Below are positions 1 to 64,000 of a DNA stretch of 64,000 nucleotides, piece after piece (the stretch's first letter is position 1; each line of letters opens with the position of its first letter). The notes beneath the pieces were generated by a model. That model was not told the DNA's origin, did no database searches, and saw only the letters and a list, made by a program, of their open reading frames with translations. This stretch comes from Halococcus salsus (lineage in GTDB: Archaea > Halobacteriota > Halobacteria > Halobacteriales > Halococcaceae): NCBI RefSeq assembly GCF_009900715.1, contig NZ_JAAAJC010000001.1, positions 1,229,216 through 1,293,215 of the forward strand, written 5' to 3'. A program made the translations under genes and the position numbers.

Positions 1-143
1 CCCATCGCAACACGCACCTTTCGGGGACGTTCTCGTCGTGAAACGCGGTGGCCCGTTTCGCGAGGATGGGGAGGGTGGGAAGGGAAAAATAGCGCTGCTT
101 TTGAACCGAAATCCTATTGGTCGCATTCCTGGTACCATGTAGC

Positions 144-1730
144 ATGCACGAAACGGACGTCGTCACGACCGAAGGCGGGTTCGAGGCGGTCGCCCACGGG
201 GTGGCCGACGGAACCCGGGTTCCGGTCGAGGTTCGGGTCGCCGTCGACGACCCGTTCGACGCCTACCGCCGCGCTCGACGGGGCGGTGGGCAGTGGGACT
301 TCTACCTCGAAACGACCGGCGGGCAGCCCGGCTGGGGCTACTTCGGGGTCGACCCGGTCGACCGGCTCGAAGTCACGACCGACGAGACGCCGACGCTCGC
401 GGCGCTCGCGAACCGACTCGGCGAGGAGGAGCTCGCGCGTGGCTCCTGTGACGTCCCGTATCCCTGCGGCGCGGTCGGCTGGCTCTCCTACGACGTCGCC
501 CGCGAGCTCGAAAGCCTCCCGACGAGCGCGACCGACGACCGCGAGCTGCCAACGCTTCAGCTCGGGGTCTACGACCGGGTCGCCGCCTGGGAACACGGCG
601 GCGACCCGGACGACCGAACCACGCTCCGGGTCACTGCCTGCCCGCGGGTCGGTGGAGCCACGGCGACCGAGAGCGGCTCCGGGACGAACGGAGCCGATCG
701 GGCTGCGACGGCGTACGAGCGCGGGCGTGAGCGAGCGCTCGACCTGGTTCGGCGGCTGGTCGACGGCGACCCCGCCGTCGGGGAACCGCCGGTCGCCACC
801 CGAACGGCGCGGTTCGAGAGCGACTGCGGTCGAGCCGCGTTCGCCGACCGGGTTCGACGCGTCAAGGAACACGTTCGGGACGGGGACACGTTCCAAGCGA
901 ACATCTCCCAGCGGCTCGTCGCCCCGGCCGCAGTCCACCCCGTCGAGGCGTTCGCCGCCCTCCGGGACGTCAACCCGGCACCCTACTCCGCCCTGCTCGA
1001 ATTCCCCGGCGTCGACCTGGTCAGCGCGAGCCCCGAACTCCTGTTCGCCCGGGACGGCGACCGCCTCTCGACCGAACCGATCGCGGGGACGCGACCACGC
1101 GGTGCGTCCCCCGAGGCCGACGCGGCGTACGAACGCGACCTCCTGACCGACGAGAAGGAACGCGCCGAGCACGCCATGCTCGTCGACCTCGAACGGAACG
1201 ACCTCGGGAAGGTCTCCGAATACGGCTCGGTCGACGTCACCGAGTACCGCCGCGTCGACCGCTACTCCGAGGTCATGCACCTCGTCTCTCAGGTCGACGG
1301 GACGCTTCGAGAGGATGCGGGCCTCGCCGAGGCGGTCGCCGCCCTCTTTCCCGGCGGCACGATCACCGGCGCGCCCAAACCCCGGACCATGGAGATCATC
1401 GAGGACGTCGAAGCCACCCGTCGCGGCCCGTACACGGGCTCGATCGGTATCTTCGGCTTCGACGACCGCGTGACCATGAACATCATCATCCGGACGCTGG
1501 TCCGCCACGGCGACGAGTACCACCTCCGTGCGGGAGCCGGGATCGTCCACGATTCGGTTCCCGAGCGGGAGTACGAGGAGACGCTCTCGAAAGCCCGTGC
1601 GCTCGTCTCGGCCGTCGACGAAGCGCTCGGTCGGACGGCGGACCTCTCGATCGAGCAGACGGACCCCGGAACCGAGCACGACGAAGCGGCGGGAGCGGAG
1701 AGCGAACGAGGGGGGCCGGCGGCGCGATGA
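144..1730 (+). CDS. pabB: Aminodeoxychorismate (p-aminobenzoate) synthase component I
   Basis: Chorismate-binding enzyme of about 528 residues that aminates chorismate with ammonia supplied by PabA, the first step of p-aminobenzoate synthesis for folate. Seen in the sequence: the family blocks [33 protein letters not shown] and [11 protein letters not shown] in the usual order. The ATG at 144 is preferred to the in-frame TTG at 117. The gene overlaps pabA by ATGA, and a class IV aminotransferase gene follows, so this is PabB rather than TrpE. One oddity is the PIAGT motif near residue 314, where many PabB proteins have Lys (PIKGT); Ala is the state usual in anthranilate synthase. TrpE remains the alternative, but no trp gene is nearby. 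Confidence 0.9.
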
Positions 1731-2308
1731 CGATACTGGTCATCGACAACTACGACTCGTTCGCCTACAACCTCGTCCAGTACGTCGGCGTCCACACCGA
1801 CGTCGTGGTCCGGCGGAACGATGCGATCGACCTCGCCGGGATCGACGCGCTCGACCCCGACGGGATCGTCGTCTCCCCCGGTCCGGGGAGCCCGGAGTCG
1901 GCCGGCGTCTCCGTCCCGATCTTCAGGGACCTCGACTATCCGACGCTCGGGGTCTGCCTCGGTCACCAGGCACTCTGTGTCGCCAACGGCGCTCCCGTCG
2001 GCCACGCCGAGTCGGTCGTGCACGGGAAGTCCTCGACCATCTCGCACGACGGAAGCGGGGTGTTCGAGGGTCTCCTGGACCGGTTCGACTGTGGTCGATA
2101 CCACTCGCTCGCCGTGCGACGGGCGAACCTCCCGGACTCGCTGGTCGAGACGGCGACGACCCTCGACGAGGAGGCGGTCGTCATGGGCGTTCGCCACGTC
2201 GACCGCCCGCACGAGGGCATCCAGTTCCATCCCGAGAGCGTGCTCACGGACGTCGGGGAGCAGATGATGGCCACGTTCTGTGACCGATGCGAGGGAAGTG
2301 ACTCGTAG
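1727..2308 (+). CDS. pabA: Glutamine amidotransferase of aminodeoxychorismate synthase
   Basis: Class I glutamine amidotransferase of 193 residues that hydrolyses glutamine and passes ammonia to PabB. The catalytic triad is visible: Cys77 in GVCLGHQ, and His168 and Glu170 in FHPES. The oxyanion region PGPGSPES is also present near residue 51. The start codon overlaps the pabB stop (ATGA), which indicates tight co-translation, and the pabC start follows one base after the stop. Length is normal for TrpG/PabA. TrpG and PabA cannot be told apart by motif; the operon context decides, and one such subunit can serve both enzymes in some organisms. Confidence 0.9.
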
Positions 2309-2309
2309 T

Positions 2310-3209
2310 ATGGAGCGATACTACCACGTCGACGGGGAACTCCGGCCGGCCGACGAGGCGACGGTGAACGTCCGTGACCGGGGATTCCTCTACGGCGACG
2401 CGGCCTTCGAGACCCTGCGGGCCTACGGCGGGACCGTCTTCGAGTGGTCGAGGCACCTGGAGCGGCTTCACTCGACCGCGGAAACGCTTGGAATGGGCGA
2501 TTCGGTGCCGGACGAGGAGGACCTGCGGGCGCGCGTCCGTGAGACGCTCAGCGCGAACGAACTGACGGACGCCTACGTTCGTCTCTCGGTCACCCGAGGC
2601 GTGCAGCCGGGGAAGCTCACCCCGGACCCCGACGTCGACCCGACGGTCGTCGTCATCGTCGACGGACTCCCCCGAGGGGGCACGGCGGGGACGTCCGTCT
2701 GGGACGACCGGGCCGTCGTTCGCACGGTCGAGACCCGCCGTGTGCCGGACGAAGCCGTCCCGGCGACCACGAAGACGCACAACTACCTCAACGGGATCCT
2801 CGCCCGGCTCGAACTGCGCCGGGCCGGAGCCGACCCGGCCGAACCATCGGACTCGACCGCCGACGAGGCGCTGCTCCGCGACGGGGAGGGATATCTCGCC
2901 GAGGGCACGACGAGCAACGTCTTCTTCGTCGCCGACGGCGTGCTTCGGACGCCGAGTACGGACGGGTCGCTCCTCCCCGGCGTGACCCGGTCGGTCGTGC
3001 TCGACCTCGCCCGCGATTCGGCCGTCCCCGTCGAGACGGGACGGTACACGATTCGGGATCTCCAGTCGGCCGACGAGGCGTTCCTGACGAACACGACGTG
3101 GGAGATCCGGCCGATCGCCGCCGTCGACGGCGTCGAGTTCTCGGAGGATCCGATAACCCGCCGTCTGCAGGACCGGTTCGACGAGCTGGTCGAGGATCGG
3201 CACTACTGA
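2310..3209 (+). CDS. pabC: Aminodeoxychorismate lyase, class IV aminotransferase
   Basis: PLP-dependent fold-type IV enzyme of 299 residues. It converts aminodeoxychorismate to p-aminobenzoate and pyruvate, completing the pab pathway. Seen: the N-terminal block RGFLYGDAAFETL, the PLP lysine at about residue 155 in TTKTHNYLNGILA, and the C-terminal TSNVFFV and LPGVTRS blocks. The ATG at 2310 is one base after the pabA stop and is preferred to an upstream in-frame GTG at 2280, which would overlap pabA. Branched-chain or D-amino-acid aminotransferases share this fold, but position as the third gene after pabB-pabA supports lyase activity. Confidence 0.88.
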   Translation: MERYYHVDGELRPADEATVNVRDRGFLYGDAAFETLRAYGGTVFEWSRHLERLHSTAETLGMGDSVPDEEDLRARVRETLSANELTDAYVRLSVTRGVQPGKLTPDPDVDPTVVVIVDGLPRGGTAGTSVWDDRAVVRTVETRRVPDEAVPATTKTHNYLNGILARLELRRAGADPAEPSDSTADEALLRDGEGYLAEGTTSNVFFVADGVLRTPSTDGSLLPGVTRSVVLDLARDSAVPVETGRYTIRDLQSADEAFLTNTTWEIRPIAAVDGVEFSEDPITRRLQDRFDELVEDRHY

Positions 3210-3248
3210 CCCCGCGGGATCCGGACCAACGAGGGAAACCGGCGAAAC

Positions 3249-3256
3249 GTATAAGC
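3249..3256 (+). promoter_or_regulatory. TATA box of the HpcH/HpaI aldolase gene
   Basis: GTATAAGC is centred about 30 bases before the ATG at 3283, the spacing expected of a leaderless or nearly leaderless haloarchaeal transcript. It lies in the 73-base gap after pabC, so the aldolase gene probably has its own promoter. Confidence 0.6.
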
Positions 3257-3282
3257 CACCTGGAGAAGCGATCGTAGTCGTC

Positions 3283-4062
3283 ATGGACCAGCGCAACGCT
3301 TTCAAACGAACCGTCGAGAGCGGCGAGGTCGCCTTCGGCGCACGGGCATCGACGTTCTCGCCGACGGTCATCGAGGTGTTCGGCGAGCTGGGGTTCGACT
3401 TCGTCTGGCTCGACTTCGAACACATGGGGCCGAGCCCCTACGACAGCCGCGTCTTCGAGGACCTCACCCGGGCGGCCGAGGCCGGCGGGACCGAACTCTT
3501 CGTCCGACTTCCGTCGGGCGACCCGTCCCTCATCCGGAAGGTGCTCGATGCGGGCGTCCGGACGCTTCTCATCCCCCGGGTGGACACCGCCGAGGAGGTC
3601 CGGGCGGCCGTGGAAGCCACCCGGTTCGTCTACGAGGGCGAACCCGGCGAACGGGGCATGGCGAGCGGTCGCGCCCGTAACTGGGGCAGCAGCAACGCGT
3701 ACGTTCAGACCGAGGACGAAGAGGTGTGCATCGGGGTGATGGTCGAGAAGACCGGTGCCGTGGAGGCGATCGACGAGATCCTGTCGGTGCCGGAGCTCGG
3801 CTTCGTCTTCGTCGGTCCCTCCGACCTCTCGGTGCAGCTGGGCCATCCCACGGACAAGACCCATCCGGAGGTGCTCGATACGATCGAGGGAATCGAGGCG
3901 GCCTGTCGGTCGGCGGGGGTCCCGATGGGGAAGATAGCCAACGAACCAGCGGCCATCGAGGACGCCATACAAGCCGGCTATCGGATCGTTCGGATGGGCG
4001 GGGACCTCGCCTCGATCCGAACGACGCTCCGGGAACGGCTGGCGGCGGTCGAACGGGAGTGA
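3283..4062 (+). CDS. HpcH/HpaI family aldolase
   Basis: Class II pyruvate-dependent aldolase of 259 residues. Members cleave 2-keto-3-deoxy or 4-hydroxy-2-oxo acids into pyruvate plus an aldehyde; 2,4-dihydroxyhept-2-ene-1,7-dioate and 2-keto-3-deoxy-rhamnonate are typical substrates. Seen: His48 in DFEHMGPS, Arg75 in FVRLP, metal-ligand Glu155 in GVMVEKTG and Asp181 in GPSDLS, all at normal spacing. An aldehyde dehydrogenase gene follows, which could oxidise the aldehyde product; this pairing is inference. The substrate cannot be read from the sequence. A separate promoter lies just upstream. Confidence 0.88.
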   Translation: MDQRNAFKRTVESGEVAFGARASTFSPTVIEVFGELGFDFVWLDFEHMGPSPYDSRVFEDLTRAAEAGGTELFVRLPSGDPSLIRKVLDAGVRTLLIPRVDTAEEVRAAVEATRFVYEGEPGERGMASGRARNWGSSNAYVQTEDEEVCIGVMVEKTGAVEAIDEILSVPELGFVFVGPSDLSVQLGHPTDKTHPEVLDTIEGIEAACRSAGVPMGKIANEPAAIEDAIQAGYRIVRMGGDLASIRTTLRERLAAVERE

Positions 4063-4160
4063 TCGACCCTGTTTCGGGCCGTGGCGCTCTACGACACGCG
4101 TGGCGGCCGCGGGGGGAGCGCCATCGACACCGGACCTGTTCGTGTCGGTGCGACGGTTGA

Positions 4161-4168
4161 TTTTTACG
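4161..4168 (+). promoter_or_regulatory. Putative TATA box of the aldehyde dehydrogenase gene
   Basis: The T-rich box TTTTTACG is centred about 30 bases before the ATG at 4195. It supports the 4195 start over the in-frame upstream ATG at 4081. Confidence 0.5.
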
Positions 4169-4194
4169 TGATTGGCCCGTTCCCTCACGTGGCC

Positions 4195-5685
4195 ATGCAA
4201 AACGACTTGGCGACCGACGCGGGCTGGAACGCCCTCTACGTCGACGGTGAGTGGACGAGCGGCGAGAGCGGGGAGACGATCTCGGTCGAGGACCCATCAA
4301 CCCGTGAGACCGTCGCCGAGGTCCCCGCCGCGACCGAGGCGGACGTCGATGCCGCCTACGAAGCGGCGGCGGCAGCACAGCACGAGTGGGGGGCACAGCC
4401 GCCGGCACGACGACAGGAGGTCGTCCAGCAGCTCATTGGGGTCATGCAGGACAACAGTGACGAGATCGTCGAACTCCTGCGGGACGAGGTGGGCGGGGCG
4501 TCGATTATGGGTGAGACGTCGATCCAGATCGCGGCCGACCACGCGAGCGAGGCCGCGACCCTCCCGCGGCGGATGAAGGGCGAGTACGCCGATTCGAACA
4601 TCCCCGGAAAGGAGAACATCCTTCGGCGTGGTCCGAAGGGTGTCGTGACGGTCATCTCGCCGTGGAACTTCCCGCTCAACCTCTCGATGCGCGCCGTCGC
4701 ACCCGCCATCGCGGCCGGCAACAGCGTCGTGTTGAAACCCTCGACGGAAGCGCCGATAACGGGCGGGCTGCTCTTCGGCGCGCTCTTCGAGATGACCGAC
4801 CTCCCGCCCGGCGTGCTGAACGTCGTGACGGGCCGTGGTTCCGAGATCGGCGACCGCGTCGCGGGCCACCCCGAGAGCGACGTCGTCGCGTTCACCGGTT
4901 CGACCGAGGTCGGCCAGCACGTCTCCGGGATCGCGGGCGAGAACCTCGCGGTGCCAGCGATGGAGCTCGGCGGCAACAACGCCCACGTCGTGACCGCGGA
5001 CGCCGACCTCGACCGGGCGCTCGACGGGGCCACGTTCGGGTCGTTCGTCCACCAGGGGCAGGTCTGCATCTCGATCAACCGCCACATCGTCCACGAGGAC
5101 GTCTACGACGAGTACGTCGACCGACTCGTCGACCGTGCGGAATCCCTCGCCACCGGAAGCGCCCACGAGGCGGAGACGATAGTGGGGCCGATCATCAACG
5201 AATCCCAGCGCGACGAGATGCTCGACTACGTCGAGGAGACGGTCGATGCGGGTGCCACGCTCGAAACCGGTGGTGGGACCGTCGACCTCGACGGGGTCGA
5301 CGACTCGCTGGTGGTCGAACCAACGGTACTGTCGGGCGTGACCAACGAGATGGCCGCCGCCTGCAACGAACACTTCGGCCCGGTAGCGCCGGTGATCCCG
5401 TTCTCGACGGTGGACGAGGCCATCGCGATCGCCAACGACACCGAGTACGGGCTCTCGGGCTCCGTTCACGCCGGCGACCTCGACGTCGGCATCGACATCG
5501 CCGAGCGGATGGAGACCGGCAACGTCCACATCAACGACCAACCGATCAACGACGAGGCGCACGTCCCGTTCAGCGGTATCGGCGCGTCCGGCGTCGGAAC
5601 GTACAACAGCGACGCGTTCCTCCACGAGGTCACCGAGACGAAGTGGATCTCGATCCAGCACGAGGAACGCGAGTACCCGTTCTAG
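4195..5685 (+). CDS. NAD(P)-dependent aldehyde dehydrogenase
   Basis: Aldehyde dehydrogenase superfamily protein of 496 residues that oxidises an aldehyde to the acid. Catalytic residues are in place: Asn158 in SPWNFP, Lys181 in VVLKPS, Glu257 in MELGGNN and nucleophile Cys291 in GQVCISI. The FTGST block marks the nucleotide-binding region. The start at 4195 matches a TATA-like box and gives the usual family length; an upstream in-frame ATG would add 38 residues that look untranslated. It follows an aldolase gene that yields aldehydes, so the two may act in sequence. Benzaldehyde or vanillin dehydrogenases are close family types, but the substrate is unknown. Confidence 0.88.
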   Translation: MQNDLATDAGWNALYVDGEWTSGESGETISVEDPSTRETVAEVPAATEADVDAAYEAAAAAQHEWGAQPPARRQEVVQQLIGVMQDNSDEIVELLRDEVGGASIMGETSIQIAADHASEAATLPRRMKGEYADSNIPGKENILRRGPKGVVTVISPWNFPLNLSMRAVAPAIAAGNSVVLKPSTEAPITGGLLFGALFEMTDLPPGVLNVVTGRGSEIGDRVAGHPESDVVAFTGSTEVGQHVSGIAGENLAVPAMELGGNNAHVVTADADLDRALDGATFGSFVHQGQVCISINRHIVHEDVYDEYVDRLVDRAESLATGSAHEAETIVGPIINESQRDEMLDYVEETVDAGATLETGGGTVDLDGVDDSLVVEPTVLSGVTNEMAAACNEHFGPVAPVIPFSTVDEAIAIANDTEYGLSGSVHAGDLDVGIDIAERMETGNVHINDQPINDEAHVPFSGIGASGVGTYNSDAFLHEVTETKWISIQHEEREYPF

Positions 5686-5688
5686 CGC

Positions 5689-5707
5689 CCCCGGTCCCCG
5701 ACCGGGG
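5689..5707 (+). terminator. GC-rich hairpin after the aldehyde dehydrogenase gene
   Basis: A perfect 8-bp stem, CCCCGGTC pairing with GACCGGGG around a CCC loop, begins four bases after the stop codon. No T-tract follows, so a termination role is only suggested. The rest of the gap to 6085 holds no gene that I can support, only the next promoter. Confidence 0.35.
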
Positions 5708-6053
5708 CCCGTCGTGCGGTGACGACCGGGTATCGAGTCGTCGTTCGGTGACGGAGTCCCTCCCTCGCGAGTAGCATCCATCCGCTGATATCGGATAAAT
5801 GTCGAGAAAGAGTCAGAAGTCGAGATCGTTGGTGATCGCTGGCTGCTGATGGGTGCCGGTCGTCGTTTACGCGACCTCACGGTTCGGTCCCGTTCGGTGG
5901 ACGTAATGCCAGTAGCGTTGTTACGACCTCGTTGCAGCCGGGGAGATGCAACGTCGACGGAGGACTCTTGCATACGAGATTATCGGACCGACTCCCTATC
6001 GAAGGAACCGACCGCTGCTATCGGAAGACGAGGGAAACCCCTTCGAGACGAAC

Positions 6054-6060
6054 GTTTATT
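6054..6060 (+). promoter_or_regulatory. TATA box of the VOC protein gene
   Basis: GTTTATTG-like sequence about 29 bases before the ATG at 6086. It favours that start over longer in-frame alternatives that begin near 5849. Confidence 0.5.
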
Positions 6061-6085
6061 GTCCCATCGAGCTAGGTATCACGGA

Positions 6086-6652
6086 ATGACACCGGAAATC
6101 CACTCCCTGGGCCACGTCGCGCTCGAAACCCCCGACCTGGATGCATCGTTGTACTTCTTTCGCGACTCGGTGGGGTTGGAGGAGGTCGCACGGGTCGACG
6201 ACACCGTCTATCTCAGGGGTGTCGACGAGTTCGACCACCACTCGCTCAGCCTGACCGCCGCCGAGGAACCGGGTGTCGACCACATCGGCTGGCAAACGGT
6301 CGACCACATCGAGATCGAGGCGAGCGACGCGGACGAGATGGCCGATTTCCTGAAGACGCTCGGCTACGAGGAGGTGCGCACCACCGAACACCACGGGACT
6401 TCGTACGAACTCCAACCCGCCGACTGGGAGGGCCCGATCATCGAACTCCACACCGTCGAGGGCGAGGAGACGCCGGGCATCAACCACATCGCCTTCGCGA
6501 CCGACGACATCGAGGACGTCACGCAGACCCTAAAGAACGAGGACGTCGATCAGGTCTCCGATCCCTACTACGTCGAGAAGACGGGTCGGACGATCACCAA
6601 CTTCCGGGACCCCGACGGCCGCCGGTTTCAGGCGGTCTCGTCCGAGGAGTAG
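6086..6652 (+). CDS. VOC family (glyoxalase/dioxygenase-like) protein
   Basis: Vicinal-oxygen-chelate protein of 188 residues. The N-terminal module carries the family opening HVALETPDLDASLYFF, and a second beta-alpha module restarts at GINHIAFATDDIEDV and ends with NFRDPDGRRFQ. This two-module layout is that of extradiol (catechol 2,3-) dioxygenases and related metal-dependent enzymes, although the chain is short for a full bacterial-type dioxygenase of about 300 residues. The start at 6086 is supported by the TATA box upstream; sequence before it is not convincing protein. The upstream aldolase and aldehyde dehydrogenase would fit aromatic catabolism, but that link is inference. Confidence 0.75.
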   Translation: MTPEIHSLGHVALETPDLDASLYFFRDSVGLEEVARVDDTVYLRGVDEFDHHSLSLTAAEEPGVDHIGWQTVDHIEIEASDADEMADFLKTLGYEEVRTTEHHGTSYELQPADWEGPIIELHTVEGEETPGINHIAFATDDIEDVTQTLKNEDVDQVSDPYYVEKTGRTITNFRDPDGRRFQAVSSEE

Positions 6653-7456
6653 CCAACTACACGACCGGTTCTTCGTTCATCGTGAGTTCGCCGATAGGTG
6701 GGAGCGAAGCCACGAGCATCGCTGGAAACCCGACCAGTATCGCCCGCTCTGCTCGCTGGGGGAACGTTTCCCGACGGGGACGAGTTCCTGGCAGTGTCTC
6801 TGTACGATGGTGGTGCTCGTATCAGACAAGAATATCTGAGGCCACCATGCCGACGACATCGCGTGCAGCAAGAGGTTGGCGTCGATCTCGATGAACGTCA
6901 CGGGACAGTGATAACAGCCGCTCGTGAAACGATACCAACGGATAACCAGGGTATTCGTTTCGGTGAACGGCTCGTGGTAGTACGTCAAATAAGTCGGATC
7001 CATCGCCAGAAGTCTTCGACGACCGACCCGATCCGGTGTCGGTGTTCTCGTTCTCGGAAGGCTCAGTTCGATCTGTTCGATCGAACGAGCCGAGGAGTAT
7101 CGCTCTTCCAGCGGTTCTGTATCGCTTGTGGTCTCATTCTCAATGCGGCCTCCCTCCCCGTGAGGACTGACGACAACTATGAGATACTGTGCAAGTACTT
7201 TCGACTCGTCTTTGAACAGCTATCCGGAATCAATCTCAAAATTTTCTGTCTGTGATCGTCCGCAGGTCGGTCGTCACTCCGGAGATACAGCGAGGTTGTT
7301 GTCGATGAGCAGGTCGTCAACGTTGTGGCTACTGCTGTGACTTTGAGTGCTGTCACCGATTTCAGGTGCGCTCGCTTCACTCCGTACGAACGGTATCGCT
7401 CTATTCCTCGGGTCGACTCGATCCAGTCGGGAGGAGTTCTCGTCGGAGGGTGCTCG
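6653..7456. other. Gene-poor stretch of about 800 bases
   Basis: No open frame here has haloarchaeal composition or a recognisable motif. One minus-strand reading near 6660-6720 gives a hydrophobic segment (RAILVGFPAMLVASLPP) with stops either side, which could be the trace of a decayed membrane protein. I cannot support more than that. GC content is visibly lower than in the flanking genes. Confidence 0.4.
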
Positions 7457-8272
7457 TTACTCTTCGGCCGGGCGCTGGATATCCTGGAGACCGTGGGACA
7501 GCAATCGGTGGGCGATCATCACCAACCCGTTCGAAAAGCCGCGGCCGTACACCGCCCGGTCGGTCGGTCCGTCGTACTCGTCGGGGACTCGCGAGCTCAC
7601 GAGGAGTGCGGTCCGGTCGACCATCAACAGTACTCCGACCGAGACGTCTTCCCGTTCCGCGGTGGGCTTTTCGAGCCACGTGAGTCCGCTTTCGAACACC
7701 GTCGCCCCTGGGACACGACGCTGAATCGCTTCGCGTGCTTCCGACCGCATCGCGCCGATGACGACGTCGACCCCAGCATCGGCGGTCTCTCGGAGGGTTT
7801 CGTAGAGCTCGTTGGTGAGCACGGCTCTCGACCCGACGACTATGACTACCTCCCCGTTTCCGGCGCGTATCATCTCGTTCGCACGCGCCGCGATCGAGGA
7901 CGCACCGGTGAGGGACCAGACCTCGTGTGCATCTCGGTCGTCGCTTCCCGCTCGACTTCCGATACCGTGAAGCGCCTGGTCCAGCTCGTCGATGCGGGAC
8001 GAGTAGCGGTTCGCGAGAACGGTGACTGCCTCGTCGACCCCGACGGCGCGGAAGTACTGTGGATTTCCCTGGTGGACCTCCACCAACCCCTGGGATTCGA
8101 GCACGCGAACGGCCTCGTAGACGCGGGTACGAGGGACGTCCGACGTCTCACTGATCTCCCTCGCCGTCCCGGACGGGAGCCTCGTCAGTGCCGTGAAACA
8201 CCTCGCTTCGTACTCCTTGAGACCGAGGTTCTGCAACAGTTCGATCGCCTTCTCTTCGACGGCGCTTGTCAT
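7457..8272 (-). CDS. TrmB-like transcriptional regulator
   Basis: Regulator of 271 residues. Residues about 8-75 form a winged helix of the TrmB type (NLGLKEYEARCFTAL, then SDVPRTRVYEAVRVLESQGL). The remainder resembles the phospholipase-D-like or sugar-sensing part of the family (EMIRAGNGEVVIVVGSRAVL). TrmB proteins act as sugar-responsive repressors or activators in archaea. The ATG at 8272 puts the helix-turn-helix at the N-terminus as usual; the frame stays open far upstream but that part is arginine-rich and not protein-like. A TATA box inside an inverted repeat lies upstream, which suggests autoregulation. The target genes are not evident. Confidence 0.82.
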   Translation of the reverse strand: MTSAVEEKAIELLQNLGLKEYEARCFTALTRLPSGTAREISETSDVPRTRVYEAVRVLESQGLVEVHQGNPQYFRAVGVDEAVTVLANRYSSRIDELDQALHGIGSRAGSDDRDAHEVWSLTGASSIAARANEMIRAGNGEVVIVVGSRAVLTNELYETLRETADAGVDVVIGAMRSEAREAIQRRVPGATVFESGLTWLEKPTAEREDVSVGVLLMVDRTALLVSSRVPDEYDGPTDRAVYGRGFSNGLVMIAHRLLSHGLQDIQRPAEE

Positions 8273-8300
8273 GATCCAACCACCGTCTGACCAGTTTCCC

Positions 8301-8336
8301 GCAGACGTGTATATATTTTCACTCCGAGACGTCTGC
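8301..8336 (-). promoter_or_regulatory. TATA box enclosed by an inverted repeat, TrmB-like gene promoter
   Basis: GCAGACGT at 8301-8308 is repeated inverted as ACGTCTGC at 8329-8336, a perfect 8-bp pair with a 20-base spacer. The spacer contains the run GTATATATTTTC, which read on the minus strand is a strong TATA box about 40 bases before the ATG at 8272. This arrangement is that of an operator controlling TBP/TFB access. Confidence 0.5.
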
Positions 8337-8490
8337 TTTTTCTGAGAAGGTACATACAGGATGGACGCCCCCATCGAAAGCCGATCCCGACTGTGACCCG
8401 GATCCTCACATAAGTACTTAGTAGGCGAACAAGAAGGAACGGGCGGCACCCGATCGGCACTTCCAACCACCGTGCCGGCCGGCGTGCCAC

Positions 8491-9168
8491 CTATCGTACT
8501 TTCGGGGTGCCTCTCGAAGCGGGAGCCCACAGCGTATCGAACACACCGCTTTCGAGGAGGTTCGAGAGGCCACGACGGAGGCGTTCGGAGGCTGCCTGGT
8601 CGGAGATGCCACACTCGGCGGCGAGCTCGACCATGCTGGTTCGGCGTGGAACCTCGAAGTAGCCACGTTCGACGGCCAACGCAACGATCTCGCGTTGCGA
8701 CGGGGTCAGCGGCTGGGAGCGACGGTCCGAACCCGTGCCGGCATCGGTCAGGCTGCTCAACGAGAACCCCATCCCCCGTTCGGAGCACCGTTCCCGATAC
8801 GTCCGCAAGGCCTCCTGGTCCGGGAACTCCATCCGGGTCGTCGCACCGTGACGCGTGACGGTCGAGGCGAGGAGCACACCACCGACGGCGGTCCAGTCCC
8901 AGTACGTGGTCGTCGAGGCGGGCAGACGGAGCTGGCAGCGTTCCTGGCCGTCCTCCGAACGGAGGTGCCGGATCACCGTCGCGGTATCCGACCGTTCGAG
9001 CGCGGCTTCGAACGTCGGCCAGTGGTCCGTCTCGGCCCAGAACGTCACCAGGAGAGTGTCGGGAGCGCACGCCACGACGTGTTCGATCTCGAGTCGGAGG
9101 TCGGACACCCGTTCGAAGAGCGGGTCGTACACTGGGGTATCGAGGTGGTAGGTCGCGACGAGACTCAT
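8491..9168 (-). CDS. HTH-10 (bacterio-opsin activator-like) regulator
   Basis: Protein of 225 residues. The C-terminal 55 residues are a classic haloarchaeal HTH-10 domain: LTPSQREIVALAVERGYFEV, then VELAAECGISDQAASERLRR. The N-terminal 150 residues form an effector domain of the kind that precedes HTH-10 in Bat-like regulators, with no cofactor motif that I can identify. The ATG at 9168 (MSLVATYHLD) is chosen because the 31 residues upstream are low-complexity. It is transcribed alone, in the same direction as the TrmB-like gene but 219 bases away. Confidence 0.82.
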   Translation of the reverse strand: MSLVATYHLDTPVYDPLFERVSDLRLEIEHVVACAPDTLLVTFWAETDHWPTFEAALERSDTATVIRHLRSEDGQERCQLRLPASTTTYWDWTAVGGVLLASTVTRHGATTRMEFPDQEALRTYRERCSERGMGFSLSSLTDAGTGSDRRSQPLTPSQREIVALAVERGYFEVPRRTSMVELAAECGISDQAASERLRRGLSNLLESGVFDTLWAPASRGTPKVR

Positions 9169-9619
9169 CCCCCCGTCGCTCCCCCCATCCCGCTCGATGC
9201 CGATGGCGAGTCTGTTCGGAGCGCACGAGTCACGGGTTTCAGTGTGGAGATCGCCGTCCACTGCGTTGCATACACCATTCCAACCACCCCTTGAGCCCGC
9301 TCGGGACAGATGCCTTCCACCCTCCAGTTACATTGTATGTGGGTTTTGTCATGCAGTTCCGGAATCCACGAAATAGTGCGCCGTCTGGCGGTTTTCTTTC
9401 ACATCTGTTCCGCTCGTGAAACCATTGTCTGATAAAATCGCTTGAACACACAATTTCAACGTCCGGATTCCGGAAACTATCGTTGGTGGTTTTGGGTTCG
9501 TCTCGATATTTAGTGCTCGGTCGCGAAACGTACGGCTATCACGGGACGGACGGTACGGAACACCCGCCGCTGACGAAACGATTATGCTACCGCTCGCGTG
9601 TACCTCCGTGTGCATCACG
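9169..9619. other. AT-richer intergenic stretch
   Basis: About 450 bases between divergent genes, with TA-rich tracts (for example TAAAATCG near 9434 and ATATTTAG near 9506). It probably holds promoters for both neighbours. I see no gene or repeat in it. Confidence 0.5.
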
Positions 9620-9799
9620 ATGAACGGCGATGAATTCAAACGGCAGCTTCGGCAGCTCGTTGAGACGGCGGAGGAGGACGACGTCCCGCTTCCCGGCTGT
9701 TACGACATCCGGCGTTCCGGGACGCACGACGGACGTCTCCAGATCGAGATCACGGAAGTCGCCGATTACAGCCGGTCTCGGGCGCTGTCGGACGACTAG
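9620..9799 (+). CDS. Small acidic protein, unknown function
   Basis: Predicted 59-residue acidic protein (begins MNGDEFKRQLRQLVETAEE). It has haloarchaeal codon use and ends with a charged tail, with no metal site or membrane segment. The ATG at 9620 gives a protein-like start; a longer in-frame ATG at 9584 adds a cysteine-containing stretch unlike the rest. I do not recognise the family. It is the first of several very small genes between 9.6 and 12 kb. Confidence 0.55.
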   Translation: MNGDEFKRQLRQLVETAEEDDVPLPGCYDIRRSGTHDGRLQIEITEVADYSRSRALSDD

Positions 9800-9999
9800 C
9801 TCGCAGTCCGGTATCGGACGGGGAGTACGCCATCGCTCGAAGGCCGTGCGGTCTCCATTGTCACCCATGTCGTCCCTTTTTTACCCTGCCGCAACAGGGA
9901 AGACTAGGCGCGAAGACGGCGGAAACAGACCTGTAGCGTGGTTCGCCGTTCGAACCGCTCTGGCATCACCCAGGCATCGCCCTTCGCGCCCACGAGCAC

Positions 10000-10164
10000 A
10001 TGACCGATACCGGACCACACGAACGTGAGCTCTTGATGTGCGAGAGCTGTGGCGTCGTTCGTTCCGTCTCCGGCGCGGAGGACGAGCCGGTATCCCACAG
10101 CAGGGACCAAGGCGGAGGATGTGACGAGTGCGGGTGCGACGAACTGTCCGCCGTGCTTCTGTGA
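10000..10164 (+). CDS. Two-CxxC zinc-finger micro-protein
   Basis: Predicted 54-residue protein starting at ATG 10000. Seen: a CESC pair near residues 14-17 and a CDECGC group near residues 41-46, about the spacing of a single zinc ribbon. Small proteins with two CxxC knuckles are abundant in haloarchaea and some affect growth or biofilm traits, but no function can be assigned here. It is shorter than most gene callers accept. Support is the conserved cysteine layout and the acidic composition. Confidence 0.5.
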   Translation: MTDTGPHERELLMCESCGVVRSVSGAEDEPVSHSRDQGGGCDECGCDELSAVLL

Positions 10165-10360
10165 CTACCGTTCACGGGGATGGGGGACTTCACTTCTCCA
10201 AACGAGACGTGCTGACGGGCGATATCCGGCCTCGTCCGTGACTCCGACGAGGCTCGGTGACCACCGAAACCCCGGTGTAGGTCGGTCGACACTTCGGCTT
10301 GGATAGTCATGTTTCGGGACTATGGAACGTCGGGGTTCGGTCCCGGTGGGAGGAGACCAG

Positions 10361-10507
10361 ATGCCACGATGTCAAAACTGCAGTGGGTTCGTCACCAAGC
10401 AGTACGTCCGTGTCTTCGCACCGACGGGCGCGGACACCGTTCGGGTTTGTCCGCAGTGTGAGAGCAAACTCCGGGATGGGGCTGACGTCCGTGAGGCTCG
10501 TTCGTAG
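10361..10507 (+). CDS. DUF7563 family zinc-finger micro-protein
   Basis: A 48-residue protein with the layout of the haloarchaeal DUF7563 family: CQNC near the N-terminus, the core YVRVFAPTG, then CPQC and the ending REARS. The four cysteines probably bind one zinc ion. The ATG at 10361 is preceded by GGGAGGAG at Shine-Dalgarno distance, which decides against the in-frame ATG at 10322. A degenerate second copy lies at 62353-62568 on the other strand. Molecular role unknown. Confidence 0.8.
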   Translation: MPRCQNCSGFVTKQYVRVFAPTGADTVRVCPQCESKLRDGADVREARS

Positions 10508-10751
10508 TCGACGACCGGAACGGCGAACCGAACCGGTGGTTCCGAGCCGCCTAAATAGGGCATTGCGATCCAGCAGTCACAGTCAATACGGGCTCGTACG
10601 GTATTGAACAGTAGCTCACGAGGGGAGCACCGTCGCGCGCACACTTCGACCGGTATCCATCGGCGAGGGTTCTAGAGGTGGCCGACGGACCTGCCGCTGA
10701 CGCCGCGCTTCGTGCGCCCGTTCCGGCGGGAGCGAACTGGAGGAAAACGTG

Positions 10752-11000
10752 ATGGGGGAAAACCACGAGGACCGACCGTCGACGGGGAGGGAACTCATAC
10801 TGGAACGGTACGAGTGGGAGATCGCCCCGAGCGAGGACGGCTGGAAGGTCGTTCCGAACGGAAGCGACCGAAGCCGTGTCAGGGACGAAGCCGTAGAGCT
10901 ATCCGAACTCGAACGACTGGTCGCGCCCATACTCGGGTTCGTGGTCGCAACGTTGCTCCTGATCACGTTGGGGTACTTCCTGCTCTCCACGGTCGGGTAG
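10752..11000 (+). CDS. Small membrane protein, unknown function
   Basis: Predicted 82-residue protein with a charged N-terminal 55 residues and a single C-terminal transmembrane helix (APILGFVVATLLLITLGYFL), so the soluble part probably faces the cytoplasm. The ATG at 10752 directly follows an in-frame GTG. I do not recognise the family. It sits among other small genes of the same strand. Confidence 0.6.
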   Translation: MGENHEDRPSTGRELILERYEWEIAPSEDGWKVVPNGSDRSRVRDEAVELSELERLVAPILGFVVATLLLITLGYFLLSTVG

Positions 11001-11084
11001 TCGGGCGGTCCTCGACGAACGGGGCTCATAACCGTCCGGGAAGGTCAAGCAAGCGCTTACCACCGGGGAACGCGATTCCCGTGT

Positions 11085-11294
11085 ATGGTCGGGTCGAACA
11101 CACCCACTCGTTTCGAGGTCGCCAGGGGTGCCGACGGACACTGGCGGTGGCGATTCGTCGACGAGAACGACACGCTCGTCGCCAAGTCCTGTCGAGGCTA
11201 CACCTCCAAACAGGAGACGGTCCGGGACCTGCGGAGCCTCCAGGCCAACGCGTCGAGCGCACCGGTAGTCCTCCCGGAGGACTCCACCCCGTGA
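11085..11294 (+). CDS. DUF1508 (YegP-like) domain protein
   Basis: Protein of 69 residues with one DUF1508 repeat: HWRWRFVDENDTLVAKS followed by GYTSKQ and a helix (TVRDLRSLQANA). This alpha-beta unit occurs in tandem in bacterial YegP and singly in many haloarchaeal proteins. Its function is unknown. Length equals one repeat, so the gene appears complete. Confidence 0.72.
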   Translation: MVGSNTPTRFEVARGADGHWRWRFVDENDTLVAKSCRGYTSKQETVRDLRSLQANASSAPVVLPEDSTP

Positions 11295-11638
11295 GCGCGG
11301 TCCGTTCAATCTGATAGCTCTTCGTCCCGAAGGGGAACTCGGACCGTCGTCCCCCGACGTTCTCGGGCTCGCTAATACTACCTCCCGATACCGGGGCCGT
11401 GTGTGGAACTGAACCGGTGAATGAACCGGAACGAACGATCCGTTTGGATCGGGAACCGTCTTGTCTCCGGCCCGTCCCCGACTACCGATAAGAAGCGAAC
11501 AACGTCATTTAAGGAAACGACAACCGACCGCGATGGATCAACTAGTCTCGTTTTTATCCAATACGTGTGACGTTATCGGTACACATAGTTAAGTGCAAAC
11601 TTCCCGTACGGACGGGTAGCGTTACCACAGGCGATAGC
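11295..11638. other. Intergenic stretch with promoter-like AT tracts
   Basis: No gene is supported. TTTTTATCC near 11551 and CATAGTTAAG near 11585 are candidate promoter elements for the small membrane protein gene that follows. Confidence 0.4.
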
Positions 11639-11884
11639 ATGGATCCAAACGAACGAAACCGGGACCGCGACGCCATCGGCTCGGTCTCGGCAGGTGTATT
11701 CGAGGCGAGCATGGGGAGAGCAGTGAGAACCCTCCAGTACGTGTTCTGGGCGATCCCGGGGATGCGTCCCCGAGCAACGAAACGGAACGTCCTGGTGGTG
11801 CTGGTCGGACTGCTCGCGCTCGGGATCGTTCTCTCCATCGCCCTCGGTCTCGATGTGCAGCAGTGGATACCGCTCGCCAGGTAG
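11639..11884 (+). CDS. Small membrane protein, unknown function
   Basis: Predicted 81-residue protein. After a basic-acidic N-terminus it has a moderately hydrophobic stretch and then one clear transmembrane helix (VLVVLVGLLALGIVLSIALG) close to the C-terminus. The ATG at 11639 is chosen over an upstream TTG/ATG region without coding character. It converges on the regulator gene at 11918. No family recognised. Confidence 0.55.
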   Translation: MDPNERNRDRDAIGSVSAGVFEASMGRAVRTLQYVFWAIPGMRPRATKRNVLVVLVGLLALGIVLSIALGLDVQQWIPLAR

Positions 11885-11917
11885 GACGACAATGCATTGT
11901 GCTCGGCCCCAGCGTCC

Positions 11918-12445
11918 TCAGCGAGGCCGACCGAGACGGAGTTTCTGCTGACTGTGGAAGTAAATGAGGCCCGAGATCAGGAACAACACGACGAACCCGC
12001 CGGCCCACACCGAGACCGGCAGGGCGGCGAACAGAGGCATCCCGAGGCTCGACAGCGAGACGACGACCAACGAGACCAGCCCTATCACGAAGTAGTAGGT
12101 GGCGTAGGGCACCCCCTCGTTCGGGACGACCTCCATGTAGACTTCGACCTGGTGAGCGTCGTTGAGGAGGTGGACGACCTTCCGGTTCTGTTCGTACTGG
12201 ATGATCCCCAAGTCGTCGAGCTTCGGGAGGTGGGTCTGGTGCAACGAGTTGTAGACGCTCTCACGCGTGCTGCGTGGCGGCGGTGACTCCCCCGTTTCGA
12301 TGCTCGCCAGCTCTTCGGACAGCTCCCGCAGCGTGACGGTCTCGTCCCGATCTCTGAGGTACTTCAGCGTTCGCGCCCGTCTCTTGTTTCGCAGCACGTC
12401 GTGTATCTCGTGTTCGGAGAGTTGGTGTTTCGTTGACTCTAGCAT
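11918..12445 (-). CDS. Membrane-linked winged-helix regulator (DUF7344-like)
   Basis: Protein of 175 residues. The N-terminal 105 residues form the haloarchaeal DUF7344-type winged helix: HDVLRNKRRARTLKYLRD, a SIETGE insert, then YNSLHQTHLPKLDDLGII. Two transmembrane helices follow, separated by a short turn, with a basic tail. A DNA-binding domain tethered to the membrane suggests response to an envelope signal; this is inference. The ATG at 12445 (MLESTKHQLSEHEIHD) is the family-like start. Its upstream region carries a long inverted repeat. Confidence 0.8.
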   Translation of the reverse strand: MLESTKHQLSEHEIHDVLRNKRRARTLKYLRDRDETVTLRELSEELASIETGESPPPRSTRESVYNSLHQTHLPKLDDLGIIQYEQNRKVVHLLNDAHQVEVYMEVVPNEGVPYATYYFVIGLVSLVVVSLSSLGMPLFAALPVSVWAGGFVVLFLISGLIYFHSQQKLRLGRPR

Positions 12446-12563
12446 GGTTTTCGGTGGGGTGTCGTCCAGGTCGCTCGATCGAGCTGTCGCCAACGGACGG
12501 TGGCGCTCCACCGAACCGGTTCGGCCGGAAGCGCCCGTTCGTTGGTTAAGCCAGCCATACCCC

Positions 12564-12611
12564 CATACATAGATAACATAAATGCTTAGCTGTCAAGGGT
12601 ATTTATGTATG
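12564..12611. repeat. Inverted repeat in the promoter region of the membrane-linked regulator
   Basis: CATACATA at 12564-12571 and TATGTATG at 12604-12611 form a perfect 8-bp inverted pair; CATAAAT/ATTTATG lies within. The pair is in the AT-rich part of a 535-base gap between divergent genes (12446-12980) and could be an operator. The rest of the gap, from about 12720, shows no gene. Confidence 0.4.
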
Positions 12612-12980
12612 CGTAGGTGAATATCACGAGATCTGAGAGGTATTCCATCCACGAAATCCGAAAAAAGTATGCGCATATCGCTCTATTTGTAAGAACTATC
12701 GTTCTATAACAACTGATCGATCGATATGGATTATCGGGTCGCCATCGGGAATCGACGGTAGGGAATCGGGATCGCGTTCGAGGGGGTCACGACCGACTTC
12801 CTCGATGGAACCCGGTCCGGCGGCCGTGTCCGTGCCACGGAACCGACGGTTACGCCGACACAACGGCTCAATGAACGGCCGGGAGCTGGGTTGAGTGGCT
12901 GCATAGGTAAGTCGTTCCCGGGCGGAACGAGAGTCGATGATCGGCCCGTACCCGAACACCAGTCGTCGGTCCACGAGACG

Positions 12981-14204
12981 ATGAAGGTCCTCTACGTCCT
13001 CTCCCAGGACAGCGGCGGCCTGCCGCACTACGCCGCGGAGCTCGCGAACGCGATGTCCCGCCACGCCGAGGTGGTCGTGTTCAAACCGTTCGAGACGACC
13101 GCCGACGACCTCTTCGACGACGCCGTCGAGTGTGTCGAGGCGTTCGAGAACATCGACATCGCGGCGACGGACCTCTACGCCGGTGACTGGAGCCCGGTGG
13201 CGGCGTTCCGGGCGGCGCTCTCCTACCGGAACCTCGCCCGCATCGAAGCGTTCGATCCCGACATCGTACACTTCACCTCGCCGGCCAGCATGTTCCCGCA
13301 GGTCCAGCTGTTCACCGCGCACTACGGCATCGACGACGACTATCCCGTGATCGAGACCTATCACGACGTCCTCCCCAACAAGCTCCTTCGCCGTGGGAAG
13401 GAGCTGGCGGCGAGCGAACCGCTCTCGAACGTGATCCTCGACAACGTGATGAAGCTCGGACACCGCGCGCTCCCGGCGCTCGACCGGGCACACACCGTCG
13501 TTCACACCGAGACGAACCGCGACACCCTCGTCTCCAACGGTTTCGACCAGTCGAAGATCTCCGTCGTTCCACACGGGATGTACGAGATATTCTCGCAGTA
13601 CGACCACGCCGACGTCTCGGTCGAACCGCGAACGATCCTCTGTTTCGGACAGATCCTCCCGACGAAAGCACACGACGTCGTCGCGAAGGCCATCCCGTTG
13701 GTGGCCGACCGCGTCGGCGACGTCACCTGCGTCATCGCCGGCTCCGGCGACCTCCCGGCGGACGCGAAACGGGTGATCGACGCCCATCCTGATCTGTTCG
13801 AGGTCGAGAACCGCTTCGTCCCGAACGATGAGGTCGGCGCGTACTTCCGCCGAGCACGGGTCTCGGTCCTCCCCCACCAGCGCCAGAACGGCCACAGCGG
13901 CGTGATGACCATCTCGTACGCCTACGGCACGCCCGTGGTCGCGGCCGACATCGCGGACTTCCCCCGACTGGTCGAGGAGAGCGGTTGCGGGCTCGTCGTC
14001 CCGATGGACGACCCCGAACCGCTGGCCGACGCACTCGCGACCATTCTGACCGACGACGACCGCTGGGCGGCGATGCGACGGAACACACAGCGCCTCCGCG
14101 AGCAGTTCTCCTGGGAGAACGTCGCGCGCGAGCACGTCGCGATCTACCGGGACGTGCTCGACGAGCAGCCGGAACGCCCCCTCGCCGCACAGCAACGCTC
14201 CTAA
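12981..14204 (+). CDS. Glycosyltransferase family 4
   Basis: GT-B fold glycosyltransferase of 407 residues, starting MKVLYVLSQDSGGLPHYAAE. The N-terminal half carries the acceptor-side pattern, and the donor half begins at TILCFGQILPTKAHD. The usual EX7E motif is replaced by NGHSGVMTISYAYGTPVV, a variant found in some GT4 members, so the first Glu is missing. The start at 12981 aligns with the family N-terminus. It is followed by a second GT4 gene on the same strand and probably adds a sugar to a lipid-linked or surface glycan on the cytoplasmic face. Donor and acceptor unknown. Confidence 0.85.
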   Translation: MKVLYVLSQDSGGLPHYAAELANAMSRHAEVVVFKPFETTADDLFDDAVECVEAFENIDIAATDLYAGDWSPVAAFRAALSYRNLARIEAFDPDIVHFTSPASMFPQVQLFTAHYGIDDDYPVIETYHDVLPNKLLRRGKELAASEPLSNVILDNVMKLGHRALPALDRAHTVVHTETNRDTLVSNGFDQSKISVVPHGMYEIFSQYDHADVSVEPRTILCFGQILPTKAHDVVAKAIPLVADRVGDVTCVIAGSGDLPADAKRVIDAHPDLFEVENRFVPNDEVGAYFRRARVSVLPHQRQNGHSGVMTISYAYGTPVVAADIADFPRLVEESGCGLVVPMDDPEPLADALATILTDDDRWAAMRRNTQRLREQFSWENVAREHVAIYRDVLDEQPERPLAAQQRS

Positions 14205-14248
14205 CATGCGCCCCTGGCATCGCCACATCGTCGCCGACCAACGACCCT

Positions 14249-15394
14249 ATGAAAGATAGCATGAACGTCGTCCAGATCCCCCACGTCTACCGCCCGTCGC
14301 TCGGCGGCGTCGAGAACTACGTCTACCGGTTGAACCGCTCGCTCGAAACGCGCGGCCACGAGACGACGACGATCACAACCGACGTCAGCCTCGCGAACAC
14401 GAACTCGCCGCTCGACCCGCAGGCCGACGTCGCCTACTGCGAGACCGACTTCACGGTGTTTCGGAATCCGTTCTCGATCGACCTCCACCGGCGCGTCGCG
14501 CGGAGCACGGCGGACCTCTATCACCTCCACAACCTCGAGTTCTTCTCGACGGTCGAGGCCGTCCACGCGCTCCCGGCGGACGCCCCCTCCGTGCTGACGG
14601 TCCACGGCTTCCGTCCGTCACCGGACAGCTTCCTGCAGCGCGCGCTCACGGGGCTCTACCATCCGGTCGCGGCGTACGTCCTGAACCGCGTCGACAGAAC
14701 GGTCGTGCTCGGCGCGACCGAGAAGGAGGCGCTCGTCGACGCGTTCGACGTCGATCCCTCGACCGTCGACGTGGTTCCGAACGGTATCCATCCCGCGGAG
14801 TTCGAGGTGAGCCACGACCGCGTCACGGCGTTCAACCGCCGGTACGGCCTCGACCCGGAGACGCCCACCATCCTGTTCGTCGGCCGGATGGTGCCCCTGA
14901 AACGCCCGCACCTCCTCGTCGACGCGCTCTTCGAGTACCTCCCCGACCGCGACCTCGATGCGGTGGTCGTCGGCACCGGCAGCGGCGAGTACGAACGGGC
15001 GGTCCGCGAGCGGGCGGACGACCGAGTTCACTTCCTCGCCAACTTGCCCTTCGACGAGCTGAAGGCGGCGTACCACGCCTCGGACCTGTTCACACAGCTC
15101 TCCGGGGCTGAGGGACTGCCGACGGTCGTGCTCGAAGCGATGCACGCGGAGCTCCCCGTGGTCGCGACGTCCGTCGGCGCGCTCCCGAACGTCCTGAACC
15201 ACCACGAGAACGGCTGGCTCCTCGACGCCGCACCCGCGGTCGGCGACGTCGCCGAGGCGATCCGGTTCTACCTCGACCATCCGGACGAACGGCGACGGGT
15301 CGGTGCGCGGAACCGCGAGCTGGTCTACGACCGGTACGACTGGTCGCACGTCGCCGACGGTATCGTCTCGACGTACGAGCGCGCGCTGGATTGA
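14249..15394 (+). CDS. Glycosyltransferase family 4
   Basis: GT4 enzyme of about 381 residues. The N-terminus has the typical HVYRPSLGGVENYVYRL, the donor domain starts at TILFVGRMVPLKRPHLLVDA, and the EX7E motif is intact in EGLPTVVLEAM. Two starts are close: ATG 14249 (MKDSMN) and ATG 14261 (MNVVQI); the second matches the family start equally well. It follows the first GT4 gene by 44 bases, probably in one transcript, and converges with the ATP-grasp gene 24 bases on. It likely builds the same glycan. Sugar unknown. Confidence 0.87.
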   Translation: MKDSMNVVQIPHVYRPSLGGVENYVYRLNRSLETRGHETTTITTDVSLANTNSPLDPQADVAYCETDFTVFRNPFSIDLHRRVARSTADLYHLHNLEFFSTVEAVHALPADAPSVLTVHGFRPSPDSFLQRALTGLYHPVAAYVLNRVDRTVVLGATEKEALVDAFDVDPSTVDVVPNGIHPAEFEVSHDRVTAFNRRYGLDPETPTILFVGRMVPLKRPHLLVDALFEYLPDRDLDAVVVGTGSGEYERAVRERADDRVHFLANLPFDELKAAYHASDLFTQLSGAEGLPTVVLEAMHAELPVVATSVGALPNVLNHHENGWLLDAAPAVGDVAEAIRFYLDHPDERRRVGARNRELVYDRYDWSHVADGIVSTYERALD

Positions 15395-15418
15395 AATTTT
15401 ACAACCCGTGCCGACCCG

Positions 15419-16669
15419 CTACTGGCCGGCCATCTCGGTCCCCGAACGGCCGCCGACCGGGAGCTGATTGAGAACTCCACGGACGAACGGGGCGGGGTCG
15501 TCGAGGTGGAGGTAGTCGAAGTGTGGCTGGTCGTAACACGACGAGAGCACGTCCCACACCGCGGCTCGGAAGCTGGGCGGTTCGATCGCGGGGTAGCGCT
15601 TCCGGAGGATGCTCCAGAGGTACTGGAATTCGCCGAAGAGGAGGTGATTGCCGGCCCCCACCTCGTACTCCGTTTCGATACGGTCCGGCTCGCCCGTCGC
15701 CAGCAACCAGTGTGCCGAGGGGAAGTCGGCCCCCGCGATGACGTCCATCTCGATCGACGCCCAGACGCGGGGGTTGATCTCGGTGAATTTGTACTCGCCA
15801 GTGTCGGGCTCTTTGAGGAACTGGACCGAGGCGAGCCCGTGCCAGTCGAGGTGGTCGAGCATGGTTCGTCCCAGCTCCTCGATCGCCGGGTCGTACATGG
15901 TCTCCCGGTAGACGCTCGCCCCGCCGGCGTAGGACTTCCCGCGGACCTGGCGCTTCTGACACGTCAGCACCGACTCCCCGTCGTCGTAGAGCCCTCTGAA
16001 ACCGTACTCGGTGCGGGTGTCCCGGACGAGCTCCTGGACGATCGGGACGTGGTCGGGGACGTGACGGCCGCTCTTGTGCATCGTCTCCTGTATCGCCTCC
16101 AGGTCGGGTTCGGTGCCGGCGGCGGTGTATATCACCTCCATCTTCCCCTCACACTCGTTCTCCGAGAGCGAGTCCACGTAGTCGTGCGTGAGGATCGAGT
16201 ACCGGGGTTTGACGATCAGCTCGCGGCTCCAGTCGTCGACCTCGTCGAACGAGTAGGTCTCCGGAATGGCGACCCCGGCCTCACGTGCGGCTTCGGCCTG
16301 TCGAAGCCGGTCGTGGACCGTCCGGACCTGCTCGAAGGAGGGCCAGAGCGCGACGACGTGCTCCTCGAACTGGTCGCGATATTTCCCGAGGACGTAGCTG
16401 TCGACCTCCCGGTGGGGAACGATCGTGTAGACGTCCGGCCGTTCGGCGAGCGAGAGCAGGGCGTCCCTGTAGGCAAGGAGGTCGTCGTATGGGGAGGGAA
16501 CGATAACCGTCTCATCACAGTACCGGGACGCGAGCGCCGGCCGGTCCCGGCGCTCCGAGACCGCGATGGTGTGGACGCCGCGTTTCCCGAGCGAGCGGAG
16601 ACACGAGATGCTGCTGCCGGAGTCGTTGATCGGGAGCAGTACCGAACGACCATCGGTTTGTGATTTCAT
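15419..16669 (-). CDS. ATP-grasp family carboxylate-amine ligase
   Basis: Protein of 416 residues. Seen: N-terminal Rossmann-like part (LLPINDSGSSISCLRSLG), the ATP-grasp lysine region RELIVKPRY, and the metal-binding block FTEINPRVWASIEM near residue 290. ATP-grasp enzymes join a carboxylate to an amine through an acyl phosphate. Relatives in glycan loci ligate amino acids or modify sugar precursors; the substrate here is unknown. It is the last gene of the minus-strand operon that begins at 21465, 165 bases after the FkbM gene. Its location with FemAB-like and deacetylase genes suggests amino-acid decoration of a surface polymer. Confidence 0.82.
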   Translation of the reverse strand: MKSQTDGRSVLLPINDSGSSISCLRSLGKRGVHTIAVSERRDRPALASRYCDETVIVPSPYDDLLAYRDALLSLAERPDVYTIVPHREVDSYVLGKYRDQFEEHVVALWPSFEQVRTVHDRLRQAEAAREAGVAIPETYSFDEVDDWSRELIVKPRYSILTHDYVDSLSENECEGKMEVIYTAAGTEPDLEAIQETMHKSGRHVPDHVPIVQELVRDTRTEYGFRGLYDDGESVLTCQKRQVRGKSYAGGASVYRETMYDPAIEELGRTMLDHLDWHGLASVQFLKEPDTGEYKFTEINPRVWASIEMDVIAGADFPSAHWLLATGEPDRIETEYEVGAGNHLLFGEFQYLWSILRKRYPAIEPPSFRAAVWDVLSSCYDQPHFDYLHLDDPAPFVRGVLNQLPVGGRSGTEMAGQ

Positions 16670-16834
16670 TCGTGGATCCCAGGGACAGCGACCTCATAGC
16701 TATGCGGTCGTTTGAGCTATCGCCCGAACGGATCGCCCGAAGGACACCGAACCGAACCCGGAATCATCCGCACGTTCGAGTCGTCCCAACGACTGAATCG
16801 AACCGGCTGCCGGGGTCGAGTACGTCGGAAGGTG

Positions 16835-17689
16835 TCAACGATGCGCGTGAACGAAGTAGACGCCGGAGCGTCGGTCCGCCGGCCCGCCGAGGTGGGTGAG
16901 CGTGTAGCCCGCCGCCCGGAGGAACGCCTCGACCTCCTCGGCGGTCGTTCCGTACCGACGGCACTTCTCCGAGTGGACTTCGAGGGAGATCGATTCGACG
17001 GTGTCGAGCAGTTCCCCCAACCCCTGAAGGACGAAGAGCTCCGCGCCCTGCACGTCGATCTTGACCACGTCGGGCGGCGCGAATCCGTCGTCAAGGAGGT
17101 CTTCTCCCCGACGTGTCTCGACCGTTCGACCGACACCGTCGGGCGCGAGATAGTGATGGCCGCCACCGGCCTCGACGGTCTCGGACGCGAGGATCGTCGT
17201 TCCGTTCTCGTCCGCGAGCGCTATCGGCGACACCGTCCAGCGTTCGGCGGGGGCGGTGGTTTCGAGGTTGCTTCGGAGCCGTGACCGATTCACCGCCTCG
17301 GGTTCGAACCCGACGACCTGGCCGGAGGTCAGCGCGTTCGCGACGAAGCAGGTGTACGTCCCCACGCACGCCCCGACGTCCCAGACCGTCTCGGTGCCGT
17401 CGAGGGTCGAAAGCAGCGTCGCGATCAGGTCGCGCTCGCCACCGAACGTCGTCGCTCGGCGGTACTCCGCCACCGTCGAGACCCCGAACCGAACCGTCTC
17501 GCCGGCGACCGTCGTCTCGACGGCATCGCCGGCCATCGCCGCCCGAGCCCTCCAGTAGGCCGTCTCGGCACGCCAGTAGACCGACGAGACGAACGGCGGA
17601 ACTCCGTACCTGGCGGCCAGCCGATACGGCACGTTGAGCGATCTCTCCTTCGTGGTTCTCCAAGCGTCTTGGGCGTTTCTGGATGTCAT
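16835..17689 (-). CDS. FkbM family methyltransferase
   Basis: SAM-dependent O-methyltransferase of 284 residues. The SAM-binding loop is VWDVGACVGTYTCFVANAL, with acidic FEPEAVN following, and the FkbM signature DVVKIDVQGAELFVLQGL lies near residue 215. FkbM proteins commonly methylate hydroxyl groups of sugars in glycan loci. The N-terminal 45 residues are basic and may help membrane association. Start at ATG 17689; the DHHA1 protein gene ends 63 bases upstream on the same strand. The target sugar is unknown. Confidence 0.87.
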   Translation of the reverse strand: MTSRNAQDAWRTTKERSLNVPYRLAARYGVPPFVSSVYWRAETAYWRARAAMAGDAVETTVAGETVRFGVSTVAEYRRATTFGGERDLIATLLSTLDGTETVWDVGACVGTYTCFVANALTSGQVVGFEPEAVNRSRLRSNLETTAPAERWTVSPIALADENGTTILASETVEAGGGHHYLAPDGVGRTVETRRGEDLLDDGFAPPDVVKIDVQGAELFVLQGLGELLDTVESISLEVHSEKCRRYGTTAEEVEAFLRAAGYTLTHLGGPADRRSGVYFVHAHR

Positions 17690-17752
17690 CGTGGCGGTCG
17701 TTCGTCGTCTCGGCAGTGAACTCGTCGGCGATGCTGAGCGGGTCTCGGCCGG

Positions 17753-18415
17753 TCACGCGGGCGTGGTCGGCCCCGTTCGGAGGAGTCGCCGTCTGACGCG
17801 TTCGGCGGTCTCGCCGAGCGCGTCCGTCGCGCCGCCGCCGGCGGCCAGCCGGTCGTTACCGCCCGCCCCGCCGCCCGCCTCGTCGGCGATCTCGCGACCG
17901 ATAGCCGTCGCGCTGAACTCGTCCGCGAGGGCTTCGTCGACGGCGACGGCGAAGGAGCCATCGCCGTGGGCGACGACGAGGGTGATCCCCTCGCCGTCCA
18001 TCGCGCGCTTCGCGAGCGCCCGTGCGTCGGGGAGCTCCCCGTCCGCGAACTCGACCACGCGAACGGTCGGGTCGTCACCGTTCGATTCCCCGCCGACCGA
18101 GCGGTCGTCCGAGAGCGACCCCCACCACGAATCGGCCCACCGCGCGCGGACGGCGTCGAGCTCGCGCCGCAGGTCGCGGCGTTCGTCGTCGAGCGCGGTG
18201 ACCCGGTCGGGGAGGTCCTCGACCCTCGCGTCGAGCCGTTCGGCCGCCTTCCGTGCCGCGCGTTGGGTCTCGCGGTCGACGTCGTTCGTGTTCGACTCCC
18301 AGTCCCTGCTCACGGTCAAGCTCTCGCGGACCGTTCGTTCCCTGCGCCGCCAGTAGAGTGTCGTTCCGACCAGTGCGATGCTCGACGCCAAGCCGACGAG
18401 TGTGGTGTTATTCAT
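17753..18415 (-). CDS. Membrane-anchored coiled-coil protein with DHHA1-like domain
   Basis: Protein of 220 residues. It has an N-terminal transmembrane helix (residues 5-21), a charged helical stretch of about 60 residues likely to be a coiled coil (RAARKAAERLDARVEDL onwards), then a globular domain. That domain ends with GGGAGGNDRLAAGGG, which matches the glycine-rich DHHA1 motif found at the C-terminus of alanyl-tRNA synthetase and in some DHH phosphoesterases. No synthetase, editing or DHH catalytic domain is present. The start overlaps the end of the FemAB-like gene by 8 bases. Function unknown; binding of tRNA or another nucleotide is a reasonable guess because FemAB enzymes use aminoacyl-tRNA. 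Confidence 0.7.
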   Translation of the reverse strand: MNNTTLVGLASSIALVGTTLYWRRRERTVRESLTVSRDWESNTNDVDRETQRAARKAAERLDARVEDLPDRVTALDDERRDLRRELDAVRARWADSWWGSLSDDRSVGGESNGDDPTVRVVEFADGELPDARALAKRAMDGEGITLVVAHGDGSFAVAVDEALADEFSATAIGREIADEAGGGAGGNDRLAAGGGATDALGETAERVRRRLLRTGPTTPA

Positions 18416-19448
18416 GGATGAATCCCTTGAGTTTCGGCCCCACGGTGGGGTGCGTTATCAGCGGTGCCAACCGGGGCGTGATCGTCGCGAGCCGTCCGTA
18501 GCTTTCGAGCGAGGCTCGCCCAGCCCGTTCGGGTGGACTGACGAAGCTCACGAGCGGGTAGTCGAAGCCGCCGAACTGTGCTTTGAAGCTGTGAACGCTG
18601 GAGCCGCGCCGCGACCGCCCGAAGTCCACGACCGAGCGACCGGCGCGACAGGCCCGTTTGATCGACTCGACGTAGAGCAGGTGGTTCGGTCGGTGGTCCC
18701 AGTGGGCGCGCTTCGAGGCCGGGGTCCACACCATCGTGGTGTCACCCCACTCGAAGAGGAACACGCCGGCGATCGGTTCGCCCGCGCGCTCGGCGAGCAG
18801 AACCGTTGCGGCGTCCCCGAGACCGTCGACGAGCGACGCGAAGAACGCCTCGGGGAACTGCGGGCTCCCGAGACGACGCATGGTTTCGAGGTAGAGCGGG
18901 TAGAACTCGGCGACCGTGGCCTCGGTCACGGTGACACCGTGGTCGCGGGCGGTTCGCACGCACCGGCGGATGTCCTTCTCGAACGTCGACTCCCAGAGGG
19001 TCTCGAACGACCGATCGAGCGACAGCCGGATCGACGACCCGGTCGGAACCCCGCCGTAGCCCGCCTCGTTGTACCCGCTTACGCCGCTCCAGCCGGCATC
19101 CTTGACGATGCGGGTGTCGCCGTCGAGCCCGGACAGAACCGACGTCGCCGAGATGTCCTCGTCGACCAGCGGAAAGCCGTACTCACAGAACGGGTTGACC
19201 ACGCTGTGGCCGACCCCCTCGCGGACGCTGAACCCCGGGATCATCCCCCGGGTCGCGCCGGAATCGGGGTCCGTCAGGAGGCGGTGTCGGGGCTCGTACC
19301 CGAACGCCGTCGAGACGGCGTCCGCCCACGCCGGGGTGTGAAACACCGTCGCGTCGGGGTGGTCATCGACGACGGACCGCCACTCCGGCGACCGGGTGGA
19401 CACCGGCTCGATCCCGACGTCGCTCCCGTCGGTCGTCGCCCGGCTCAT
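18408..19448 (-). CDS. FemAB-like (GNAT-fold) aminoacyltransferase
   Basis: Protein of 346 residues with the double-GNAT layout of the FemAB/peptidoglycan-bridge family: HPDATVFHTPAWADAVSTAF near the N-terminus, a central basic helix pair, and a C-terminal GNAT half with SVVDFGRSRRGSSVHSFKAQ followed by FGGFDYP. The last block is typical of FemAB-like proteins linked to XrtA/PEP-CTERM loci. Bacterial FemX/A/B transfer amino acids from aminoacyl-tRNA onto an amino group; archaeal members are uncharacterised. Its start overlaps the deacetylase stop (ATGA) and its end overlaps the DHHA1 gene, so the three are co-translated. Confidence 0.8.
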   Translation of the reverse strand: MSRATTDGSDVGIEPVSTRSPEWRSVVDDHPDATVFHTPAWADAVSTAFGYEPRHRLLTDPDSGATRGMIPGFSVREGVGHSVVNPFCEYGFPLVDEDISATSVLSGLDGDTRIVKDAGWSGVSGYNEAGYGGVPTGSSIRLSLDRSFETLWESTFEKDIRRCVRTARDHGVTVTEATVAEFYPLYLETMRRLGSPQFPEAFFASLVDGLGDAATVLLAERAGEPIAGVFLFEWGDTTMVWTPASKRAHWDHRPNHLLYVESIKRACRAGRSVVDFGRSRRGSSVHSFKAQFGGFDYPLVSFVSPPERAGRASLESYGRLATITPRLAPLITHPTVGPKLKGFIHE

Positions 19449-20368
19449 CGCTCACCCCCGACCCTGATAGGCGCGGTGCCGTCGATAGCCACCCCGCCGG
19501 GGTCGGCGTACTCGTCCGCGACGGCACCGGCCGTCCCGAAGGTAAACTCGTCGAGCAGCGCTTCGAGCTTCGCCGCCAATCGCTCGATCCCGTGGAAACT
19601 GATGAAACGCGCGTGTGCCGGTATCGGGGCGTTTGCGGCTGCGGACCGAACGGCCGGGTTGAACTCCCACGGGTGGAAGTAGATCGTCGCCGGATGCCCG
19701 CGTGCGTTGAGGTTCCGTATCCCGCGTTTCACGGGCCAAGTCGGGAGCACTCGCGCGTAGAACCCGCCGGCGACCGGCAGTCGGAGACGGGGATGGAACA
19801 CCGCGAGCGGCAGCTCGACGAGCCGACCGTCGGCACTGTCATCCGGATCAGTGAACGGTGCCCGCGGGTCGAGGCGGTAGGGCCGAACGGGTGCGTCGGC
19901 CACCCCGTACATCGGCGTCTTGACGGGGAAGACGCTGGAATCGTACCGATAGCCGGCGGTTTCGAGCGCCTCGATGGCCCACGCCGTCCGGGGGGTCACC
20001 GAGAAGTTCGGCGCACGGAACCCCGTCGGCCACGTTCCGGTCGCGTCGTGGATGGCGACGGCGCTCGCTTCGAGCTCCGCGGCGAATGCATCCCTGTCGA
20101 GTTCGAACAGCGGCCGGTGGGTGTGGCCGTGTGAGCCGACCTCGTGACCCGCATCCGCGATCCGTGCCACGAGGTCCGGTCGTTCGCGGGCCAGTTCCCC
20201 GACGACGAAGAACGTCGCCCGGACGTCGAATCGGTCGAGGACGGCGAGGACGCGTTCGATCGACGCCTCGATGTGTGTCGCCGGGTCCGTCACTCGCTCC
20301 CGGAGCAGCGTCGCCGAGTACCAGTGTTCGACGTCGAACGAGAGGACGTTCGTCACCGCGTCGCTCAT
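19445..20368 (-). CDS. Polysaccharide deacetylase with DUF3473 C-terminus
   Basis: NodB-homology carbohydrate esterase of 307 residues. Motif 1 is SFDVEHWY, motif 2 HEVGSHGHTHRPLF and motif 3 TGFRAPNFSV, giving the Asp, His-x3-His metal site. The C-terminal part (LPVAGGFYARVLP, then IYFHPWEFNP) matches DUF3473, which marks the deacetylases of XrtA/PEP-CTERM polysaccharide loci. Such enzymes remove N-acetyl groups from amino sugars. The ATG at 20368 overlaps the upstream glycosyltransferase stop, and its stop overlaps the FemAB-like start. A free amino group made here could be the acceptor for the FemAB-like enzyme; this is inference. Confidence 0.87.
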   Translation of the reverse strand: MSDAVTNVLSFDVEHWYSATLLRERVTDPATHIEASIERVLAVLDRFDVRATFFVVGELARERPDLVARIADAGHEVGSHGHTHRPLFELDRDAFAAELEASAVAIHDATGTWPTGFRAPNFSVTPRTAWAIEALETAGYRYDSSVFPVKTPMYGVADAPVRPYRLDPRAPFTDPDDSADGRLVELPLAVFHPRLRLPVAGGFYARVLPTWPVKRGIRNLNARGHPATIYFHPWEFNPAVRSAAANAPIPAHARFISFHGIERLAAKLEALLDEFTFGTAGAVADEYADPGGVAIDGTAPIRVGGER

Positions 20369-21465
20369 CGAATCCTCCCGTCGATCCCGGCGTTCTCGAA
20401 GTAGGTGCTGAGCGAGTGGAGGACGATCGCGGTGAAGCACGCGAAGATACCGACCAGCACGAGGAACACCGCGCTGAGCGAGAGCCCGACCGGGAACGTC
20501 CCCGACTGGACGTAGCTGATGACCGCCCAGTAGCCGACGCCCAGCCCGCCGAAGGTGAGCGAGAAGCCCGGCAGCGCGAGCGCCGTGAGCGGGCGCTCGC
20601 GTTCGATGGTCTTCAGGATGTTCTGGAGGAGGATCATCCCGTGGGAGAGCGGGTCCTGGCTGCTCGCGTTCGCCACGTCGTAGGTGACCGTGATCGGGAC
20701 CTCCTCGACCGGGTAGTCGTGGTGGTGGATGTGATAGAGGATGTCCGTGCTGGCGTCCATCCAGTCGCCGATGGTCATGTCCTCGGCGAGGGTCTCGATC
20801 GCCTCCCGGTCGTACGCCCGAAAGCCGCTCTGGGTGTCGCTCATCCGCGAGTCGGCCCGCACGATACCCATGCTCAAGTTCGTGAGCACGTTGATGACGC
20901 GGAGCCCCACGCGGCGGTAGAACGGCGCGTTCGACACGGCACCCTCCACGAACCGACTGCCGATGACGAGCGGGGCGTGCGTGGTGGCTTGCGCCCTGAC
21001 GAGCCGGGGAACGTCCGCGGGGTCGTGCTGGCCGTCGGCGTCGAGGACGACGAGATGGTTCACGTCGTACTCCTTCGCGGTCTCGAAGGCGGTCTTGAGG
21101 GCCGCGCCGTAGCCACGGTTTCGGTGGTGGGTGCTGACGACCGCGCCCGCCTCCGCGGCCTTGGCTCCGGTGCCGTCGTCGCTTCCATCGTTCACGACGA
21201 GCACCAGATCGGCGTGGTCGGCCACCCGCCGCACCACGTCGGCGATCGTCGCTTCCTCGTTGTACGCCGGGATCGCTACCATCACGTCGCAGTCCGCGCC
21301 CGCCCACGCCGAGCCCGACGTCCGTTCGGTCGGCTGCCGGCCGTTCTCGGCGCGCTCGTTTTCGAGGGGACGAACCCGGCCCGGGCGGTGGTCGTCGTCG
21401 ATGATGTCGACGGTCGAACCCACCCCCTCGCTCGCGGAAACGCCGTCAGCTGTGTGTTCGCTCAT
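20365..21465 (-). CDS. Family 2 glycosyltransferase (dolichyl-phosphate sugar synthase-like)
   Basis: GT-A glycosyltransferase of 366 residues. After a variable 80-residue N-terminus comes VAIPAYNEEATIADVVRR, then LDADGQHDPADVPRL (the DxD region), and GFRAYDREA. Two C-terminal transmembrane helices follow. This is the arrangement of archaeal dolichyl-phosphate-mannose or -glucose synthases, which load a sugar on dolichyl phosphate for later transfer outside. It is the first gene of the minus-strand operon down to 15419. The ATG at 21465 is chosen because sequence further upstream is AT-rich and not coding in character. Confidence 0.88.
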   Translation of the reverse strand: MSEHTADGVSASEGVGSTVDIIDDDHRPGRVRPLENERAENGRQPTERTSGSAWAGADCDVMVAIPAYNEEATIADVVRRVADHADLVLVVNDGSDDGTGAKAAEAGAVVSTHHRNRGYGAALKTAFETAKEYDVNHLVVLDADGQHDPADVPRLVRAQATTHAPLVIGSRFVEGAVSNAPFYRRVGLRVINVLTNLSMGIVRADSRMSDTQSGFRAYDREAIETLAEDMTIGDWMDASTDILYHIHHHDYPVEEVPITVTYDVANASSQDPLSHGMILLQNILKTIERERPLTALALPGFSLTFGGLGVGYWAVISYVQSGTFPVGLSLSAVFLVLVGIFACFTAIVLHSLSTYFENAGIDGRIR

Positions 21466-21980
21466 TCTCCTCCGGGCCGTCGTTGATCGTATCGGACGAT
21501 AGATATTCTCCAATTGTGTGTTTCTGAACGGGATATTTGAGGACGAACGCACATCCAAACGCGAAATTATTCCACAAGTCGGGTAGATAGTTGCGAATAG
21601 AACGTACGAACTGAAAGGATAGAACAACGGATAGATCTCGATGGCACAACCGATGGAGACATCGAACCAACCGGCAGGACCGTCGTCGTTTGGACCGAAG
21701 CACGGGTCTCGCTTTCGTTCCTGAAACACGACTGAGCGGATACACACGCGGAAGGGATGGGCATCGAGCGGCTGGGACGTTCGTCAGCGCCGCTCGGCAC
21801 ACCTCGTTCGACGCGCGATCCTCGTGACGACCGGCGGGTCTCCGTGTTCGCACCGGTCCCACGGACCGGACCAGCCGTCCACATCGTGTCGTCCGAACGG
21901 GTTCCGAGAACCGTTCCCGTTCGTTCTATGACCCGTTCAACGGGACAATAGTCAATCAGTCCGGAGAACGATCGTCCGCA
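21466..21980. other. Divergent intergenic region of the glycan locus
   Basis: About 515 bases between the glycosyltransferase operon and the lipoprotein gene. It is AT-richer than its surroundings, with TA-rich tracts at 21500-21620 that probably hold the promoter of the large minus-strand operon. No gene or obvious repeat is seen. Confidence 0.45.
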
Positions 21981-23303
21981 ATGGCCCAGGAGCGTCTCTC
22001 GATCGGACGGCGAACGTTCCTGGCACTCGTCGCCGCGGGCAGCGGTACCGTCGCCGCCTGTTCGTCGCCGAACCAGCCTACCGAACGACTTTCCACGGAG
22101 ACCCAAATGTCGAACCTCGACCGCGTATACGAGATAACGGAGAACTACCACGTCGGACCGAAACGAGACCGCCCGGAGCCGGGCGATGCCGAGGGAACGA
22201 TCTGGGAGGCGACCGACCCGGGTCCGGCGGGGGCGACGCGACGGTCGCTCTCCGACGGCGAGCGCTGGATACCGTTGGTCGTCGAACCCGAGTCGCCGAG
22301 GGCGACCGGCGAGTATCACCTCACCCCCGACGACGGTTTCGAGGCGATCCAGACCGTGATCGACCGAACGGGCGGGAACGTCGTGATCCGGCTCGCGCCG
22401 GGGACGTACGTCGGGCGCGAGCTCACGCTCGAACACGGTGTCATGCTCGTCGGGTCGGGTCGCAACGCGACCACGCTCAAGCTCGAAGACGGGGCGAACA
22501 CGGACCTCGTGACGACGCCCGACCTCCCCGACCGGAACGTGATGGAGTGTACCCTGCGGGACCTCATGTTCGACGGGAACAGGGGGAACAACGCGACCGG
22601 AAACGCGGTGTACGGGGCGTTCTGGAACAGTCGATTCGTCGACTGCAACTTCTACGCCGCACCCGACAACGGCTTCTGGCTCGCCGGGTCGACGGCGAGC
22701 ACCGACGACAACCAGTTCCGCGGCTGTCAGTTCCTCAACAACGGGGCCGCCGGGCTCCGCGGCGGCGGCAACAAACGGTCCTATCCCTCCGTCGGGGTCG
22801 CCCGCGTCGATACCAACTGGTTTGGGTACAACGGGGGACCCGCGATCACCGCTCGAGGGGAGTCCTGGAAGGTCAGCGATTCGAAGTTCTACGCCAACGG
22901 GCTGGACGGCGACCCGACGATCGAGTTCGACCGGTGTAGCTACTCGAACGTCACCGGTTGCGACATCCACTCGGACTACCCCGACCACCCGCTCATCCTG
23001 GTCTCGGCGTCGAAGGGGGTCGAGAGCATCGGCAACCAGATCAAGAGCAACGACCTCCGGGGGACCTATCGGTCGGCGGTACGGTGTCTCGTCGACGGGA
23101 ACGACATCGTGGCGCTCCAGATCCACGACAACACGATACAGAGCAACGGTCGCTCGCGGTCGGGGGTCGTCGCACGCAAGGCCGGGCCGGGCTCGTTCGT
23201 CGACTGTTCGTTCAGGAACAACACGTTCGTCGGCACCATGACCGGCCAGGCGGTCGGACTCCCGGACAGCTGGCGCACGAACGCGAACGGCGACGCCGGC
23301 TGA
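21981..23303 (+). CDS. Tat-exported lipoprotein with right-handed beta-helix
   Basis: Protein of 440 residues. The N-terminus has a twin-arginine motif (GRRTFLALVA) and a lipobox ending in Cys27 (VAAC), so it is probably a Tat lipoprotein held at the outer face of the membrane. From residue 110 the pectate-lyase-like pattern appears: DDGFEAIQTVIDRTGGN, then GTYVGRELTLEHGVMLVGSG, then repeated NxF/NxI turns. This fold binds or cleaves acidic polysaccharides. No catalytic set can be identified by eye, so it could be a lyase, an epimerase or a binding protein for the locus glycan. Confidence 0.8.
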   Translation: MAQERLSIGRRTFLALVAAGSGTVAACSSPNQPTERLSTETQMSNLDRVYEITENYHVGPKRDRPEPGDAEGTIWEATDPGPAGATRRSLSDGERWIPLVVEPESPRATGEYHLTPDDGFEAIQTVIDRTGGNVVIRLAPGTYVGRELTLEHGVMLVGSGRNATTLKLEDGANTDLVTTPDLPDRNVMECTLRDLMFDGNRGNNATGNAVYGAFWNSRFVDCNFYAAPDNGFWLAGSTASTDDNQFRGCQFLNNGAAGLRGGGNKRSYPSVGVARVDTNWFGYNGGPAITARGESWKVSDSKFYANGLDGDPTIEFDRCSYSNVTGCDIHSDYPDHPLILVSASKGVESIGNQIKSNDLRGTYRSAVRCLVDGNDIVALQIHDNTIQSNGRSRSGVVARKAGPGSFVDCSFRNNTFVGTMTGQAVGLPDSWRTNANGDAG

Positions 23304-23383
23304 ACCGATTGAATCGGCGCATAGTAATGGCTGAGTGGGGGGAACCCGAAGCCAACAATGGTACCGGAACGCCGGAGGGGCGG

Positions 23384-24811
23384 ATGAGTCAGTCGACGAT
23401 CGTTCGGTCCTCGTTCGGAACGTTTCTCGCCCGGGTCGCGACCTCCGTCTCCGTGTTCCTCGCGGTCTTCTACCTCGCGACCACCGGCGCGTCGGTGCTC
23501 GGGGTGTACTCGCTGTTCATCGCCGTCGTGGAGGTCGTCGGGCTGGTGACCGACGCCGGCCTCTCCGCGGCCGCGAAGAAGCGGATCAGCGAGGGGGTCG
23601 AGCGCGACGAGTTCTTCACCGCCGCCCTCCTCACCCGGCTCGGCATCTTCGTCGCCGTCACGGCCGTTCTGGTCGGCTTCAGGGGCGAGATCACCGCCTA
23701 CATCGGCCACGAGTTCGCGGTGCCGTTCTTGCTGCTGTGTTCGCTCACCTATCTCGTCCAGTCGACGCTCTACGAATCCCTGAGCGGCGAGAAACGGGTC
23801 GCCAGAGCCGGGCTGCTGGGGTTCGTCTCCAACGGCGGCCGCCTGGTCGCGTGGATCCCCCTCCTGGCACTGGATTACGGCGTGTTCGGGATCTTCGTTG
23901 GGGTCTGGCTCGGACAGGTGTTGGCCGTCGTCGTCGGCGTGGCCATGCTCTCGTTGCGGCTGCGACGACCGGCACGGCGACACTTCGAGAGCCTGTTCCG
24001 GTTCGCGAAGTACAGCTGGATGGGGGCGCTCCAGGAGACCTCCTGGATCTGGACGGACACGCTCATCCTCGGTGTCTTCGTCGCCCCCGCGCTCGTCGGG
24101 GTCTACGAGCTGAGCTGGCAGATCACCGGCGTCCTGTTCTTCGTCGCGTCGGCGATCAGTTCGGCGCTGTTCCCGAGCATCAGCGAGCTCGCGGCCCGGA
24201 ACGACTACGACCGGGTCACCGACCTCCTCGAACGATCGCTGGTCTACGTCGGGATCATGTCGATCCCCGGCTTCGTCGGCGGGATCATCTTCGCCGAACC
24301 GATACTGGCGATGTTCGGCGACGAGTACCGGGTCGGTGCCACCGTCGTCGTCGTGTTGCTCCTCGCACGCGCGTTCCACAGCTACGAGGTGGTGTTCGGT
24401 GAGGCGCTCAACGCGCTCGACCGTCCGGACCTGATGTTCAGAACGAACCTCGTCTTCCTCGTCCTCCTCATCTCGCTCAACGTCGTCGGTATTACCCTGT
24501 TCGGGTGGGTCGGCGCGGCGTTCGCCACGACGGCGGCGATGGTGGTCCGGACGGCGCTCTCGTTCTACTTCATCCGGTCGATACTCGCGTTCACGGTTCC
24601 GACGCGGGAGATCGGCTTCGAAGTCCTCGCCGCGCTCTTCATGGGGGCGTGTCTCTGGGTGCTCACGCCGGACGCCACGCTCGGGATCCCGACGACCATC
24701 CTGTTGGTCGGGACGGGCGCAGCGATCTACGCGCTCACCGTCCTCGCGCTGATAGAACGGGTCCGCGTCGAGGCGTCGGGGCTCGTTTCGAACGTCCGGA
24801 CGCTTCTCTAG
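23384..24811 (+). CDS. Polysaccharide flippase (Wzx/MATE-like)
   Basis: Integral membrane protein of 475 residues with about 14 predicted helices, in the polysaccharide-biosynthesis (RfbX) branch of the MOP superfamily. Seen: an N-terminal VATSVSVFLAVFYLATT helix, the amphipathic DAGLSAAAKKRISEG, and the mid-chain SAISSALFPSISELAA typical of archaeal flippases. It would move a lipid-linked oligosaccharide across the membrane. The ATG at 23384 has GGAGGGG just upstream; ATG 23327 is an alternative. The last four bases overlap the convergent DUF2206 gene. Confidence 0.87.
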   Translation: MSQSTIVRSSFGTFLARVATSVSVFLAVFYLATTGASVLGVYSLFIAVVEVVGLVTDAGLSAAAKKRISEGVERDEFFTAALLTRLGIFVAVTAVLVGFRGEITAYIGHEFAVPFLLLCSLTYLVQSTLYESLSGEKRVARAGLLGFVSNGGRLVAWIPLLALDYGVFGIFVGVWLGQVLAVVVGVAMLSLRLRRPARRHFESLFRFAKYSWMGALQETSWIWTDTLILGVFVAPALVGVYELSWQITGVLFFVASAISSALFPSISELAARNDYDRVTDLLERSLVYVGIMSIPGFVGGIIFAEPILAMFGDEYRVGATVVVVLLLARAFHSYEVVFGEALNALDRPDLMFRTNLVFLVLLISLNVVGITLFGWVGAAFATTAAMVVRTALSFYFIRSILAFTVPTREIGFEVLAALFMGACLWVLTPDATLGIPTTILLVGTGAAIYALTVLALIERVRVEASGLVSNVRTLL

Positions 24812-27084
24812 GCGTTCGTCCCGTTCGTTCGGACGTAGTAGACCGACGCATGCTCGTTCTCGTAGACCGGCTCCCGATCGGCGAGGACGTTCCTGTAGAA
24901 GGGCGTTCGCTCGACGGAGATGTACGTCGAGTCGCTTCCCGGTTTCATCATGGGTCTGTGACTCACGTAGACGTAGGCGGTCTCGTCGAGCCCCGTCCTG
25001 CTCAGCCAGATCGAATCGATCCGTTCGGACGGGACGACCTCACTGACGAGCAGCCCGTCCCGACTCTTGAGGCGGTCGTAGTTGTTGTAGACGGCGACGT
25101 CCGTCCCGGTGTCCGCCGTACGTGTCGCGAGCCACCGCGTGGCGTTGACTTCGTCCTGGGTGTAGACCGGCCACCCGGCGCTCTCGTTGTAGTTGATGTT
25201 GTAGGACGGTTCCGGTTGATCGGCGACCGCGAAGACGGTGCCCGAACTGAACAGGAAGAGGAGCGCGAGGAACACCGCGAAGAGCCCCTCGACCGGGACA
25301 GCGCTCACACGCGCGCGCAGGCCATCGCGTGGAAGCTGTTCGGCGAACCGTGCGAGTCCGGCAACGGCGGTTCTCGCGCCCGTGACGGCGAAGGGTGCGA
25401 GAACGAACAGCGCGATCTGGAACGTCCGGTCGAAGCCCATCCCGAACGTGATCAGCGCCGACGCGAAGAGAAAGCCGAACACACCCAGCGAGAACAGCGT
25501 GTATTCGGAGGTCCGGGCGGCTTCGCGGTCGGTGGCGAGTGCATAGAGTGCTCCGAGGACGCCGAGGCCGATGAGTGCCACGAGGACGATGTAGAGGAGC
25601 CTGTACGTGAGCCAGTAGCCCGACTCGACCCCCATCGTCGCGTAGCCAACGCCGCTGCGGCCGGACTCCGAGACCGGGAACGCGTTGAACGCCTCGCCGG
25701 CAGCGGTGACGACGCTCTCGAGGTTCTCGCCGGAACCCGTAGACGAGTACCATATCAGCCAGACGACCCCGAGGAACGTGGTGAGCACTGGTCGGGTGAT
25801 TCGAGTGACGACCCTGACACCGCTCGTGAGCCGGACGAGATATCGAGCGACCAGACCCAGCCCCAAAAATCCGACGAGCAACAGGCTGACACCGTAGTGG
25901 GCGAAGACCACCGATAGAGCGAGCGGGAGCCCGAGCGTCCACCGCTGGAGCGGCGATAGCTGGTCGTCGAGGAAGACGGTGAGCAAGAGGACGACGAAGA
26001 GCCCCGCGACGAGCTGTTTGTCGGGCATATCCTTGAAGAACCCGTAGTAGAACACGAGCGCGAACGGCGCGAGCACGGCGACCGAGCGGCCCCGAAACTC
26101 GGTTCTCGTAATGTACCAGATACCCACCGGGAGCAGTGAGACCAGGAGAGGATAGACGAGTTTGTAAACCCAGACGAGTTCCATCCCGGTCACCATCGAG
26201 TAAACGGCTCCCAGCAGTGTGATCGCCACCAAGGAGCTGTTCGAGTTGCCACCCGCCGTAGTCCAGTAGCCGTCTTGGCGGATCTCCAGAGCCGTGGCGT
26301 ACTCGAAGTGGATGTCGAAGCCCCAGATATGTCCCGAGACCAGCGTCATCTGCAACAGTACCGTCGCAGTCACCGCCCAGATGGCGTAGGGATAGACCAC
26401 CGGTGACCCCCGCCACTGGAGGAGTACCAGTGGAACGACCGCGACCGCACACGAGAGGACGACGAGCGACCAGTCGAGGCCCGCCGGGTCGCTGGCGAGG
26501 GTCACGAGAACCGCTCCGACCGGAAGGAGCGTCAGCGAGCCGAGCGCGAGCCAATCTCGGAACGACAGCCGGCGTACTACCGACCGGGCCGAACGCTCGC
26601 TCTGCTCGGGTCCCCAGTCCAGTATCCGGGAGTGCAGTTGGTCCGAGGCCCCGATGACCGAGAACGTGATCCACTCGAAGACCGCCAACGGCCGCAACGA
26701 CCACGAGGCACCGCCCCCCACGAGACGAACCGTGACCAGAAAGACCACGAGCGCCGAGACAGCGACGGTCACGCTCGATGCGGAGAGCGGTCGGTCGACG
26801 GCGAACGTCGACAGAACGGCGCTGACCAGGATCGAGAGACAGACGACGATGGGGAGGCTCAATCCGACGGCGTAGAGCACGACGCGGCCCGGCGAGCGGT
26901 CACTCAGGCCGAGCATCGAGACGAGCAGATAGCCCGGCAGGACCCCGAGCAGAGCACAGCCGAGGACCGGTCGAAACACGGTACTTCCCGGGATGTCGAT
27001 GCCGAGGACCACGTCCAGGAAGAGATACGAGGTCACAACGACGAACAACGCCAGCTCCGTTCTGTTCACGCGGGTGTCCAACAT
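24808..27084 (-). CDS. DUF2206 family multi-pass membrane protein
   Basis: Large membrane protein of 758 residues with roughly 17 hydrophobic segments and an extracellular C-terminal domain of about 130 residues (PEPSYNINYNESAGWPVYTQ onwards). This matches the DUF2206 family found in archaeal surface-glycan loci. The layout, many helices followed by an exported domain, recalls oligosaccharyl- and glycosyltransferases of the GT-C class that use lipid-linked sugars, but no catalytic motif is certain. It faces the flippase gene with a 4-base overlap. A role in transfer or polymerisation outside the membrane is inference. Confidence 0.75.
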   Translation of the reverse strand: MLDTRVNRTELALFVVVTSYLFLDVVLGIDIPGSTVFRPVLGCALLGVLPGYLLVSMLGLSDRSPGRVVLYAVGLSLPIVVCLSILVSAVLSTFAVDRPLSASSVTVAVSALVVFLVTVRLVGGGASWSLRPLAVFEWITFSVIGASDQLHSRILDWGPEQSERSARSVVRRLSFRDWLALGSLTLLPVGAVLVTLASDPAGLDWSLVVLSCAVAVVPLVLLQWRGSPVVYPYAIWAVTATVLLQMTLVSGHIWGFDIHFEYATALEIRQDGYWTTAGGNSNSSLVAITLLGAVYSMVTGMELVWVYKLVYPLLVSLLPVGIWYITRTEFRGRSVAVLAPFALVFYYGFFKDMPDKQLVAGLFVVLLLTVFLDDQLSPLQRWTLGLPLALSVVFAHYGVSLLLVGFLGLGLVARYLVRLTSGVRVVTRITRPVLTTFLGVVWLIWYSSTGSGENLESVVTAAGEAFNAFPVSESGRSGVGYATMGVESGYWLTYRLLYIVLVALIGLGVLGALYALATDREAARTSEYTLFSLGVFGFLFASALITFGMGFDRTFQIALFVLAPFAVTGARTAVAGLARFAEQLPRDGLRARVSAVPVEGLFAVFLALLFLFSSGTVFAVADQPEPSYNINYNESAGWPVYTQDEVNATRWLATRTADTGTDVAVYNNYDRLKSRDGLLVSEVVPSERIDSIWLSRTGLDETAYVYVSHRPMMKPGSDSTYISVERTPFYRNVLADREPVYENEHASVYYVRTNGTNA

Positions 27085-27475
27085 TTTACATCGGAGATCC
27101 GAACTACTCAGCCATAATCAATGAGTGCATAAATCAGTCAATTGCGCCGTTGAAACGTGACCTCGATGTCGAGCCGAACCACGAGCTCAATGAAACGGCC
27201 GAAAGAACGCGCGCGAGATCGCCCTCCGTGGACATCACAGGGGACGACGGGCCAGGCTCGTGCCGTGGTCGTCGCTTCGTGGATCGGGGCAGCGCCGGTG
27301 ACGTCGGGATGGCGACCGTGGGGTTAGATCCGGTCACTCGAACTGGAAGAACGAGCGAATCAACGGACCCGGACCGGAGGGAAGGGGAGTCGCGGCTCGA
27401 ATCCCGGCGCTAACCACTGATTTCGTTCGACTCAAGCACCGAATAGCTATGATCCGATACGCTATCGGTAGGACC
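27085..27475. other. Intergenic stretch between the DUF2206 and tbsP genes
   Basis: About 390 bases without a gene that I can support. A plus-strand frame includes GDVGMATVGLDPV, which looks protein-like but is short and lacks a credible start, so it may be a remnant. Promoters for both divergent genes should lie here. Confidence 0.4.
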
Positions 27476-28306
27476 ATGGCACTACGCCCGTCAACCGTCG
27501 AAACGGCTACCGCCGAGGTCTTCCAGGACGTGCTCGCGGGGTCGTCGGACGGCGTCCTCGCGATCGGGTTGAACGAAACGGCCACGGCCGACCTCCTTCA
27601 CAGTCTGGACGGGATGACGGATCCTCCGTCGGTTCGGTTGCTCACCTACGAGTCGGTGCTCAAGTGGGTCCGGGAGGACTTCGCGATGGCGAGCATCGCG
27701 GCGGAGCTCGTCGCCACGAACACCCTCTCCACACAGATGGCGGAGGGCCCATTCGAGAACGTTCTGCTCGTCACCGACGAGTCCGTCACCGCCATCATCT
27801 CGACGAAAGACGACGTCGTCGGGCTCAGCACCGAGAACCTCGACCTCGTCGAGGGCACACGTGCCTACTGGCAGGGACTCTACAAGGAGTCCGGGAGTTT
27901 CCCGCTGCGCACGCCGGCGTACTCGGCAGTCGGGGACTCGCTCGCCACCGAGTTCGGTCCCGAACTCGTCGACGATTTCCAGTCGATGCTCGATGCGCTC
28001 GGGAGCACCCGCGGTCAGACCCTCGACGAGGTCGTGATCGCCCTCCTCGTCGCGGCCAAGCACGAGGAGCTCCTCTACGACATCTCGAGGTGGGGTGAGA
28101 ACATCGGCATCGCGAGCAAGGCGACCTTCTCCCGGGAGAAGATGCGGCTCGAAGCGGCCGGACTCATCGCGACCGAAAAAGTGCCCGTGGACGTCGGTCG
28201 GCCACGGCTGCGCCTGCTCCTGGGCGACGACCGCCTCCGAACGGAGGACGCCGACGAGTTCGTGACCGTCGTTCGGGACGAACTCCCGGCCAGCGTCGAC
28301 TCATGA
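27476..28306 (+). CDS. tbsP: Transcriptional regulator TbsP (DUF5821)
   Basis: Regulator of 276 residues matching the haloarchaeal TbsP family. The N-terminal 180 residues are the sensor-like part, and the C-terminus has the diagnostic winged helix: ALLVAAKHEELLYDISRWG, GIASKATFSREKMRLE and GRPRLRLLLGDD. In Haloferax volcanii TbsP (TrmB suppressor) acts with TrmB on glycolytic and gluconeogenic gene expression. The ATG at 27476 follows GGTAGGACC; an in-frame ATG at 27449 adds nine residues. The stop overlaps the epimerase start (ATGA), so the regulator is made together with a sugar-nucleotide enzyme. Confidence 0.83.
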   Translation: MALRPSTVETATAEVFQDVLAGSSDGVLAIGLNETATADLLHSLDGMTDPPSVRLLTYESVLKWVREDFAMASIAAELVATNTLSTQMAEGPFENVLLVTDESVTAIISTKDDVVGLSTENLDLVEGTRAYWQGLYKESGSFPLRTPAYSAVGDSLATEFGPELVDDFQSMLDALGSTRGQTLDEVVIALLVAAKHEELLYDISRWGENIGIASKATFSREKMRLEAAGLIATEKVPVDVGRPRLRLLLGDDRLRTEDADEFVTVVRDELPASVDS

Positions 28307-29238
28307 GACCGGCCATCGAGGACCGGACCGTCGTCGTCACCGGCGGGAGCGGGTTCATCGGGAGCCATCTCGTCGAGGCGGTCGCGCCGACCAACGACGT
28401 CCGCGTCGTCGACACCGCCGACGGGGAGTCACGTCGTTTTCCGACGAACGTCGACGTCGTCACGGGCGACGTTCGCGATGCAGCCACGCGGGAGGCGGCG
28501 CTCGACGGTGCCGACGTCGTCTTTCACGAGGCGGCCATCGCGAGCGTCGAGCGCTCCATCCAGGAACCCGAGGAGAGCCACGCCGTGAACGTCGATGCCA
28601 CGCTGTCGCTCCTCGAAACGGCTCGCCGAACCGGGACCCGAGTCGTCTTCGCGTCGAGTGCGGCCATCTACGGGGACCCCGACCGGGTGCCGGTCTCGGA
28701 GAACGAGTCGAAGACCCCGAACTCGCCGTACGGGCTCGAGAAGCTGGCCGGCGACCACTACTGCCGGCTCTACAACCACCTGTACGACGTCGAGACGGTC
28801 GCGCTTCGGTACTTCAACGTCTACGGCCCCCGGCAGTCGGCGGGGTCGTACAGCGGGGTGATCTCGACGTTCGTCTCCCAGACTCGGTCGGGCGGACCGA
28901 TCACCGTTCAGGGCGACGGCGAACAGACGCGGGACTTCGTCCACGTTCGTGACGTCGTCCGTGCGAACCTGCTGGCCGCGACGACCGACGCCGTCGGGGA
29001 GGCGTTCAACGTCGGCACCGGGACAGAGGTGCGTATCGCCACCCTCGCCGAGCACGTCCGGAACGCCATCGACCCCGACATCGAGATCGTCCACACCGAC
29101 GGGCGTTCCGGCGACGTTCGGGCGAGCTGTGCGGACATCTCGAAGGCCGAAGCCGAACTCGGCTACGAACCGACGCGGGACATCGAAACCGGGATCGGGT
29201 CGCTCGTCGAGTGGAACCGACGTCTCACCGTCAACTGA
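28303..29238 (+). CDS. NAD-dependent sugar-nucleotide epimerase (GalE-like)
   Basis: Extended short-chain dehydrogenase of 311 residues. The NAD-binding loop is VVVTGGSGFIGSHLVEAV and the catalytic YxxxK lies in NSPYGLEKLAGD, preceded by FASSAAIYGDP. The block LRYFNVYGPRQ and the C-terminal RDFVHVRDVV are typical of UDP-glucose or UDP-N-acetylglucosamine 4-epimerases and UDP-sugar dehydratase relatives. It probably supplies a sugar nucleotide to the glycan locus. The start overlaps tbsP by four bases. Exact substrate not determinable. Confidence 0.87.
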   Translation: MRPAIEDRTVVVTGGSGFIGSHLVEAVAPTNDVRVVDTADGESRRFPTNVDVVTGDVRDAATREAALDGADVVFHEAAIASVERSIQEPEESHAVNVDATLSLLETARRTGTRVVFASSAAIYGDPDRVPVSENESKTPNSPYGLEKLAGDHYCRLYNHLYDVETVALRYFNVYGPRQSAGSYSGVISTFVSQTRSGGPITVQGDGEQTRDFVHVRDVVRANLLAATTDAVGEAFNVGTGTEVRIATLAEHVRNAIDPDIEIVHTDGRSGDVRASCADISKAEAELGYEPTRDIETGIGSLVEWNRRLTVN

Positions 29239-29361
29239 GGGTGAGGGTCGAACACCACAGCGCGAGAACCCCGGACGAACGCCGTTGGGACCGTTCGTTC
29301 GTGGTCGGGACCGAACCCGAGGCCACGACAGCGCTATGTGAACACTTGTCCAAGTAGAGGT

Positions 29362-30549
29362 GTGTTCAGCGAGTGGCTAGAACGGCCCCGGATGCGTGCG
29401 AGCGGCGACGTCGAGGAGCGGAGCGCGACGTGGCTCGAACTGTTCTACGACCTCGTGTTCGTGGTGACGGTCGCCGAACTCGTCGGGCTTCTCGGTGCCG
29501 GTCGCTCCCCGGCGAACGTGTTCGCGTACGTCGCGTTGTTCATTCCTGTGTGGTGGGGGTGGATCGGTTCGACGTTCTACGCGACCCGTTTCGACACCGA
29601 CGACCTCGTTCACCGGCTCATGACCGCGATCGAACTCTTCGCGGTGGTCGCGCTCGCGGTCAACGTCCACGGGGCGTTCGGCGAGACCTCCCGTGGATTC
29701 GCGCTCGCCTATGCGGCGCTCCGGGGCGTCCTCGTCGTCAAATATCTCGGTGCCAGCCGGGCCATCCCCGAGGCAAGGCCGCTCACGACACGCTACGCGC
29801 GTGGCTTCGGTCTCGACGCCGGCCTGTGGTTCGCCTCGGTATTCGTCCCGCCCCCCTACCGCTTCGGTCTGTGGGCGCTCGGGCTCCTGGTCTCGTTCGC
29901 CACGCCGATCACCGCGGGGAGCCTCCACGGCGACCTCCCACCCCACGCCTCACACCTGCCCGAACGGTTCGGGCTGTTCACCATCATCGTCCTCGGCGAG
30001 TCGGTCGTCGGGCTCGTTCACGGGGCGAGCGAACAGGCCTTCTCGCTCCCTGCGTTCCTCGTCGGCGCGTTCTGCGTTGCGGTGGTGTTCAGTCTCTGGT
30101 GGGTCTACTTCGACAATCTCGATGGGGCGGCCATCCGGGCGGCAGTCGCGGCGGGGCGCACGGCTGACTACCAGCGGTGGCTCTACGCCCACTTCCCGCT
30201 CGTGGTCGGTCTCGCCGCCGTCGGGGTCGGGATCGACCATCTCCTTGTCGCCGAGCCGACGCTCCAGCTCCCGGCGGCCGACCGCTGGTTGCTCTGTGGC
30301 GCACTCGTCGTCGTGCTCTCGGCCATCGGGGTCATCCACCGGACGACCGACGCCTGCGCGAACCGCCCCGCGCGAACCCAGTCGTTGCATCGCTTCGGCG
30401 GCGCGGGTGCGGTGCTCGTCGTCGCCGTCCTGGGTGGGCCGCTGACGCCGTTCGCGGTCGCCGGAGTGCTGGTGGTCATCTGTGTCGCACAGGTCGCCCT
30501 CGACCTGCGCGAACGGGGGCGGACGGCCGATCTCTCGGTCGGTGGCTAA
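29362..30549 (+). CDS. Low temperature requirement protein A (LtrA) family
   Basis: Membrane protein of about 395 residues with around 11 helices. The family signature is at the N-terminus: EERSATWLELFYDLVFVVTV. Further helices carry FTIIVLGESVVG and WWVYFDNLDG, both conserved in LtrA proteins. The name comes from Listeria, where loss impairs growth in the cold; biochemical activity is unknown. I chose GTG 29362 (VFSEWLERPR), which keeps the short N-terminus seen in the family; ATG 29392 and GTG 29338 are alternatives. It has no obvious link to either neighbouring locus. Confidence 0.8.
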   Translation: MFSEWLERPRMRASGDVEERSATWLELFYDLVFVVTVAELVGLLGAGRSPANVFAYVALFIPVWWGWIGSTFYATRFDTDDLVHRLMTAIELFAVVALAVNVHGAFGETSRGFALAYAALRGVLVVKYLGASRAIPEARPLTTRYARGFGLDAGLWFASVFVPPPYRFGLWALGLLVSFATPITAGSLHGDLPPHASHLPERFGLFTIIVLGESVVGLVHGASEQAFSLPAFLVGAFCVAVVFSLWWVYFDNLDGAAIRAAVAAGRTADYQRWLYAHFPLVVGLAAVGVGIDHLLVAEPTLQLPAADRWLLCGALVVVLSAIGVIHRTTDACANRPARTQSLHRFGGAGAVLVVAVLGGPLTPFAVAGVLVVICVAQVALDLRERGRTADLSVGG

Positions 30550-30640
30550 GCCACGCCCGCAATAACGGCGCTCCCGATGAGTGTCGCAGACTCGTCCAGG
30601 CCATCGGGAGAACGACAGAGTGCCTTGTTCGTTCTCCCAG

Positions 30641-32026
30641 CTACGGGTTTTCGTCGTGACCGGTGGCCATGTGTCCAGCCTCCTGGTGCGGGCCACACAG
30701 CGCGTCGGAGGACTGACGGCAGGCGATCTCCGTGAACGAGCGTGAAGGGGCGGCGGCCGAGCGCCGTTCGTTCGTGACACCCGCTCTCCCAGTGGGTTCG
30801 ACGACCGTCTCGGGGAGATAGCGCCACGCGACCACCCCCAGAACGAGACAGCCCGCGGCCGCGAGCGCCGCGTTGGCGAGATAGCCCGGTCCGAAGGCGG
30901 TGAAGACCACGCCCGCGAGCGCCCCGCCGATGGCGAAGCCGATCTGCCCGGTGGCGGCCGTGAGGCTCATCAACGACCCACGGCGGTCGCCGGGAACGAG
31001 CTCGGTCAGGAGCGCCTGGAACGAACTCCCGCGCGAGGCGAACAACGCCATCGCGACGAAGAAGACGAGGTAGACCGGCCACAGGCCGGCGGCCACGAAC
31101 GGGGTGGCGAGGATCACCAACGCGACCGCGAGCGAGGCACCGACGATGACCGGCTTGCGACCGACGCTATCGGACAGCCGTCCGGCCTCCGGTCCCGCGA
31201 GGACGTTCCCGACCCCGCCGACGAAGAAGAGGAGCGCGATCGAACCACCCGTGACCCCCAACGTGGTTTCGAGCCAGAGCGGGAGGTACGCGATGTAGAG
31301 CGGAAAACTCAGAAACACCAGCGCGAACATGAGCGAGGCCGCCCCGACGCCGGGGCGGCGAAGCAGGTCGGTGTAGGCTTCGATCGCGGTTCGGAGGCCG
31401 AGCGGCGCGTCGGTGCGTCGTGTCTCCGGTTGCGGGACGAACCGCCAAACGAGCACCGTGGCGACACCCATCACGACCGCAAACGCGACGAACGGGGCGC
31501 GAAACCCGAACGCATCGGCGAGCACGACCCCGAGCGGGATGCCGGCGATCTGACCGGCCGCGAGACCGCTCATGACCCAGCCGCTCGCCCAGCCACGGCG
31601 TTCCCGGGGGAAGTAATCGCCGACGTACGCGATCGCCGCCCCGTTGAGGATCCCACCGGCCGCCCCGGCGAACGCCCGCACGCCGAACAGCATCGCGAAG
31701 CTCTCGACGAACCCGTGCGCGGCGAGCGCGACCGTCATCAGACCGCTCCCGGCCAACAGGATACGTCGTCGGCCGACGCGGTCCGAGATCGGACCGGCCA
31801 CGAGCGCGAATATCCCGACGACGAACGCGTAGGCCGTGATGAGCGTCCCGAGGAGACCCGTCGTCACGCTGAGCTGTTCGGCGATCCGGGTGAGGATCGG
31901 CGCGACGATCATCACCTGACTGGCGAACGAGAACACGACCAACCAGAGCACGAACAGTATCAGGGAGTCACTGGCATCGTCGTGGGTCGGCGCAGTCACG
32001 CCGTCCGACAGGCCACCGCCGGGCAT
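30641..32026 (-). CDS. MFS transporter, probable siderophore exporter
   Basis: Major facilitator of 461 residues with 12 predicted helices. The MFS signature between helices 2 and 3 is GPISDRVGRRRILLAG and is echoed in the second half as AGRLSDSVGRKPVIVG. It is of the drug/arabinose efflux type. It is divergent from the siderophore biosynthesis operon and shares its 307-base control region, so export of the finished siderophore is the likely role, as for MFS genes beside other NIS clusters. An unusual hydrophilic tail of about 60 residues ends the protein. Drug export is the alternative. Confidence 0.78.
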   Translation of the reverse strand: MPGGGLSDGVTAPTHDDASDSLILFVLWLVVFSFASQVMIVAPILTRIAEQLSVTTGLLGTLITAYAFVVGIFALVAGPISDRVGRRRILLAGSGLMTVALAAHGFVESFAMLFGVRAFAGAAGGILNGAAIAYVGDYFPRERRGWASGWVMSGLAAGQIAGIPLGVVLADAFGFRAPFVAFAVVMGVATVLVWRFVPQPETRRTDAPLGLRTAIEAYTDLLRRPGVGAASLMFALVFLSFPLYIAYLPLWLETTLGVTGGSIALLFFVGGVGNVLAGPEAGRLSDSVGRKPVIVGASLAVALVILATPFVAAGLWPVYLVFFVAMALFASRGSSFQALLTELVPGDRRGSLMSLTAATGQIGFAIGGALAGVVFTAFGPGYLANAALAAAGCLVLGVVAWRYLPETVVEPTGRAGVTNERRSAAAPSRSFTEIACRQSSDALCGPHQEAGHMATGHDENP

Positions 32027-32275
32027 AACCCTGCCGTCGGATCCCCTCGAACGTCCTCGTCGGAGTCACGACGAACGTTCGAGAGCGAGTTTTGTTTCGG
32101 CCGTTCGTCCCCGTGGGTCACACGGACGTGTCGGATATCGTACCGACCAGGGTTCGACTCCCGGAGCGGGGACGAGAGCGGCTCCCCGTTCGTGCACCGA
32201 AACCCGATAACCTCCGTTCTGACCGGTCCTCTGCGGGTTCCGTCTCCCAGCCCCGAGAACCCGCCGGCCAGCAGA

Positions 32276-32326
32276 TTTAGGGTAGCCAAAAATTCGAAGT
32301 TCTTATTGCTTTTAGGGCTGCCTAAA
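32276..32326 (+). promoter_or_regulatory. Tandem DtxR-like iron boxes flanking the siderophore promoter
   Basis: Box 1 is TTTAGGGTAGCCAAA at 32276-32290; box 2 is TTTAGGGCTGCCTAAA at 32311-32326, with a perfect 6-bp inverted arm. Both resemble the DtxR/IdeR consensus core TTAGGYTAGCCTAA. Their centres are 35 bases apart. The TATA-like CTTATT at 32302-32307 lies between them, about 27-30 bases before ATG 32334. Binding of an iron-loaded repressor would block the promoter. The remainder of the divergent region, 32027-32275, shows nothing further. Confidence 0.7.
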
Positions 32327-32333
32327 GAACTGC

Positions 32334-32402
32334 ATGTATCCGACGACCCACCGAACGGGACGTGGCGGCGGAACCATCGGTCGAGGGAGTGGTCCGCCCT
32401 GA
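32334..32402 (+). other. Short leader frame ahead of the aminotransferase gene
   Basis: The ATG at 32334 sits at the expected transcription start, 27-30 bases after the TATA box, but opens a frame of only 22 codons (begins MYPTTHRTGRGG). Its TGA at 32400-32402 overlaps the first codons of the aminotransferase frame. Either the true gene has a frameshift in this segment, or this is a leader peptide with re-initiation. Confidence 0.4.
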
Positions 32403-33769
32403 GCTACCTCGACGAGGGCAACAGCGCCATCCTCACGCGGCAATCCGAACGCGAATCGAACGCACGAACGTACCCGCGCCACCTGCCCTTCGCCATCCGC
32501 GAGGCGACGGGCGTGACCGTCACCGACATGGACGGGAACGAGTACTACGACTGCCTCGCGGGGGCCGGGACGCTCGCCCTGGGACACAACCATCCCCGGG
32601 TCGTCGAGGCGATGGAGCGAGTCATCGACGAGGACCGACCGATCCACACCCTCGACATCTCTACGCCGACGAAGGAACGGTTCGTCGACGCGCTGTTCGA
32701 GAGCCTCCCCGACGCGTTCGCCGACCGGGCGAAGGTACAGTTCTGTAGCCCCGCCGGAACCGACGCCGTCGAAGCCGCGCTGAAGCTCGTCAAGACCGCC
32801 ACCGGGAACCGAAGCGTGCTGGGGTTTCAGGGTGCCTATCACGGCATGACCAGCGGGGCGCTCAGTCTGATGGGCGATACCGACGCGAAGGAGGCACTCT
32901 CCGGCTCGATGGGCGAGGTTCATCACCTCCCGTATCCCTCGAACTACCGTCCGCCGTTCGGCGTCGCGGGCGAGGAGGGCCACCGGCTCGCCAGCCGGTA
33001 CGTGCAGCACCTCCTCAACGACCCCAAAAGCGGGATCACCGACCCCGCCGGGATGATCCTCGAACCGATCCAGGTCGAGGGTGGGTCGGTTCCCGCCCCC
33101 GACGGGTGGCTCCGGGAGATGCGGCGGATGACACGCGAACGCGATATCCCGCTGATCCTCGACGAGATCCAGACGGGTCTCGGCCGCACGGGCGAGACCT
33201 ACGCCTTCGAGCACGCCGACATCGTCCCCGACGTCGTCACGCTCTCGAAGGCCATCGGCGGCGGGCTCCCGCTCGCAGTCGTCGTCTACGACGAGTCGCT
33301 CGACGTCTGGGAACCGGGTGCCCACGCGGGCACTTTCCGTGGCAACCAGCTCGCGATGGCGGCGGGCGAGGCGACCATCGACTACGTCCTAGAGAACGAC
33401 CTCGCGGAACACGCCGCGGACGTCGGTGCCCGACTGCGCGGGGCGCTCGAAGCGACGGCCGACCGCTTCGAGGCCGTCGGCGACGTTCGCGGACGCGGAC
33501 TCATGCTCGGGGTCGAGTTCGTCGACCACGGGACCGAGTGGCAGGGACCCGGACCGCACACCCCGGACGGCGACTTCGCGGAGGCCGTCCAGACGGCGTG
33601 TTTCGAGCGCGGCCTCGTCGTCGAACGCGGTGGCCGGGGGGACGCCACTGCGCGATTCCTCCCGCCGCTGGTCGTGACGAGGGCGCAGGTCGACGAGATC
33701 GCCGCGGTCTTCGAGGAGGCGGTGGCGGCCGTCACGGACGAACGGTCGCGGCGGGAGGTGACGGCGTGA
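32399..33769 (+). CDS. Diaminobutyrate-2-oxoglutarate aminotransferase (siderophore)
   Basis: Class III PLP aminotransferase, RhbA-like, making L-2,4-diaminobutyrate from aspartate semialdehyde. Seen: YLDEGNSAIL, GAGTLALGHNHPRV, FCSPAGTDAVEAALKL, LILDEIQTGLGRTG and the PLP lysine in TLSKAIGGGLP. The conserved region starts at about 32402, yet no in-frame ATG or GTG precedes it after the promoter; a CTG at 32399 is the coordinate given. The in-frame TTG at 32306 lies inside the TATA box, and the in-frame GTG 32513 would remove conserved residues. A 5' frameshift is likely. It overlaps the decarboxylase gene by GTGA. Confidence 0.85.
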   Translation: MSYLDEGNSAILTRQSERESNARTYPRHLPFAIREATGVTVTDMDGNEYYDCLAGAGTLALGHNHPRVVEAMERVIDEDRPIHTLDISTPTKERFVDALFESLPDAFADRAKVQFCSPAGTDAVEAALKLVKTATGNRSVLGFQGAYHGMTSGALSLMGDTDAKEALSGSMGEVHHLPYPSNYRPPFGVAGEEGHRLASRYVQHLLNDPKSGITDPAGMILEPIQVEGGSVPAPDGWLREMRRMTRERDIPLILDEIQTGLGRTGETYAFEHADIVPDVVTLSKAIGGGLPLAVVVYDESLDVWEPGAHAGTFRGNQLAMAAGEATIDYVLENDLAEHAADVGARLRGALEATADRFEAVGDVRGRGLMLGVEFVDHGTEWQGPGPHTPDGDFAEAVQTACFERGLVVERGGRGDATARFLPPLVVTRAQVDEIAAVFEEAVAAVTDERSRREVTA

Positions 33770-35250
33770 CGCCCGACGAGCTGTTCCTCGGGAGCGACGC
33801 GGGCAACGCCGCCTACCGCGAGGCGATGGAAGCGGCGACCGAGACCGTCCTCGAAAGCGTCGTCGACGGGGAGAACCCCTATTCGGGCCACTCACCGGAC
33901 GTCCTCGCCGAACGGTTCGACGACGCCGTCATCCCGGAGACCGGCGTGGGCCTCGATGCGACCCTCGAGGAGGTCGGCGAGCGCGTGCTCGCACACTCCG
34001 TCGACCCGTCGAACGGCCGCTGTGTGGCCCACCTCCAGTGCCCGCCGATGATACCCGGACTCGCCGCCGAGGCGCTGTTGACCGCGGCGAACCAGTCGCT
34101 CGACTCGTTCGACCAGGCACCCGCCGCGACGGTGCTCGAAGAACGCGTCGTCGACGCCCTCTGTGACCTGTTCGACCTCCCGGCCGACGGGGACGGCGTC
34201 TTCACCAGCGGCGGCACGGAGTCGAACTTCCAGGCGCTGTTGCTCGCTCGCGACCGGTGTTGTAGCCGCCGGTTCGACCACGACGTGCAGGCCGACGGAC
34301 TCCCCGCGAACGCCGATTCGCTCCGGGTGCTCTGTTCGGACGCCGCACACTTCACCGCGAAGCAGGCCGCACACCACCTCGGGCTCGGCGAGAACGCCGT
34401 CGTCACCGTGGCGACCGACGACGAGGGACGGATCGACGTTTCGGCGCTCGACGCGACGCTCGCGGACCTCCGCGCCCACGACCACGAGCCGTTTGCGCTG
34501 GTCGGCACCGCGGGGACGACCGACTTCGGGAGCATCGACCCGCTCTCGGCGCTCGCCGCCCGGGCCGCGGAGCACGACCTCTGGTTCCACGTGGATGCCG
34601 CCTACGGCGGCGCGCTCGCAGTGACCGACCACCGCGCCCTGCTCGACGGTATCGAACGGGCGGACTCGGTGGCCGTCGACTTCCACAAGCTGTTCTTCCA
34701 ACCCATCAGCTGTGGAGCCCTCCTACTCCGCGACGGCGACGAGTTCGACTGGATGGCTCGCAACGCCGCGTACCTCAACCCCGCGGGCCACGACGACGCC
34801 GGCATCCCGAACCTCGTTGCGAAGTCGGTCCGGACGACGCGTCGCTTCGACGCGCTGAAACCCTACGTCGCGTTCCGCAGCCTCGGCCGGGAGGGGATCG
34901 CGGCGCTCGTGGAATCGACGCTCGAACTGGCCGACGGAGCAGCGGCGCTCGTCGACGACGCCGACGACCTCGAACGCCTGCACGAACCGACGCTGAACGC
35001 GTTGGTGTTCCGCTATCGGCCCGCCGACGGGATGGACGACCGCGCGGTGGGTCGGTTGAACGCCACTATCCGACGGGAACTGCTCCACGACGGCCGGGCC
35101 GTCGTCGCCCGAACCCAGGTCGACGGCGTGACCAGCCTCAAGGTCACACTTCTGGATCCGACGGCGACGCTCGACGACGTGGCCGCGACCCTTGACGTCC
35201 TCCGGGACTGTGGTGAGTCCCTCGTCGCCGAACGGGGGGCAGTCGCATGA
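33766..35250 (+). CDS. L-2,4-diaminobutyrate decarboxylase (siderophore)
   Basis: Group II PLP-dependent decarboxylase of 494 residues, RhbB-like. It turns L-2,4-diaminobutyrate into 1,3-diaminopropane, the backbone amine of schizokinen-type siderophores. Seen: FTSGGTESNFQALLLARD, the histidine in DAAHFTAKQAAH, the aspartate in FHVDAAYGGAL and the PLP lysine in VDFHKLFFQPISC. The GTG start at 33766 overlaps the aminotransferase stop (GTGA), and the stop overlaps the synthetase start (ATGA). Aromatic or glutamate decarboxylases share the fold, but the gene order fixes the assignment. Confidence 0.9.
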   Translation: MTPDELFLGSDAGNAAYREAMEAATETVLESVVDGENPYSGHSPDVLAERFDDAVIPETGVGLDATLEEVGERVLAHSVDPSNGRCVAHLQCPPMIPGLAAEALLTAANQSLDSFDQAPAATVLEERVVDALCDLFDLPADGDGVFTSGGTESNFQALLLARDRCCSRRFDHDVQADGLPANADSLRVLCSDAAHFTAKQAAHHLGLGENAVVTVATDDEGRIDVSALDATLADLRAHDHEPFALVGTAGTTDFGSIDPLSALAARAAEHDLWFHVDAAYGGALAVTDHRALLDGIERADSVAVDFHKLFFQPISCGALLLRDGDEFDWMARNAAYLNPAGHDDAGIPNLVAKSVRTTRRFDALKPYVAFRSLGREGIAALVESTLELADGAAALVDDADDLERLHEPTLNALVFRYRPADGMDDRAVGRLNATIRRELLHDGRAVVARTQVDGVTSLKVTLLDPTATLDDVAATLDVLRDCGESLVAERGAVA

Positions 35251-37073
35251 GCCTCGAAACCGGACGGGACGAACACGGCGAGGAGCGCGCGCCGGCGGTC
35301 GACCCCGAGGCCCGCGCCGACGACGCCACCGTCCACGCGTTCCTCAACTGTTACCTCCGGGAGACGGGCGACTACGAGGTGGTCGACGAACCTGTCGCCG
35401 GGGTCGACCCCGGTGGGGATGGCTTACTGCGTGTGACACTCGCCGGGCAGGGGGTCGACCTGCTGGCTCCGCTCGCCTACCGTTCCCCGACCGAGCGCCA
35501 CCTCTTCGAGATCCCCGTTCGCTACCGAATGGGCGGTCAAAGGGCTCTCCCCCTCGACTCGGCCACGCTCGCCGCGCTGGTGATCAAGGACCTCTCGCTC
35601 ACGCAGGAGGGGGCGGCCGTCCCCGACGAGCTCCTCGAACGGGTGCTCCGGAGCAAGCGCGCGACCGAGACGTTCGTCAGGGCGCGTGCCGACGACGAGG
35701 AACGGCTCTACGCCGAACGGCTGTCGTTTCGCGACGCGGAGCAGGCGCTCGTCTTCGGCCACCACTGCCACCCGACACCGAAGAGCCGGCAGGGGATCGC
35801 GGCACGGAACCGCGCGACCTACGCGCCGGAACTCCGTGGAAGCTTTCCGCTACACTACTTCCGTGCGGACCCGGCCCTGGTATCGGCCGACTCGGCGCTC
35901 GACCGGAGCGCCACGCGGTGGGTGAAGGACGCCCTCCGCGACGATCCCGAGGTTCCCGAGTCGTTCGTCGCCAACCACGTCGCGAGCGACGACGCCCTCC
36001 TCCCGGTGCATCCCTGGCAGGCCCAGTATCTCCTCGACCAGTCGGCCGTCCAGGCGCGGCTCGGCGACGGCCTCGACCACCTTGGGGCGGTCGGTCGGGC
36101 GTTCTTCCCGACGACGTCCGTCCGGACGCTGTACAGCTCGGCGTCGCCGTTCATGGTGAAGTCCTCGCTGCACGTGCGGATAACCAACTCCCTCCGGACC
36201 AACAAGCTGCCGGAGCTGAAGCGGGGCGTCGCCATCGCCGAACTGCTCGACACCGCGTTCGGCGACGAGCTCGCCGCGACGTTCCCGGCGTTCGACGTGA
36301 TCCGGGATCCGGCGTATCTCGCGCTCGACCTCGGCGACGGCGAGTCGGGGCTGGAGACGGTGTTGCGTGCGAACCCGTTTTCGGGTGCCGACGGGCCGAA
36401 CGCCACACCCGTCGTCTCGCTCTGTCAGGACGCCATCGCCGGCCGGTCGCGGCTCGGTCGTCTCGTCGCTTCCATCGCCGACCGGGAGGACCGCTCGACG
36501 GGGGCGGTGAGTGCAGACTGGTTTCAGGACTACCTCCGCCTCTCGGTACGGCCCGTGCTCTGGCTCTACCTCGCCCAGGGCGTCGGTGTCGAGGCGCACC
36601 AGCAGAACACGGTGCTCGAACTCGACGCCGACGGCTACCCCGACAGATGTTACTACCGCGACAATCAGGGGTTCTACCTCCCCGAATCGAAACACGCCGA
36701 CGTCGAGGCGTCCCTCCCGGGAATCGGCGAACGTGCGGGCACCGTCTGTGCCGACGCGATCGCCGACGAACGGCTCCGCTACTACGTCGTCCTCAACAAC
36801 GCGCTCGGGGTGGTGAACGCCTTCGGAAGCGCCGGGCTCGTCGACGAACGTCGACTGTTGGGGCTGCTTCGGGACGAACTCGAACGCGCTCGTGAGCGGT
36901 ACGACCGACCTTCTTCCGACCTCCTCGGGCCGTTGCTCGAATCGCCGACCGTTCCCTGCAAGGCGAACCTGCTCACGCGCTTTCGGGGACTGGACGAACT
37001 GGAGAACGACCTCGAGAACCAGTCCGTCTACACGGCCGTCACGAACCCCCTCGTCACCGAACTCGACAGATGA
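35247..37073 (+). CDS. NIS siderophore synthetase, IucA/IucC family (RhbC-like)
   Basis: NRPS-independent siderophore synthetase of 608 residues that activates a carboxyl of citrate with ATP and joins it to an amine. Family blocks seen: GHHCHPTPKSRQGI, LPVHPWQAQYL, TSVRTLYSS, VKSSLHVRITNSLR, and the catalytic C-terminal HQQNTVLEL. The N-terminal 80 residues are variable. It overlaps both neighbours by ATGA. It is the first of two such enzymes; two are needed to amidate both outer carboxyls of citrate. Confidence 0.92.
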   Translation: MSLETGRDEHGEERAPAVDPEARADDATVHAFLNCYLRETGDYEVVDEPVAGVDPGGDGLLRVTLAGQGVDLLAPLAYRSPTERHLFEIPVRYRMGGQRALPLDSATLAALVIKDLSLTQEGAAVPDELLERVLRSKRATETFVRARADDEERLYAERLSFRDAEQALVFGHHCHPTPKSRQGIAARNRATYAPELRGSFPLHYFRADPALVSADSALDRSATRWVKDALRDDPEVPESFVANHVASDDALLPVHPWQAQYLLDQSAVQARLGDGLDHLGAVGRAFFPTTSVRTLYSSASPFMVKSSLHVRITNSLRTNKLPELKRGVAIAELLDTAFGDELAATFPAFDVIRDPAYLALDLGDGESGLETVLRANPFSGADGPNATPVVSLCQDAIAGRSRLGRLVASIADREDRSTGAVSADWFQDYLRLSVRPVLWLYLAQGVGVEAHQQNTVLELDADGYPDRCYYRDNQGFYLPESKHADVEASLPGIGERAGTVCADAIADERLRYYVVLNNALGVVNAFGSAGLVDERRLLGLLRDELERARERYDRPSSDLLGPLLESPTVPCKANLLTRFRGLDELENDLENQSVYTAVTNPLVTELDR

Positions 37074-37711
37074 CAGGACCCCACACTACGCACCCGACCG
37101 ACGACGAGTATCGGACCTACGACCCGGATATCGACCGCACGATATCGCTCCGCCGAGCGACCATCGAGCGCGACCTCGAACGGCTTCACTCCTGGCTGGG
37201 GAGCGACCACGTGAAGCCGTACTGGGACCTCGACCGCCCGTTGCCGGTGTTCCGCGAGCGCCTCCAGACGAAGCTCGCGGACGACCACCTCACGCCGTAC
37301 GTCGGCTGTCTCGACCACGTCCCGATGAGCTACTGGGAGTCCTACTGGGCCGCCGAAGACGACGTCGGCAACCACTACGACGCCGACCCCGCCGACCAAG
37401 GCGTGCACCTGCTGATCGGTCCCGAGGAGTATCTGGGGCACGGATACGCGTCCGCACTGCTGCGGGCGGTCGTCGCCATGCAGTTTGCCCACGCCGAGAC
37501 CGACCGAGTGGTCGCCGAACCCGACGTCCGGAACGAGCACGTCATCCACGTCTTCGAGCAGTGTGGCTTCGAGCCACGGACGGAGTTCGCCTTCGAAGAG
37601 GCCGGGAAGGACGCGCTGTTGCTGGTCTGTGAACGCGAGCACTTCGAGCGCGAGGTGATGGCCGACACGACTGCCGAAGCGGCTGAAACGACGGGTGGTG
37701 CCGATGGCTGA
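37070..37711 (+). CDS. Siderophore N-acyltransferase, GNAT family (IucB/RhbD-like)
   Basis: GNAT of 213 residues of the IucB/RhlD type, which acetylates the N-hydroxy amine to form a hydroxamate. Seen: SLRRATIERDLERLHSWL near the N-terminus, VPMSYWESYW in mid-chain, then the acetyl-CoA region GPEEYLGHGYASALLRAVV and the C-terminal FEQCGFEPRTEF. The ATG overlaps the synthetase stop (ATGA), and the last bases overlap the monooxygenase start. Acetyl is the usual donor group, though a longer acyl chain is possible. Confidence 0.88.
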   Translation: MTGPHTTHPTDDEYRTYDPDIDRTISLRRATIERDLERLHSWLGSDHVKPYWDLDRPLPVFRERLQTKLADDHLTPYVGCLDHVPMSYWESYWAAEDDVGNHYDADPADQGVHLLIGPEEYLGHGYASALLRAVVAMQFAHAETDRVVAEPDVRNEHVIHVFEQCGFEPRTEFAFEEAGKDALLLVCEREHFEREVMADTTAEAAETTGGADG

Positions 37712-39080
37712 GCGGTCGAGTGGTGGTGAAGTCCACGACGTCGTCGGCATCGGGATCGGTCCGTTCAACCTCGGTCTCGCGGCGATGGTGGACGGCGTCG
37801 AGGAGGACCTCGAAACCGTCTTCCTCGAACGCGAACCCGCGTTCAACTGGCACGAGGGGATGTTGCTTGAGAGAACGACGCTCGAAGTCCCCTTCCTCGC
37901 CGACCTCGTGACGCTCGCGGACCCGACGAACCCCCACAGCTACCTCAACTACCTGCGGGAGACGGGTCGGCTCTACGAGTTCTACTTCTACGAGACGTTT
38001 CAGATCCCCAGACGGGAGTTCAACGACTACCTCCGGTGGGTCGCCGACTCCCTCGGGGGATTGGAGTTCAGCCGTGAAGTGATCGAGATCGGCTGGGACG
38101 ACGACCACGAGCACTACGTCGTCATCGCTCACCACCCAGGGACGGGCGAGCGCTTCGAGTACCGCGGCGAGAACCTCGCGCTGGGGATCGGCTCGCGGCC
38201 ACAGGTACCCGACCACCTGCAGGGTCATCCCGAGGAGGACGTCTTCCACACCGCCCGGTACCGTCACAACCGCGAACGGGTCTCAAGAGCTGATTCGGTC
38301 ACCGTCGTCGGATCCGGTCAGAGCGCTGCGGAGGTGTTCGAGGACCTGCTGGAGCGCCAGCCCGGGGCGGGCTATCGGCTCGACTGGCTCACCCGTTCTG
38401 ACGGGTTCTTCCCGATGGAGTACTCGAAGCTCGGGCTGCAGCACTTCACGCCTGAGTACGAGCGGTACGTCTACGACCTGCCCCAGAAGGTCAAGGACGA
38501 CCTCGTCCCGAACCAGGACCGCCTCTACAAGGGTGTCGACCCGGGGACGAGCGCCGACATCTACGACCTGCTGTATCGGCGCTCCATCGGCGACCGGGAG
38601 CCGGACGTGGGACTGTTCGCGATGACGGAGGTGCGGGACATCGAGGCCGTCGGGGAGGGCTACGCGCTCGACTGTCACCAGTGGCAGGCCGAGGAGTCGT
38701 TCGTCCACGAGAGCGAGGTCGTGATTCTCGGGACCGGCTACGAACGCCCGATCCCGGGCTTCCTCGAACCGCTCGAAAACGCGATCGGCTGGGACGACCG
38801 GGGCCGATTTGAAGTGACCGAAGACCACCGTCTCGTTATCGACCACCCCGGCGACGTGTTCCTCCAGAACGCGGAGCTCCACACCCACGGCGTCGGCGTA
38901 CCGGACCTCGGGCTCGGTGCCTACCGCAACACGAGGTTCGTCAATCGGCTCGTCGGTCGCGAAGCCTACCCCGAGGACACGGACACCGTCTACCAGGACT
39001 TCGCCGTCGAACAGTTCGTCGAACGCTCGCCGGGCGCTTCCGTCCACGAGGGCGACCCGGCACCAACCCGCAACGACTGA
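37704..39080 (+). CDS. Amine N-monooxygenase of siderophore synthesis (IucD/RhbE-like)
   Basis: Flavin-dependent N-hydroxylating monooxygenase of 458 residues that hydroxylates the amine of 1,3-diaminopropane (lysine or ornithine in relatives) with NADPH and oxygen. FAD site VVGIGIGPFNLGLAAMV near the N-terminus, then FNWHEGMLLE, the NADPH site VTVVGSGQSAAEVFEDLL, and C-terminal LGTGYERPIP with LGLGAYRN. ATG 37704 (MAERSS) overlaps the acyltransferase stop; GTG 37695 is an alternative. The next gene starts one base after the stop. Confidence 0.92.
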   Translation: MAERSSGGEVHDVVGIGIGPFNLGLAAMVDGVEEDLETVFLEREPAFNWHEGMLLERTTLEVPFLADLVTLADPTNPHSYLNYLRETGRLYEFYFYETFQIPRREFNDYLRWVADSLGGLEFSREVIEIGWDDDHEHYVVIAHHPGTGERFEYRGENLALGIGSRPQVPDHLQGHPEEDVFHTARYRHNRERVSRADSVTVVGSGQSAAEVFEDLLERQPGAGYRLDWLTRSDGFFPMEYSKLGLQHFTPEYERYVYDLPQKVKDDLVPNQDRLYKGVDPGTSADIYDLLYRRSIGDREPDVGLFAMTEVRDIEAVGEGYALDCHQWQAEESFVHESEVVILGTGYERPIPGFLEPLENAIGWDDRGRFEVTEDHRLVIDHPGDVFLQNAELHTHGVGVPDLGLGAYRNTRFVNRLVGREAYPEDTDTVYQDFAVEQFVERSPGASVHEGDPAPTRND

Positions 39081-39081
39081 C

Positions 39082-40890
39082 ATGAACCCGAACGACACCA
39101 CCCGACAGGACGCGCTGACACCCGAGATATGGACGACGAGCGAGCGCCGCCTCCTGACGAAGATGCTCGAATCCTTCGCCTACGAGGAGATACTCGCACC
39201 GCGGAAGGTCCGGGACGGCGACGACCGTGCCGATTTCAGGTTCGACCTCGGTCCGGCGAGCTATCGCTTCGAGGCCAGCGAGCGGCTCATGGATAGCCTC
39301 CACGTCCACGGTGACACCGTCGAGCGACGAACGGACGGGGACTGGACGGGGCTCGACGACCCGTTTCGCCTGCTGCGCGACCTCGGCGAAACCACCGGTC
39401 TGGATGGACTCACCGAGGGGAACCTCGTCCGCGAGTACAAGCGAACGCTGCTCGCGGACGCCCACATCGAAGCCAGAAAGCGCGACCGCGAGGGGTTCGA
39501 CCCGCTGGCCCTCGGCTACGCACAGCTCGAAGGCGAGATGGAGGGCCATCCCTGGATCACCTACAACAAGGGTCGGCTCGGCTGGGGATACGACGACTAC
39601 CGACGGTACGCCCCGGAGATGAAAGAGCCCGTGAAGCTCTCGTGGGTCGCCGTCCGGAAGACGACGTCGACGTTCGTCGCGACCGACGGGGTCGACCATG
39701 ACGCGCTCGTCCGGGGCGAACTCGGGGATCGCTACGAGGTCTTTCGGGACCGCCTCGCCTCGAAGGGCCTCGACCCGGAGAGCTACTACCTCCTGCCGGT
39801 CCACGACTGGCAGTGGGAACACAGCGTCGTCCCGCTGTTTCCCGACCACATCGCCGACGACCGCATCGTCCCGCTCGGCGAGGGGCCCGACGAGTACCTG
39901 CCACAGCAGTCCGTCCGCACGTTCGTCAACGTCGACCACGACGGGAAACACCACGTGAAGGTGCCGATGCGGATCCTCAACACGCTCGTCTGGCGTGGAC
40001 TGCCGGGCGAACGGACGGAACTCGCGCCGACCGTCACCGAGTACATCGAGGGGATCTACGAGAACGATAGCTTCCTCCAGGACCAGGGGCTCGTTCTCCC
40101 GGGCGAGATCGCGGGCATCAACTACGACCACGGGGATTTCACGGCCATCGACGGCTCGCCCTATCAGTACCACGAGTTGCTAGGGGTGGTGTGGCGCGAG
40201 TCGATCCACACGTTCCTCGACGGCGACGAGCGCGCGGTCACGCTGTCGGCGCTGATGCACGTCGACGGCGAGGGCGTCCCGTACGTCTCGCGGCTCGTCG
40301 AGCGATCCGGGCTGACGCTCGACGAGTGGCTGGAGTCGTTCTTCGACACCGTGTTGCCGCCGCTGTTGCACTTCCTCTACCGGTACGGGACGGTGTTCTC
40401 GCCGCACGGCCAGAACACCATCCTCGTCGTCGAGGACGGTGTTCCGACGCGGCTCGCGGTGAAGGACTTCGTCGACGACGTGAACGTGAGCGACCAGCCG
40501 CTCCCCGAGCTGGCGGCCCTCCCCGACGAAATGCACGACGTGCTCCGGAAGGAACCCCCGGAGGGGCTCTGTCAGTTCGTCTTCTGTGGGCTGTTCGTCT
40601 GCGTGCTCCGGTACGTCGCGGACGTGCTCGTCGAACACGAGAACTACACCGAGGAGCGGTTCTGGCGGCACGCCCGGACGGCCGTTCTCGACTATCAGGC
40701 GCGGTTCCCGGAACTGGCGGAGCGCTTCGAGCTGTTCGACCTGCTCCAGCCGGAGTTCACGAAGCTCACCCTGAACCGGAATCGACTGTTCAACTACGGC
40801 TACGACGACGCCCCCGCCCGTCCGCACGCCGTCGAACACGGGACGGTGACGAACCCGCTCTACGAGGTCGCGAACGAGCGCTCCGGCTGA
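39082..40890 (+). CDS. NIS siderophore synthetase, IucA/IucC family (RhbF-like)
   Basis: Second NIS synthetase, 602 residues, likely to catalyse the final condensation on the mono-amide of citrate. Seen: LEGEMEGHPWITYNKGRLGW, LPVHDWQWEHSVVPLF, QQSVRTFVNV, VKVPMRILNTLVWRGL and the C-terminal SPHGQNTILVVED with KDFVDDVNV. The start ATG is one base after the monooxygenase stop. The six-gene order equals rhbABCDEF. This gene ends the operon; no uptake receptor or ABC importer follows in the window. Confidence 0.92.
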   Translation: MNPNDTTRQDALTPEIWTTSERRLLTKMLESFAYEEILAPRKVRDGDDRADFRFDLGPASYRFEASERLMDSLHVHGDTVERRTDGDWTGLDDPFRLLRDLGETTGLDGLTEGNLVREYKRTLLADAHIEARKRDREGFDPLALGYAQLEGEMEGHPWITYNKGRLGWGYDDYRRYAPEMKEPVKLSWVAVRKTTSTFVATDGVDHDALVRGELGDRYEVFRDRLASKGLDPESYYLLPVHDWQWEHSVVPLFPDHIADDRIVPLGEGPDEYLPQQSVRTFVNVDHDGKHHVKVPMRILNTLVWRGLPGERTELAPTVTEYIEGIYENDSFLQDQGLVLPGEIAGINYDHGDFTAIDGSPYQYHELLGVVWRESIHTFLDGDERAVTLSALMHVDGEGVPYVSRLVERSGLTLDEWLESFFDTVLPPLLHFLYRYGTVFSPHGQNTILVVEDGVPTRLAVKDFVDDVNVSDQPLPELAALPDEMHDVLRKEPPEGLCQFVFCGLFVCVLRYVADVLVEHENYTEERFWRHARTAVLDYQARFPELAERFELFDLLQPEFTKLTLNRNRLFNYGYDDAPARPHAVEHGTVTNPLYEVANERSG

Positions 40891-41075
40891 ATCGGTTGTA
40901 GCCGGGTCGGTGGCCGAGCGGCTCCGGCTACCGTTCGCCGCCACGGTCTCCGTGGCCGCCCTGCTGGCGGATCGATTCCCCGTGCTCGGGCCTCGGCGGG
41001 GCAAAGGCGTGAAACGACCCATCGGAGCGGGCACGGGCGGGATCCGAAAAGCGGGGCAAGCGTCTCGGAGTGGGA
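40891..41075. other. Intergenic region after the siderophore operon
   Basis: No gene is evident. Together with 41202-41404 it makes up a 514-base gap whose only coding candidate is the short minus-strand frame at 41076-41201. Confidence 0.4.
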
Positions 41076-41201
41076 TCAGTTGTTACTGATACCGACGTGG
41101 AGCGGTTCACCGGTTTCGAGGTTCTCGATCACGATGACTACCTCGCCGTCCAGGGCGGTCGTGGAGACTTGGGGATTCCGGCGCTCGCGACCCGGTCGCA
41201 C
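41076..41201 (-). CDS. Possible 41-residue protein
   Basis: A minus-strand frame from GTG 41201 that ends with IENLETGEPLHVGISNN. GGAG lies seven bases before the GTG, and the composition is protein-like. No family is recognised and the frame is short, so this is a weak candidate. It sits alone in the gap between the siderophore operon and the TauE-like gene. Confidence 0.3.
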   Translation of the reverse strand: MRPGRERRNPQVSTTALDGEVVIVIENLETGEPLHVGISNN

Positions 41202-41404
41202 GTTATCTCCAATCTACCACTCTCGTCGGCTCTGGCTTCGTAATACTCCATCCGCGATGCTTTCCCCTGTAACGGTATCACTCCGCTGCAGGCGAGAGCA
41301 GCCCTGGGACTCACGAGCGTCGAGCGGACTACGTCGACCATCACCAACTCTCGCGATCATATCGAACAAGTTTCATTTACTCCCTCCAGCGAGGAGAGTG
41401 GCTA

Positions 41405-42184
41405 GTGGAACTCGCCCTGCTCGTGGTTCTCGTGGCGGTCTCGTTCGCCGGCGGCGCTGTGGTCACGTCCGTCGGTCCCGGCGGGATATTCGTCGTCGCG
41501 GCACTGTACGGGCTCACGGCGCTTCCAGCGGCGGTCGTCGCCGGTACCTCGAGCGTGACCTTCATCGGTGGATCGGTCCTCGGAGCGGCGGGATACGTCT
41601 ACTCAGACGACATGGATTGGGGAATGGCGCTCCTCATCGGAATCGGTGGTGCCGTCGGAACACAACTCGGGGTACTCCTCAACGGTGTCGTGTCCCGGCG
41701 ATCGTTCGGCGTCCTCCTCGGCGTCCTGTTGGGTACGGTCGGCGCGACGATCCTCCTCCGCGAGCGAGGGAGTCTCGACCGACTCCCGACGGAAGCACTC
41801 GACGTCACACCGACCAGCAGTGCTGGAGTCGTGGTCTTCGGGACGGTCGGTCTCCTGGTTGGAGCCGCCGGCGGGCTGTTCGGCATCGGTGGTGCGGCAC
41901 TCGTCCCGCCGGCGTTGGTACTGGTCGGCGTCTCCATGATCACCGCGCTGGCGGTCACCCAGGTCGCAGTCGTATTCATCGCGTCGGCGTCGGCGGTCTC
42001 TTACACCCTTCAGGGGTCGGTCGCCGTGCCACTGGTGTTCGCCATCACCGCCGGCTATCTCCTCGGCGCGCTCGGTGGGTGGCGAGTCGCGAAGCGTGTC
42101 GATCCGAATCGACTCACCACCGTCCTGGGTGTGCTCTTGATCGGATTGATGCCGGTTCTCGTGTATCGGTCCCTCGTCCTCTGA
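41405..42184 (+). CDS. Sulfite exporter TauE/SafE family permease
   Basis: Membrane protein of 259 residues with about eight helices and the internal duplication of the TauE/SafE family. The repeat motifs are VTSVGPGGIFVVAALYGL in the first half and GGLFGIGGAALVPPALVLVG in the second. Members export sulfite, sulfoacetate or other small organic anions. The GTG at 41405 gives the normal family start. It has no functional neighbour that would identify the substrate. Confidence 0.85.
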   Translation: MELALLVVLVAVSFAGGAVVTSVGPGGIFVVAALYGLTALPAAVVAGTSSVTFIGGSVLGAAGYVYSDDMDWGMALLIGIGGAVGTQLGVLLNGVVSRRSFGVLLGVLLGTVGATILLRERGSLDRLPTEALDVTPTSSAGVVVFGTVGLLVGAAGGLFGIGGAALVPPALVLVGVSMITALAVTQVAVVFIASASAVSYTLQGSVAVPLVFAITAGYLLGALGGWRVAKRVDPNRLTTVLGVLLIGLMPVLVYRSLVL

Positions 42185-42371
42185 TACGCTGTGTCGACTG
42201 CTTTCGTTCCCAAGCAAAACGTTTGGTCCGGAAGTAGAGACGATCGCTCTCGGCCCGTGTCCACGGTGCGCCAGTCCACCCTCACGGTCCTCCTCAGACT
42301 CCGTTGCTCTCCGAGGGAAGTAAAGCACGGTGCGAGCAGAGTTGTAATTGCGGCGGAGGAGAACGGAGGCT

Positions 42372-42590
42372 TTAGGCGTCGAGTTCGCTCTGCGCCTTCT
42401 CGGTGAGGTTCGTCTCTTCGACGTAGCTCGCGATCGTGAGGATCGTCGGTGCCCAGAGCCCGACGAATATCCCCTTGCTTCGCTCGCCTCGAACGTAGAA
42501 CAGATAGAGCGAATAGAGTATCGATAGCCCCGCCGCGCTGAGTGCAGCGGTCGATGCCTTCTCGTCCGTGTCCATGTCTTGGTCTGCCAT
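42372..42590 (-). CDS. Small membrane protein, unknown function
   Basis: Predicted 72-residue protein with two hydrophobic helices (AALSAAGLSILYSLYLFYV and IFVGLWAPTILTIASYV) around a basic loop, and an acidic tail. Similar two-helix proteins are common in haloarchaea but I know no function. ATG 42590 (MADQDMDTDE) is chosen; ATG 42599 is three codons upstream. It may share a transcript with the antiporter gene that lies upstream on the same strand. Confidence 0.6.
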   Translation of the reverse strand: MADQDMDTDEKASTAALSAAGLSILYSLYLFYVRGERSKGIFVGLWAPTILTIASYVEETNLTEKAQSELDA

Positions 42591-42743
42591 TGCGAGCATG
42601 TTTTCATCGCGCACTGCTTCACCGTCCGGCTTGCAAGTAACGGCTCGCCGAACCGGTTTCGGATGGAGGGATTTTTGAGCCGGATCGACCGTTGTTCGCC
42701 GTCGGGAACGGCCCCACATCCCGATGTTCCTTCGCGGTGATGG

Positions 42744-42830
42744 ATGCCCGAAGGTCCTAATGGACAAGCCGCTGAGCAACACGCTCGTCCGTGCTCTTGA
42801 ACCCCCTGACACCGAAACCGGAGCGAGCAC
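42744..42830 (+). pseudogene. Possible remnant of a universal stress protein gene
   Basis: Removing one C from the run at 42747-42749 would give a protein starting MPKVLMDKPLSNTLVRALEP, which recalls the N-terminus of universal stress proteins (MPKVLV...SPLS...AL). As it stands the frame is broken and the similarity ends after about 27 residues. UspA-type genes often neighbour cation antiporters in haloarchaea. The rest of the 323-base gap shows no gene. Confidence 0.3.
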
Positions 42831-42913
42831 CTCGATGATGACAGTCACGATCGCGACTGCGGGTTCGGTCTTGCCCCTTGGATGGCCCCCGAACCAGGGT
42901 GGCCGTCCAACAC

Positions 42914-44170
42914 CTAGGTTTCTGCCATCTCAAGTCCAGTGAACGCCCAGCGTAGTATCGGGACTGCAACCACGGTTGTGAGGATGGCCACGAGTACGAT
43001 GACACCGTACATAGCTTCCGTAAGGACTCCCAACGACAGACCGACGCTAGCTACGACGAGCTCGAGCGCTCCGCGCGCGTTGAGACCCGCGCCCATACCG
43101 ATCACCTCTCGACCCCGTCGACCGACGAGCGATGCCCCTGCTGCGGTTCCGATGAATTTCCCACCTACCGCGACGAGAACCGTGACAACTGCGAGGGCTG
43201 TGACCAACGGATCGGCGAGCGTCGTCAGATCGGCTTTGAGCCCGGCAGTCGCGAAAAAGACCGGTGCCAGCACTGCGAGGGTTAGGCTCTCGAAGTTTTG
43301 CCGTACCTCCCGCGCCAGTAGATCCGTTCGACGGACGAGCACCCCCACCACAAACGCGCCGAGAAATGCCTCAATTCCGAGCTCTTCCGCCAGCGCTGCG
43401 ACACCGAGTGAAAGGAGGATGAGCGTCGAGAGGTGGCCGATAGGGGGACCTCGCTGTGTGTGTTGATAGACCGCGTCGATAGCTCGCTGGCCAACCGTGA
43501 ACATGACGACGAAAAACCCAACGAGGACCCCGACGGTAACGGCTGTAGCGGGAAGATCCACCGAGCCACGTTGAGCGATCCCCGCAACCACCGACAGAAG
43601 CACCCACCCAATGACGTCATTGATGAGAGCTGCGGCGAGCAGGACCTGCGTGGGGTCGCGGTGAACGATGTCTAGGTCGATGAGAACACGGGCGATAACT
43701 GGAACCGCCGATATCGAGAGGGCTGTTGCGAGAAAAAGAGCGAAGAGGAGCCGCTGTCCGGGGTCGACGAGATATGCGGCGGGAATCAGCCATCCGAGTG
43801 CAAATCCGGAAGCGAACGGAACCAGAATACTCCCTGCGGCAATGGCTATCGCCACCGATGCTCGCTGCCGGATCAGGTCAATATCCGTCTCCAGACCGGC
43901 GAGAACGAGCAGGAACAAGAGACCGAGTTGACCGACAGCATCGAGCGCGAGCGCTCCACCGACACCGTCCGGAAAGAGCGTCGCAAAGACGTTTGGAGCA
44001 GCCCAGCTGAGAAACGAGGGCCCGAGAAGGATTCCCGTGAGTAATTCCCCGACAACCGGTGCGAAGCCGAGCCGTTTCGCGATCTCCCCCAGGAGTCGAG
44101 CAGTTAGAAGGATCACGAAGAGCTGAAGCGTGAACCGTGTGAGCGTCGGGGCTTCGATGGCGAGCAGCAT
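42914..44170 (-). CDS. CPA2-type cation:proton antiporter
   Basis: Sodium/hydrogen exchanger family protein of 418 residues with about 12-13 helices. Typical blocks are LGFAPVVGELLTGILLGPSFL, LGLLFLLVLAGLETD, ATALSISAVPVIARVLIDL and AALINDVIGWVLLSVVAG, the last carrying the acidic residue expected in the ion site. C-terminal GMGAGLNARGALELVVA is also typical. There is no cytoplasmic TrkA-N domain. It likely exchanges Na+ or K+ for protons. GC content in this gene is a little lower than in its neighbours. Confidence 0.88.
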   Translation of the reverse strand: MLLAIEAPTLTRFTLQLFVILLTARLLGEIAKRLGFAPVVGELLTGILLGPSFLSWAAPNVFATLFPDGVGGALALDAVGQLGLLFLLVLAGLETDIDLIRQRASVAIAIAAGSILVPFASGFALGWLIPAAYLVDPGQRLLFALFLATALSISAVPVIARVLIDLDIVHRDPTQVLLAAALINDVIGWVLLSVVAGIAQRGSVDLPATAVTVGVLVGFFVVMFTVGQRAIDAVYQHTQRGPPIGHLSTLILLSLGVAALAEELGIEAFLGAFVVGVLVRRTDLLAREVRQNFESLTLAVLAPVFFATAGLKADLTTLADPLVTALAVVTVLVAVGGKFIGTAAGASLVGRRGREVIGMGAGLNARGALELVVASVGLSLGVLTEAMYGVIVLVAILTTVVAVPILRWAFTGLEMAET

Positions 44171-44424
44171 ATAGCTACTAGAACTCGTAGCCGCGGCTGT
44201 CTGTTAAGTGATCGTGGTCTCCGTCCCTTGGAGGGCCCAACGTCCCTCAACCCCCGTTTAGTGACCGAGAAGAGGTCTCGAAACTCCGATCGCTGCACTC
44301 CTAACTGGATAACGAAGGACCAGCACCCTCCACATTACAGTGGGGACCGAGGCGCTCACGAACCGCGTGGACCGGACGTGTCCCATTCCGTTTAGTAGCT
44401 CGGATACGTATCGCCATCCGAGAC

Positions 44425-44709
44425 ATGTCGGACGACTTCGCCCTCAACGACTTCGACCGAATCCGTGACCAGGCGCTCGACGCGATCGACCAAGAGGACG
44501 TCGTCTCGATGTACGTGGGATTGATCCCGGAGAACGGAACGAACGAGTATTATTTCGGCAACACGGTCGAGGACGCGGAGCTCAGGGAGATGGCCGGCAA
44601 GCAGCTCGGGATGATGGCCCGCGTACTCGCGGACCAATCGGAGTGGTCCGTCGAGGAGGTAGCACAGCACGCCGTCGAGCAGGCCGAGTCGATGCGTCTT
44701 CAGCCCTAA
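44425..44709 (+). CDS. Conserved small acidic protein, unknown function
   Basis: Predicted 94-residue soluble protein, strongly acidic and mostly helical (begins MSDDFALNDFDRIRDQALDA; later DAELREMAGKQLGMMARVL). A TTTAGTAG element about 32 bases before the ATG fits a leaderless promoter. Its composition is typically haloarchaeal. I do not recognise the family and see no motif that would give a function. Confidence 0.68.
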   Translation: MSDDFALNDFDRIRDQALDAIDQEDVVSMYVGLIPENGTNEYYFGNTVEDAELREMAGKQLGMMARVLADQSEWSVEEVAQHAVEQAESMRLQP

Positions 44710-44975
44710 CGGGCACCGACGCTGTGGTCTCAGGGACGCCGGAGTCCCCGCCTATCTGGGCCACAGTTCTCTCCTATCCGTCTGTTCGACCACTACAGGA
44801 CCCGTCCGCTGGCACCCAGCGGTGATGCTGTACGGTCATTCCAGCCGCAACCCGTCCGAAGACCTCGGTGACGAATCCCTCCTCGAAGAGGTCACCGGAT
44901 CTCCACATCGCACCGGTCGCTTTCGGGTGACTTGGCCCGTACTTTTATGCAGAGCGGTAGTGAAACCGACGACCG

Positions 44976-45794
44976 ATGGCGGCCCAACACCGAGCGGTGC
45001 GAGAACATCCGGTGCTCGGCTTCGTTCTCCTGAGTATCGTCTTCTCGTGGGCGATGTGGGGGGTACAGTATCTCTGGCCGCGGAACCCGGTCGCTCTGAT
45101 CGCGCCCCTCCCATCGGCCGGCCCGGCCGTCGCCGCAGTGGTCGTCGCCCACCTCTCGGGCTTCGATCTGCGCGCATGGAGGGACCACCTCGGGGGACGA
45201 GACGTGGAACCGTACTGGTACGGCGTCGGTCTCGCCCTGCCACTGGCCTGCGTGATCGCCACCACGATCGCCGCGGCACTGCTGTTCAACGGACCGTGGG
45301 CCGTCCCGTTCTTCACTCCTCAAAGGGCCGCCGGATACGCCGTCTCGCTGTTGTTCAGTGTGATTCCCGCACTCGGTGTGGAGGCGGGCTTTCGCGGGTT
45401 CGCCCTGCCTCGCCTCCAGCACCGCTACGACGCGCTGGTCGCCAGCGCCTTCGTCGCCGTCGCGTGGGCGGTCTGGAGCCTCCCCCTGTTCGTGTTCCCC
45501 GGTACGTACCTCGCCGGGTTCTCGCTCCCGGTCGCTGTGTTGTTGCTGGTGGTCGTCTCGGTGTTCCTCACCTACGTCTACAACAGCACGGGCGGGAGCG
45601 TCCCCGTCACCGCCCTGCTCAACGGTGGCCTCGTCACATCGCTCACGTACGGCGCGGTGGGTGCCTCCGGGGTCGAGATCCAGGTGACGACGCTTGCGGC
45701 GTGGGCGATCCCCGCGCTCGTCGTCGCCAACCTCTACGGCCGTGAACGCCTCGCGGATGAGGTATCGGCACCGCGGTTCCTCGCCGAATCATAA
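44976..45794 (+). CDS. CPBP family membrane protein with altered active-site residues
   Basis: Membrane protein of 272 residues with about eight helices, related to the CAAX/CPBP intramembrane proteases. The first motif, normally EExxxR, reads VEAGFRGFALP, so the second Glu is Ala. The next motif, normally WHLPLF, reads WSLPLF, losing the His. The third region, normally with a His before Asn, reads GSVPVTALLNGGL. The protein therefore appears to lack the catalytic set and may be a non-enzymatic relative. A TTTTATGC box lies about 30 bases before the ATG. Confidence 0.78.
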   Translation: MAAQHRAVREHPVLGFVLLSIVFSWAMWGVQYLWPRNPVALIAPLPSAGPAVAAVVVAHLSGFDLRAWRDHLGGRDVEPYWYGVGLALPLACVIATTIAAALLFNGPWAVPFFTPQRAAGYAVSLLFSVIPALGVEAGFRGFALPRLQHRYDALVASAFVAVAWAVWSLPLFVFPGTYLAGFSLPVAVLLLVVVSVFLTYVYNSTGGSVPVTALLNGGLVTSLTYGAVGASGVEIQVTTLAAWAIPALVVANLYGRERLADEVSAPRFLAES

Positions 45795-45860
45795 CCGCTC
45801 TTCCCTCGTGTTCGTGACCGAACGAGGTCAGTGATCTGCCATCATCACCTCGAAAGCACC

Positions 45861-46208
45861 TCAGTCCCGGCTGAGCGGCATCCGGAGTCCATAGAGGATG
45901 AACACTAAACCGATGATCTCGCTCACCTTGCCCGCGATACCGAAGGCGGCGTTCACCGTGACTCGTATGCCGGGACCAAACTGCGAGAGTTCTCCAGCAA
46001 GCACGAAACCAGCGAGGAGCACCACGGGTGTCCAGAAGGTGAAGAAGAATCCGGTGGCGACGAACAGCATCGGCAGGCTCCGATTCCGCCAGTACCCACG
46101 GAACGCGATGTAACCGACGGCAATACCCAATATCGAGGCCGTGAGTGTGAGCGCGATCGATATCGGTTCGCCGTTTTGCGTGCCGATCTGGACGAGAAGG
46201 TTTGTCAT
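45861..46208 (-). CDS. Small membrane protein (DUF7521-like)
   Basis: Predicted 115-residue protein with three transmembrane helices (ALTLTASILGIAVGYIAF, FFFTFWTPVVLLAGFVLA and VSEIIGLVFILYGL). In haloarchaea such proteins are often encoded directly after a small ArsR-like winged-helix gene. Here the start ATG at 46208 overlaps the stop of that regulator (ATGA), but the regulator is split by a transposon, so this gene has probably lost its original promoter. Confidence 0.72.
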   Translation of the reverse strand: MTNLLVQIGTQNGEPISIALTLTASILGIAVGYIAFRGYWRNRSLPMLFVATGFFFTFWTPVVLLAGFVLAGELSQFGPGIRVTVNAAFGIAGKVSEIIGLVFILYGLRMPLSRD

Positions 46209-46368
46209 CTCATGTCTCCGATGAACTGGGTAAATCGGTCGGCCATGCGGTCGCGGCGGGTGAGTCGTAGATGGAAGCCATCCTCGGTGAGATCGACTTC
46301 GATCCGGTCGAGGGTTGCCGTATAGACGTTGTAGTGATGGCCGTCCGCGTCGGGGTGGGTTCGTTTAC
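46205..46368 (-). pseudogene. 3' fragment of a winged-helix regulator split by a tnpB element
   Basis: Reads KRTHPDADGHHYNVYTATL and continues to FIGDMR followed by stop. This is the C-terminal wing and tail of an ArsR-like haloarchaeal regulator. The N-terminal part lies at 47992-48184. The fragment ends at TTAC (46365-46368), the left target of the inserted element. Confidence 0.8.
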
Positions 46369-46387
46369 CTAAATTCAGGCGCTAAGG

Positions 46388-46437
46388 CCCCTCCCTCAAG
46401 AAGTGAGCGCGGTGCGGAGCGAGCGAGTAGGGAGGGG
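46388..46437 (+). repeat. Left-end hairpin of the tnpB element
   Basis: Perfect 9-bp inverted pair, CCCCTCCCT at 46388-46396 and AGGGAGGGG at 46429-46437. Two further small hairpins follow (CCAGAACG...CGTTCTGG near 46450 and GAGACGCGAAGCGTCTC near 46480). Confidence 0.65.
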
Positions 46438-46570
46438 ATACAGCGTCCCCAGAACGCTTCGCGTTCTGGTGTGCGAACGAGACGCGAAGCGTCTCGTCAA
46501 CGCCGTCATCATCTGAACTTCCGAGGTTTCGGCGTGTCGGCTGGCCGGACCACGAGCGATAGGCTCATGC

Positions 46571-46589
46571 GTATCTACCAAGTAGATAC
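46571..46589 (+). promoter_or_regulatory. Inverted repeat just before the DUF2080 gene
   Basis: GTATCTAC, a CAA spacer, then GTAGATAC: a perfect 8-bp palindrome whose end is five bases before the ATG at 46595. The position suits an operator or a translational control site for the DUF2080-tnpB pair. The palindrome also contains TA-rich steps that might serve the promoter itself. Confidence 0.45.
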
Positions 46590-46594
46590 TACCG

Positions 46595-46747
46595 ATGGAC
46601 CGGCACGAGATAGAGGGTCACGAAGTCGTGGAGAAAACTGTGAAGCCCACCGGCAACGGCGCTCACGTCTACCTCCCGAAGTCGTGGGTAGGAGCAACCA
46701 TCAAGGTCGTTCGTGCCTCCGAACTCGACGCCGATTCAGACGAGTAG
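46595..46747 (+). CDS. DUF2080 family transposase-associated protein
   Basis: A 50-residue protein starting MDRHEIEGHEVVEKTVKPTG and containing GAHVYLPKSWVGATIKVV, the pattern of the DUF2080 family encoded beside tnpB in haloarchaeal IS1341-type elements. The VYLPKSW..A.. segment resembles AbrB/SpoVT-type swapped-hairpin DNA-binding strands, which would suit a small repressor. It ends three bases before the tnpB start, so the two are one transcription unit. Function is unproven. Confidence 0.75.
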   Translation: MDRHEIEGHEVVEKTVKPTGNGAHVYLPKSWVGATIKVVRASELDADSDE

Positions 46748-46750
46748 ACC

Positions 46751-47977
46751 ATGCTCAACTACAGGTTCCGGCTCAACCCCACGCCCGCTCAACGCGAGCA
46801 GTTAGCGTGGACGCTGGATACCTGCCGACAGGTCTACAACCACTTTCTCCACCGACTCAACCGCGTCGATAACACGTCGTCGTACAAGGAGCAGGAACGG
46901 CTACCGAAGCTCAAGGAGTGGTGGACCGACCTACGCGGAGTCCACTCCAAAGTGCTTCAAAAGGTCGTTCAACGCCTGTACGACAACCTCTCAACGCTGA
47001 AAGGGTTGAAGGAGAACGGCCACCGCGTCGGCCACCTTCGGTGGAAGGGTTCGGGATACTACTATTCGTTCACGTACAGTCAGTCCGGTTTCAAGCTCGA
47101 CCAAAAGAGCGACCGCGACGAGCTGTGGTTGTCGAAGATTGGTTCGGTCCCGATAGTCGCACACCGCGACCTCCCCACCGACGCGACCGTGAAGGGCATG
47201 ACGGTGAAGCGAGAACCCACAGGGCACTGGTACGCTGTGTTGTCGGTTGAAACGCCCGATGACCCACCGGAGAAACCGGCGAGCCCCGAGAATGTTGTCG
47301 GCATCGACGTGGGAATACTCAAATTCGCCCACGACACCGATGGAACGGCGGTCGGGTCGCTCGACCTCTCGCACGAACGCGATCGACTGGAACACGAACA
47401 GCGTGTCCTCTCGCGCCGCGAACACGGTTCGGCGAACTGGGAGAAACAGCGAAGAAAGGTCGCCCGTCGCCACGCCGACCTGAAACGGAAACGGCGGGAC
47501 TTCCTGCACAAGCTGTCGAACTACTACGCTCGGGAATACGACCTCGTGGCGGTCGAAGACCTCGACGCGAAGGGACTGATGGAACTCGACGGCAACAGTC
47601 GCAACCGCGCGTCAGCCGCGTGGGGAACCCTCCGCCGGATGCTCGCGTACAAGTGCGAACGCGAAGGGACGCACTTCGCGGAGGTTCGACCCCACGGAAC
47701 CACGAAGGAGTGCGCCCGCTGTGGTGCGGAAACGGACAAGCCGCTCTGGGTACGCGAACACTCGTGTCCGGCGTGTGGCTTCACCGCCGACCGAGACGAA
47801 AACGCCGCGTGGAACGTCCTCCAACGCGGTATCGAGGAAATAGGCACGGGCAGTGCCGAATCAACGCCTGTGGAGACCGTGGTCCCTACGGCGACCGCTT
47901 TTCAGCCGGTCGCTGCAAACCACGTCGCCGAAGCAGGAAGCCCCACCCTCAAGCGCGAGCCGTCAGGCGAGCGGTAG
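46751..47977 (+). CDS. tnpB: RNA-guided endonuclease TnpB
   Basis: TnpB of 408 residues. N-terminal helix-turn-helix type region (LNYRFRLNPTPAQREQLAWT), then the RuvC-like nuclease with all three acidic residues: Asp in VVGIDVGILKFA, Glu in VAVEDLDAKG and Asp in DRDENAAWNVL. The zinc finger CARCGAE...CPACGF lies between the last two. Length and motifs are complete, so it is probably active. In other IS200/IS605 elements TnpB uses an RNA from the element's right end to cut DNA beside the transposon target sequence. The reading frame runs into the right-end hairpin. Confidence 0.9.
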   Translation: MLNYRFRLNPTPAQREQLAWTLDTCRQVYNHFLHRLNRVDNTSSYKEQERLPKLKEWWTDLRGVHSKVLQKVVQRLYDNLSTLKGLKENGHRVGHLRWKGSGYYYSFTYSQSGFKLDQKSDRDELWLSKIGSVPIVAHRDLPTDATVKGMTVKREPTGHWYAVLSVETPDDPPEKPASPENVVGIDVGILKFAHDTDGTAVGSLDLSHERDRLEHEQRVLSRREHGSANWEKQRRKVARRHADLKRKRRDFLHKLSNYYAREYDLVAVEDLDAKGLMELDGNSRNRASAAWGTLRRMLAYKCEREGTHFAEVRPHGTTKECARCGAETDKPLWVREHSCPACGFTADRDENAAWNVLQRGIEEIGTGSAESTPVETVVPTATAFQPVAANHVAEAGSPTLKREPSGER

Positions 47978-47991
47978 GGTGGGGAGGAAGT
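47860..47991 (+). ncRNA. Predicted omega (sense-overlapping) RNA of TnpB
   Basis: The 3' end of tnpB and the right end of the element should encode the guide RNA scaffold. A strong hairpin (47941-47984) ends seven bases before the element boundary, and sense-overlapping transcripts are known from haloarchaeal IS1341-type genes. The guide would continue into the flank from 47992. The 5' limit is approximate. Confidence 0.45.
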
Positions 47992-48184
47992 CACTGACGA
48001 GGTCATGTGCTTCGAGGGCTTCGAGTCGTCGATAGACCGTCGGTGGTGACACTCCACAGCGGTCGCTGAGTTCCTCGGCCGAGAGGGCTTCCTCGACGGT
48101 CTCCGTGAGGATGGTTCGCGCACACTCGTCGGCGAGCAGCGAACCGATGGCGTCCACATCGGAGTCATCACCCACACCTATCAC
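47992..48184 (-). pseudogene. 5' fragment of a winged-helix regulator split by a tnpB element
   Basis: From GTG 48184 it reads MIGVGDDSDVDAIGSLLADE and includes the helix-turn-helix AEELSDRCGVSPPTVYRRLE, then is cut after HDLVS at the element end. With the fragment at 46205-46368 it would form a 118-residue ArsR-like repressor. The truncated frame reads on into the element for only about nine residues. Confidence 0.8.
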
Positions 48185-48278
48185 CCGTCATACGTGGATA
48201 TGAAACCGCGAACACGGTTTCAATCACTGAAGTCGATGGTTTCGATTTATACTCCCACCTCCTTTCTATTGAATCGTC

Positions 48279-48431
48279 ATGGTGGCAATCAACGAAACGA
48301 CCATCGCGATGGCCTGTGCCGTCCTCGGAGTCGTGTTCTCGGTCGTGTGGTTGGCGCTCGGCCTCTACGGGATCAACTCCCTGCGGGACATCAGGGACAA
48401 ACTCAACGAACGAGAATCAGCCGACGGATAA
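48279..48431 (+). CDS. Small single-helix membrane protein
   Basis: A 50-residue protein (begins MVAINETTIAMACAVLGVVF) with one transmembrane helix of about 22 residues and a charged cytoplasmic-type tail (RDIRDKLNERESADG). TTTATA at 48246-48251 is about 30 bases before the ATG, a good leaderless promoter. No family recognised. Confidence 0.55.
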   Translation: MVAINETTIAMACAVLGVVFSVVWLALGLYGINSLRDIRDKLNERESADG

Positions 48432-48559
48432 CGAGGCCCGATCCAGTCACGAGAACGCGAAGAAGAGGACTCGATCGAGGATGAGACGACGAGCTGGTGG
48501 AGATGGCGACCGGATGGACGAGAGTACGAATCAGTAGCGGGCTCCGAAACCCAATCGGA

Positions 48560-48712
48560 TCAGAACTCGGACATCGCTGCCTGCCGGTCGTAGGCCCGCT
48601 CGAAGAGTACACAGCAGGCCTCCCGGAGGTTTCCGCGACGGATCTCGTCCACTGTTTCCCCGATCTGTGAGGAGTGTCCGTCCACGACCGGGAACGAGGA
48701 CTGAATGTCCAT
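48560..48712 (-). CDS. Small conserved-looking protein, unknown function
   Basis: A 50-residue frame from ATG 48712: begins MDIQSSFPVVDGHSSQIGET and ends with FERAYDRQAAMSEF. It contains a CC pair in a helical stretch (NLREACCVLFERAY). Composition and codon use look genuine for a haloarchaeon, and other frames over the same bases do not. No function can be suggested. Confidence 0.5.
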   Translation of the reverse strand: MDIQSSFPVVDGHSSQIGETVDEIRRGNLREACCVLFERAYDRQAAMSEF

Positions 48713-49049
48713 ATCTCATCGAGGTACGGGTATCAGAAAAAGATTAGGTCAGCGAACCGAAACTCGGGTCCGCAAAGTCGCAGCTGGGTTCGGTGCCACT
48801 GCGACCCAGCGTATTGGTGATAGCGGTGGAGGAAGCGTTACTCGAACGAACGCGCCGACGGGCAACAGCGCCACCGGCGGATAGTAGTATGTCGTCCGTC
48901 GCGAGTGATGAGGCCAACCCCGCGCGGTTCGCTCTTCGTGTCCGGTGTCGCTCGTACAGAGCAGCGGGTGCGACGGGCGTTCGACGAACGACGTTCCTTG
49001 TCGACGATGCTTCGGACGCTCAGAAGCCCCGTAGAGGGTGGATGTCTAC
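48713..49049. other. Intergenic stretch without a supported gene
   Basis: About 340 bases. One plus-strand frame (from 48793) is open for 86 codons but has arginine-rich, low-order composition and no start signal, so I do not call it. Confidence 0.4.
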
Positions 49050-49241
49050 TTAGATGACTACCTGTGAGAACTCATGACTTCCGCAACGGTGACAGGTTTT
49101 TCCAGGTTTGTGACTGGCGGGTATGACCCCTTTCAGAGTTTCCTTTCTTGGATGGAGCATCCCACAGTCGTTACACATGAGCAACTGACTCTCGGGTTTG
49201 TCGGGTTCTTCTACCTCGGGGGTCACCGCTACCTCGTTCAT
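49050..49241 (-). CDS. Small zinc-ribbon protein
   Basis: A 63-residue protein with CNDC near residues 23-26 and CHRC near residues 50-53, separated by a basic segment (HPRKETLKGVIPASHKPGK). The pairs could bind one zinc ion. An acidic proline-containing N-terminus (EVEEPDKPESQ) precedes them. GC content is lower than the window average and the gene lies at the edge of an AT-richer stretch, so it may be foreign. No partner gene is evident. Confidence 0.58.
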   Translation of the reverse strand: MNEVAVTPEVEEPDKPESQLLMCNDCGMLHPRKETLKGVIPASHKPGKTCHRCGSHEFSQVVI

Positions 49242-49926
49242 TCATAGGAAATTTTCCACGGATCCAGCATGGATTATGACCATTGCCTCCCAGGGTGGTT
49301 TTAAGGCTCGAACCGAGGTACATCGGTAGGACGAAACAGGGTATCCCAGCATCAATGCCAAGGCTATCCAACCCCCCTAAAGACTGTTTCCTACGTTACT
49401 GAAAGACTTACTCTCGATTATGACTTCCAACATCATGGAGTTGGGAGGGGCCGTTGCGTGACATCACCGGCAGTTTCCCTCCTAACTCCACACTCGTCCA
49501 CTCAGAACGACTACTGGCAGACGAATAGCCGTATGAGGAACTTTCCGACTACAGAGAATATAGCTACTCTGCTCTACCAGAACTTGCTCTCACGCAGAGG
49601 GTGGAGAGGAGCGTGAATGACTTCACCAGCTTGCCACGCGGGATGGTTGACCATCCTCTTCAGCCTGTTTCTGTCCATCAGATAACCCCAGCGAAAGTCT
49701 GCCCTATCTAACAGGCGCTTCTCGGAGATCGACCCGAGTGGGTAAATAAGGGATAGACTACGCTACCATCCCTATGTGATCCCCTGAAGCTCCTCACGCT
49801 CGCAGGTGCGAACTTCCTCGGACTGTACTCCGTGTAGCCATAGGTTCAAATCAACGGTCGTGATACTGGTACGATTTATAAGTACCCCTACACCGTTCGG
49901 TGAATCCCAAGCGAGATGTGAGAGAA
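49242..49926. other. Lower-GC stretch next to tRNA-Arg, no supported gene
   Basis: About 685 bases, clearly poorer in GC than the flanks. A plus-strand frame near 49530-49710 reads as acidic, protein-like sequence (for example LALTQRVERSVNDFTSLPRG) but is bounded by stops and has no start. The stretch ends at the 3' side of the tRNA gene, where integrative elements commonly insert. I saw no integrase and no clear copy of the tRNA 3' end. Confidence 0.45.
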
Positions 49927-49999
49927 CGGGCGCGACGGGATTTGAACCCGCGGCATCTTGGTCCGGAACCAAGGACTCTGTCCACTGAGCTACGCGCCC
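49927..49999 (-). tRNA. tRNA-Arg (anticodon CCG)
   Basis: A 73-nt cloverleaf on the minus strand. Acceptor GGGCGCG pairs with CGCGCCC. The anticodon stem CTTGG/CCAAG encloses the loop TTCCGGA, giving anticodon CCG, which reads CGG. The T-arm is GCGGGTTCAAATCCCGT. There is no intron, and no CCA is encoded. A TA-rich element about 27-30 bases upstream (CCTAAACC on this strand) could be its promoter. Confidence 0.93.
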
Positions 50000-50050
50000 T
50001 CATCGAACCATACGGGGTCGTCGGTTTAGGCGTTGTGAAAGCCGCGCGCC

Positions 50051-50632
50051 TCAGGGCGTTTCGCGGGTTTCGAGCGTGAAGTCGGATTTCGGGTAGCTGA
50101 CGCAGGTCAGCGCGTAGCCGTCCTCCAACTCCTCGGCTTCGAGCATCTGCTGGTTGTCGTGGATCAGGTAGTCCTCGGAGGGGCCGTCGGCGACGTGGCC
50201 GCCACACGAGAGACACTGGCCCTGTCGGCAGGCGTAGGGCATATCCCAACCCTGGTCCTCGCCGGCTTCGAGGAGGGTCTGGTTCTCGGGCACGTCGACG
50301 GTTTCGCCCTCCTTCGCGTACTCGACCGAGAACACCTCGGCCTCGTCGTCCGGGATCTCGCCGGGGCTCGACGGGGTTTCGCTCGTTTCACCCTCGGCGA
50401 GTTCGCCCTCGGCCTCGCCACCGCCGACCGCGCCGGCCGGAGCCGCCCCGCCGCCGATCGAGCGGTTCATCGGTTCGGGGAAGTCGGTCTCGGGGACGCT
50501 CGCCGCCCGCCGTTCGAGCACCGACTGGGAGATGTCGTCGGGGATCGGCCGGTCGGTGCCCGAGGAGAAGTGCAAGACAACCATCACGCCAACCAGCAGG
50601 AGTCCGATCGCGACACCGAGTACCTCGACCAT
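50051..50632 (-). CDS. Membrane-anchored plant-type 2Fe-2S ferredoxin
   Basis: Protein of 193 residues. One N-terminal transmembrane helix (VLGVAIGLLLVGVMVVLHF) is followed by a flexible Gly/Ala/Glu-rich linker to about residue 100 and then a 2Fe-2S ferredoxin domain. The cluster ligands are in CRQGQCLSC and the later ALTCVSYP. The fold start (VFSVEYAKEGETVDVPENQ) is typical. It would carry single electrons at the inner membrane face for an unidentified partner. Soluble haloarchaeal ferredoxins lack the anchor. It lies 63 bases from the valS stop on the same strand. Confidence 0.85.
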   Translation of the reverse strand: MVEVLGVAIGLLLVGVMVVLHFSSGTDRPIPDDISQSVLERRAASVPETDFPEPMNRSIGGGAAPAGAVGGGEAEGELAEGETSETPSSPGEIPDDEAEVFSVEYAKEGETVDVPENQTLLEAGEDQGWDMPYACRQGQCLSCGGHVADGPSEDYLIHDNQQMLEAEELEDGYALTCVSYPKSDFTLETRETP

Positions 50633-50695
50633 GGCCGCGCTACGAAAGCACGGTATAATTAGCTGTTGTTTGTCCCGGTCGATCGTCGTGGTGGC

Positions 50696-53305
50696 CTACG
50701 GAAAGACCAGCACCGTCGCGCCCTCGACGTCGAGCACCTCGACGGTCTCGCCCGCCGCCCGGCGCTCCTCGATCACCTCGACCATCTCGGGGTCGAGCAC
50801 CACCACTTCGCCGCCCGCGTCAAGTTCGATCTCGCCGTGCTCGCGCTTCTGACGGGCGATCTCGTCGGGGTCGGCGGCTTCGAGCGCGCCCACGACCGCG
50901 CCCGCTTGGTCGCGAAACTCGGGACCGATCTCGCTGTGGTCGGGGTCGACGGCCACGGGAGTCAACTCGACGTCGGGGTCGCCCGCGAGCACCTCAACCG
51001 GCGCGTTCACCGTCGCGGCGAGGTCGCCGGTCTCGAAGTCGGCCTCGTCGTCGGGGTAGACCTCGACGCGTTCGAGGTCGGTGTTGAGCGCCATCCCGGA
51101 GTCGGACTTCCAGGCCCGCACCGCGCTCGCGACCGCCGCGATCCGCTCGCCGCGCTTCTCCGCGGCTTCGTCGCCGTCGTCGAGGTCGGGCCACGCCGCG
51201 GCGTGAACGCTTCCCGTGGTGTTCGGGAGGTGACGGTAGGTCTCCTCGGCGAGGAACGGCGAGAACGGCGCGAGCATCCGGATCGAGGCCGACAGGGTGG
51301 TCGCGAGCGTCTCGCGGGCGGCCGCCCCTTCCTCGGGAGTGCCCTCGTAGAGCCGGCCCTTGATCAGCTCGACGTAGTCGTCGGCGAGGTCGTGCCAAAC
51401 GAACTCCCGGAGGGTGCGGAGCGCCCGGTCGAAGCGGTAGTCGTCCATGTCGGCCGCGACGTCGTCGGCGACCCGCGCGCACTTCGAGCGGATCCAGCGG
51501 TCGGCGTCGGTGTAGGCCGGCTCCACCTCGTCGGACTCATCGAGGTGCTGGCTCGCGAACCGGGTGATGTTCCAGAGCTTCGTGAGGAAGCGCGACGCGC
51601 TCGTGACTTCCTTGGGCTGGAACTGAATGTCCGACCCGGGCTGGCCGCCGAGCGCGAGCGCCTGGCGGAAGGCGTCGGCCGAGTGCTCCTCGACGACCGC
51701 GTCCGGACTGACGGAGTTGTCCCGGGATTTGCTCATCTTGTTGCCGTCGGCTCCCAGCACCATCCCGTTGACCAGTGCCTCCTCCCACGGTTTCTCGCCT
51801 TCGAGCGCCGCGGTCCGGAGGATGGTGTAGAAGGCCCACGTCCGGATGATGTCGTGGCCCTGCTCGCGGAGCTGCACCGGCGTGAAGTCGGCCTCGGGCC
51901 ACCCGGTGATGTAGAGCGGCGAGATGGACGAGTCCATCCAGGTGTCCATCACGTCGGTCTCGCCGGTCCACGCTTCCGCACCGCAGTCCGGACACGGCTC
52001 GTCCGGCGTCTCGCTCGTGGGTTCGACCGGCAGCTCGTCGGAGTCGGCGACGTGCCAGTGGCCACACCCCTCGCACGACCAGGCCGGGATCGGCGTCGCG
52101 AAGACGCGCTGGCGACTGATCACCCAGTCCCAGTCCATCCCCTCGGTCCACTCCTCAAGCCGGCCGTACATGTGTTCGGGGATCCACGACACCTCCTGGG
52201 CCTTCTCGATGATCTCCTCTTGGTCGACTCGGACGAACCACTGCTCCTTCGAGAGGATCTCGATCGGGGTGTCACACCGCCAGCACGCCCCCACCGACTG
52301 CTCGACCGGCTCCTCGTTCACCAGATAGCCCTCCTTCTGGAGCGCGGTGACGATCCGCTCCTTCGCCGCGTCGAGTTCGAGCCCGCCGAACTCCTCGACG
52401 CGCTCGTCGAGGCGGCCGTCCTCCGTCACGACGGGTCGAAGGTCGAGGTCGTAGGTCGCCCACCAGTCGACGTCCTGCTTGTCGCCGAAGGTCGAGATCA
52501 TCACCGCGCCGGTCCCGAAGTCGCCGTCGACCTCCTCGTCGGCCACGAGTTCGACCTCCTGGCCGAAGATCGGGATCTCGAACGTCTCGCCAACGCGGTC
52601 GGCGTAGCGCTCGTCGTCCGGGCTGACCGCCACCCCGACGACGGCCGGGAGGAGTTCGGGTCGGGTGGTCGCGATCTCGATCCCGTCGCCCTCGACGCCG
52701 GGGAAGCGCACCGTCGAGAGGGTCCCCTCCGAGTCGATCGCCTCGACCTCGGCGTCGGCGATCGCGGTCTCGCAGCGCGGACACCAGTTCACCGGGTGTT
52801 CGTCGCGGTGGACGTAGCCATCGTCGTGCATCTCCACGAACGAGCGCTGAGTCGTCCCCCAGTACTCCGGGTCCATCGTCCGGAACTCCTGGTCCCAGTC
52901 CTGGGAGAAGCCGAGCTCCCCCATCATCTCCTTCATGCCCGCGATCTGGTCCTCCGTGTGCTCGATACACAGCTCGCGGAACTCCTCGCGCGGGACCTCC
53001 GTCCGATGGATGTCGTTGTTCTCCTCGACCTTCACCTCGGTCGGCAGTCCGTGGCAGTCCCAGCCCTGCGGGAACGAGACGTTCTCGCCGAGCATCCGGT
53101 GATACCGGGCGGCGAAATCCATGTAGCTCCACCCGAGCGCGTGGCCGATGTGGAGGTCGCCCGTCGGGTAGGGCGGCGGCGTGTCGATGACGTACTCGGT
53201 GTCGGAGCTCTCCTCCTCGTACTGATACAGGTCGGAATCGGTCCACGCCTCGCGCCACTTGGCTTCGAGGGCGGCCGGGTCGTAGGTCTCAGATAGCTCT
53301 GTCAT
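50696..53305 (-). CDS. valS: Valyl-tRNA synthetase
   Basis: Class I aminoacyl-tRNA synthetase of 869 residues that charges tRNA-Val. The HIGH motif is [11 protein letters not shown] near residue 52 and the KMSKS motif is [11 protein letters not shown]. The CP1 editing region lies between ([15 protein letters not shown]), with zinc-binding cysteines in CWRCDTP. The N-terminus ([14 protein letters not shown]) and the C-terminal anticodon-binding helices are complete. Acidic composition is strong, as expected for a halophile. It is a single-copy housekeeping gene with no odd feature. Confidence 0.96.
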
Positions 53306-53510
53306 TGGTGGATTTGGATGGTCGCGGCCCGATAATCGTACCGAAAACTCGCGCGGCGGTCAGCGACGTACTACCGACGGGGTCACGCTCATACCGATAG
53401 GTGGGTTCGTTCGGCGTATAAGCGTTCGCGTTCAGCGGACCGGACTTCGGATGTCGGCACTGTGTGTACGTGATCATCAACCATTACCGTCTGCGGCCCC
53501 AGTCGATCCC

Positions 53511-53750
53511 ATGAGTACCCTGTTTCGCCTCCTCGTTGCGGCGTTCGTCTGCATCGCGCCGACCGCGCTGTTCCTCGGGCTCTGGCACGGCCTCCAGCGG
53601 ATGCAGAACGGCGAACTCGTCGAACGCGTCGCCGCCAATCAGGGTGTGACCGTCGAGGACCTCGTTCCCGGGGCCAACCCCTACGCGACACGCGAGGTCG
53701 ACCCGACCGACCAGTACGTGGTTCCGCCGGACCACGACCGACGGCCGTAG
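53511..53750 (+). CDS. Small membrane protein, unknown function
   Basis: Predicted 79-residue protein with one N-terminal transmembrane helix (LLVAAFVCIAPTALFLGLWH) and a soluble tail containing NQGVTVEDLVPGANPYATRE. The ATG at 53511 starts directly at the helix; an in-frame ATG at 53451 adds 20 residues with cysteine and is less likely. It is divergent from valS. Family not recognised, though the tail looks conserved. Confidence 0.65.
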   Translation: MSTLFRLLVAAFVCIAPTALFLGLWHGLQRMQNGELVERVAANQGVTVEDLVPGANPYATREVDPTDQYVVPPDHDRRP

Positions 53751-53832
53751 CGGCCGATCCGGGAACGGTTCGAGGACGGAGCCCCGCCGCGGGGATCACA
53801 ATTCCTACCTTCACCCCCGGTGAGAGGCGACT

Positions 53833-54732
53833 ATGCAACTCGGGGTTATCGGACTCGGGCGGATGGGACGGATCGTCGCCGACCGCGCGCTCGATGCGGG
53901 TCACGAGGTCGTCGCCTTCGACGTGGACGCGGAGGCCGTGGCGGCCGTCGCCGACGCGGGGGCCGACCCCGCCGACTCGCTCGCGGATCTCGTCGAGCAG
54001 TTGGGCGAGGAGAAGCGGATCTGGTTGATGGTGCCCGCGGGCGACGCCATCGACGCCGCGCTCGCGGACCTCGAACCCCACCTCGACGACGAGGACGTCG
54101 TGGTCGACGGCGGCAACTCCCACTTCGAGGACTCGACGCGCCGCGCGGAATCGACACCCGCGGCCTATCTCGACTGTGGAACCTCGGGCGGACCCGCGAG
54201 CGCGGAGGCCGGCTTCTCGCTCATGGTCGGCGGGCCGGCGTGGGCCTACGACGAACTCACGCCCGTCTTCGACGCGGTGGCGACCGGACCCGCGGGCCAC
54301 GCGCGGATGGGGCCCGCCGGCTCGGGTCACTACGTCAAGATGGTCCACAACGGCGTCGAGTACGCGCTGATGGAAGCCTACGGCGAGGGGTTCGAACTCC
54401 TCGCGGACGGTCGCTACGACCTCGACCTCGAATCGGTCGCACGGACCTGGAACAACGGCGCGGTCATCCGGTCGTGGCTCCTCGAACTCTGCGAGGAGGC
54501 GTTCGCGGAGGAGGGCTCGGATCTGGGAACCGTCGCCGACCGTGTCGAGGGCGGCTCGACTGGGACCTGGACCGTCCAGGAGGCCCTGAGTCAAGAAATC
54601 CCGGTGCCGTTGATCTACACCGCGCTCGCCGAACGGTTCGGCTCGCGCGCCGCGAACGGCCGGTTCGCGCGCCGCCTCGCGAACCGACTCCGGTACGGGT
54701 TCGGTCGTCACGAGGTCGCTCGAAGCGAGTAA
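53833..54732 (+). CDS. gnd: 6-phosphogluconate dehydrogenase, short (decarboxylating) form
   Basis: Enzyme of 299 residues converting 6-phosphogluconate to ribulose 5-phosphate and CO2 with NAD(P)+. Seen: the nucleotide loop GVIGLGRMGRIVADRAL, then VVDGGNSHFEDS, the substrate block YVKMVHNGVEYALMEAYGEG with the catalytic lysine, and TWTVQEALS. This is the short form of about 300 residues that lacks the C-terminal repeat of the 470-residue enzyme. In haloarchaea it serves the oxidative pentose phosphate pathway. No other pathway gene is adjacent. Confidence 0.9.
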   Translation: MQLGVIGLGRMGRIVADRALDAGHEVVAFDVDAEAVAAVADAGADPADSLADLVEQLGEEKRIWLMVPAGDAIDAALADLEPHLDDEDVVVDGGNSHFEDSTRRAESTPAAYLDCGTSGGPASAEAGFSLMVGGPAWAYDELTPVFDAVATGPAGHARMGPAGSGHYVKMVHNGVEYALMEAYGEGFELLADGRYDLDLESVARTWNNGAVIRSWLLELCEEAFAEEGSDLGTVADRVEGGSTGTWTVQEALSQEIPVPLIYTALAERFGSRAANGRFARRLANRLRYGFGRHEVARSE

Positions 54733-54830
54733 GCGAGCGAGAGCGACGGGAGCCGAACGGCTCGTCGCACCCACCGGCCGCCGAGGTGGGTGATACCAAC
54801 GTTCATGCCCTCTCCGGCCCCAATTCCGGT

Positions 54831-55574
54831 GTGAGCAGGACTGCCGCCACGACCCCATCGAACGGGCCGGTCGTGCGCCTCACGGACGTCCGGAAGACCT
54901 ACGACCTCGGCGGGACCGTCGAGGCGCTCGCCGGCGTCTCGCTCTCGCTGGCCGACGGGTCGTACACCGCGGTGATGGGGCCGAGCGGGTCGGGCAAGAG
55001 CACGTTGTTGAACCTCGTGGGGGCGCTCGACACGCCGACCGAGGGCACCGTGGAGGTCGCCGGCAACGACCTCGGTGCCGCCACCGACGACGAGCGCGCC
55101 GCGATCCGCGGCACCGAGATCGGCTTCGTCTTCCAGACCTTCAACCTCCTCCCCCGTTCCGACGCCGTCGAGAACGTCGCCCTCCCGCTGGTGTTCGCCG
55201 GCTGGTCGCGCGAGCGCCGCCACGAGCGTGCGACCGACCTCCTCGACCGAGTCGGCCTCGGCGACCGCCTCCACCACCGCCCGACGCAGCTCTCGGGTGG
55301 CCAGCGCCAGCGGGTCGCGATCGCCCGTGCGCTCGCGCCCGACCCCGCCGTCGTGCTCGCCGACGAACCGACCGGCAACGTCGACACCGAGACCGGCGCG
55401 GGGGTCATGAACCTCCTCGCGGCGGCGAACGACCGCGGGACGACGGTCCTGCTCGTGACGCACGCGCGGGAGATCGCCGAGCACGCCGACCGGATCGTCA
55501 CCGTTCGCGACGGCCGCCGAGAGTCGACCGAGGAGCTCGGGGACCACACTACGACCCGGGCGCGGGACGCCTGA
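54831..55574 (+). CDS. ABC transporter ATP-binding protein (MacB/LolD type)
   Basis: ATPase of 247 residues. Walker A is GPSGSGKSTLLN, the Q-loop lies in FVFQTFNLLPR, the signature is LSGGQRQRVAIARAL and Walker B is VVLADEPTGNVDTET. The last pattern marks the MacB/LolD/FtsE group, which works with FtsX-like permeases in lipoprotein or peptide extrusion. GTG 54831 gives the family-like start; the frame is open further upstream without coding character. The stop codon shares one base with the permease ATG. Confidence 0.9.
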   Translation: MSRTAATTPSNGPVVRLTDVRKTYDLGGTVEALAGVSLSLADGSYTAVMGPSGSGKSTLLNLVGALDTPTEGTVEVAGNDLGAATDDERAAIRGTEIGFVFQTFNLLPRSDAVENVALPLVFAGWSRERRHERATDLLDRVGLGDRLHHRPTQLSGGQRQRVAIARALAPDPAVVLADEPTGNVDTETGAGVMNLLAAANDRGTTVLLVTHAREIAEHADRIVTVRDGRRESTEELGDHTTTRARDA

Positions 55575-56815
55575 TGGAGGTCGGCGAGACGCTCCGGATG
55601 GCGTCGCGGTCGGTGCGGTCGCACAAGCTCCGGTCGGCGCTCACGGTCGTCGGCGTCGTGATCGGGATCGCGTCGGTGGTGACGTTCGCGACGTTCGGCG
55701 CGAGCGTGAAGGCCGACATCGTGAGCGACGTGGGTTCGTCGAGCGCCAGCGATATCTACGCCCTTCCGACGGCAACGGACGACGACGGCGGCTTCGGTGG
55801 CGGTGTCGGCCAGCCGGTCTTCACCGCCCACGACGTCGCGCAGCTGCGGGCGATCGAGGGGGCTCGTGCGGCGGTCCCGCGCGGCAACGTTCCGGTCTCC
55901 GAACTCCGATTCGGGAACGACTCGGTCTCACAGAGACAGATCCTCGCCACCACGCCGCGGGCGTTCCCGGCGGATTCGGTGGTCGCGGGACGGGCGTTCC
56001 GCTCGGGGGCACGGGAGGTCGTGGTGAACCGCGCCGCGACCGGGACGTTCGATCGGAACGTCTCGGTTGGCGATAGCCTCACGATAACGCTGGCGAACGG
56101 GACGCGGAGCCGGGTCGCGGTCGTCGGGGTCGTCAACCGCACCGTCGGGGAGCTGCCGTTCACCTCGTTCGCGGGCGGCGCGCAGTTCTACGTGCCGGTC
56201 GAGCCCTTCTACCAGCAGACCGTCGAGAGCCCCGTTACGGGCGCGACTCAGCGTGCGTACCCGCAGGTCACGGTGGTCGCGGACCCCGCACGGATCGATG
56301 GGGTTCGGGAACGGGTTCGGACCTACCTCCGCGGCCCCTCCGACGCCGCCGAACTCGTCCCCGAGTCGGTCGAGCCGAGCGCCCAGACCAGCGGTGACTT
56401 CGTCGACCGGGTGGCGTCGATCATCGACCGCGTCACGCGGTTCGTCACCGGGATCGGGGTGATCGCGCTGGTGGTCGCCGCCGTCGGGATCGCCAACATC
56501 ATGCTGGTGAGCGTGGCCGAACGGACCCGCGAGATCGGGATCATGAAGGCCGTCGGCGCGCGCAACCGCGACGTGATGGCGCTGTTTCTCACCGAAGCCA
56601 CGCTGCTCGGCGTCGTCGGGGCCATCGTGGGGCTCCCGCTCGGTGTGGCCGTGGCCTATGGCGCGACGCTCTACGCCGAGGTGGCGTTCACTCCGGCCTA
56701 CGGCTGGTTCGCCATCGCGGTCGCCGTCGGGATCCTGGTTGGGGTCCTCGCCGGGCTCTACCCCGCGTGGCGCGCCGCCCGGATCGACCCCATCGACGCG
56801 CTCAGGTACGAGTGA
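55574..56815 (+). CDS. ABC transporter permease (MacB/FtsX type)
   Basis: Protein of 413 residues with the MacB layout. One N-terminal helix (SALTVVGVVIGIASVVTFAT) is followed by an extracellular domain of about 250 residues and then three C-terminal FtsX helices, including ALVVAAVGIANIMLVSVAER and the coupling block EIGIMKAVGARNRDVMALFL. It pairs with the preceding ATPase, whose stop shares one base with its start. Such pumps use ATP to drive movement of a substrate outside the membrane. The substrate is unknown. Confidence 0.9.
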   Translation: MEVGETLRMASRSVRSHKLRSALTVVGVVIGIASVVTFATFGASVKADIVSDVGSSSASDIYALPTATDDDGGFGGGVGQPVFTAHDVAQLRAIEGARAAVPRGNVPVSELRFGNDSVSQRQILATTPRAFPADSVVAGRAFRSGAREVVVNRAATGTFDRNVSVGDSLTITLANGTRSRVAVVGVVNRTVGELPFTSFAGGAQFYVPVEPFYQQTVESPVTGATQRAYPQVTVVADPARIDGVRERVRTYLRGPSDAAELVPESVEPSAQTSGDFVDRVASIIDRVTRFVTGIGVIALVVAAVGIANIMLVSVAERTREIGIMKAVGARNRDVMALFLTEATLLGVVGAIVGLPLGVAVAYGATLYAEVAFTPAYGWFAIAVAVGILVGVLAGLYPAWRAARIDPIDALRYE

Positions 56816-56876
56816 GGGGCGTTCGATCGCTCGCTGAAACGAGCCCCCTATGTGCGACGGGTGACGATCCCTCCGC

Positions 56877-57887
56877 ATGTCTCCGTCATCCGACTCGACC
56901 GTCGACCTCCGGGAACTCTACGAACGGGCGCGGGCGGGTCGATACGGCTTCTTCGCGAGCAACGTCACCCACTTCGACGTCCTCGTCGGGCTGCTCGACG
57001 GAAGCGCCACCGCCGACGCCGATCTAGTCGTACAAGCGAGCCGCGAGGAGGCGGCCTTCTTCGGTGGCGGTGACCCCGCGGTCGGGCTGGAGGTCCTCGG
57101 TGCAGCCCTCGACTCGCTCGCCGAGCAGTACGGTATCGAGGCGTTCTGCAACGTCGACCACGTCCACCTCCCCGAGGAGGCGGAGTTCCTCGAAACCTGC
57201 CTCGACTCGGACGTCCCCGATTCGGTGATGGTCGACGCCTCCGACCGGCCGTTCGAGGAGAACGTCGAGTACACCGCCGGGACCGTCGAGCGGGCCGACG
57301 ACGACCTGCTCGTCGAGGCCGAACTCGGTCGCATCGCGGGCGTCGAGGGCAGCACCGAGACGGCCGCCGACGAGGCGTTCTACACCGACCCCGAGACGGC
57401 CGTCGAGTTCGTCGAGCGCACGGGCTGTGACCTGCTCGCGGTCTCGATCGGCACACAACACGGCGTCGCGTCCGACCGGGACCTCGACGTGCGACCGGAC
57501 CTCGCCGTGGCGATCGACGAGGCGCTCGTCGAGGCAGGGGAAGAGACCTTCCTCGTCGTGCACGGGGCCTCCGGCCTCGCGGACGAGCGGATCGAGGCGC
57601 TGCTCGACGCCGGGGTCTGCAAGTTCAACAAGAACACCCGCTACCAGTACGAGTTCGCCCGGACCGCCGCGGACTTCTACCACGACCACGCGGACGCCAT
57701 CCGCCCGCCCGAGGGCGTCGCCGACGACCGCTCGAACTTCTTCGCCGAGAGCGACTGGTCACCGGAGAAGACGTTCTTCCACCCGCACGTCGTCTCGAAC
57801 GCCGCCCGCGACCGCGTCGCGACGGTCATGAGCGACCTCTGTGAGGTGACGGGCACCGCCGGCGAGACGATGGCCGCGGGACGATGA
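56877..57887 (+). CDS. Class II (metal-dependent) ketose-bisphosphate-type aldolase
   Basis: Protein of 336 residues of the class II fructose/tagatose-bisphosphate aldolase family. Seen: FFASNVTHFDVLVGLL, the zinc region CNVDHVHLPEE, VEAELGRIAGVEG, DLLAVSIGTQHG and the phosphate-loop FLVVHGASGLADE, followed by CKFNKNTRYQYEF. It would cleave a ketose phosphate to dihydroxyacetone phosphate and an aldehyde. Overlap with an FGGY kinase gene suggests that the substrate is a phosphorylated pentulose or deoxy-ketose rather than fructose 1,6-bisphosphate, but that is inference. Confidence 0.82.
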   Translation: MSPSSDSTVDLRELYERARAGRYGFFASNVTHFDVLVGLLDGSATADADLVVQASREEAAFFGGGDPAVGLEVLGAALDSLAEQYGIEAFCNVDHVHLPEEAEFLETCLDSDVPDSVMVDASDRPFEENVEYTAGTVERADDDLLVEAELGRIAGVEGSTETAADEAFYTDPETAVEFVERTGCDLLAVSIGTQHGVASDRDLDVRPDLAVAIDEALVEAGEETFLVVHGASGLADERIEALLDAGVCKFNKNTRYQYEFARTAADFYHDHADAIRPPEGVADDRSNFFAESDWSPEKTFFHPHVVSNAARDRVATVMSDLCEVTGTAGETMAAGR

Positions 57888-59404
57888 CCGAGGACGATCC
57901 CGTCCTGATCGGGATCGACGCCGGGCTGACCAACGTCACGGTGACGGCGTTCGACGGGACGGGCGACGACCTCGCGACCGCCTCCGAACCGACGCCGACG
58001 GTCGAGACGCCGACCGACCGGGACGAGCAGGACCACGACCGGCTCTGGGAGACCGTCGGCGAGACGGTCACAGCGGTGCTCGACGCGCCCGCGGTCACGC
58101 CGGCGGCGGTCGCCGGGGTCGGCGTCGCCGGTCACGGTCACGGTCTCTACGGGCTCGATAGCGACGGGGAACCCGTCTGTGGGATCAAATCGACCGACAG
58201 CCGGGCTATCGGTATCATCGACGAACAGCGCTCGGACGTGGCCGACGCGGTCGCCGACCGCCTCGGCTGGCAGCCGTTCGGTGCCGACCCGCTGAGCCTG
58301 CTCGTCTGGCTCGCCGAGCACGACCCGGCGACGTACGACCGGCTCGATACGGTACTCTTCGCGAAGGACGTGCTCACCCATCGCCTCACCGGCGAGCGGT
58401 CGACTGACCCCACTGAGGGGAGCGTCTTCTACGGTCCCGAGGGGGAGTACGATAGGGAAATTTTCGAACTGCTCGACGTCCCGGCAGCCTTCGAGACGCT
58501 GCCACCGGTGAAACCGAGCACCGGTTCCTGCGGGACGGTGACGAGCGAGGCCGCGGCCCGAACCGGGCTTCCCGAGGGGACACCGGTCGCCACGGGGTTC
58601 CACGACGTCGCGGCGTGTGCGCTCGGGGCCGGTCTCACCACACCCGGCGACGGCCTCGCGATCCTCGGCACGTGGGGCCAGAGCGTCGCGGTGCTCGACT
58701 CGCCGGCGGACGGGACCGGCGGCCTCCCGCGGCGCTACCTCGACGGCTGGATCCGGTACAAGGGGCTCAGGGCCGGCGCGGCCTGCGTCGAGTGGTTCAC
58801 CGAGACCTACGGGGCCGACTGGCACCGGGAGGCGCGCGAACGGAACATCGATCCGCACACGGTCTACGAGGAGACGATCGCCGATGTCGACCCCGGTTCG
58901 AACGGCGTCGTCTTCCACCCGTTCCTCAACGGCTCGACGGACGACCCGACCGGCACGGGCGGGTTCTTCGGGCTCCGGATGGACCACACCGACGCGCAGA
59001 TGCTCCGGTCGATCTACGAGGGCGTCGCGGTCGCACAGACGAATGCGCTCTCCGAGTTCGCACCGGAACTCGAATCGATCCGTCTCACGGGCGGCGGCGC
59101 ACGAAGCGACGAGTGGGCGCGGATGTTCGCCGACATCGCCGGCCGGCCGGTGACGGTGCCCGCGGAGCGCGAGACCGGGGCACTCGGGGCGGCACTGTGC
59201 GGTGGCGTCGCCGCCGGCGTCTACCCCGACGTCGAGTGGGCGGTCGAGCGAACCGTCGAGCCGGCCCGCCGGTACGAACCGAACCCGGACGTCGAGGCGA
59301 CCTATCGGACGCTGGCGACGGCGTTCTCACAGGCGGTCGACGGGATGCGCGCGCCGTGGGAAACGCTCAAGTCGCTTAGGGAGATGTCCCAACACGAAGA
59401 ATGA
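57884..59404 (+). CDS. FGGY family carbohydrate kinase
   Basis: Kinase of 506 residues. N-terminal ATPase fold LIGIDAGLTNVTVTAFDG, catalytic-domain blocks GVAGHGHGLYGLD and FAKDVLTHRLTGE, and the C-terminal nucleotide block IRLTGGGARSDEWARMFAD. Family members phosphorylate xylulose, fuculose, rhamnulose, erythrulose, glycerol and similar polyols. The start overlaps the aldolase stop (ATGA), and the stop overlaps the next gene the same way. The sugar is not predictable by eye; a ketose feeding the aldolase is likely. Confidence 0.88.
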   Translation: MTEDDPVLIGIDAGLTNVTVTAFDGTGDDLATASEPTPTVETPTDRDEQDHDRLWETVGETVTAVLDAPAVTPAAVAGVGVAGHGHGLYGLDSDGEPVCGIKSTDSRAIGIIDEQRSDVADAVADRLGWQPFGADPLSLLVWLAEHDPATYDRLDTVLFAKDVLTHRLTGERSTDPTEGSVFYGPEGEYDREIFELLDVPAAFETLPPVKPSTGSCGTVTSEAAARTGLPEGTPVATGFHDVAACALGAGLTTPGDGLAILGTWGQSVAVLDSPADGTGGLPRRYLDGWIRYKGLRAGAACVEWFTETYGADWHREARERNIDPHTVYEETIADVDPGSNGVVFHPFLNGSTDDPTGTGGFFGLRMDHTDAQMLRSIYEGVAVAQTNALSEFAPELESIRLTGGGARSDEWARMFADIAGRPVTVPAERETGALGAALCGGVAAGVYPDVEWAVERTVEPARRYEPNPDVEATYRTLATAFSQAVDGMRAPWETLKSLREMSQHEE

Positions 59405-60432
59405 ACGTGTTGCTCTGCGGTGACCCACAACAGCCGAGCGAGTACATGTACGAAGCGCTCGGCCATCTCGAGGACCGAGGTCTGACGTTCGAGCGGATGG
59501 ACTGGATGGGCGAGGCCTCCCCCGGCGAGTTCCGGAACGTGACGATGGACATGGAGTCGCTCGGCCCCGGGAGCTACGACACCGACGCCATCGCCGAGCG
59601 GCTCGACGGCATCGACGCCCTCGTCGTCCACAAGGCACCGGTCTCCCGCGACCTCATCGAGAGCGGCGACTCGCTCTCGATCGTCGGGGCCGCCCGCGGC
59701 GGGACGGAGAACGTCGATATCGACGCGGCCCACGAGCACGATATCACGGTCCTGCACGCGCCCGGCCGGAATCGCGACGCCGTCGCCGACTACGCGGTCT
59801 CGATGCTGCTCTCGCGGGTGCGCGAGATCCCGTTCAACCACGCCGACCTCTCGACCGGCGAGTGGAGCCAGGTGTTCGACCCCGACCAGTTACCTCCAGA
59901 TATGCGAACCGCGACGGTCGGGATCGTCGGTTTCGGCCACATCGGCCGCGGCGTCGCCCGACGACTGGCGGGCTTCGAGACCGAGTGTCTGGTCTACGAC
60001 CCGTTCGTCGCCGACGACGAGATCCGAGACGCGGGTTCCGAACCGGCCGACCTGCCCGACCTACTCGCCGCGGCCGACGCCGTGACCCTCCACGTCCGGC
60101 TCTCCGAGGACACCGCCGAGATGATCGGCGAGGAACAGTTCGCGCAGATGAACGACGAGGCGTACCTGGTCAACACCGCGCGGGGCGGGTTGGTCGACGA
60201 GGACGCGCTCGTCGACGCGCTCGTGGCGGACGAGATCGGCGGCGCGGCGCTCGACGTCTTCCAGGACGAGCCGTTGCCGGACGACCACCCGCTGCTCGAC
60301 TTCGAGAACGTCGTCCTGACGCCGCACGTCGCCGGCTCGACCCGCGATGCCGTGCTCGGCGGCCCGCGGATCATCGCGACACAGCTCGAAGCACACCTCG
60401 ACGACGAGACGCCCGAGCACGTCGTGCAGTGA
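59401..60432 (+). CDS. D-2-hydroxyacid dehydrogenase
   Basis: NAD-dependent enzyme of 343 residues of the phosphoglycerate/glycerate dehydrogenase family. The NAD loop is TVGIVGFGHIGRGVARRLAG. Catalytic residues occur in VNTARGGLVDE (Arg), then in the DVFQDEPLP block (Glu) and LTPHVAGST (His). It would interconvert a 2-hydroxyacid and a 2-oxoacid. As the third gene of the kinase operon, joined by ATGA, it may handle the glycolate, glycerate or lactate level product of aldolase cleavage; this is inference. Confidence 0.87.
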   Translation: MNVLLCGDPQQPSEYMYEALGHLEDRGLTFERMDWMGEASPGEFRNVTMDMESLGPGSYDTDAIAERLDGIDALVVHKAPVSRDLIESGDSLSIVGAARGGTENVDIDAAHEHDITVLHAPGRNRDAVADYAVSMLLSRVREIPFNHADLSTGEWSQVFDPDQLPPDMRTATVGIVGFGHIGRGVARRLAGFETECLVYDPFVADDEIRDAGSEPADLPDLLAAADAVTLHVRLSEDTAEMIGEEQFAQMNDEAYLVNTARGGLVDEDALVDALVADEIGGAALDVFQDEPLPDDHPLLDFENVVLTPHVAGSTRDAVLGGPRIIATQLEAHLDDETPEHVVQ

Positions 60433-60465
60433 ACTGACCGGTTCGCGGCGACACAACGACGTTTC

Positions 60466-61362
60466 TCAGTCGACCCTGGCCTCGTCGCCCGCGAGGTCCT
60501 CGATTATCTGCATGACTCCGGAATTGTCGTCGCGGCCGCGGCCGGTGGTCTCCATCGCCTTGTAGAGTTCGTGGGCCACCGAGGTCTGGGGCATCGGCGA
60601 ACCGAACGCCTCGCCGGCGTCGGTGGCGATCCGGAGGTCCTTGTATTGGTACGAGGCGAAGAAGCCGGGGTCGAATTTGCCTTGAATCATGTTGGGCGCA
60701 CGGTTGTCGAGCGTCCAGCAGCCCGCCGCGCCCCCTGAGATGGCCTCGACGACGGCTTCGAGGTCCGCGCCCGCCTGGTGGGCGAACACCAGCGCCTCGC
60801 TCACCCCGACCATCTGGGCGGCGACCACGATCTGGTTGCAGGCCTTCGTCGTCTGACCCGCGCCGTTCGGCCCGCAGTGAGTCACGGTACTGCCCATCAC
60901 CTCGAAGAGCTCCCGACAGTCCTCGAAGACCGACTCGTCGCCGCCGACCATGATCGAGAGCGTGCCCTCGATCGCGCCCTCCTCGCCACCCGAGATCGGC
61001 GCGTCGAGCATCGCCGCACCCTCCGCTCGGATCTCCTCGGCGAGCTCCTCGGTCACCGTCGGCGAGATGGTCGACATGTCCACGACGACCATCCCGTCTT
61101 CCAGCCCGTCGAGCACGCCCCCCTCCCCACGAACGATCTCCTCGACGACTGGCGAGTCGGGGAGACAGGTGATCACGACGTCCGCGCGCTCGGCGACCTC
61201 CTCGGGTGAGTCCGCGCCCTCGCCGCCGTAGGCTTCGAGATCCTCGACGGGTTCATCGGAGCGGTTGTGCCCCACGACGTCGTAGCCCGCGTCGACGAGG
61301 TTCTTCGCCATCGGTCCGCCCATGATGCCGAGGCCGACGAAGCCGACCGTTTCGGTTGACAT
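60466..61362 (-). CDS. Beta-hydroxyacid dehydrogenase (tartronate semialdehyde reductase type)
   Basis: Enzyme of 298 residues of the 3-hydroxyisobutyrate dehydrogenase family. Seen: VGFVGLGIMGGPMAKNLVDA, the substrate block DAPISGGEEGAIEGTLSIMV and the catalytic lysine in GQTTKACNQIVVA. The sequence is closest in pattern to 2-hydroxy-3-oxopropionate (tartronate semialdehyde) reductases. It converges on the kinase operon with a 33-base gap, so a shared pathway through two- and three-carbon hydroxyacids is possible. The ATG at 61362 (MSTETVGFVG) is chosen over one nine codons upstream. Confidence 0.87.
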   Translation of the reverse strand: MSTETVGFVGLGIMGGPMAKNLVDAGYDVVGHNRSDEPVEDLEAYGGEGADSPEEVAERADVVITCLPDSPVVEEIVRGEGGVLDGLEDGMVVVDMSTISPTVTEELAEEIRAEGAAMLDAPISGGEEGAIEGTLSIMVGGDESVFEDCRELFEVMGSTVTHCGPNGAGQTTKACNQIVVAAQMVGVSEALVFAHQAGADLEAVVEAISGGAAGCWTLDNRAPNMIQGKFDPGFFASYQYKDLRIATDAGEAFGSPMPQTSVAHELYKAMETTGRGRDDNSGVMQIIEDLAGDEARVD

Positions 61363-61409
61363 AGCTCGGGAGTCTCGGGCAGGGGTCAAAACGATGCCGG
61401 CGAAACGGC

Positions 61410-61478
61410 TCAGAACCTATCGACGCCGAACGGTTCGAGCGCATCGGGAACGTCGGGGGCCGTAACGCAAGCATCTTC
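61410..61478 (-). pseudogene. 3' remnant of a DAO-type oxidoreductase gene (direct repeat copy)
   Basis: On the minus strand this reads APDVPDALEPFGVDRF and stop, almost the same ending as the oxidoreductase at 62702 (EPDALEPFTVDRF). About 37 of the last 40 bases match between 61410-61449 and 62702-62741. The upstream part of the gene is missing here. The two copies bracket a 1.25-kb AT-richer islet. Confidence 0.7.
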
Positions 61479-61629
61479 AACAGATACAGGAACTGAAGCT
61501 GAGATAGTGGTCGATGATCTATCTCTTGAGTCGACTATACAGATAGATGGCGATCAGCTCTGCGGTATGTTTAATCTCATCCGACTCGTAATAAATGCCA
61601 TGAGCCGGTCCGTGAGAGGCCAGTACACC

Positions 61630-62016
61630 ATGAGCAGAGCCTTACTAATCGGGGTTGGTGTTGGCGTCAGCGTGCTGTTCCTCTATTCGCTTGGCGGAGT
61701 AGTCGTTGCACGCTGGGATGTGGCAAATGTACTCATACCCCCAACACTTGATGCCGTCAGTACATATCTACTTCTGTCGGCGTATGCGATCGCCGTATTC
61801 GCCATCCCGATTACCTCCTATCTTCGGTTCGACGTTGTCAGCCCCGTTGTCGCTCTTGCAGTCGTTCTCATTGGTTGGTCAGGCTTCGGTCTGGCAGTAA
61901 ATATTCTGCTCACAACAGGTGTATTCAGTTTGGGATACTACGCCATCGGTCTAACGCCACTCTATCTTGCTGTCTATGTGATCTTAGGCGGACTAGAATA
62001 CTACGTGCAATCATGA
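61630..62016 (+). CDS. Multi-helix membrane protein, unknown function
   Basis: Predicted 128-residue protein with four transmembrane helices (for example LIGVGVGVSVLFLYSLGG and VVALAVVLIGWSGFGLAVNI). ATG 61630 is chosen because TAATAAAT at about 61590 is a good TATA box that places the transcript start near 61620; ATG 61600 and earlier starts would lie at or before that point. GC content and codon use are clearly lower than in the neighbours, and the gene lies inside the islet bounded by direct repeats, so recent acquisition is likely. No family recognised. Confidence 0.6.
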   Translation: MSRALLIGVGVGVSVLFLYSLGGVVVARWDVANVLIPPTLDAVSTYLLLSAYAIAVFAIPITSYLRFDVVSPVVALAVVLIGWSGFGLAVNILLTTGVFSLGYYAIGLTPLYLAVYVILGGLEYYVQS

Positions 62017-62041
62017 TTGCCCTTATTTACTGAGAGGAGGG

Positions 62042-62263
62042 TCATACCCGATTATCTTCATCTCTCTTTCCCCGGTCGTGCACCTCCTGAACACTCTCCC
62101 CTCGGTCCGTCCCTTCGAAGGTTCCAAACCCCGCAAAGAGGTCTCGGTTCTCGGTCAGTAGTCGCTCAAGTACGTCGTTGAACGATTCTTCCTCACGACG
62201 TCGGTTCTCTAATTCGGTTTTCACGACCGAACTGACCCTGGTCTGTTCGTCAGCAGTGCTCAT
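62042..62263 (-). CDS. VapB-like antitoxin, no adjacent toxin
   Basis: A 73-residue protein resembling the archaeal VapB/DUF217 antitoxins: SSVVKTELENRRREEESFND followed by VLERLLTENRDLFAGFGTF. These proteins have a ribbon-helix-helix or swapped-hairpin N-terminus and a toxin-binding tail. A VapC PIN-domain gene normally overlaps the antitoxin stop, but here the stop faces the convergent membrane-protein gene 26 bases away and no PIN protein is present. It may be a stand-alone member of the family. It lies in the direct-repeat islet. Confidence 0.62.
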   Translation of the reverse strand: MSTADEQTRVSSVVKTELENRRREEESFNDVLERLLTENRDLFAGFGTFEGTDRGESVQEVHDRGKRDEDNRV

Positions 62264-62352
62264 ATTGCGTTGCCATTCGTGTCGACGCGACTTGTGCCAT
62301 CGGCTGAGATGAACGCTCCCATCCGGACCGACTTCGTGCGGACTACAACAGG

Positions 62353-62568
62353 TCAGTGATACTCTCCGTGTGAGCGCCCAGAGCCGCTGGCTACGACGAA
62401 CGACGAGGGCTGATTCCGGTGTTTCGATTTCGCCTCGCGAATGCCGCCATCGTCCCGGAGCATATCAGGACAACCAGGGCGGATCCGAACGGTAACCATC
62501 CCAGTCGGTGCGAACACACGAACGTACTGCTGTGTGACGAGCGCACCGCAGTTATCACAGTTCGGCGT
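62353..62568 (-). pseudogene. Degenerate DUF7563 zinc-finger gene
   Basis: Reads TPNCDNCGALVTQQYVRVFA followed by PTGMVTVRIRPGCPDMLRDD and IREAKS. Compared with the intact gene at 10361 the start ATG is ACG, the first cysteine of the second pair is Arg (RPGC for CPQC), and the original stop is lost so the frame runs on 20 residues. It is therefore probably not functional. Confidence 0.65.
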
Positions 62569-62701
62569 ACTCAGCGCTGGCTTGTTCGACTTGCCTGACG
62601 GTATCGGGTTCGAGGAGGATAGCGACTCTCGTTCGGGTATCACGTCGTGTGTCACGGCGTGCTGAGTGGGGTGTACGGGTGGAAGATCTGGATCGGACCG
62701 A

Positions 62702-63829
62702 TCAGAACCTATCGACGGTGAACGGTTCGAGCGCGTCGGGCTCGTTACCGCACACCGCCTCCGCGACGAGTTTGCCCGAGTACGGCCCGAGCTGGAGGCC
62801 CGAAGGGCCGTGGCCCGTCGCGACGAACGCGCCTTCGATCCCCGGTACCGGGCCGAGCGCCGGGAGGCCATCGGCCGAAACCGGGCGGAGACCGACCCGC
62901 ACCTCCCGAAAGGACGCCTCGGCGAGTCCCGGCGCGACCCGCGTCGCCTCGTCGAGTACCTCCCGAAGCCCCGCGACGGTGGTGTGGGGCGCGAACCCGG
63001 TGCCGGTCTCGCGGGTCGCGCCGACCGCGACCCGGCCGTCGTCCCACGAGACGAGGTAGTGGCCGCGAAACGGGCTGACGATCGGCCAGTCGGTCGTGTT
63101 CGCGTCGACAGTGAGGTGGACGATCTGACCGCGCTGGGGTTCGATCGGGATCGAGATTCCGAGTTGGTCGCCGAACGCCGCCGACCACGCGCCGCCGGCG
63201 ACGACGACCCGCCCCGTCTCGATCCGGTCGCCGTCCACGACGACCGCCTCGATCGAATCGTTCTCGACTACGAGCCGCTCCGCGCTCGCATCCCTCGTTT
63301 CGAGCCCGTGCGTCTCGCCCGCCCGCCGGAGCGCGCCCTCGAACGTCCGTCCGTCGACCCGCGCGGCGTCGTCGTACCGAAACGCCCGCCGGACGTCGGC
63401 CAGCGGGGGAAACGCCGCGCGGGCTTCCTCGGTCGAGAGCTCGGCGATCGAACCCTCCGCTGGGGGACCCGCCGCCGCCTCGCGCCGACGGACCTCGGTG
63501 AGGGTCTCGTCGAATTCATCGATCTCCTCGTCGTCGACCGCGACCCGGAGGAGGTCGCGTTTCGCGTAGCCGTGCGGGCCGTTCTGGTCGGTTTCGAGCG
63601 CCGCCACGAGGTCGTCGTAGTAGGCTACCGCCTCGGCGGCGAACCCGAACCACGGTTCGCCGCGCGAACTCGTCGCCGCCGAGAGGATGCCTGCGCCGGC
63701 GTCGGTCGCCCGACCCTCGTCCCGACGGTCGACGAGCAACGTTTCGACCCCGTTCCGGACGAGGTGGTACGCCGTCGTGGAGCCGACGATGCCGCCGCCG
63801 ACCACCATCGCTTCGTAGCGCTCGTGCAT
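62702..63829 (-). CDS. FAD-dependent oxidoreductase, DAO family
   Basis: Protein of 375 residues of the D-amino acid oxidase/glycine oxidase superfamily. The FAD loop is AMVVGGGIVGSTTAYHLV near the N-terminus and the C-terminal FAD block is GHGPSGLQLGPYSGKLVAE. In between, TDAGAGILSAATSS and PIEPQRGQIVHL are typical of glycine oxidase (ThiO) or D-amino-acid dehydrogenase relatives. It oxidises an amine or amino acid. ATG 63829 (MHERYEAMVV) is chosen; the frame continues upstream for 45 residues without coding character. Its 3' end is duplicated at 61410. Confidence 0.87.
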   Translation of the reverse strand: MHERYEAMVVGGGIVGSTTAYHLVRNGVETLLVDRRDEGRATDAGAGILSAATSSRGEPWFGFAAEAVAYYDDLVAALETDQNGPHGYAKRDLLRVAVDDEEIDEFDETLTEVRRREAAAGPPAEGSIAELSTEEARAAFPPLADVRRAFRYDDAARVDGRTFEGALRRAGETHGLETRDASAERLVVENDSIEAVVVDGDRIETGRVVVAGGAWSAAFGDQLGISIPIEPQRGQIVHLTVDANTTDWPIVSPFRGHYLVSWDDGRVAVGATRETGTGFAPHTTVAGLREVLDEATRVAPGLAEASFREVRVGLRPVSADGLPALGPVPGIEGAFVATGHGPSGLQLGPYSGKLVAEAVCGNEPDALEPFTVDRF

Positions 63830-64000
63830 ATCCCCGGAGCGCGTGGTCGCCGACTCAACGTGTCGATCCCGGCGGCTGCTGCCGGTTTTCGGCCGGCCGA
63901 CCGGTCCCGATTTCGGGCCCCGAGGTTCGCAGGCGATACATCTATACGCGGCGAGGGACTCCATACCATGATGGTTGATGATGGTGTCCGCGGGCGGGAC

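Follow-up and report, generated by a model that had tools for sequence, protein, structure and literature searches.

A FemAB-like transferase strictly paired with a free-standing C-Ala protein suggests tRNA-dependent aminoacylation of a surface glycan in haloarchaea

An operon of Halococcus salsus encodes a Fem-type transferase together with its own predicted membrane-anchored partner, which corresponds to the C-Ala domain of alanyl-tRNA synthetase (AlaRS); the kinds of part are known, and our literature search found no description of a FemAB paired with a DHHA1 protein in this arrangement. The analysis suggests that a surface sugar of some salt-loving archaea carries amino acids taken from the translation machinery. 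We favour, as reasonably probable, a cytoplasmic, membrane-associated pathway in which a tRNA-dependent FemAB with a C-Ala subunit aminoacylates an amino sugar of a surface glycan. The more specific proposal, for which we see an even chance, is that this represents the first archaeal tRNA-dependent glycan aminoacylation, performed by a two-protein enzyme in which the anchored C-Ala delivers tRNA to a Fem-type transferase whose substrate is a deacetylated amino sugar of a surface polymer. If true, archaea would draw charged tRNA away from translation to make their surface glycans, much as bacteria do when they build peptidoglycan cross-bridges, with a C-Ala domain detached from AlaRS as the delivery module, and a Fem enzyme would be seen to obtain its tRNA binding in trans. 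It would also provide a genetic handle on how archaeal walls acquire glucosamine with amide-linked amino acids, a step to which the literature found assigns no gene.

Organisation of the operon

The window, the whole 64,000 nt stretch of the H. salsus genome that was analysed, contains six minus-strand genes where a first-pass annotation, made from the sequence alone, had placed them. Their order and coordinates were reproduced exactly, as were the overlaps of 4, 4 and 8 bp between the GT2, NodB, FemAB and DHHA1 genes, which are followed by FkbM and ATP-grasp, and domain and profile searches agreed with all six gene identities. The operon and its neighbours comprise the following features:

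20365..21465, minus strand: GT2 glycosyltransferase, polyprenyl-phosphate-sugar synthase-like (PpgS/AglJ-like; Glycos_transf_2)
19445..20368, minus strand: NodB-type polysaccharide deacetylase with DUF3473, XrtA-type relative (Polysacc_deac_1 and DUF3473)
18408..19448, minus strand: putative FemAB-like tandem-GNAT aminoacyl transferase (Acetyltransf_6, FemAB PF02388)
18408..18415, minus strand: 8-bp overlap ATGAATAA joining the stop of FemAB to the start of DHHA1, present in most relatives
17753..18415, minus strand: DHHA1 protein, free-standing C-Ala, predicted to be membrane-anchored (DHHA1 PF02272, profile, AF2 model)
16835..17689 (alternative start 17632), minus strand: FkbM-type methyltransferase, accessory (FkbM domain)
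15419..16669, minus strand: ATP-grasp ligase, accessory (ATP-grasp domain)
12981..14204, plus strand: GT4 glycosyltransferase, neighbour, conserved at several loci
14249..15394, plus strand: GT4 glycosyltransferase, second neighbour
23384..24811, plus strand: Wzx/MurJ-like polysaccharide flippase, neighbour, conserved at about half of the loci
24808..27084, minus strand: DUF2206 multi-spanning membrane protein, neighbour, conserved at about half of the loci

The nearest named families of the GT2 protein are PpgS and AglJ, and it has one strong C-terminal hydrophobic segment (residues 330–348).

Close FemAB orthologues are strictly paired with DHHA1 in haloarchaea

We surveyed 391 haloarchaeal genomes for close FemAB orthologues (E below 1e-40) and for standalone DHHA1 proteins of ~220 aa (E below 1e-20). 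Close FemAB orthologues were present in 18 genomes from ten genera and five families, and in 18/18 of these loci a DHHA1 gene directly adjoined FemAB. Standalone DHHA1 was found in 18 genomes, with one additional copy cut by a contig end (G339). The one of these 19 copies that is not beside a close FemAB orthologue (genome G166, locus L046) adjoins, in divergent orientation, a FemAB that the tree places in another, otherwise unpaired clade, a placement that is somewhat unsure owing to a long branch. Chance gene order was ruled out as the cause of this neighbourhood, since the pairing recurs in 19/19 loci. A search across Halobacteria for co-conservation of the overlapping genes had been proposed as a check on the first-pass annotation, and its reading withstood this search in that FemAB and DHHA1 are co-conserved.

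The two genes mostly overlap by 8 bp among the relatives (ATGAATAA type), with a 4 bp overlap in three and a gap in one. FemAB ends in HE at L047, L048 and L051 as well, although these loci lack the 8-bp overlap, and the idea that the overlap alone produces this ending was therefore rejected. Evolutionary distances of FemAB and DHHA1 correlate with r 0.88, part of which genome kinship alone would give. When the DHHA1 profile was searched against the phylum, in which small ORFs were not inspected singly, no standalone DHHA1 beside a FemAB was noticed outside Halobacteria, the matches there being AlaRS (~930 aa), proteins of ~400–540 aa and fragments.

None of 17 control FemAB-like genes of other clades had a DHHA1 gene within ~8 kb. 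That most haloarchaeal FemABs work without a DHHA1 partner is an observation against the main reading.

The FemAB-like protein resembles aminoacyl-tRNA-dependent transferases

The FemAB-like protein matched Acetyltransf_6 with 72.8 bits and was marginally over the cut-off of PF02388 (25.4 versus 24 bits). In a profile comparison with the PDB the best match was to the aminoacyl-tRNA-dependent Sbb17/Sba18 of the streptothricin pathway (1.7e-8), whose crystal structures contain an amino-sugar precursor of an antibiotic, followed by FemX. The AF2 model (pLDDT 81.8) matched FemX with peptidyl-RNA (4ii9) with Z 25.6 and rmsd 3.5 over 293 residues, and Sba18 with streptothrisamine with Z 24.4; Z-scores were 23.8–25.6 for Fem-type folds, 16–19 for MprF-type folds and at most ~17 for CoA-using tandem GNATs. 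Lys289 is invariant in 16 orthologues and aligns with Lys305 of FemX Wv, which is the catalytic residue of that enzyme (PMC12945691). By both sequence and fold the protein clusters with aminoacyl-tRNA users, as the first-pass annotation had supposed, and its fold, best matches and conserved Lys point to an aminoacyl-tRNA-dependent transferase.

FemX, FemA and FemB share with this protein the tandem GNAT fold, the position of the catalytic Lys and the size, whereas the Halococcus FemAB is archaeal, shares a glycan operon with a deacetylase, has no peptidoglycan substrate and has a separate C-Ala partner gene. A parallel to its proposed role is found in the streptothricin pathway, where the FemABX relative Orf11 adds Gly from Gly-tRNA to the amino-sugar intermediate streptothrisamine; however, Orf11 and Sbb17/Sba18 are soluble bacterial antibiotic enzymes, and no C-Ala partner is described for them (PMC12945691). 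The lipid aminoacylases MprF and LysX are tRNA-dependent GNAT-fold transferases acting at the membrane, as proposed for FemAB, but differ in their lipid acceptor, their DUF2156 family, their fused flippase and the weaker fold match.

The catalytic half of FemAB also matches Acetyltransf_6, a mixed family, which is a point against the main reading, and acetyl-CoA tandem GNATs share the fold at lower Z. FemAB may on this basis be an N-acyltransferase that depends on acyl-CoA and puts an acyl group back on the sugar deacetylated by NodB, with DHHA1, whose domain also occurs in RecJ and NrnA, serving some other function, for instance nucleic acid binding or expression regulation. We consider this unlikely, as in sequence and in fold every one of the best matches is an aminoacyl-tRNA user, CoA-dependent tandem GNATs scoring lower by a Z of ~7, and as the strict partner is an AlaRS tRNA-binding domain with both subdomains (see below), not one of the RecJ/NrnA type.

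The DHHA1 protein corresponds to a whole C-Ala domain

The PF02272 score of the window copy is below the cut-off (19.1 versus 25.9), while relatives at L046 and L051 score above it. The best PDB matches of a DHHA1 family profile were to the C-terminal domain of archaeal AlaRS: 2zvf (8.6e-16) and 3wqy (1.7e-14), which is the structure of the AlaRS-tRNA(Ala) complex, followed by 3g98 (2.5e-12), with the alignments to 2zvf and 3wqy covering the helical as well as the globular subdomain of C-Ala. The AF2 model (pLDDT 83.6) consists of a long helix that begins with the hydrophobic stretch at the N-terminus and extends as far as residue 60, a helix at residues 65–105 and then an alpha/beta domain, and it matched the 3g98 C-Ala with Z 15.1 and rmsd 1.7 over 100 residues, and 3wqy with Z 13.4 over 183 residues. 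The globular domain carries the sequence GGGAGGxxxxAxGGG, a Gly-rich motif also present in AlaRS, and residues G182, G185, G186, A191, G193 and G194 are invariant in the family. In C-Ala the globular part binds the tRNA elbow, and in prokaryotes the helical subdomain mediates AlaRS dimerisation (PMC10485164).

On profile and model, the DHHA1 protein is a whole AlaRS C-Ala domain, helical and globular, for which tRNA binding is predicted; the link to alanyl-tRNA synthetase drawn in the first-pass annotation is thus narrowed to C-Ala specifically. It differs from the archaeal AlaRS domain in that it is free-standing (220 aa, not fused to the AlaRS catalytic and editing domains), predicted to be membrane-anchored, and encoded with a transferase outside the synthetase, with a full-length AlaRS carrying its own C-Ala being encoded elsewhere in the genome. 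The N-terminal stretch has moderate hydropathy (1.1–2.5 over 17 residues) and precedes the sequence YWRRRER, which makes a single N-terminal membrane anchor and a cytoplasmic domain likely, though not certain. The structural matches of the DHHA1 fold also include the DNA/nucleotide enzymes RecJ and NrnA, and human C-Ala binds DNA, which are observations against the main reading.

With a helical subdomain in the model and, elsewhere in the genome, an AlaRS that likewise has a C-Ala, the DHHA1 protein might recruit AlaRS instead of free tRNA, by helix-loop-helix pairing of the kind used in prokaryotic AlaRS dimerisation (PMC10485164), bringing the synthetase and its Ala-tRNA to the membrane beside FemAB. 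This appears quite unlikely, since it is the globular tRNA-binding half with the Gly-rich motif that is invariant, with conservation much lower in the helical part, and pure recruitment by dimerisation would not need an invariant globular half.

The NodB deacetylase and other companions of the pair

NodB scored 81 bits with Polysacc_deac_1 (cut-off 23.1) and retains the motifs SHGHTH, FRAP and FHPWEF, with SFDxEHW as first motif, not TFDDG. It is probably cytoplasmic, because no signal peptide or transmembrane segment was found in its sequence. An orthologous NodB adjoins the FemAB-DHHA1 pair in 12/18 informative loci and another NodB-family gene is located within 10 kb in five more, so that 17 of the 18 have one beside or near the pair. 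A NodB-family gene also adjoins many control FemABs without DHHA1, and one genome (G323) has NodB without any FemAB nearby. NodB-FemAB is therefore a wide theme, and FemAB-DHHA1 the strict and special pair.

The nearest named families of the deacetylase (TIGR03006) and of FemAB (TIGR03019) are those of XrtA/PEP-CTERM polysaccharide loci, but both proteins are below the curated cut-offs (207 versus 276 bits and 127 versus 260 bits, respectively), no PF09721 match for an exosortase or archaeosortase was found in this genome (95% complete), and a DHHA1 partner is present. Membership of the XrtA/PEP-CTERM system proper was ruled out by these scores and the lack of an exosortase. FkbM and ATP-grasp are near the core in only ~8/19 loci, the window included, and the participation of ATP-grasp suggested in the first-pass annotation is consequently not supported.

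NodB was absent from the 10 kb scanned on either side of the pair at L051, which is a point against the main reading, and MprF-type lipid aminoacylases share the fold of FemAB, as noted above. The acceptor could accordingly be a lipid or a protein and not an amino sugar, in which case the location of the pair among glycan genes would reflect membrane or S-layer modification. We judge this very unlikely, given the presence of NodB at nearly all informative loci and of glycosyltransferases, the flippase and DUF2206 around the pair. The small DHHA1 gene, given its shortness and its similarity to the C-terminus of AlaRS, might also be a remnant of an AlaRS gene that is decaying and accompanies FemAB by chance. 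This is extremely improbable: it was ruled out by the purifying selection on the gene (dN 0.045 and dS 0.217 versus the closest relative, a dN/dS of ~0.2 like that of FemAB) and is contradicted by the conservation of the gene across 10 genera, where the protein has gained a hydrophobic helix at its N-terminus and a W/RRRE motif.

Proposed pathway

The gene identities, the strict FemAB-DHHA1 pairing and the C-Ala and FemX folds are established by the analysis, while tRNA binding, amino acid, sugar, order of steps and each catalytic step are inferred. The pathway would run as follows. GT2, judged by its family, would make a polyprenyl-phosphate-linked N-acetylhexosamine, from which NodB, again by family, would strip the acetyl group and so free the amine. 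FemAB would then move the aminoacyl group from aminoacyl-tRNA to this amine. The DHHA1 protein may act as a dedicated tRNA-binding subunit, anchored by one helix at the inner face of the membrane, which would grip the tRNA elbow and so present the aminoacylated end to FemAB at the membrane-bound substrate, and the nearby Wzx/MurJ-like flippase and DUF2206 protein would export the product. The sequence of deacetylation and tRNA-dependent aminoacylation, with the DHHA1 protein presenting charged tRNA at the membrane, had already been put forward in the first-pass annotation, and this core gains from the co-conservation, the C-Ala identity and the match of FemAB to aminoacyl-tRNA users, while a Halococcus wall acceptor and a part for ATP-grasp are not supported.

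Relation to the Halococcus cell wall

A report of N-glycylglucosamine in Halococcus morrhuae dates from 1979. A study that lists wall glycine at 100 nmol/mg for H. morrhuae and 7 for H. salifodinae also cites N-glycyl-glucosaminyl bridges in the former species (PMC4187196). The operon is present in 4/10 Halococcus genomes; five others of good quality lack it, and a search of the tenth, which is incomplete, did not find it, and other FemAB-like genes are present in 10/10. The operon may therefore have a part in making the N-glycylglucosamine found in the Halococcus wall, but this link is unproven and weak, since at least five of the ten genomes lack the operon and all have other FemAB-like genes; these genus-wide FemABs compete for that role. 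A hexosamine of the Halococcus wall, the acceptor originally suggested, is thus not supported by the patchy distribution of the operon in the genus. Two of the other FemAB-like genes of this genome lie around a nucleotide-sugar locus, and relatives of one of them were present in 52 of 116 sampled haloarchaeal genomes.

Variant arrangements and further FemAB-like genes

At three loci (L142, L143 and L144), an orthologue of the operon's NodB gene is accompanied by a FemAB gene of the other clade and then by a GT4 gene; DHHA1 is absent from this arrangement, which we read as a transferase swapped inside one module. A FemAB gene of the otherwise unpaired clade occurs with a divergently oriented DHHA1 gene in the haloarchaeal genome G166, and this pairing is either independent or rearranged. 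The FemAB reading frame of another haloarchaeon, G113, is broken in two, yet its DHHA1 partner gene is whole; the split may represent decay, a programmed shift or a sequencing error. In the Halococcus salsus genome, two additional FemAB-like genes flank a nucleotide-sugar/glycan locus (L146, G000:C1:152500-172400). Extra FemAB-like genes are present in 10/10 Halococcus genomes, and relatives of one of the L146 genes in 52 of the 116 haloarchaeal genomes sampled.

L046, 9705-10355: DHHA1 gene, G166
L046, 10524-11588: FemAB gene, G166
L049, 8544-9371 and 9452-9718: FemAB gene in two frames, G113
L146, 5980-6984: first extra FemAB-like gene
L146, 16108-17133: second extra FemAB-like gene

Other genes in the window

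21981-23303: beta-helix protein gene, divergent from the operon
32306-40890: candidate hydroxamate siderophore cluster
46595-47977: TnpB-like transposon gene (by eye)

The beta-helix protein, perhaps a glycan lyase or epimerase, has a twin-arginine and lipobox-like N-terminus, and its gene is kept in several loci. Two IucA/IucC-like genes with decarboxylase, aminotransferase, monooxygenase and acyltransferase genes, their translations judged by eye, resemble a hydroxamate siderophore cluster. A stretch of lower G+C content (48-50 kb, 56%) adjoins the TnpB-like gene.
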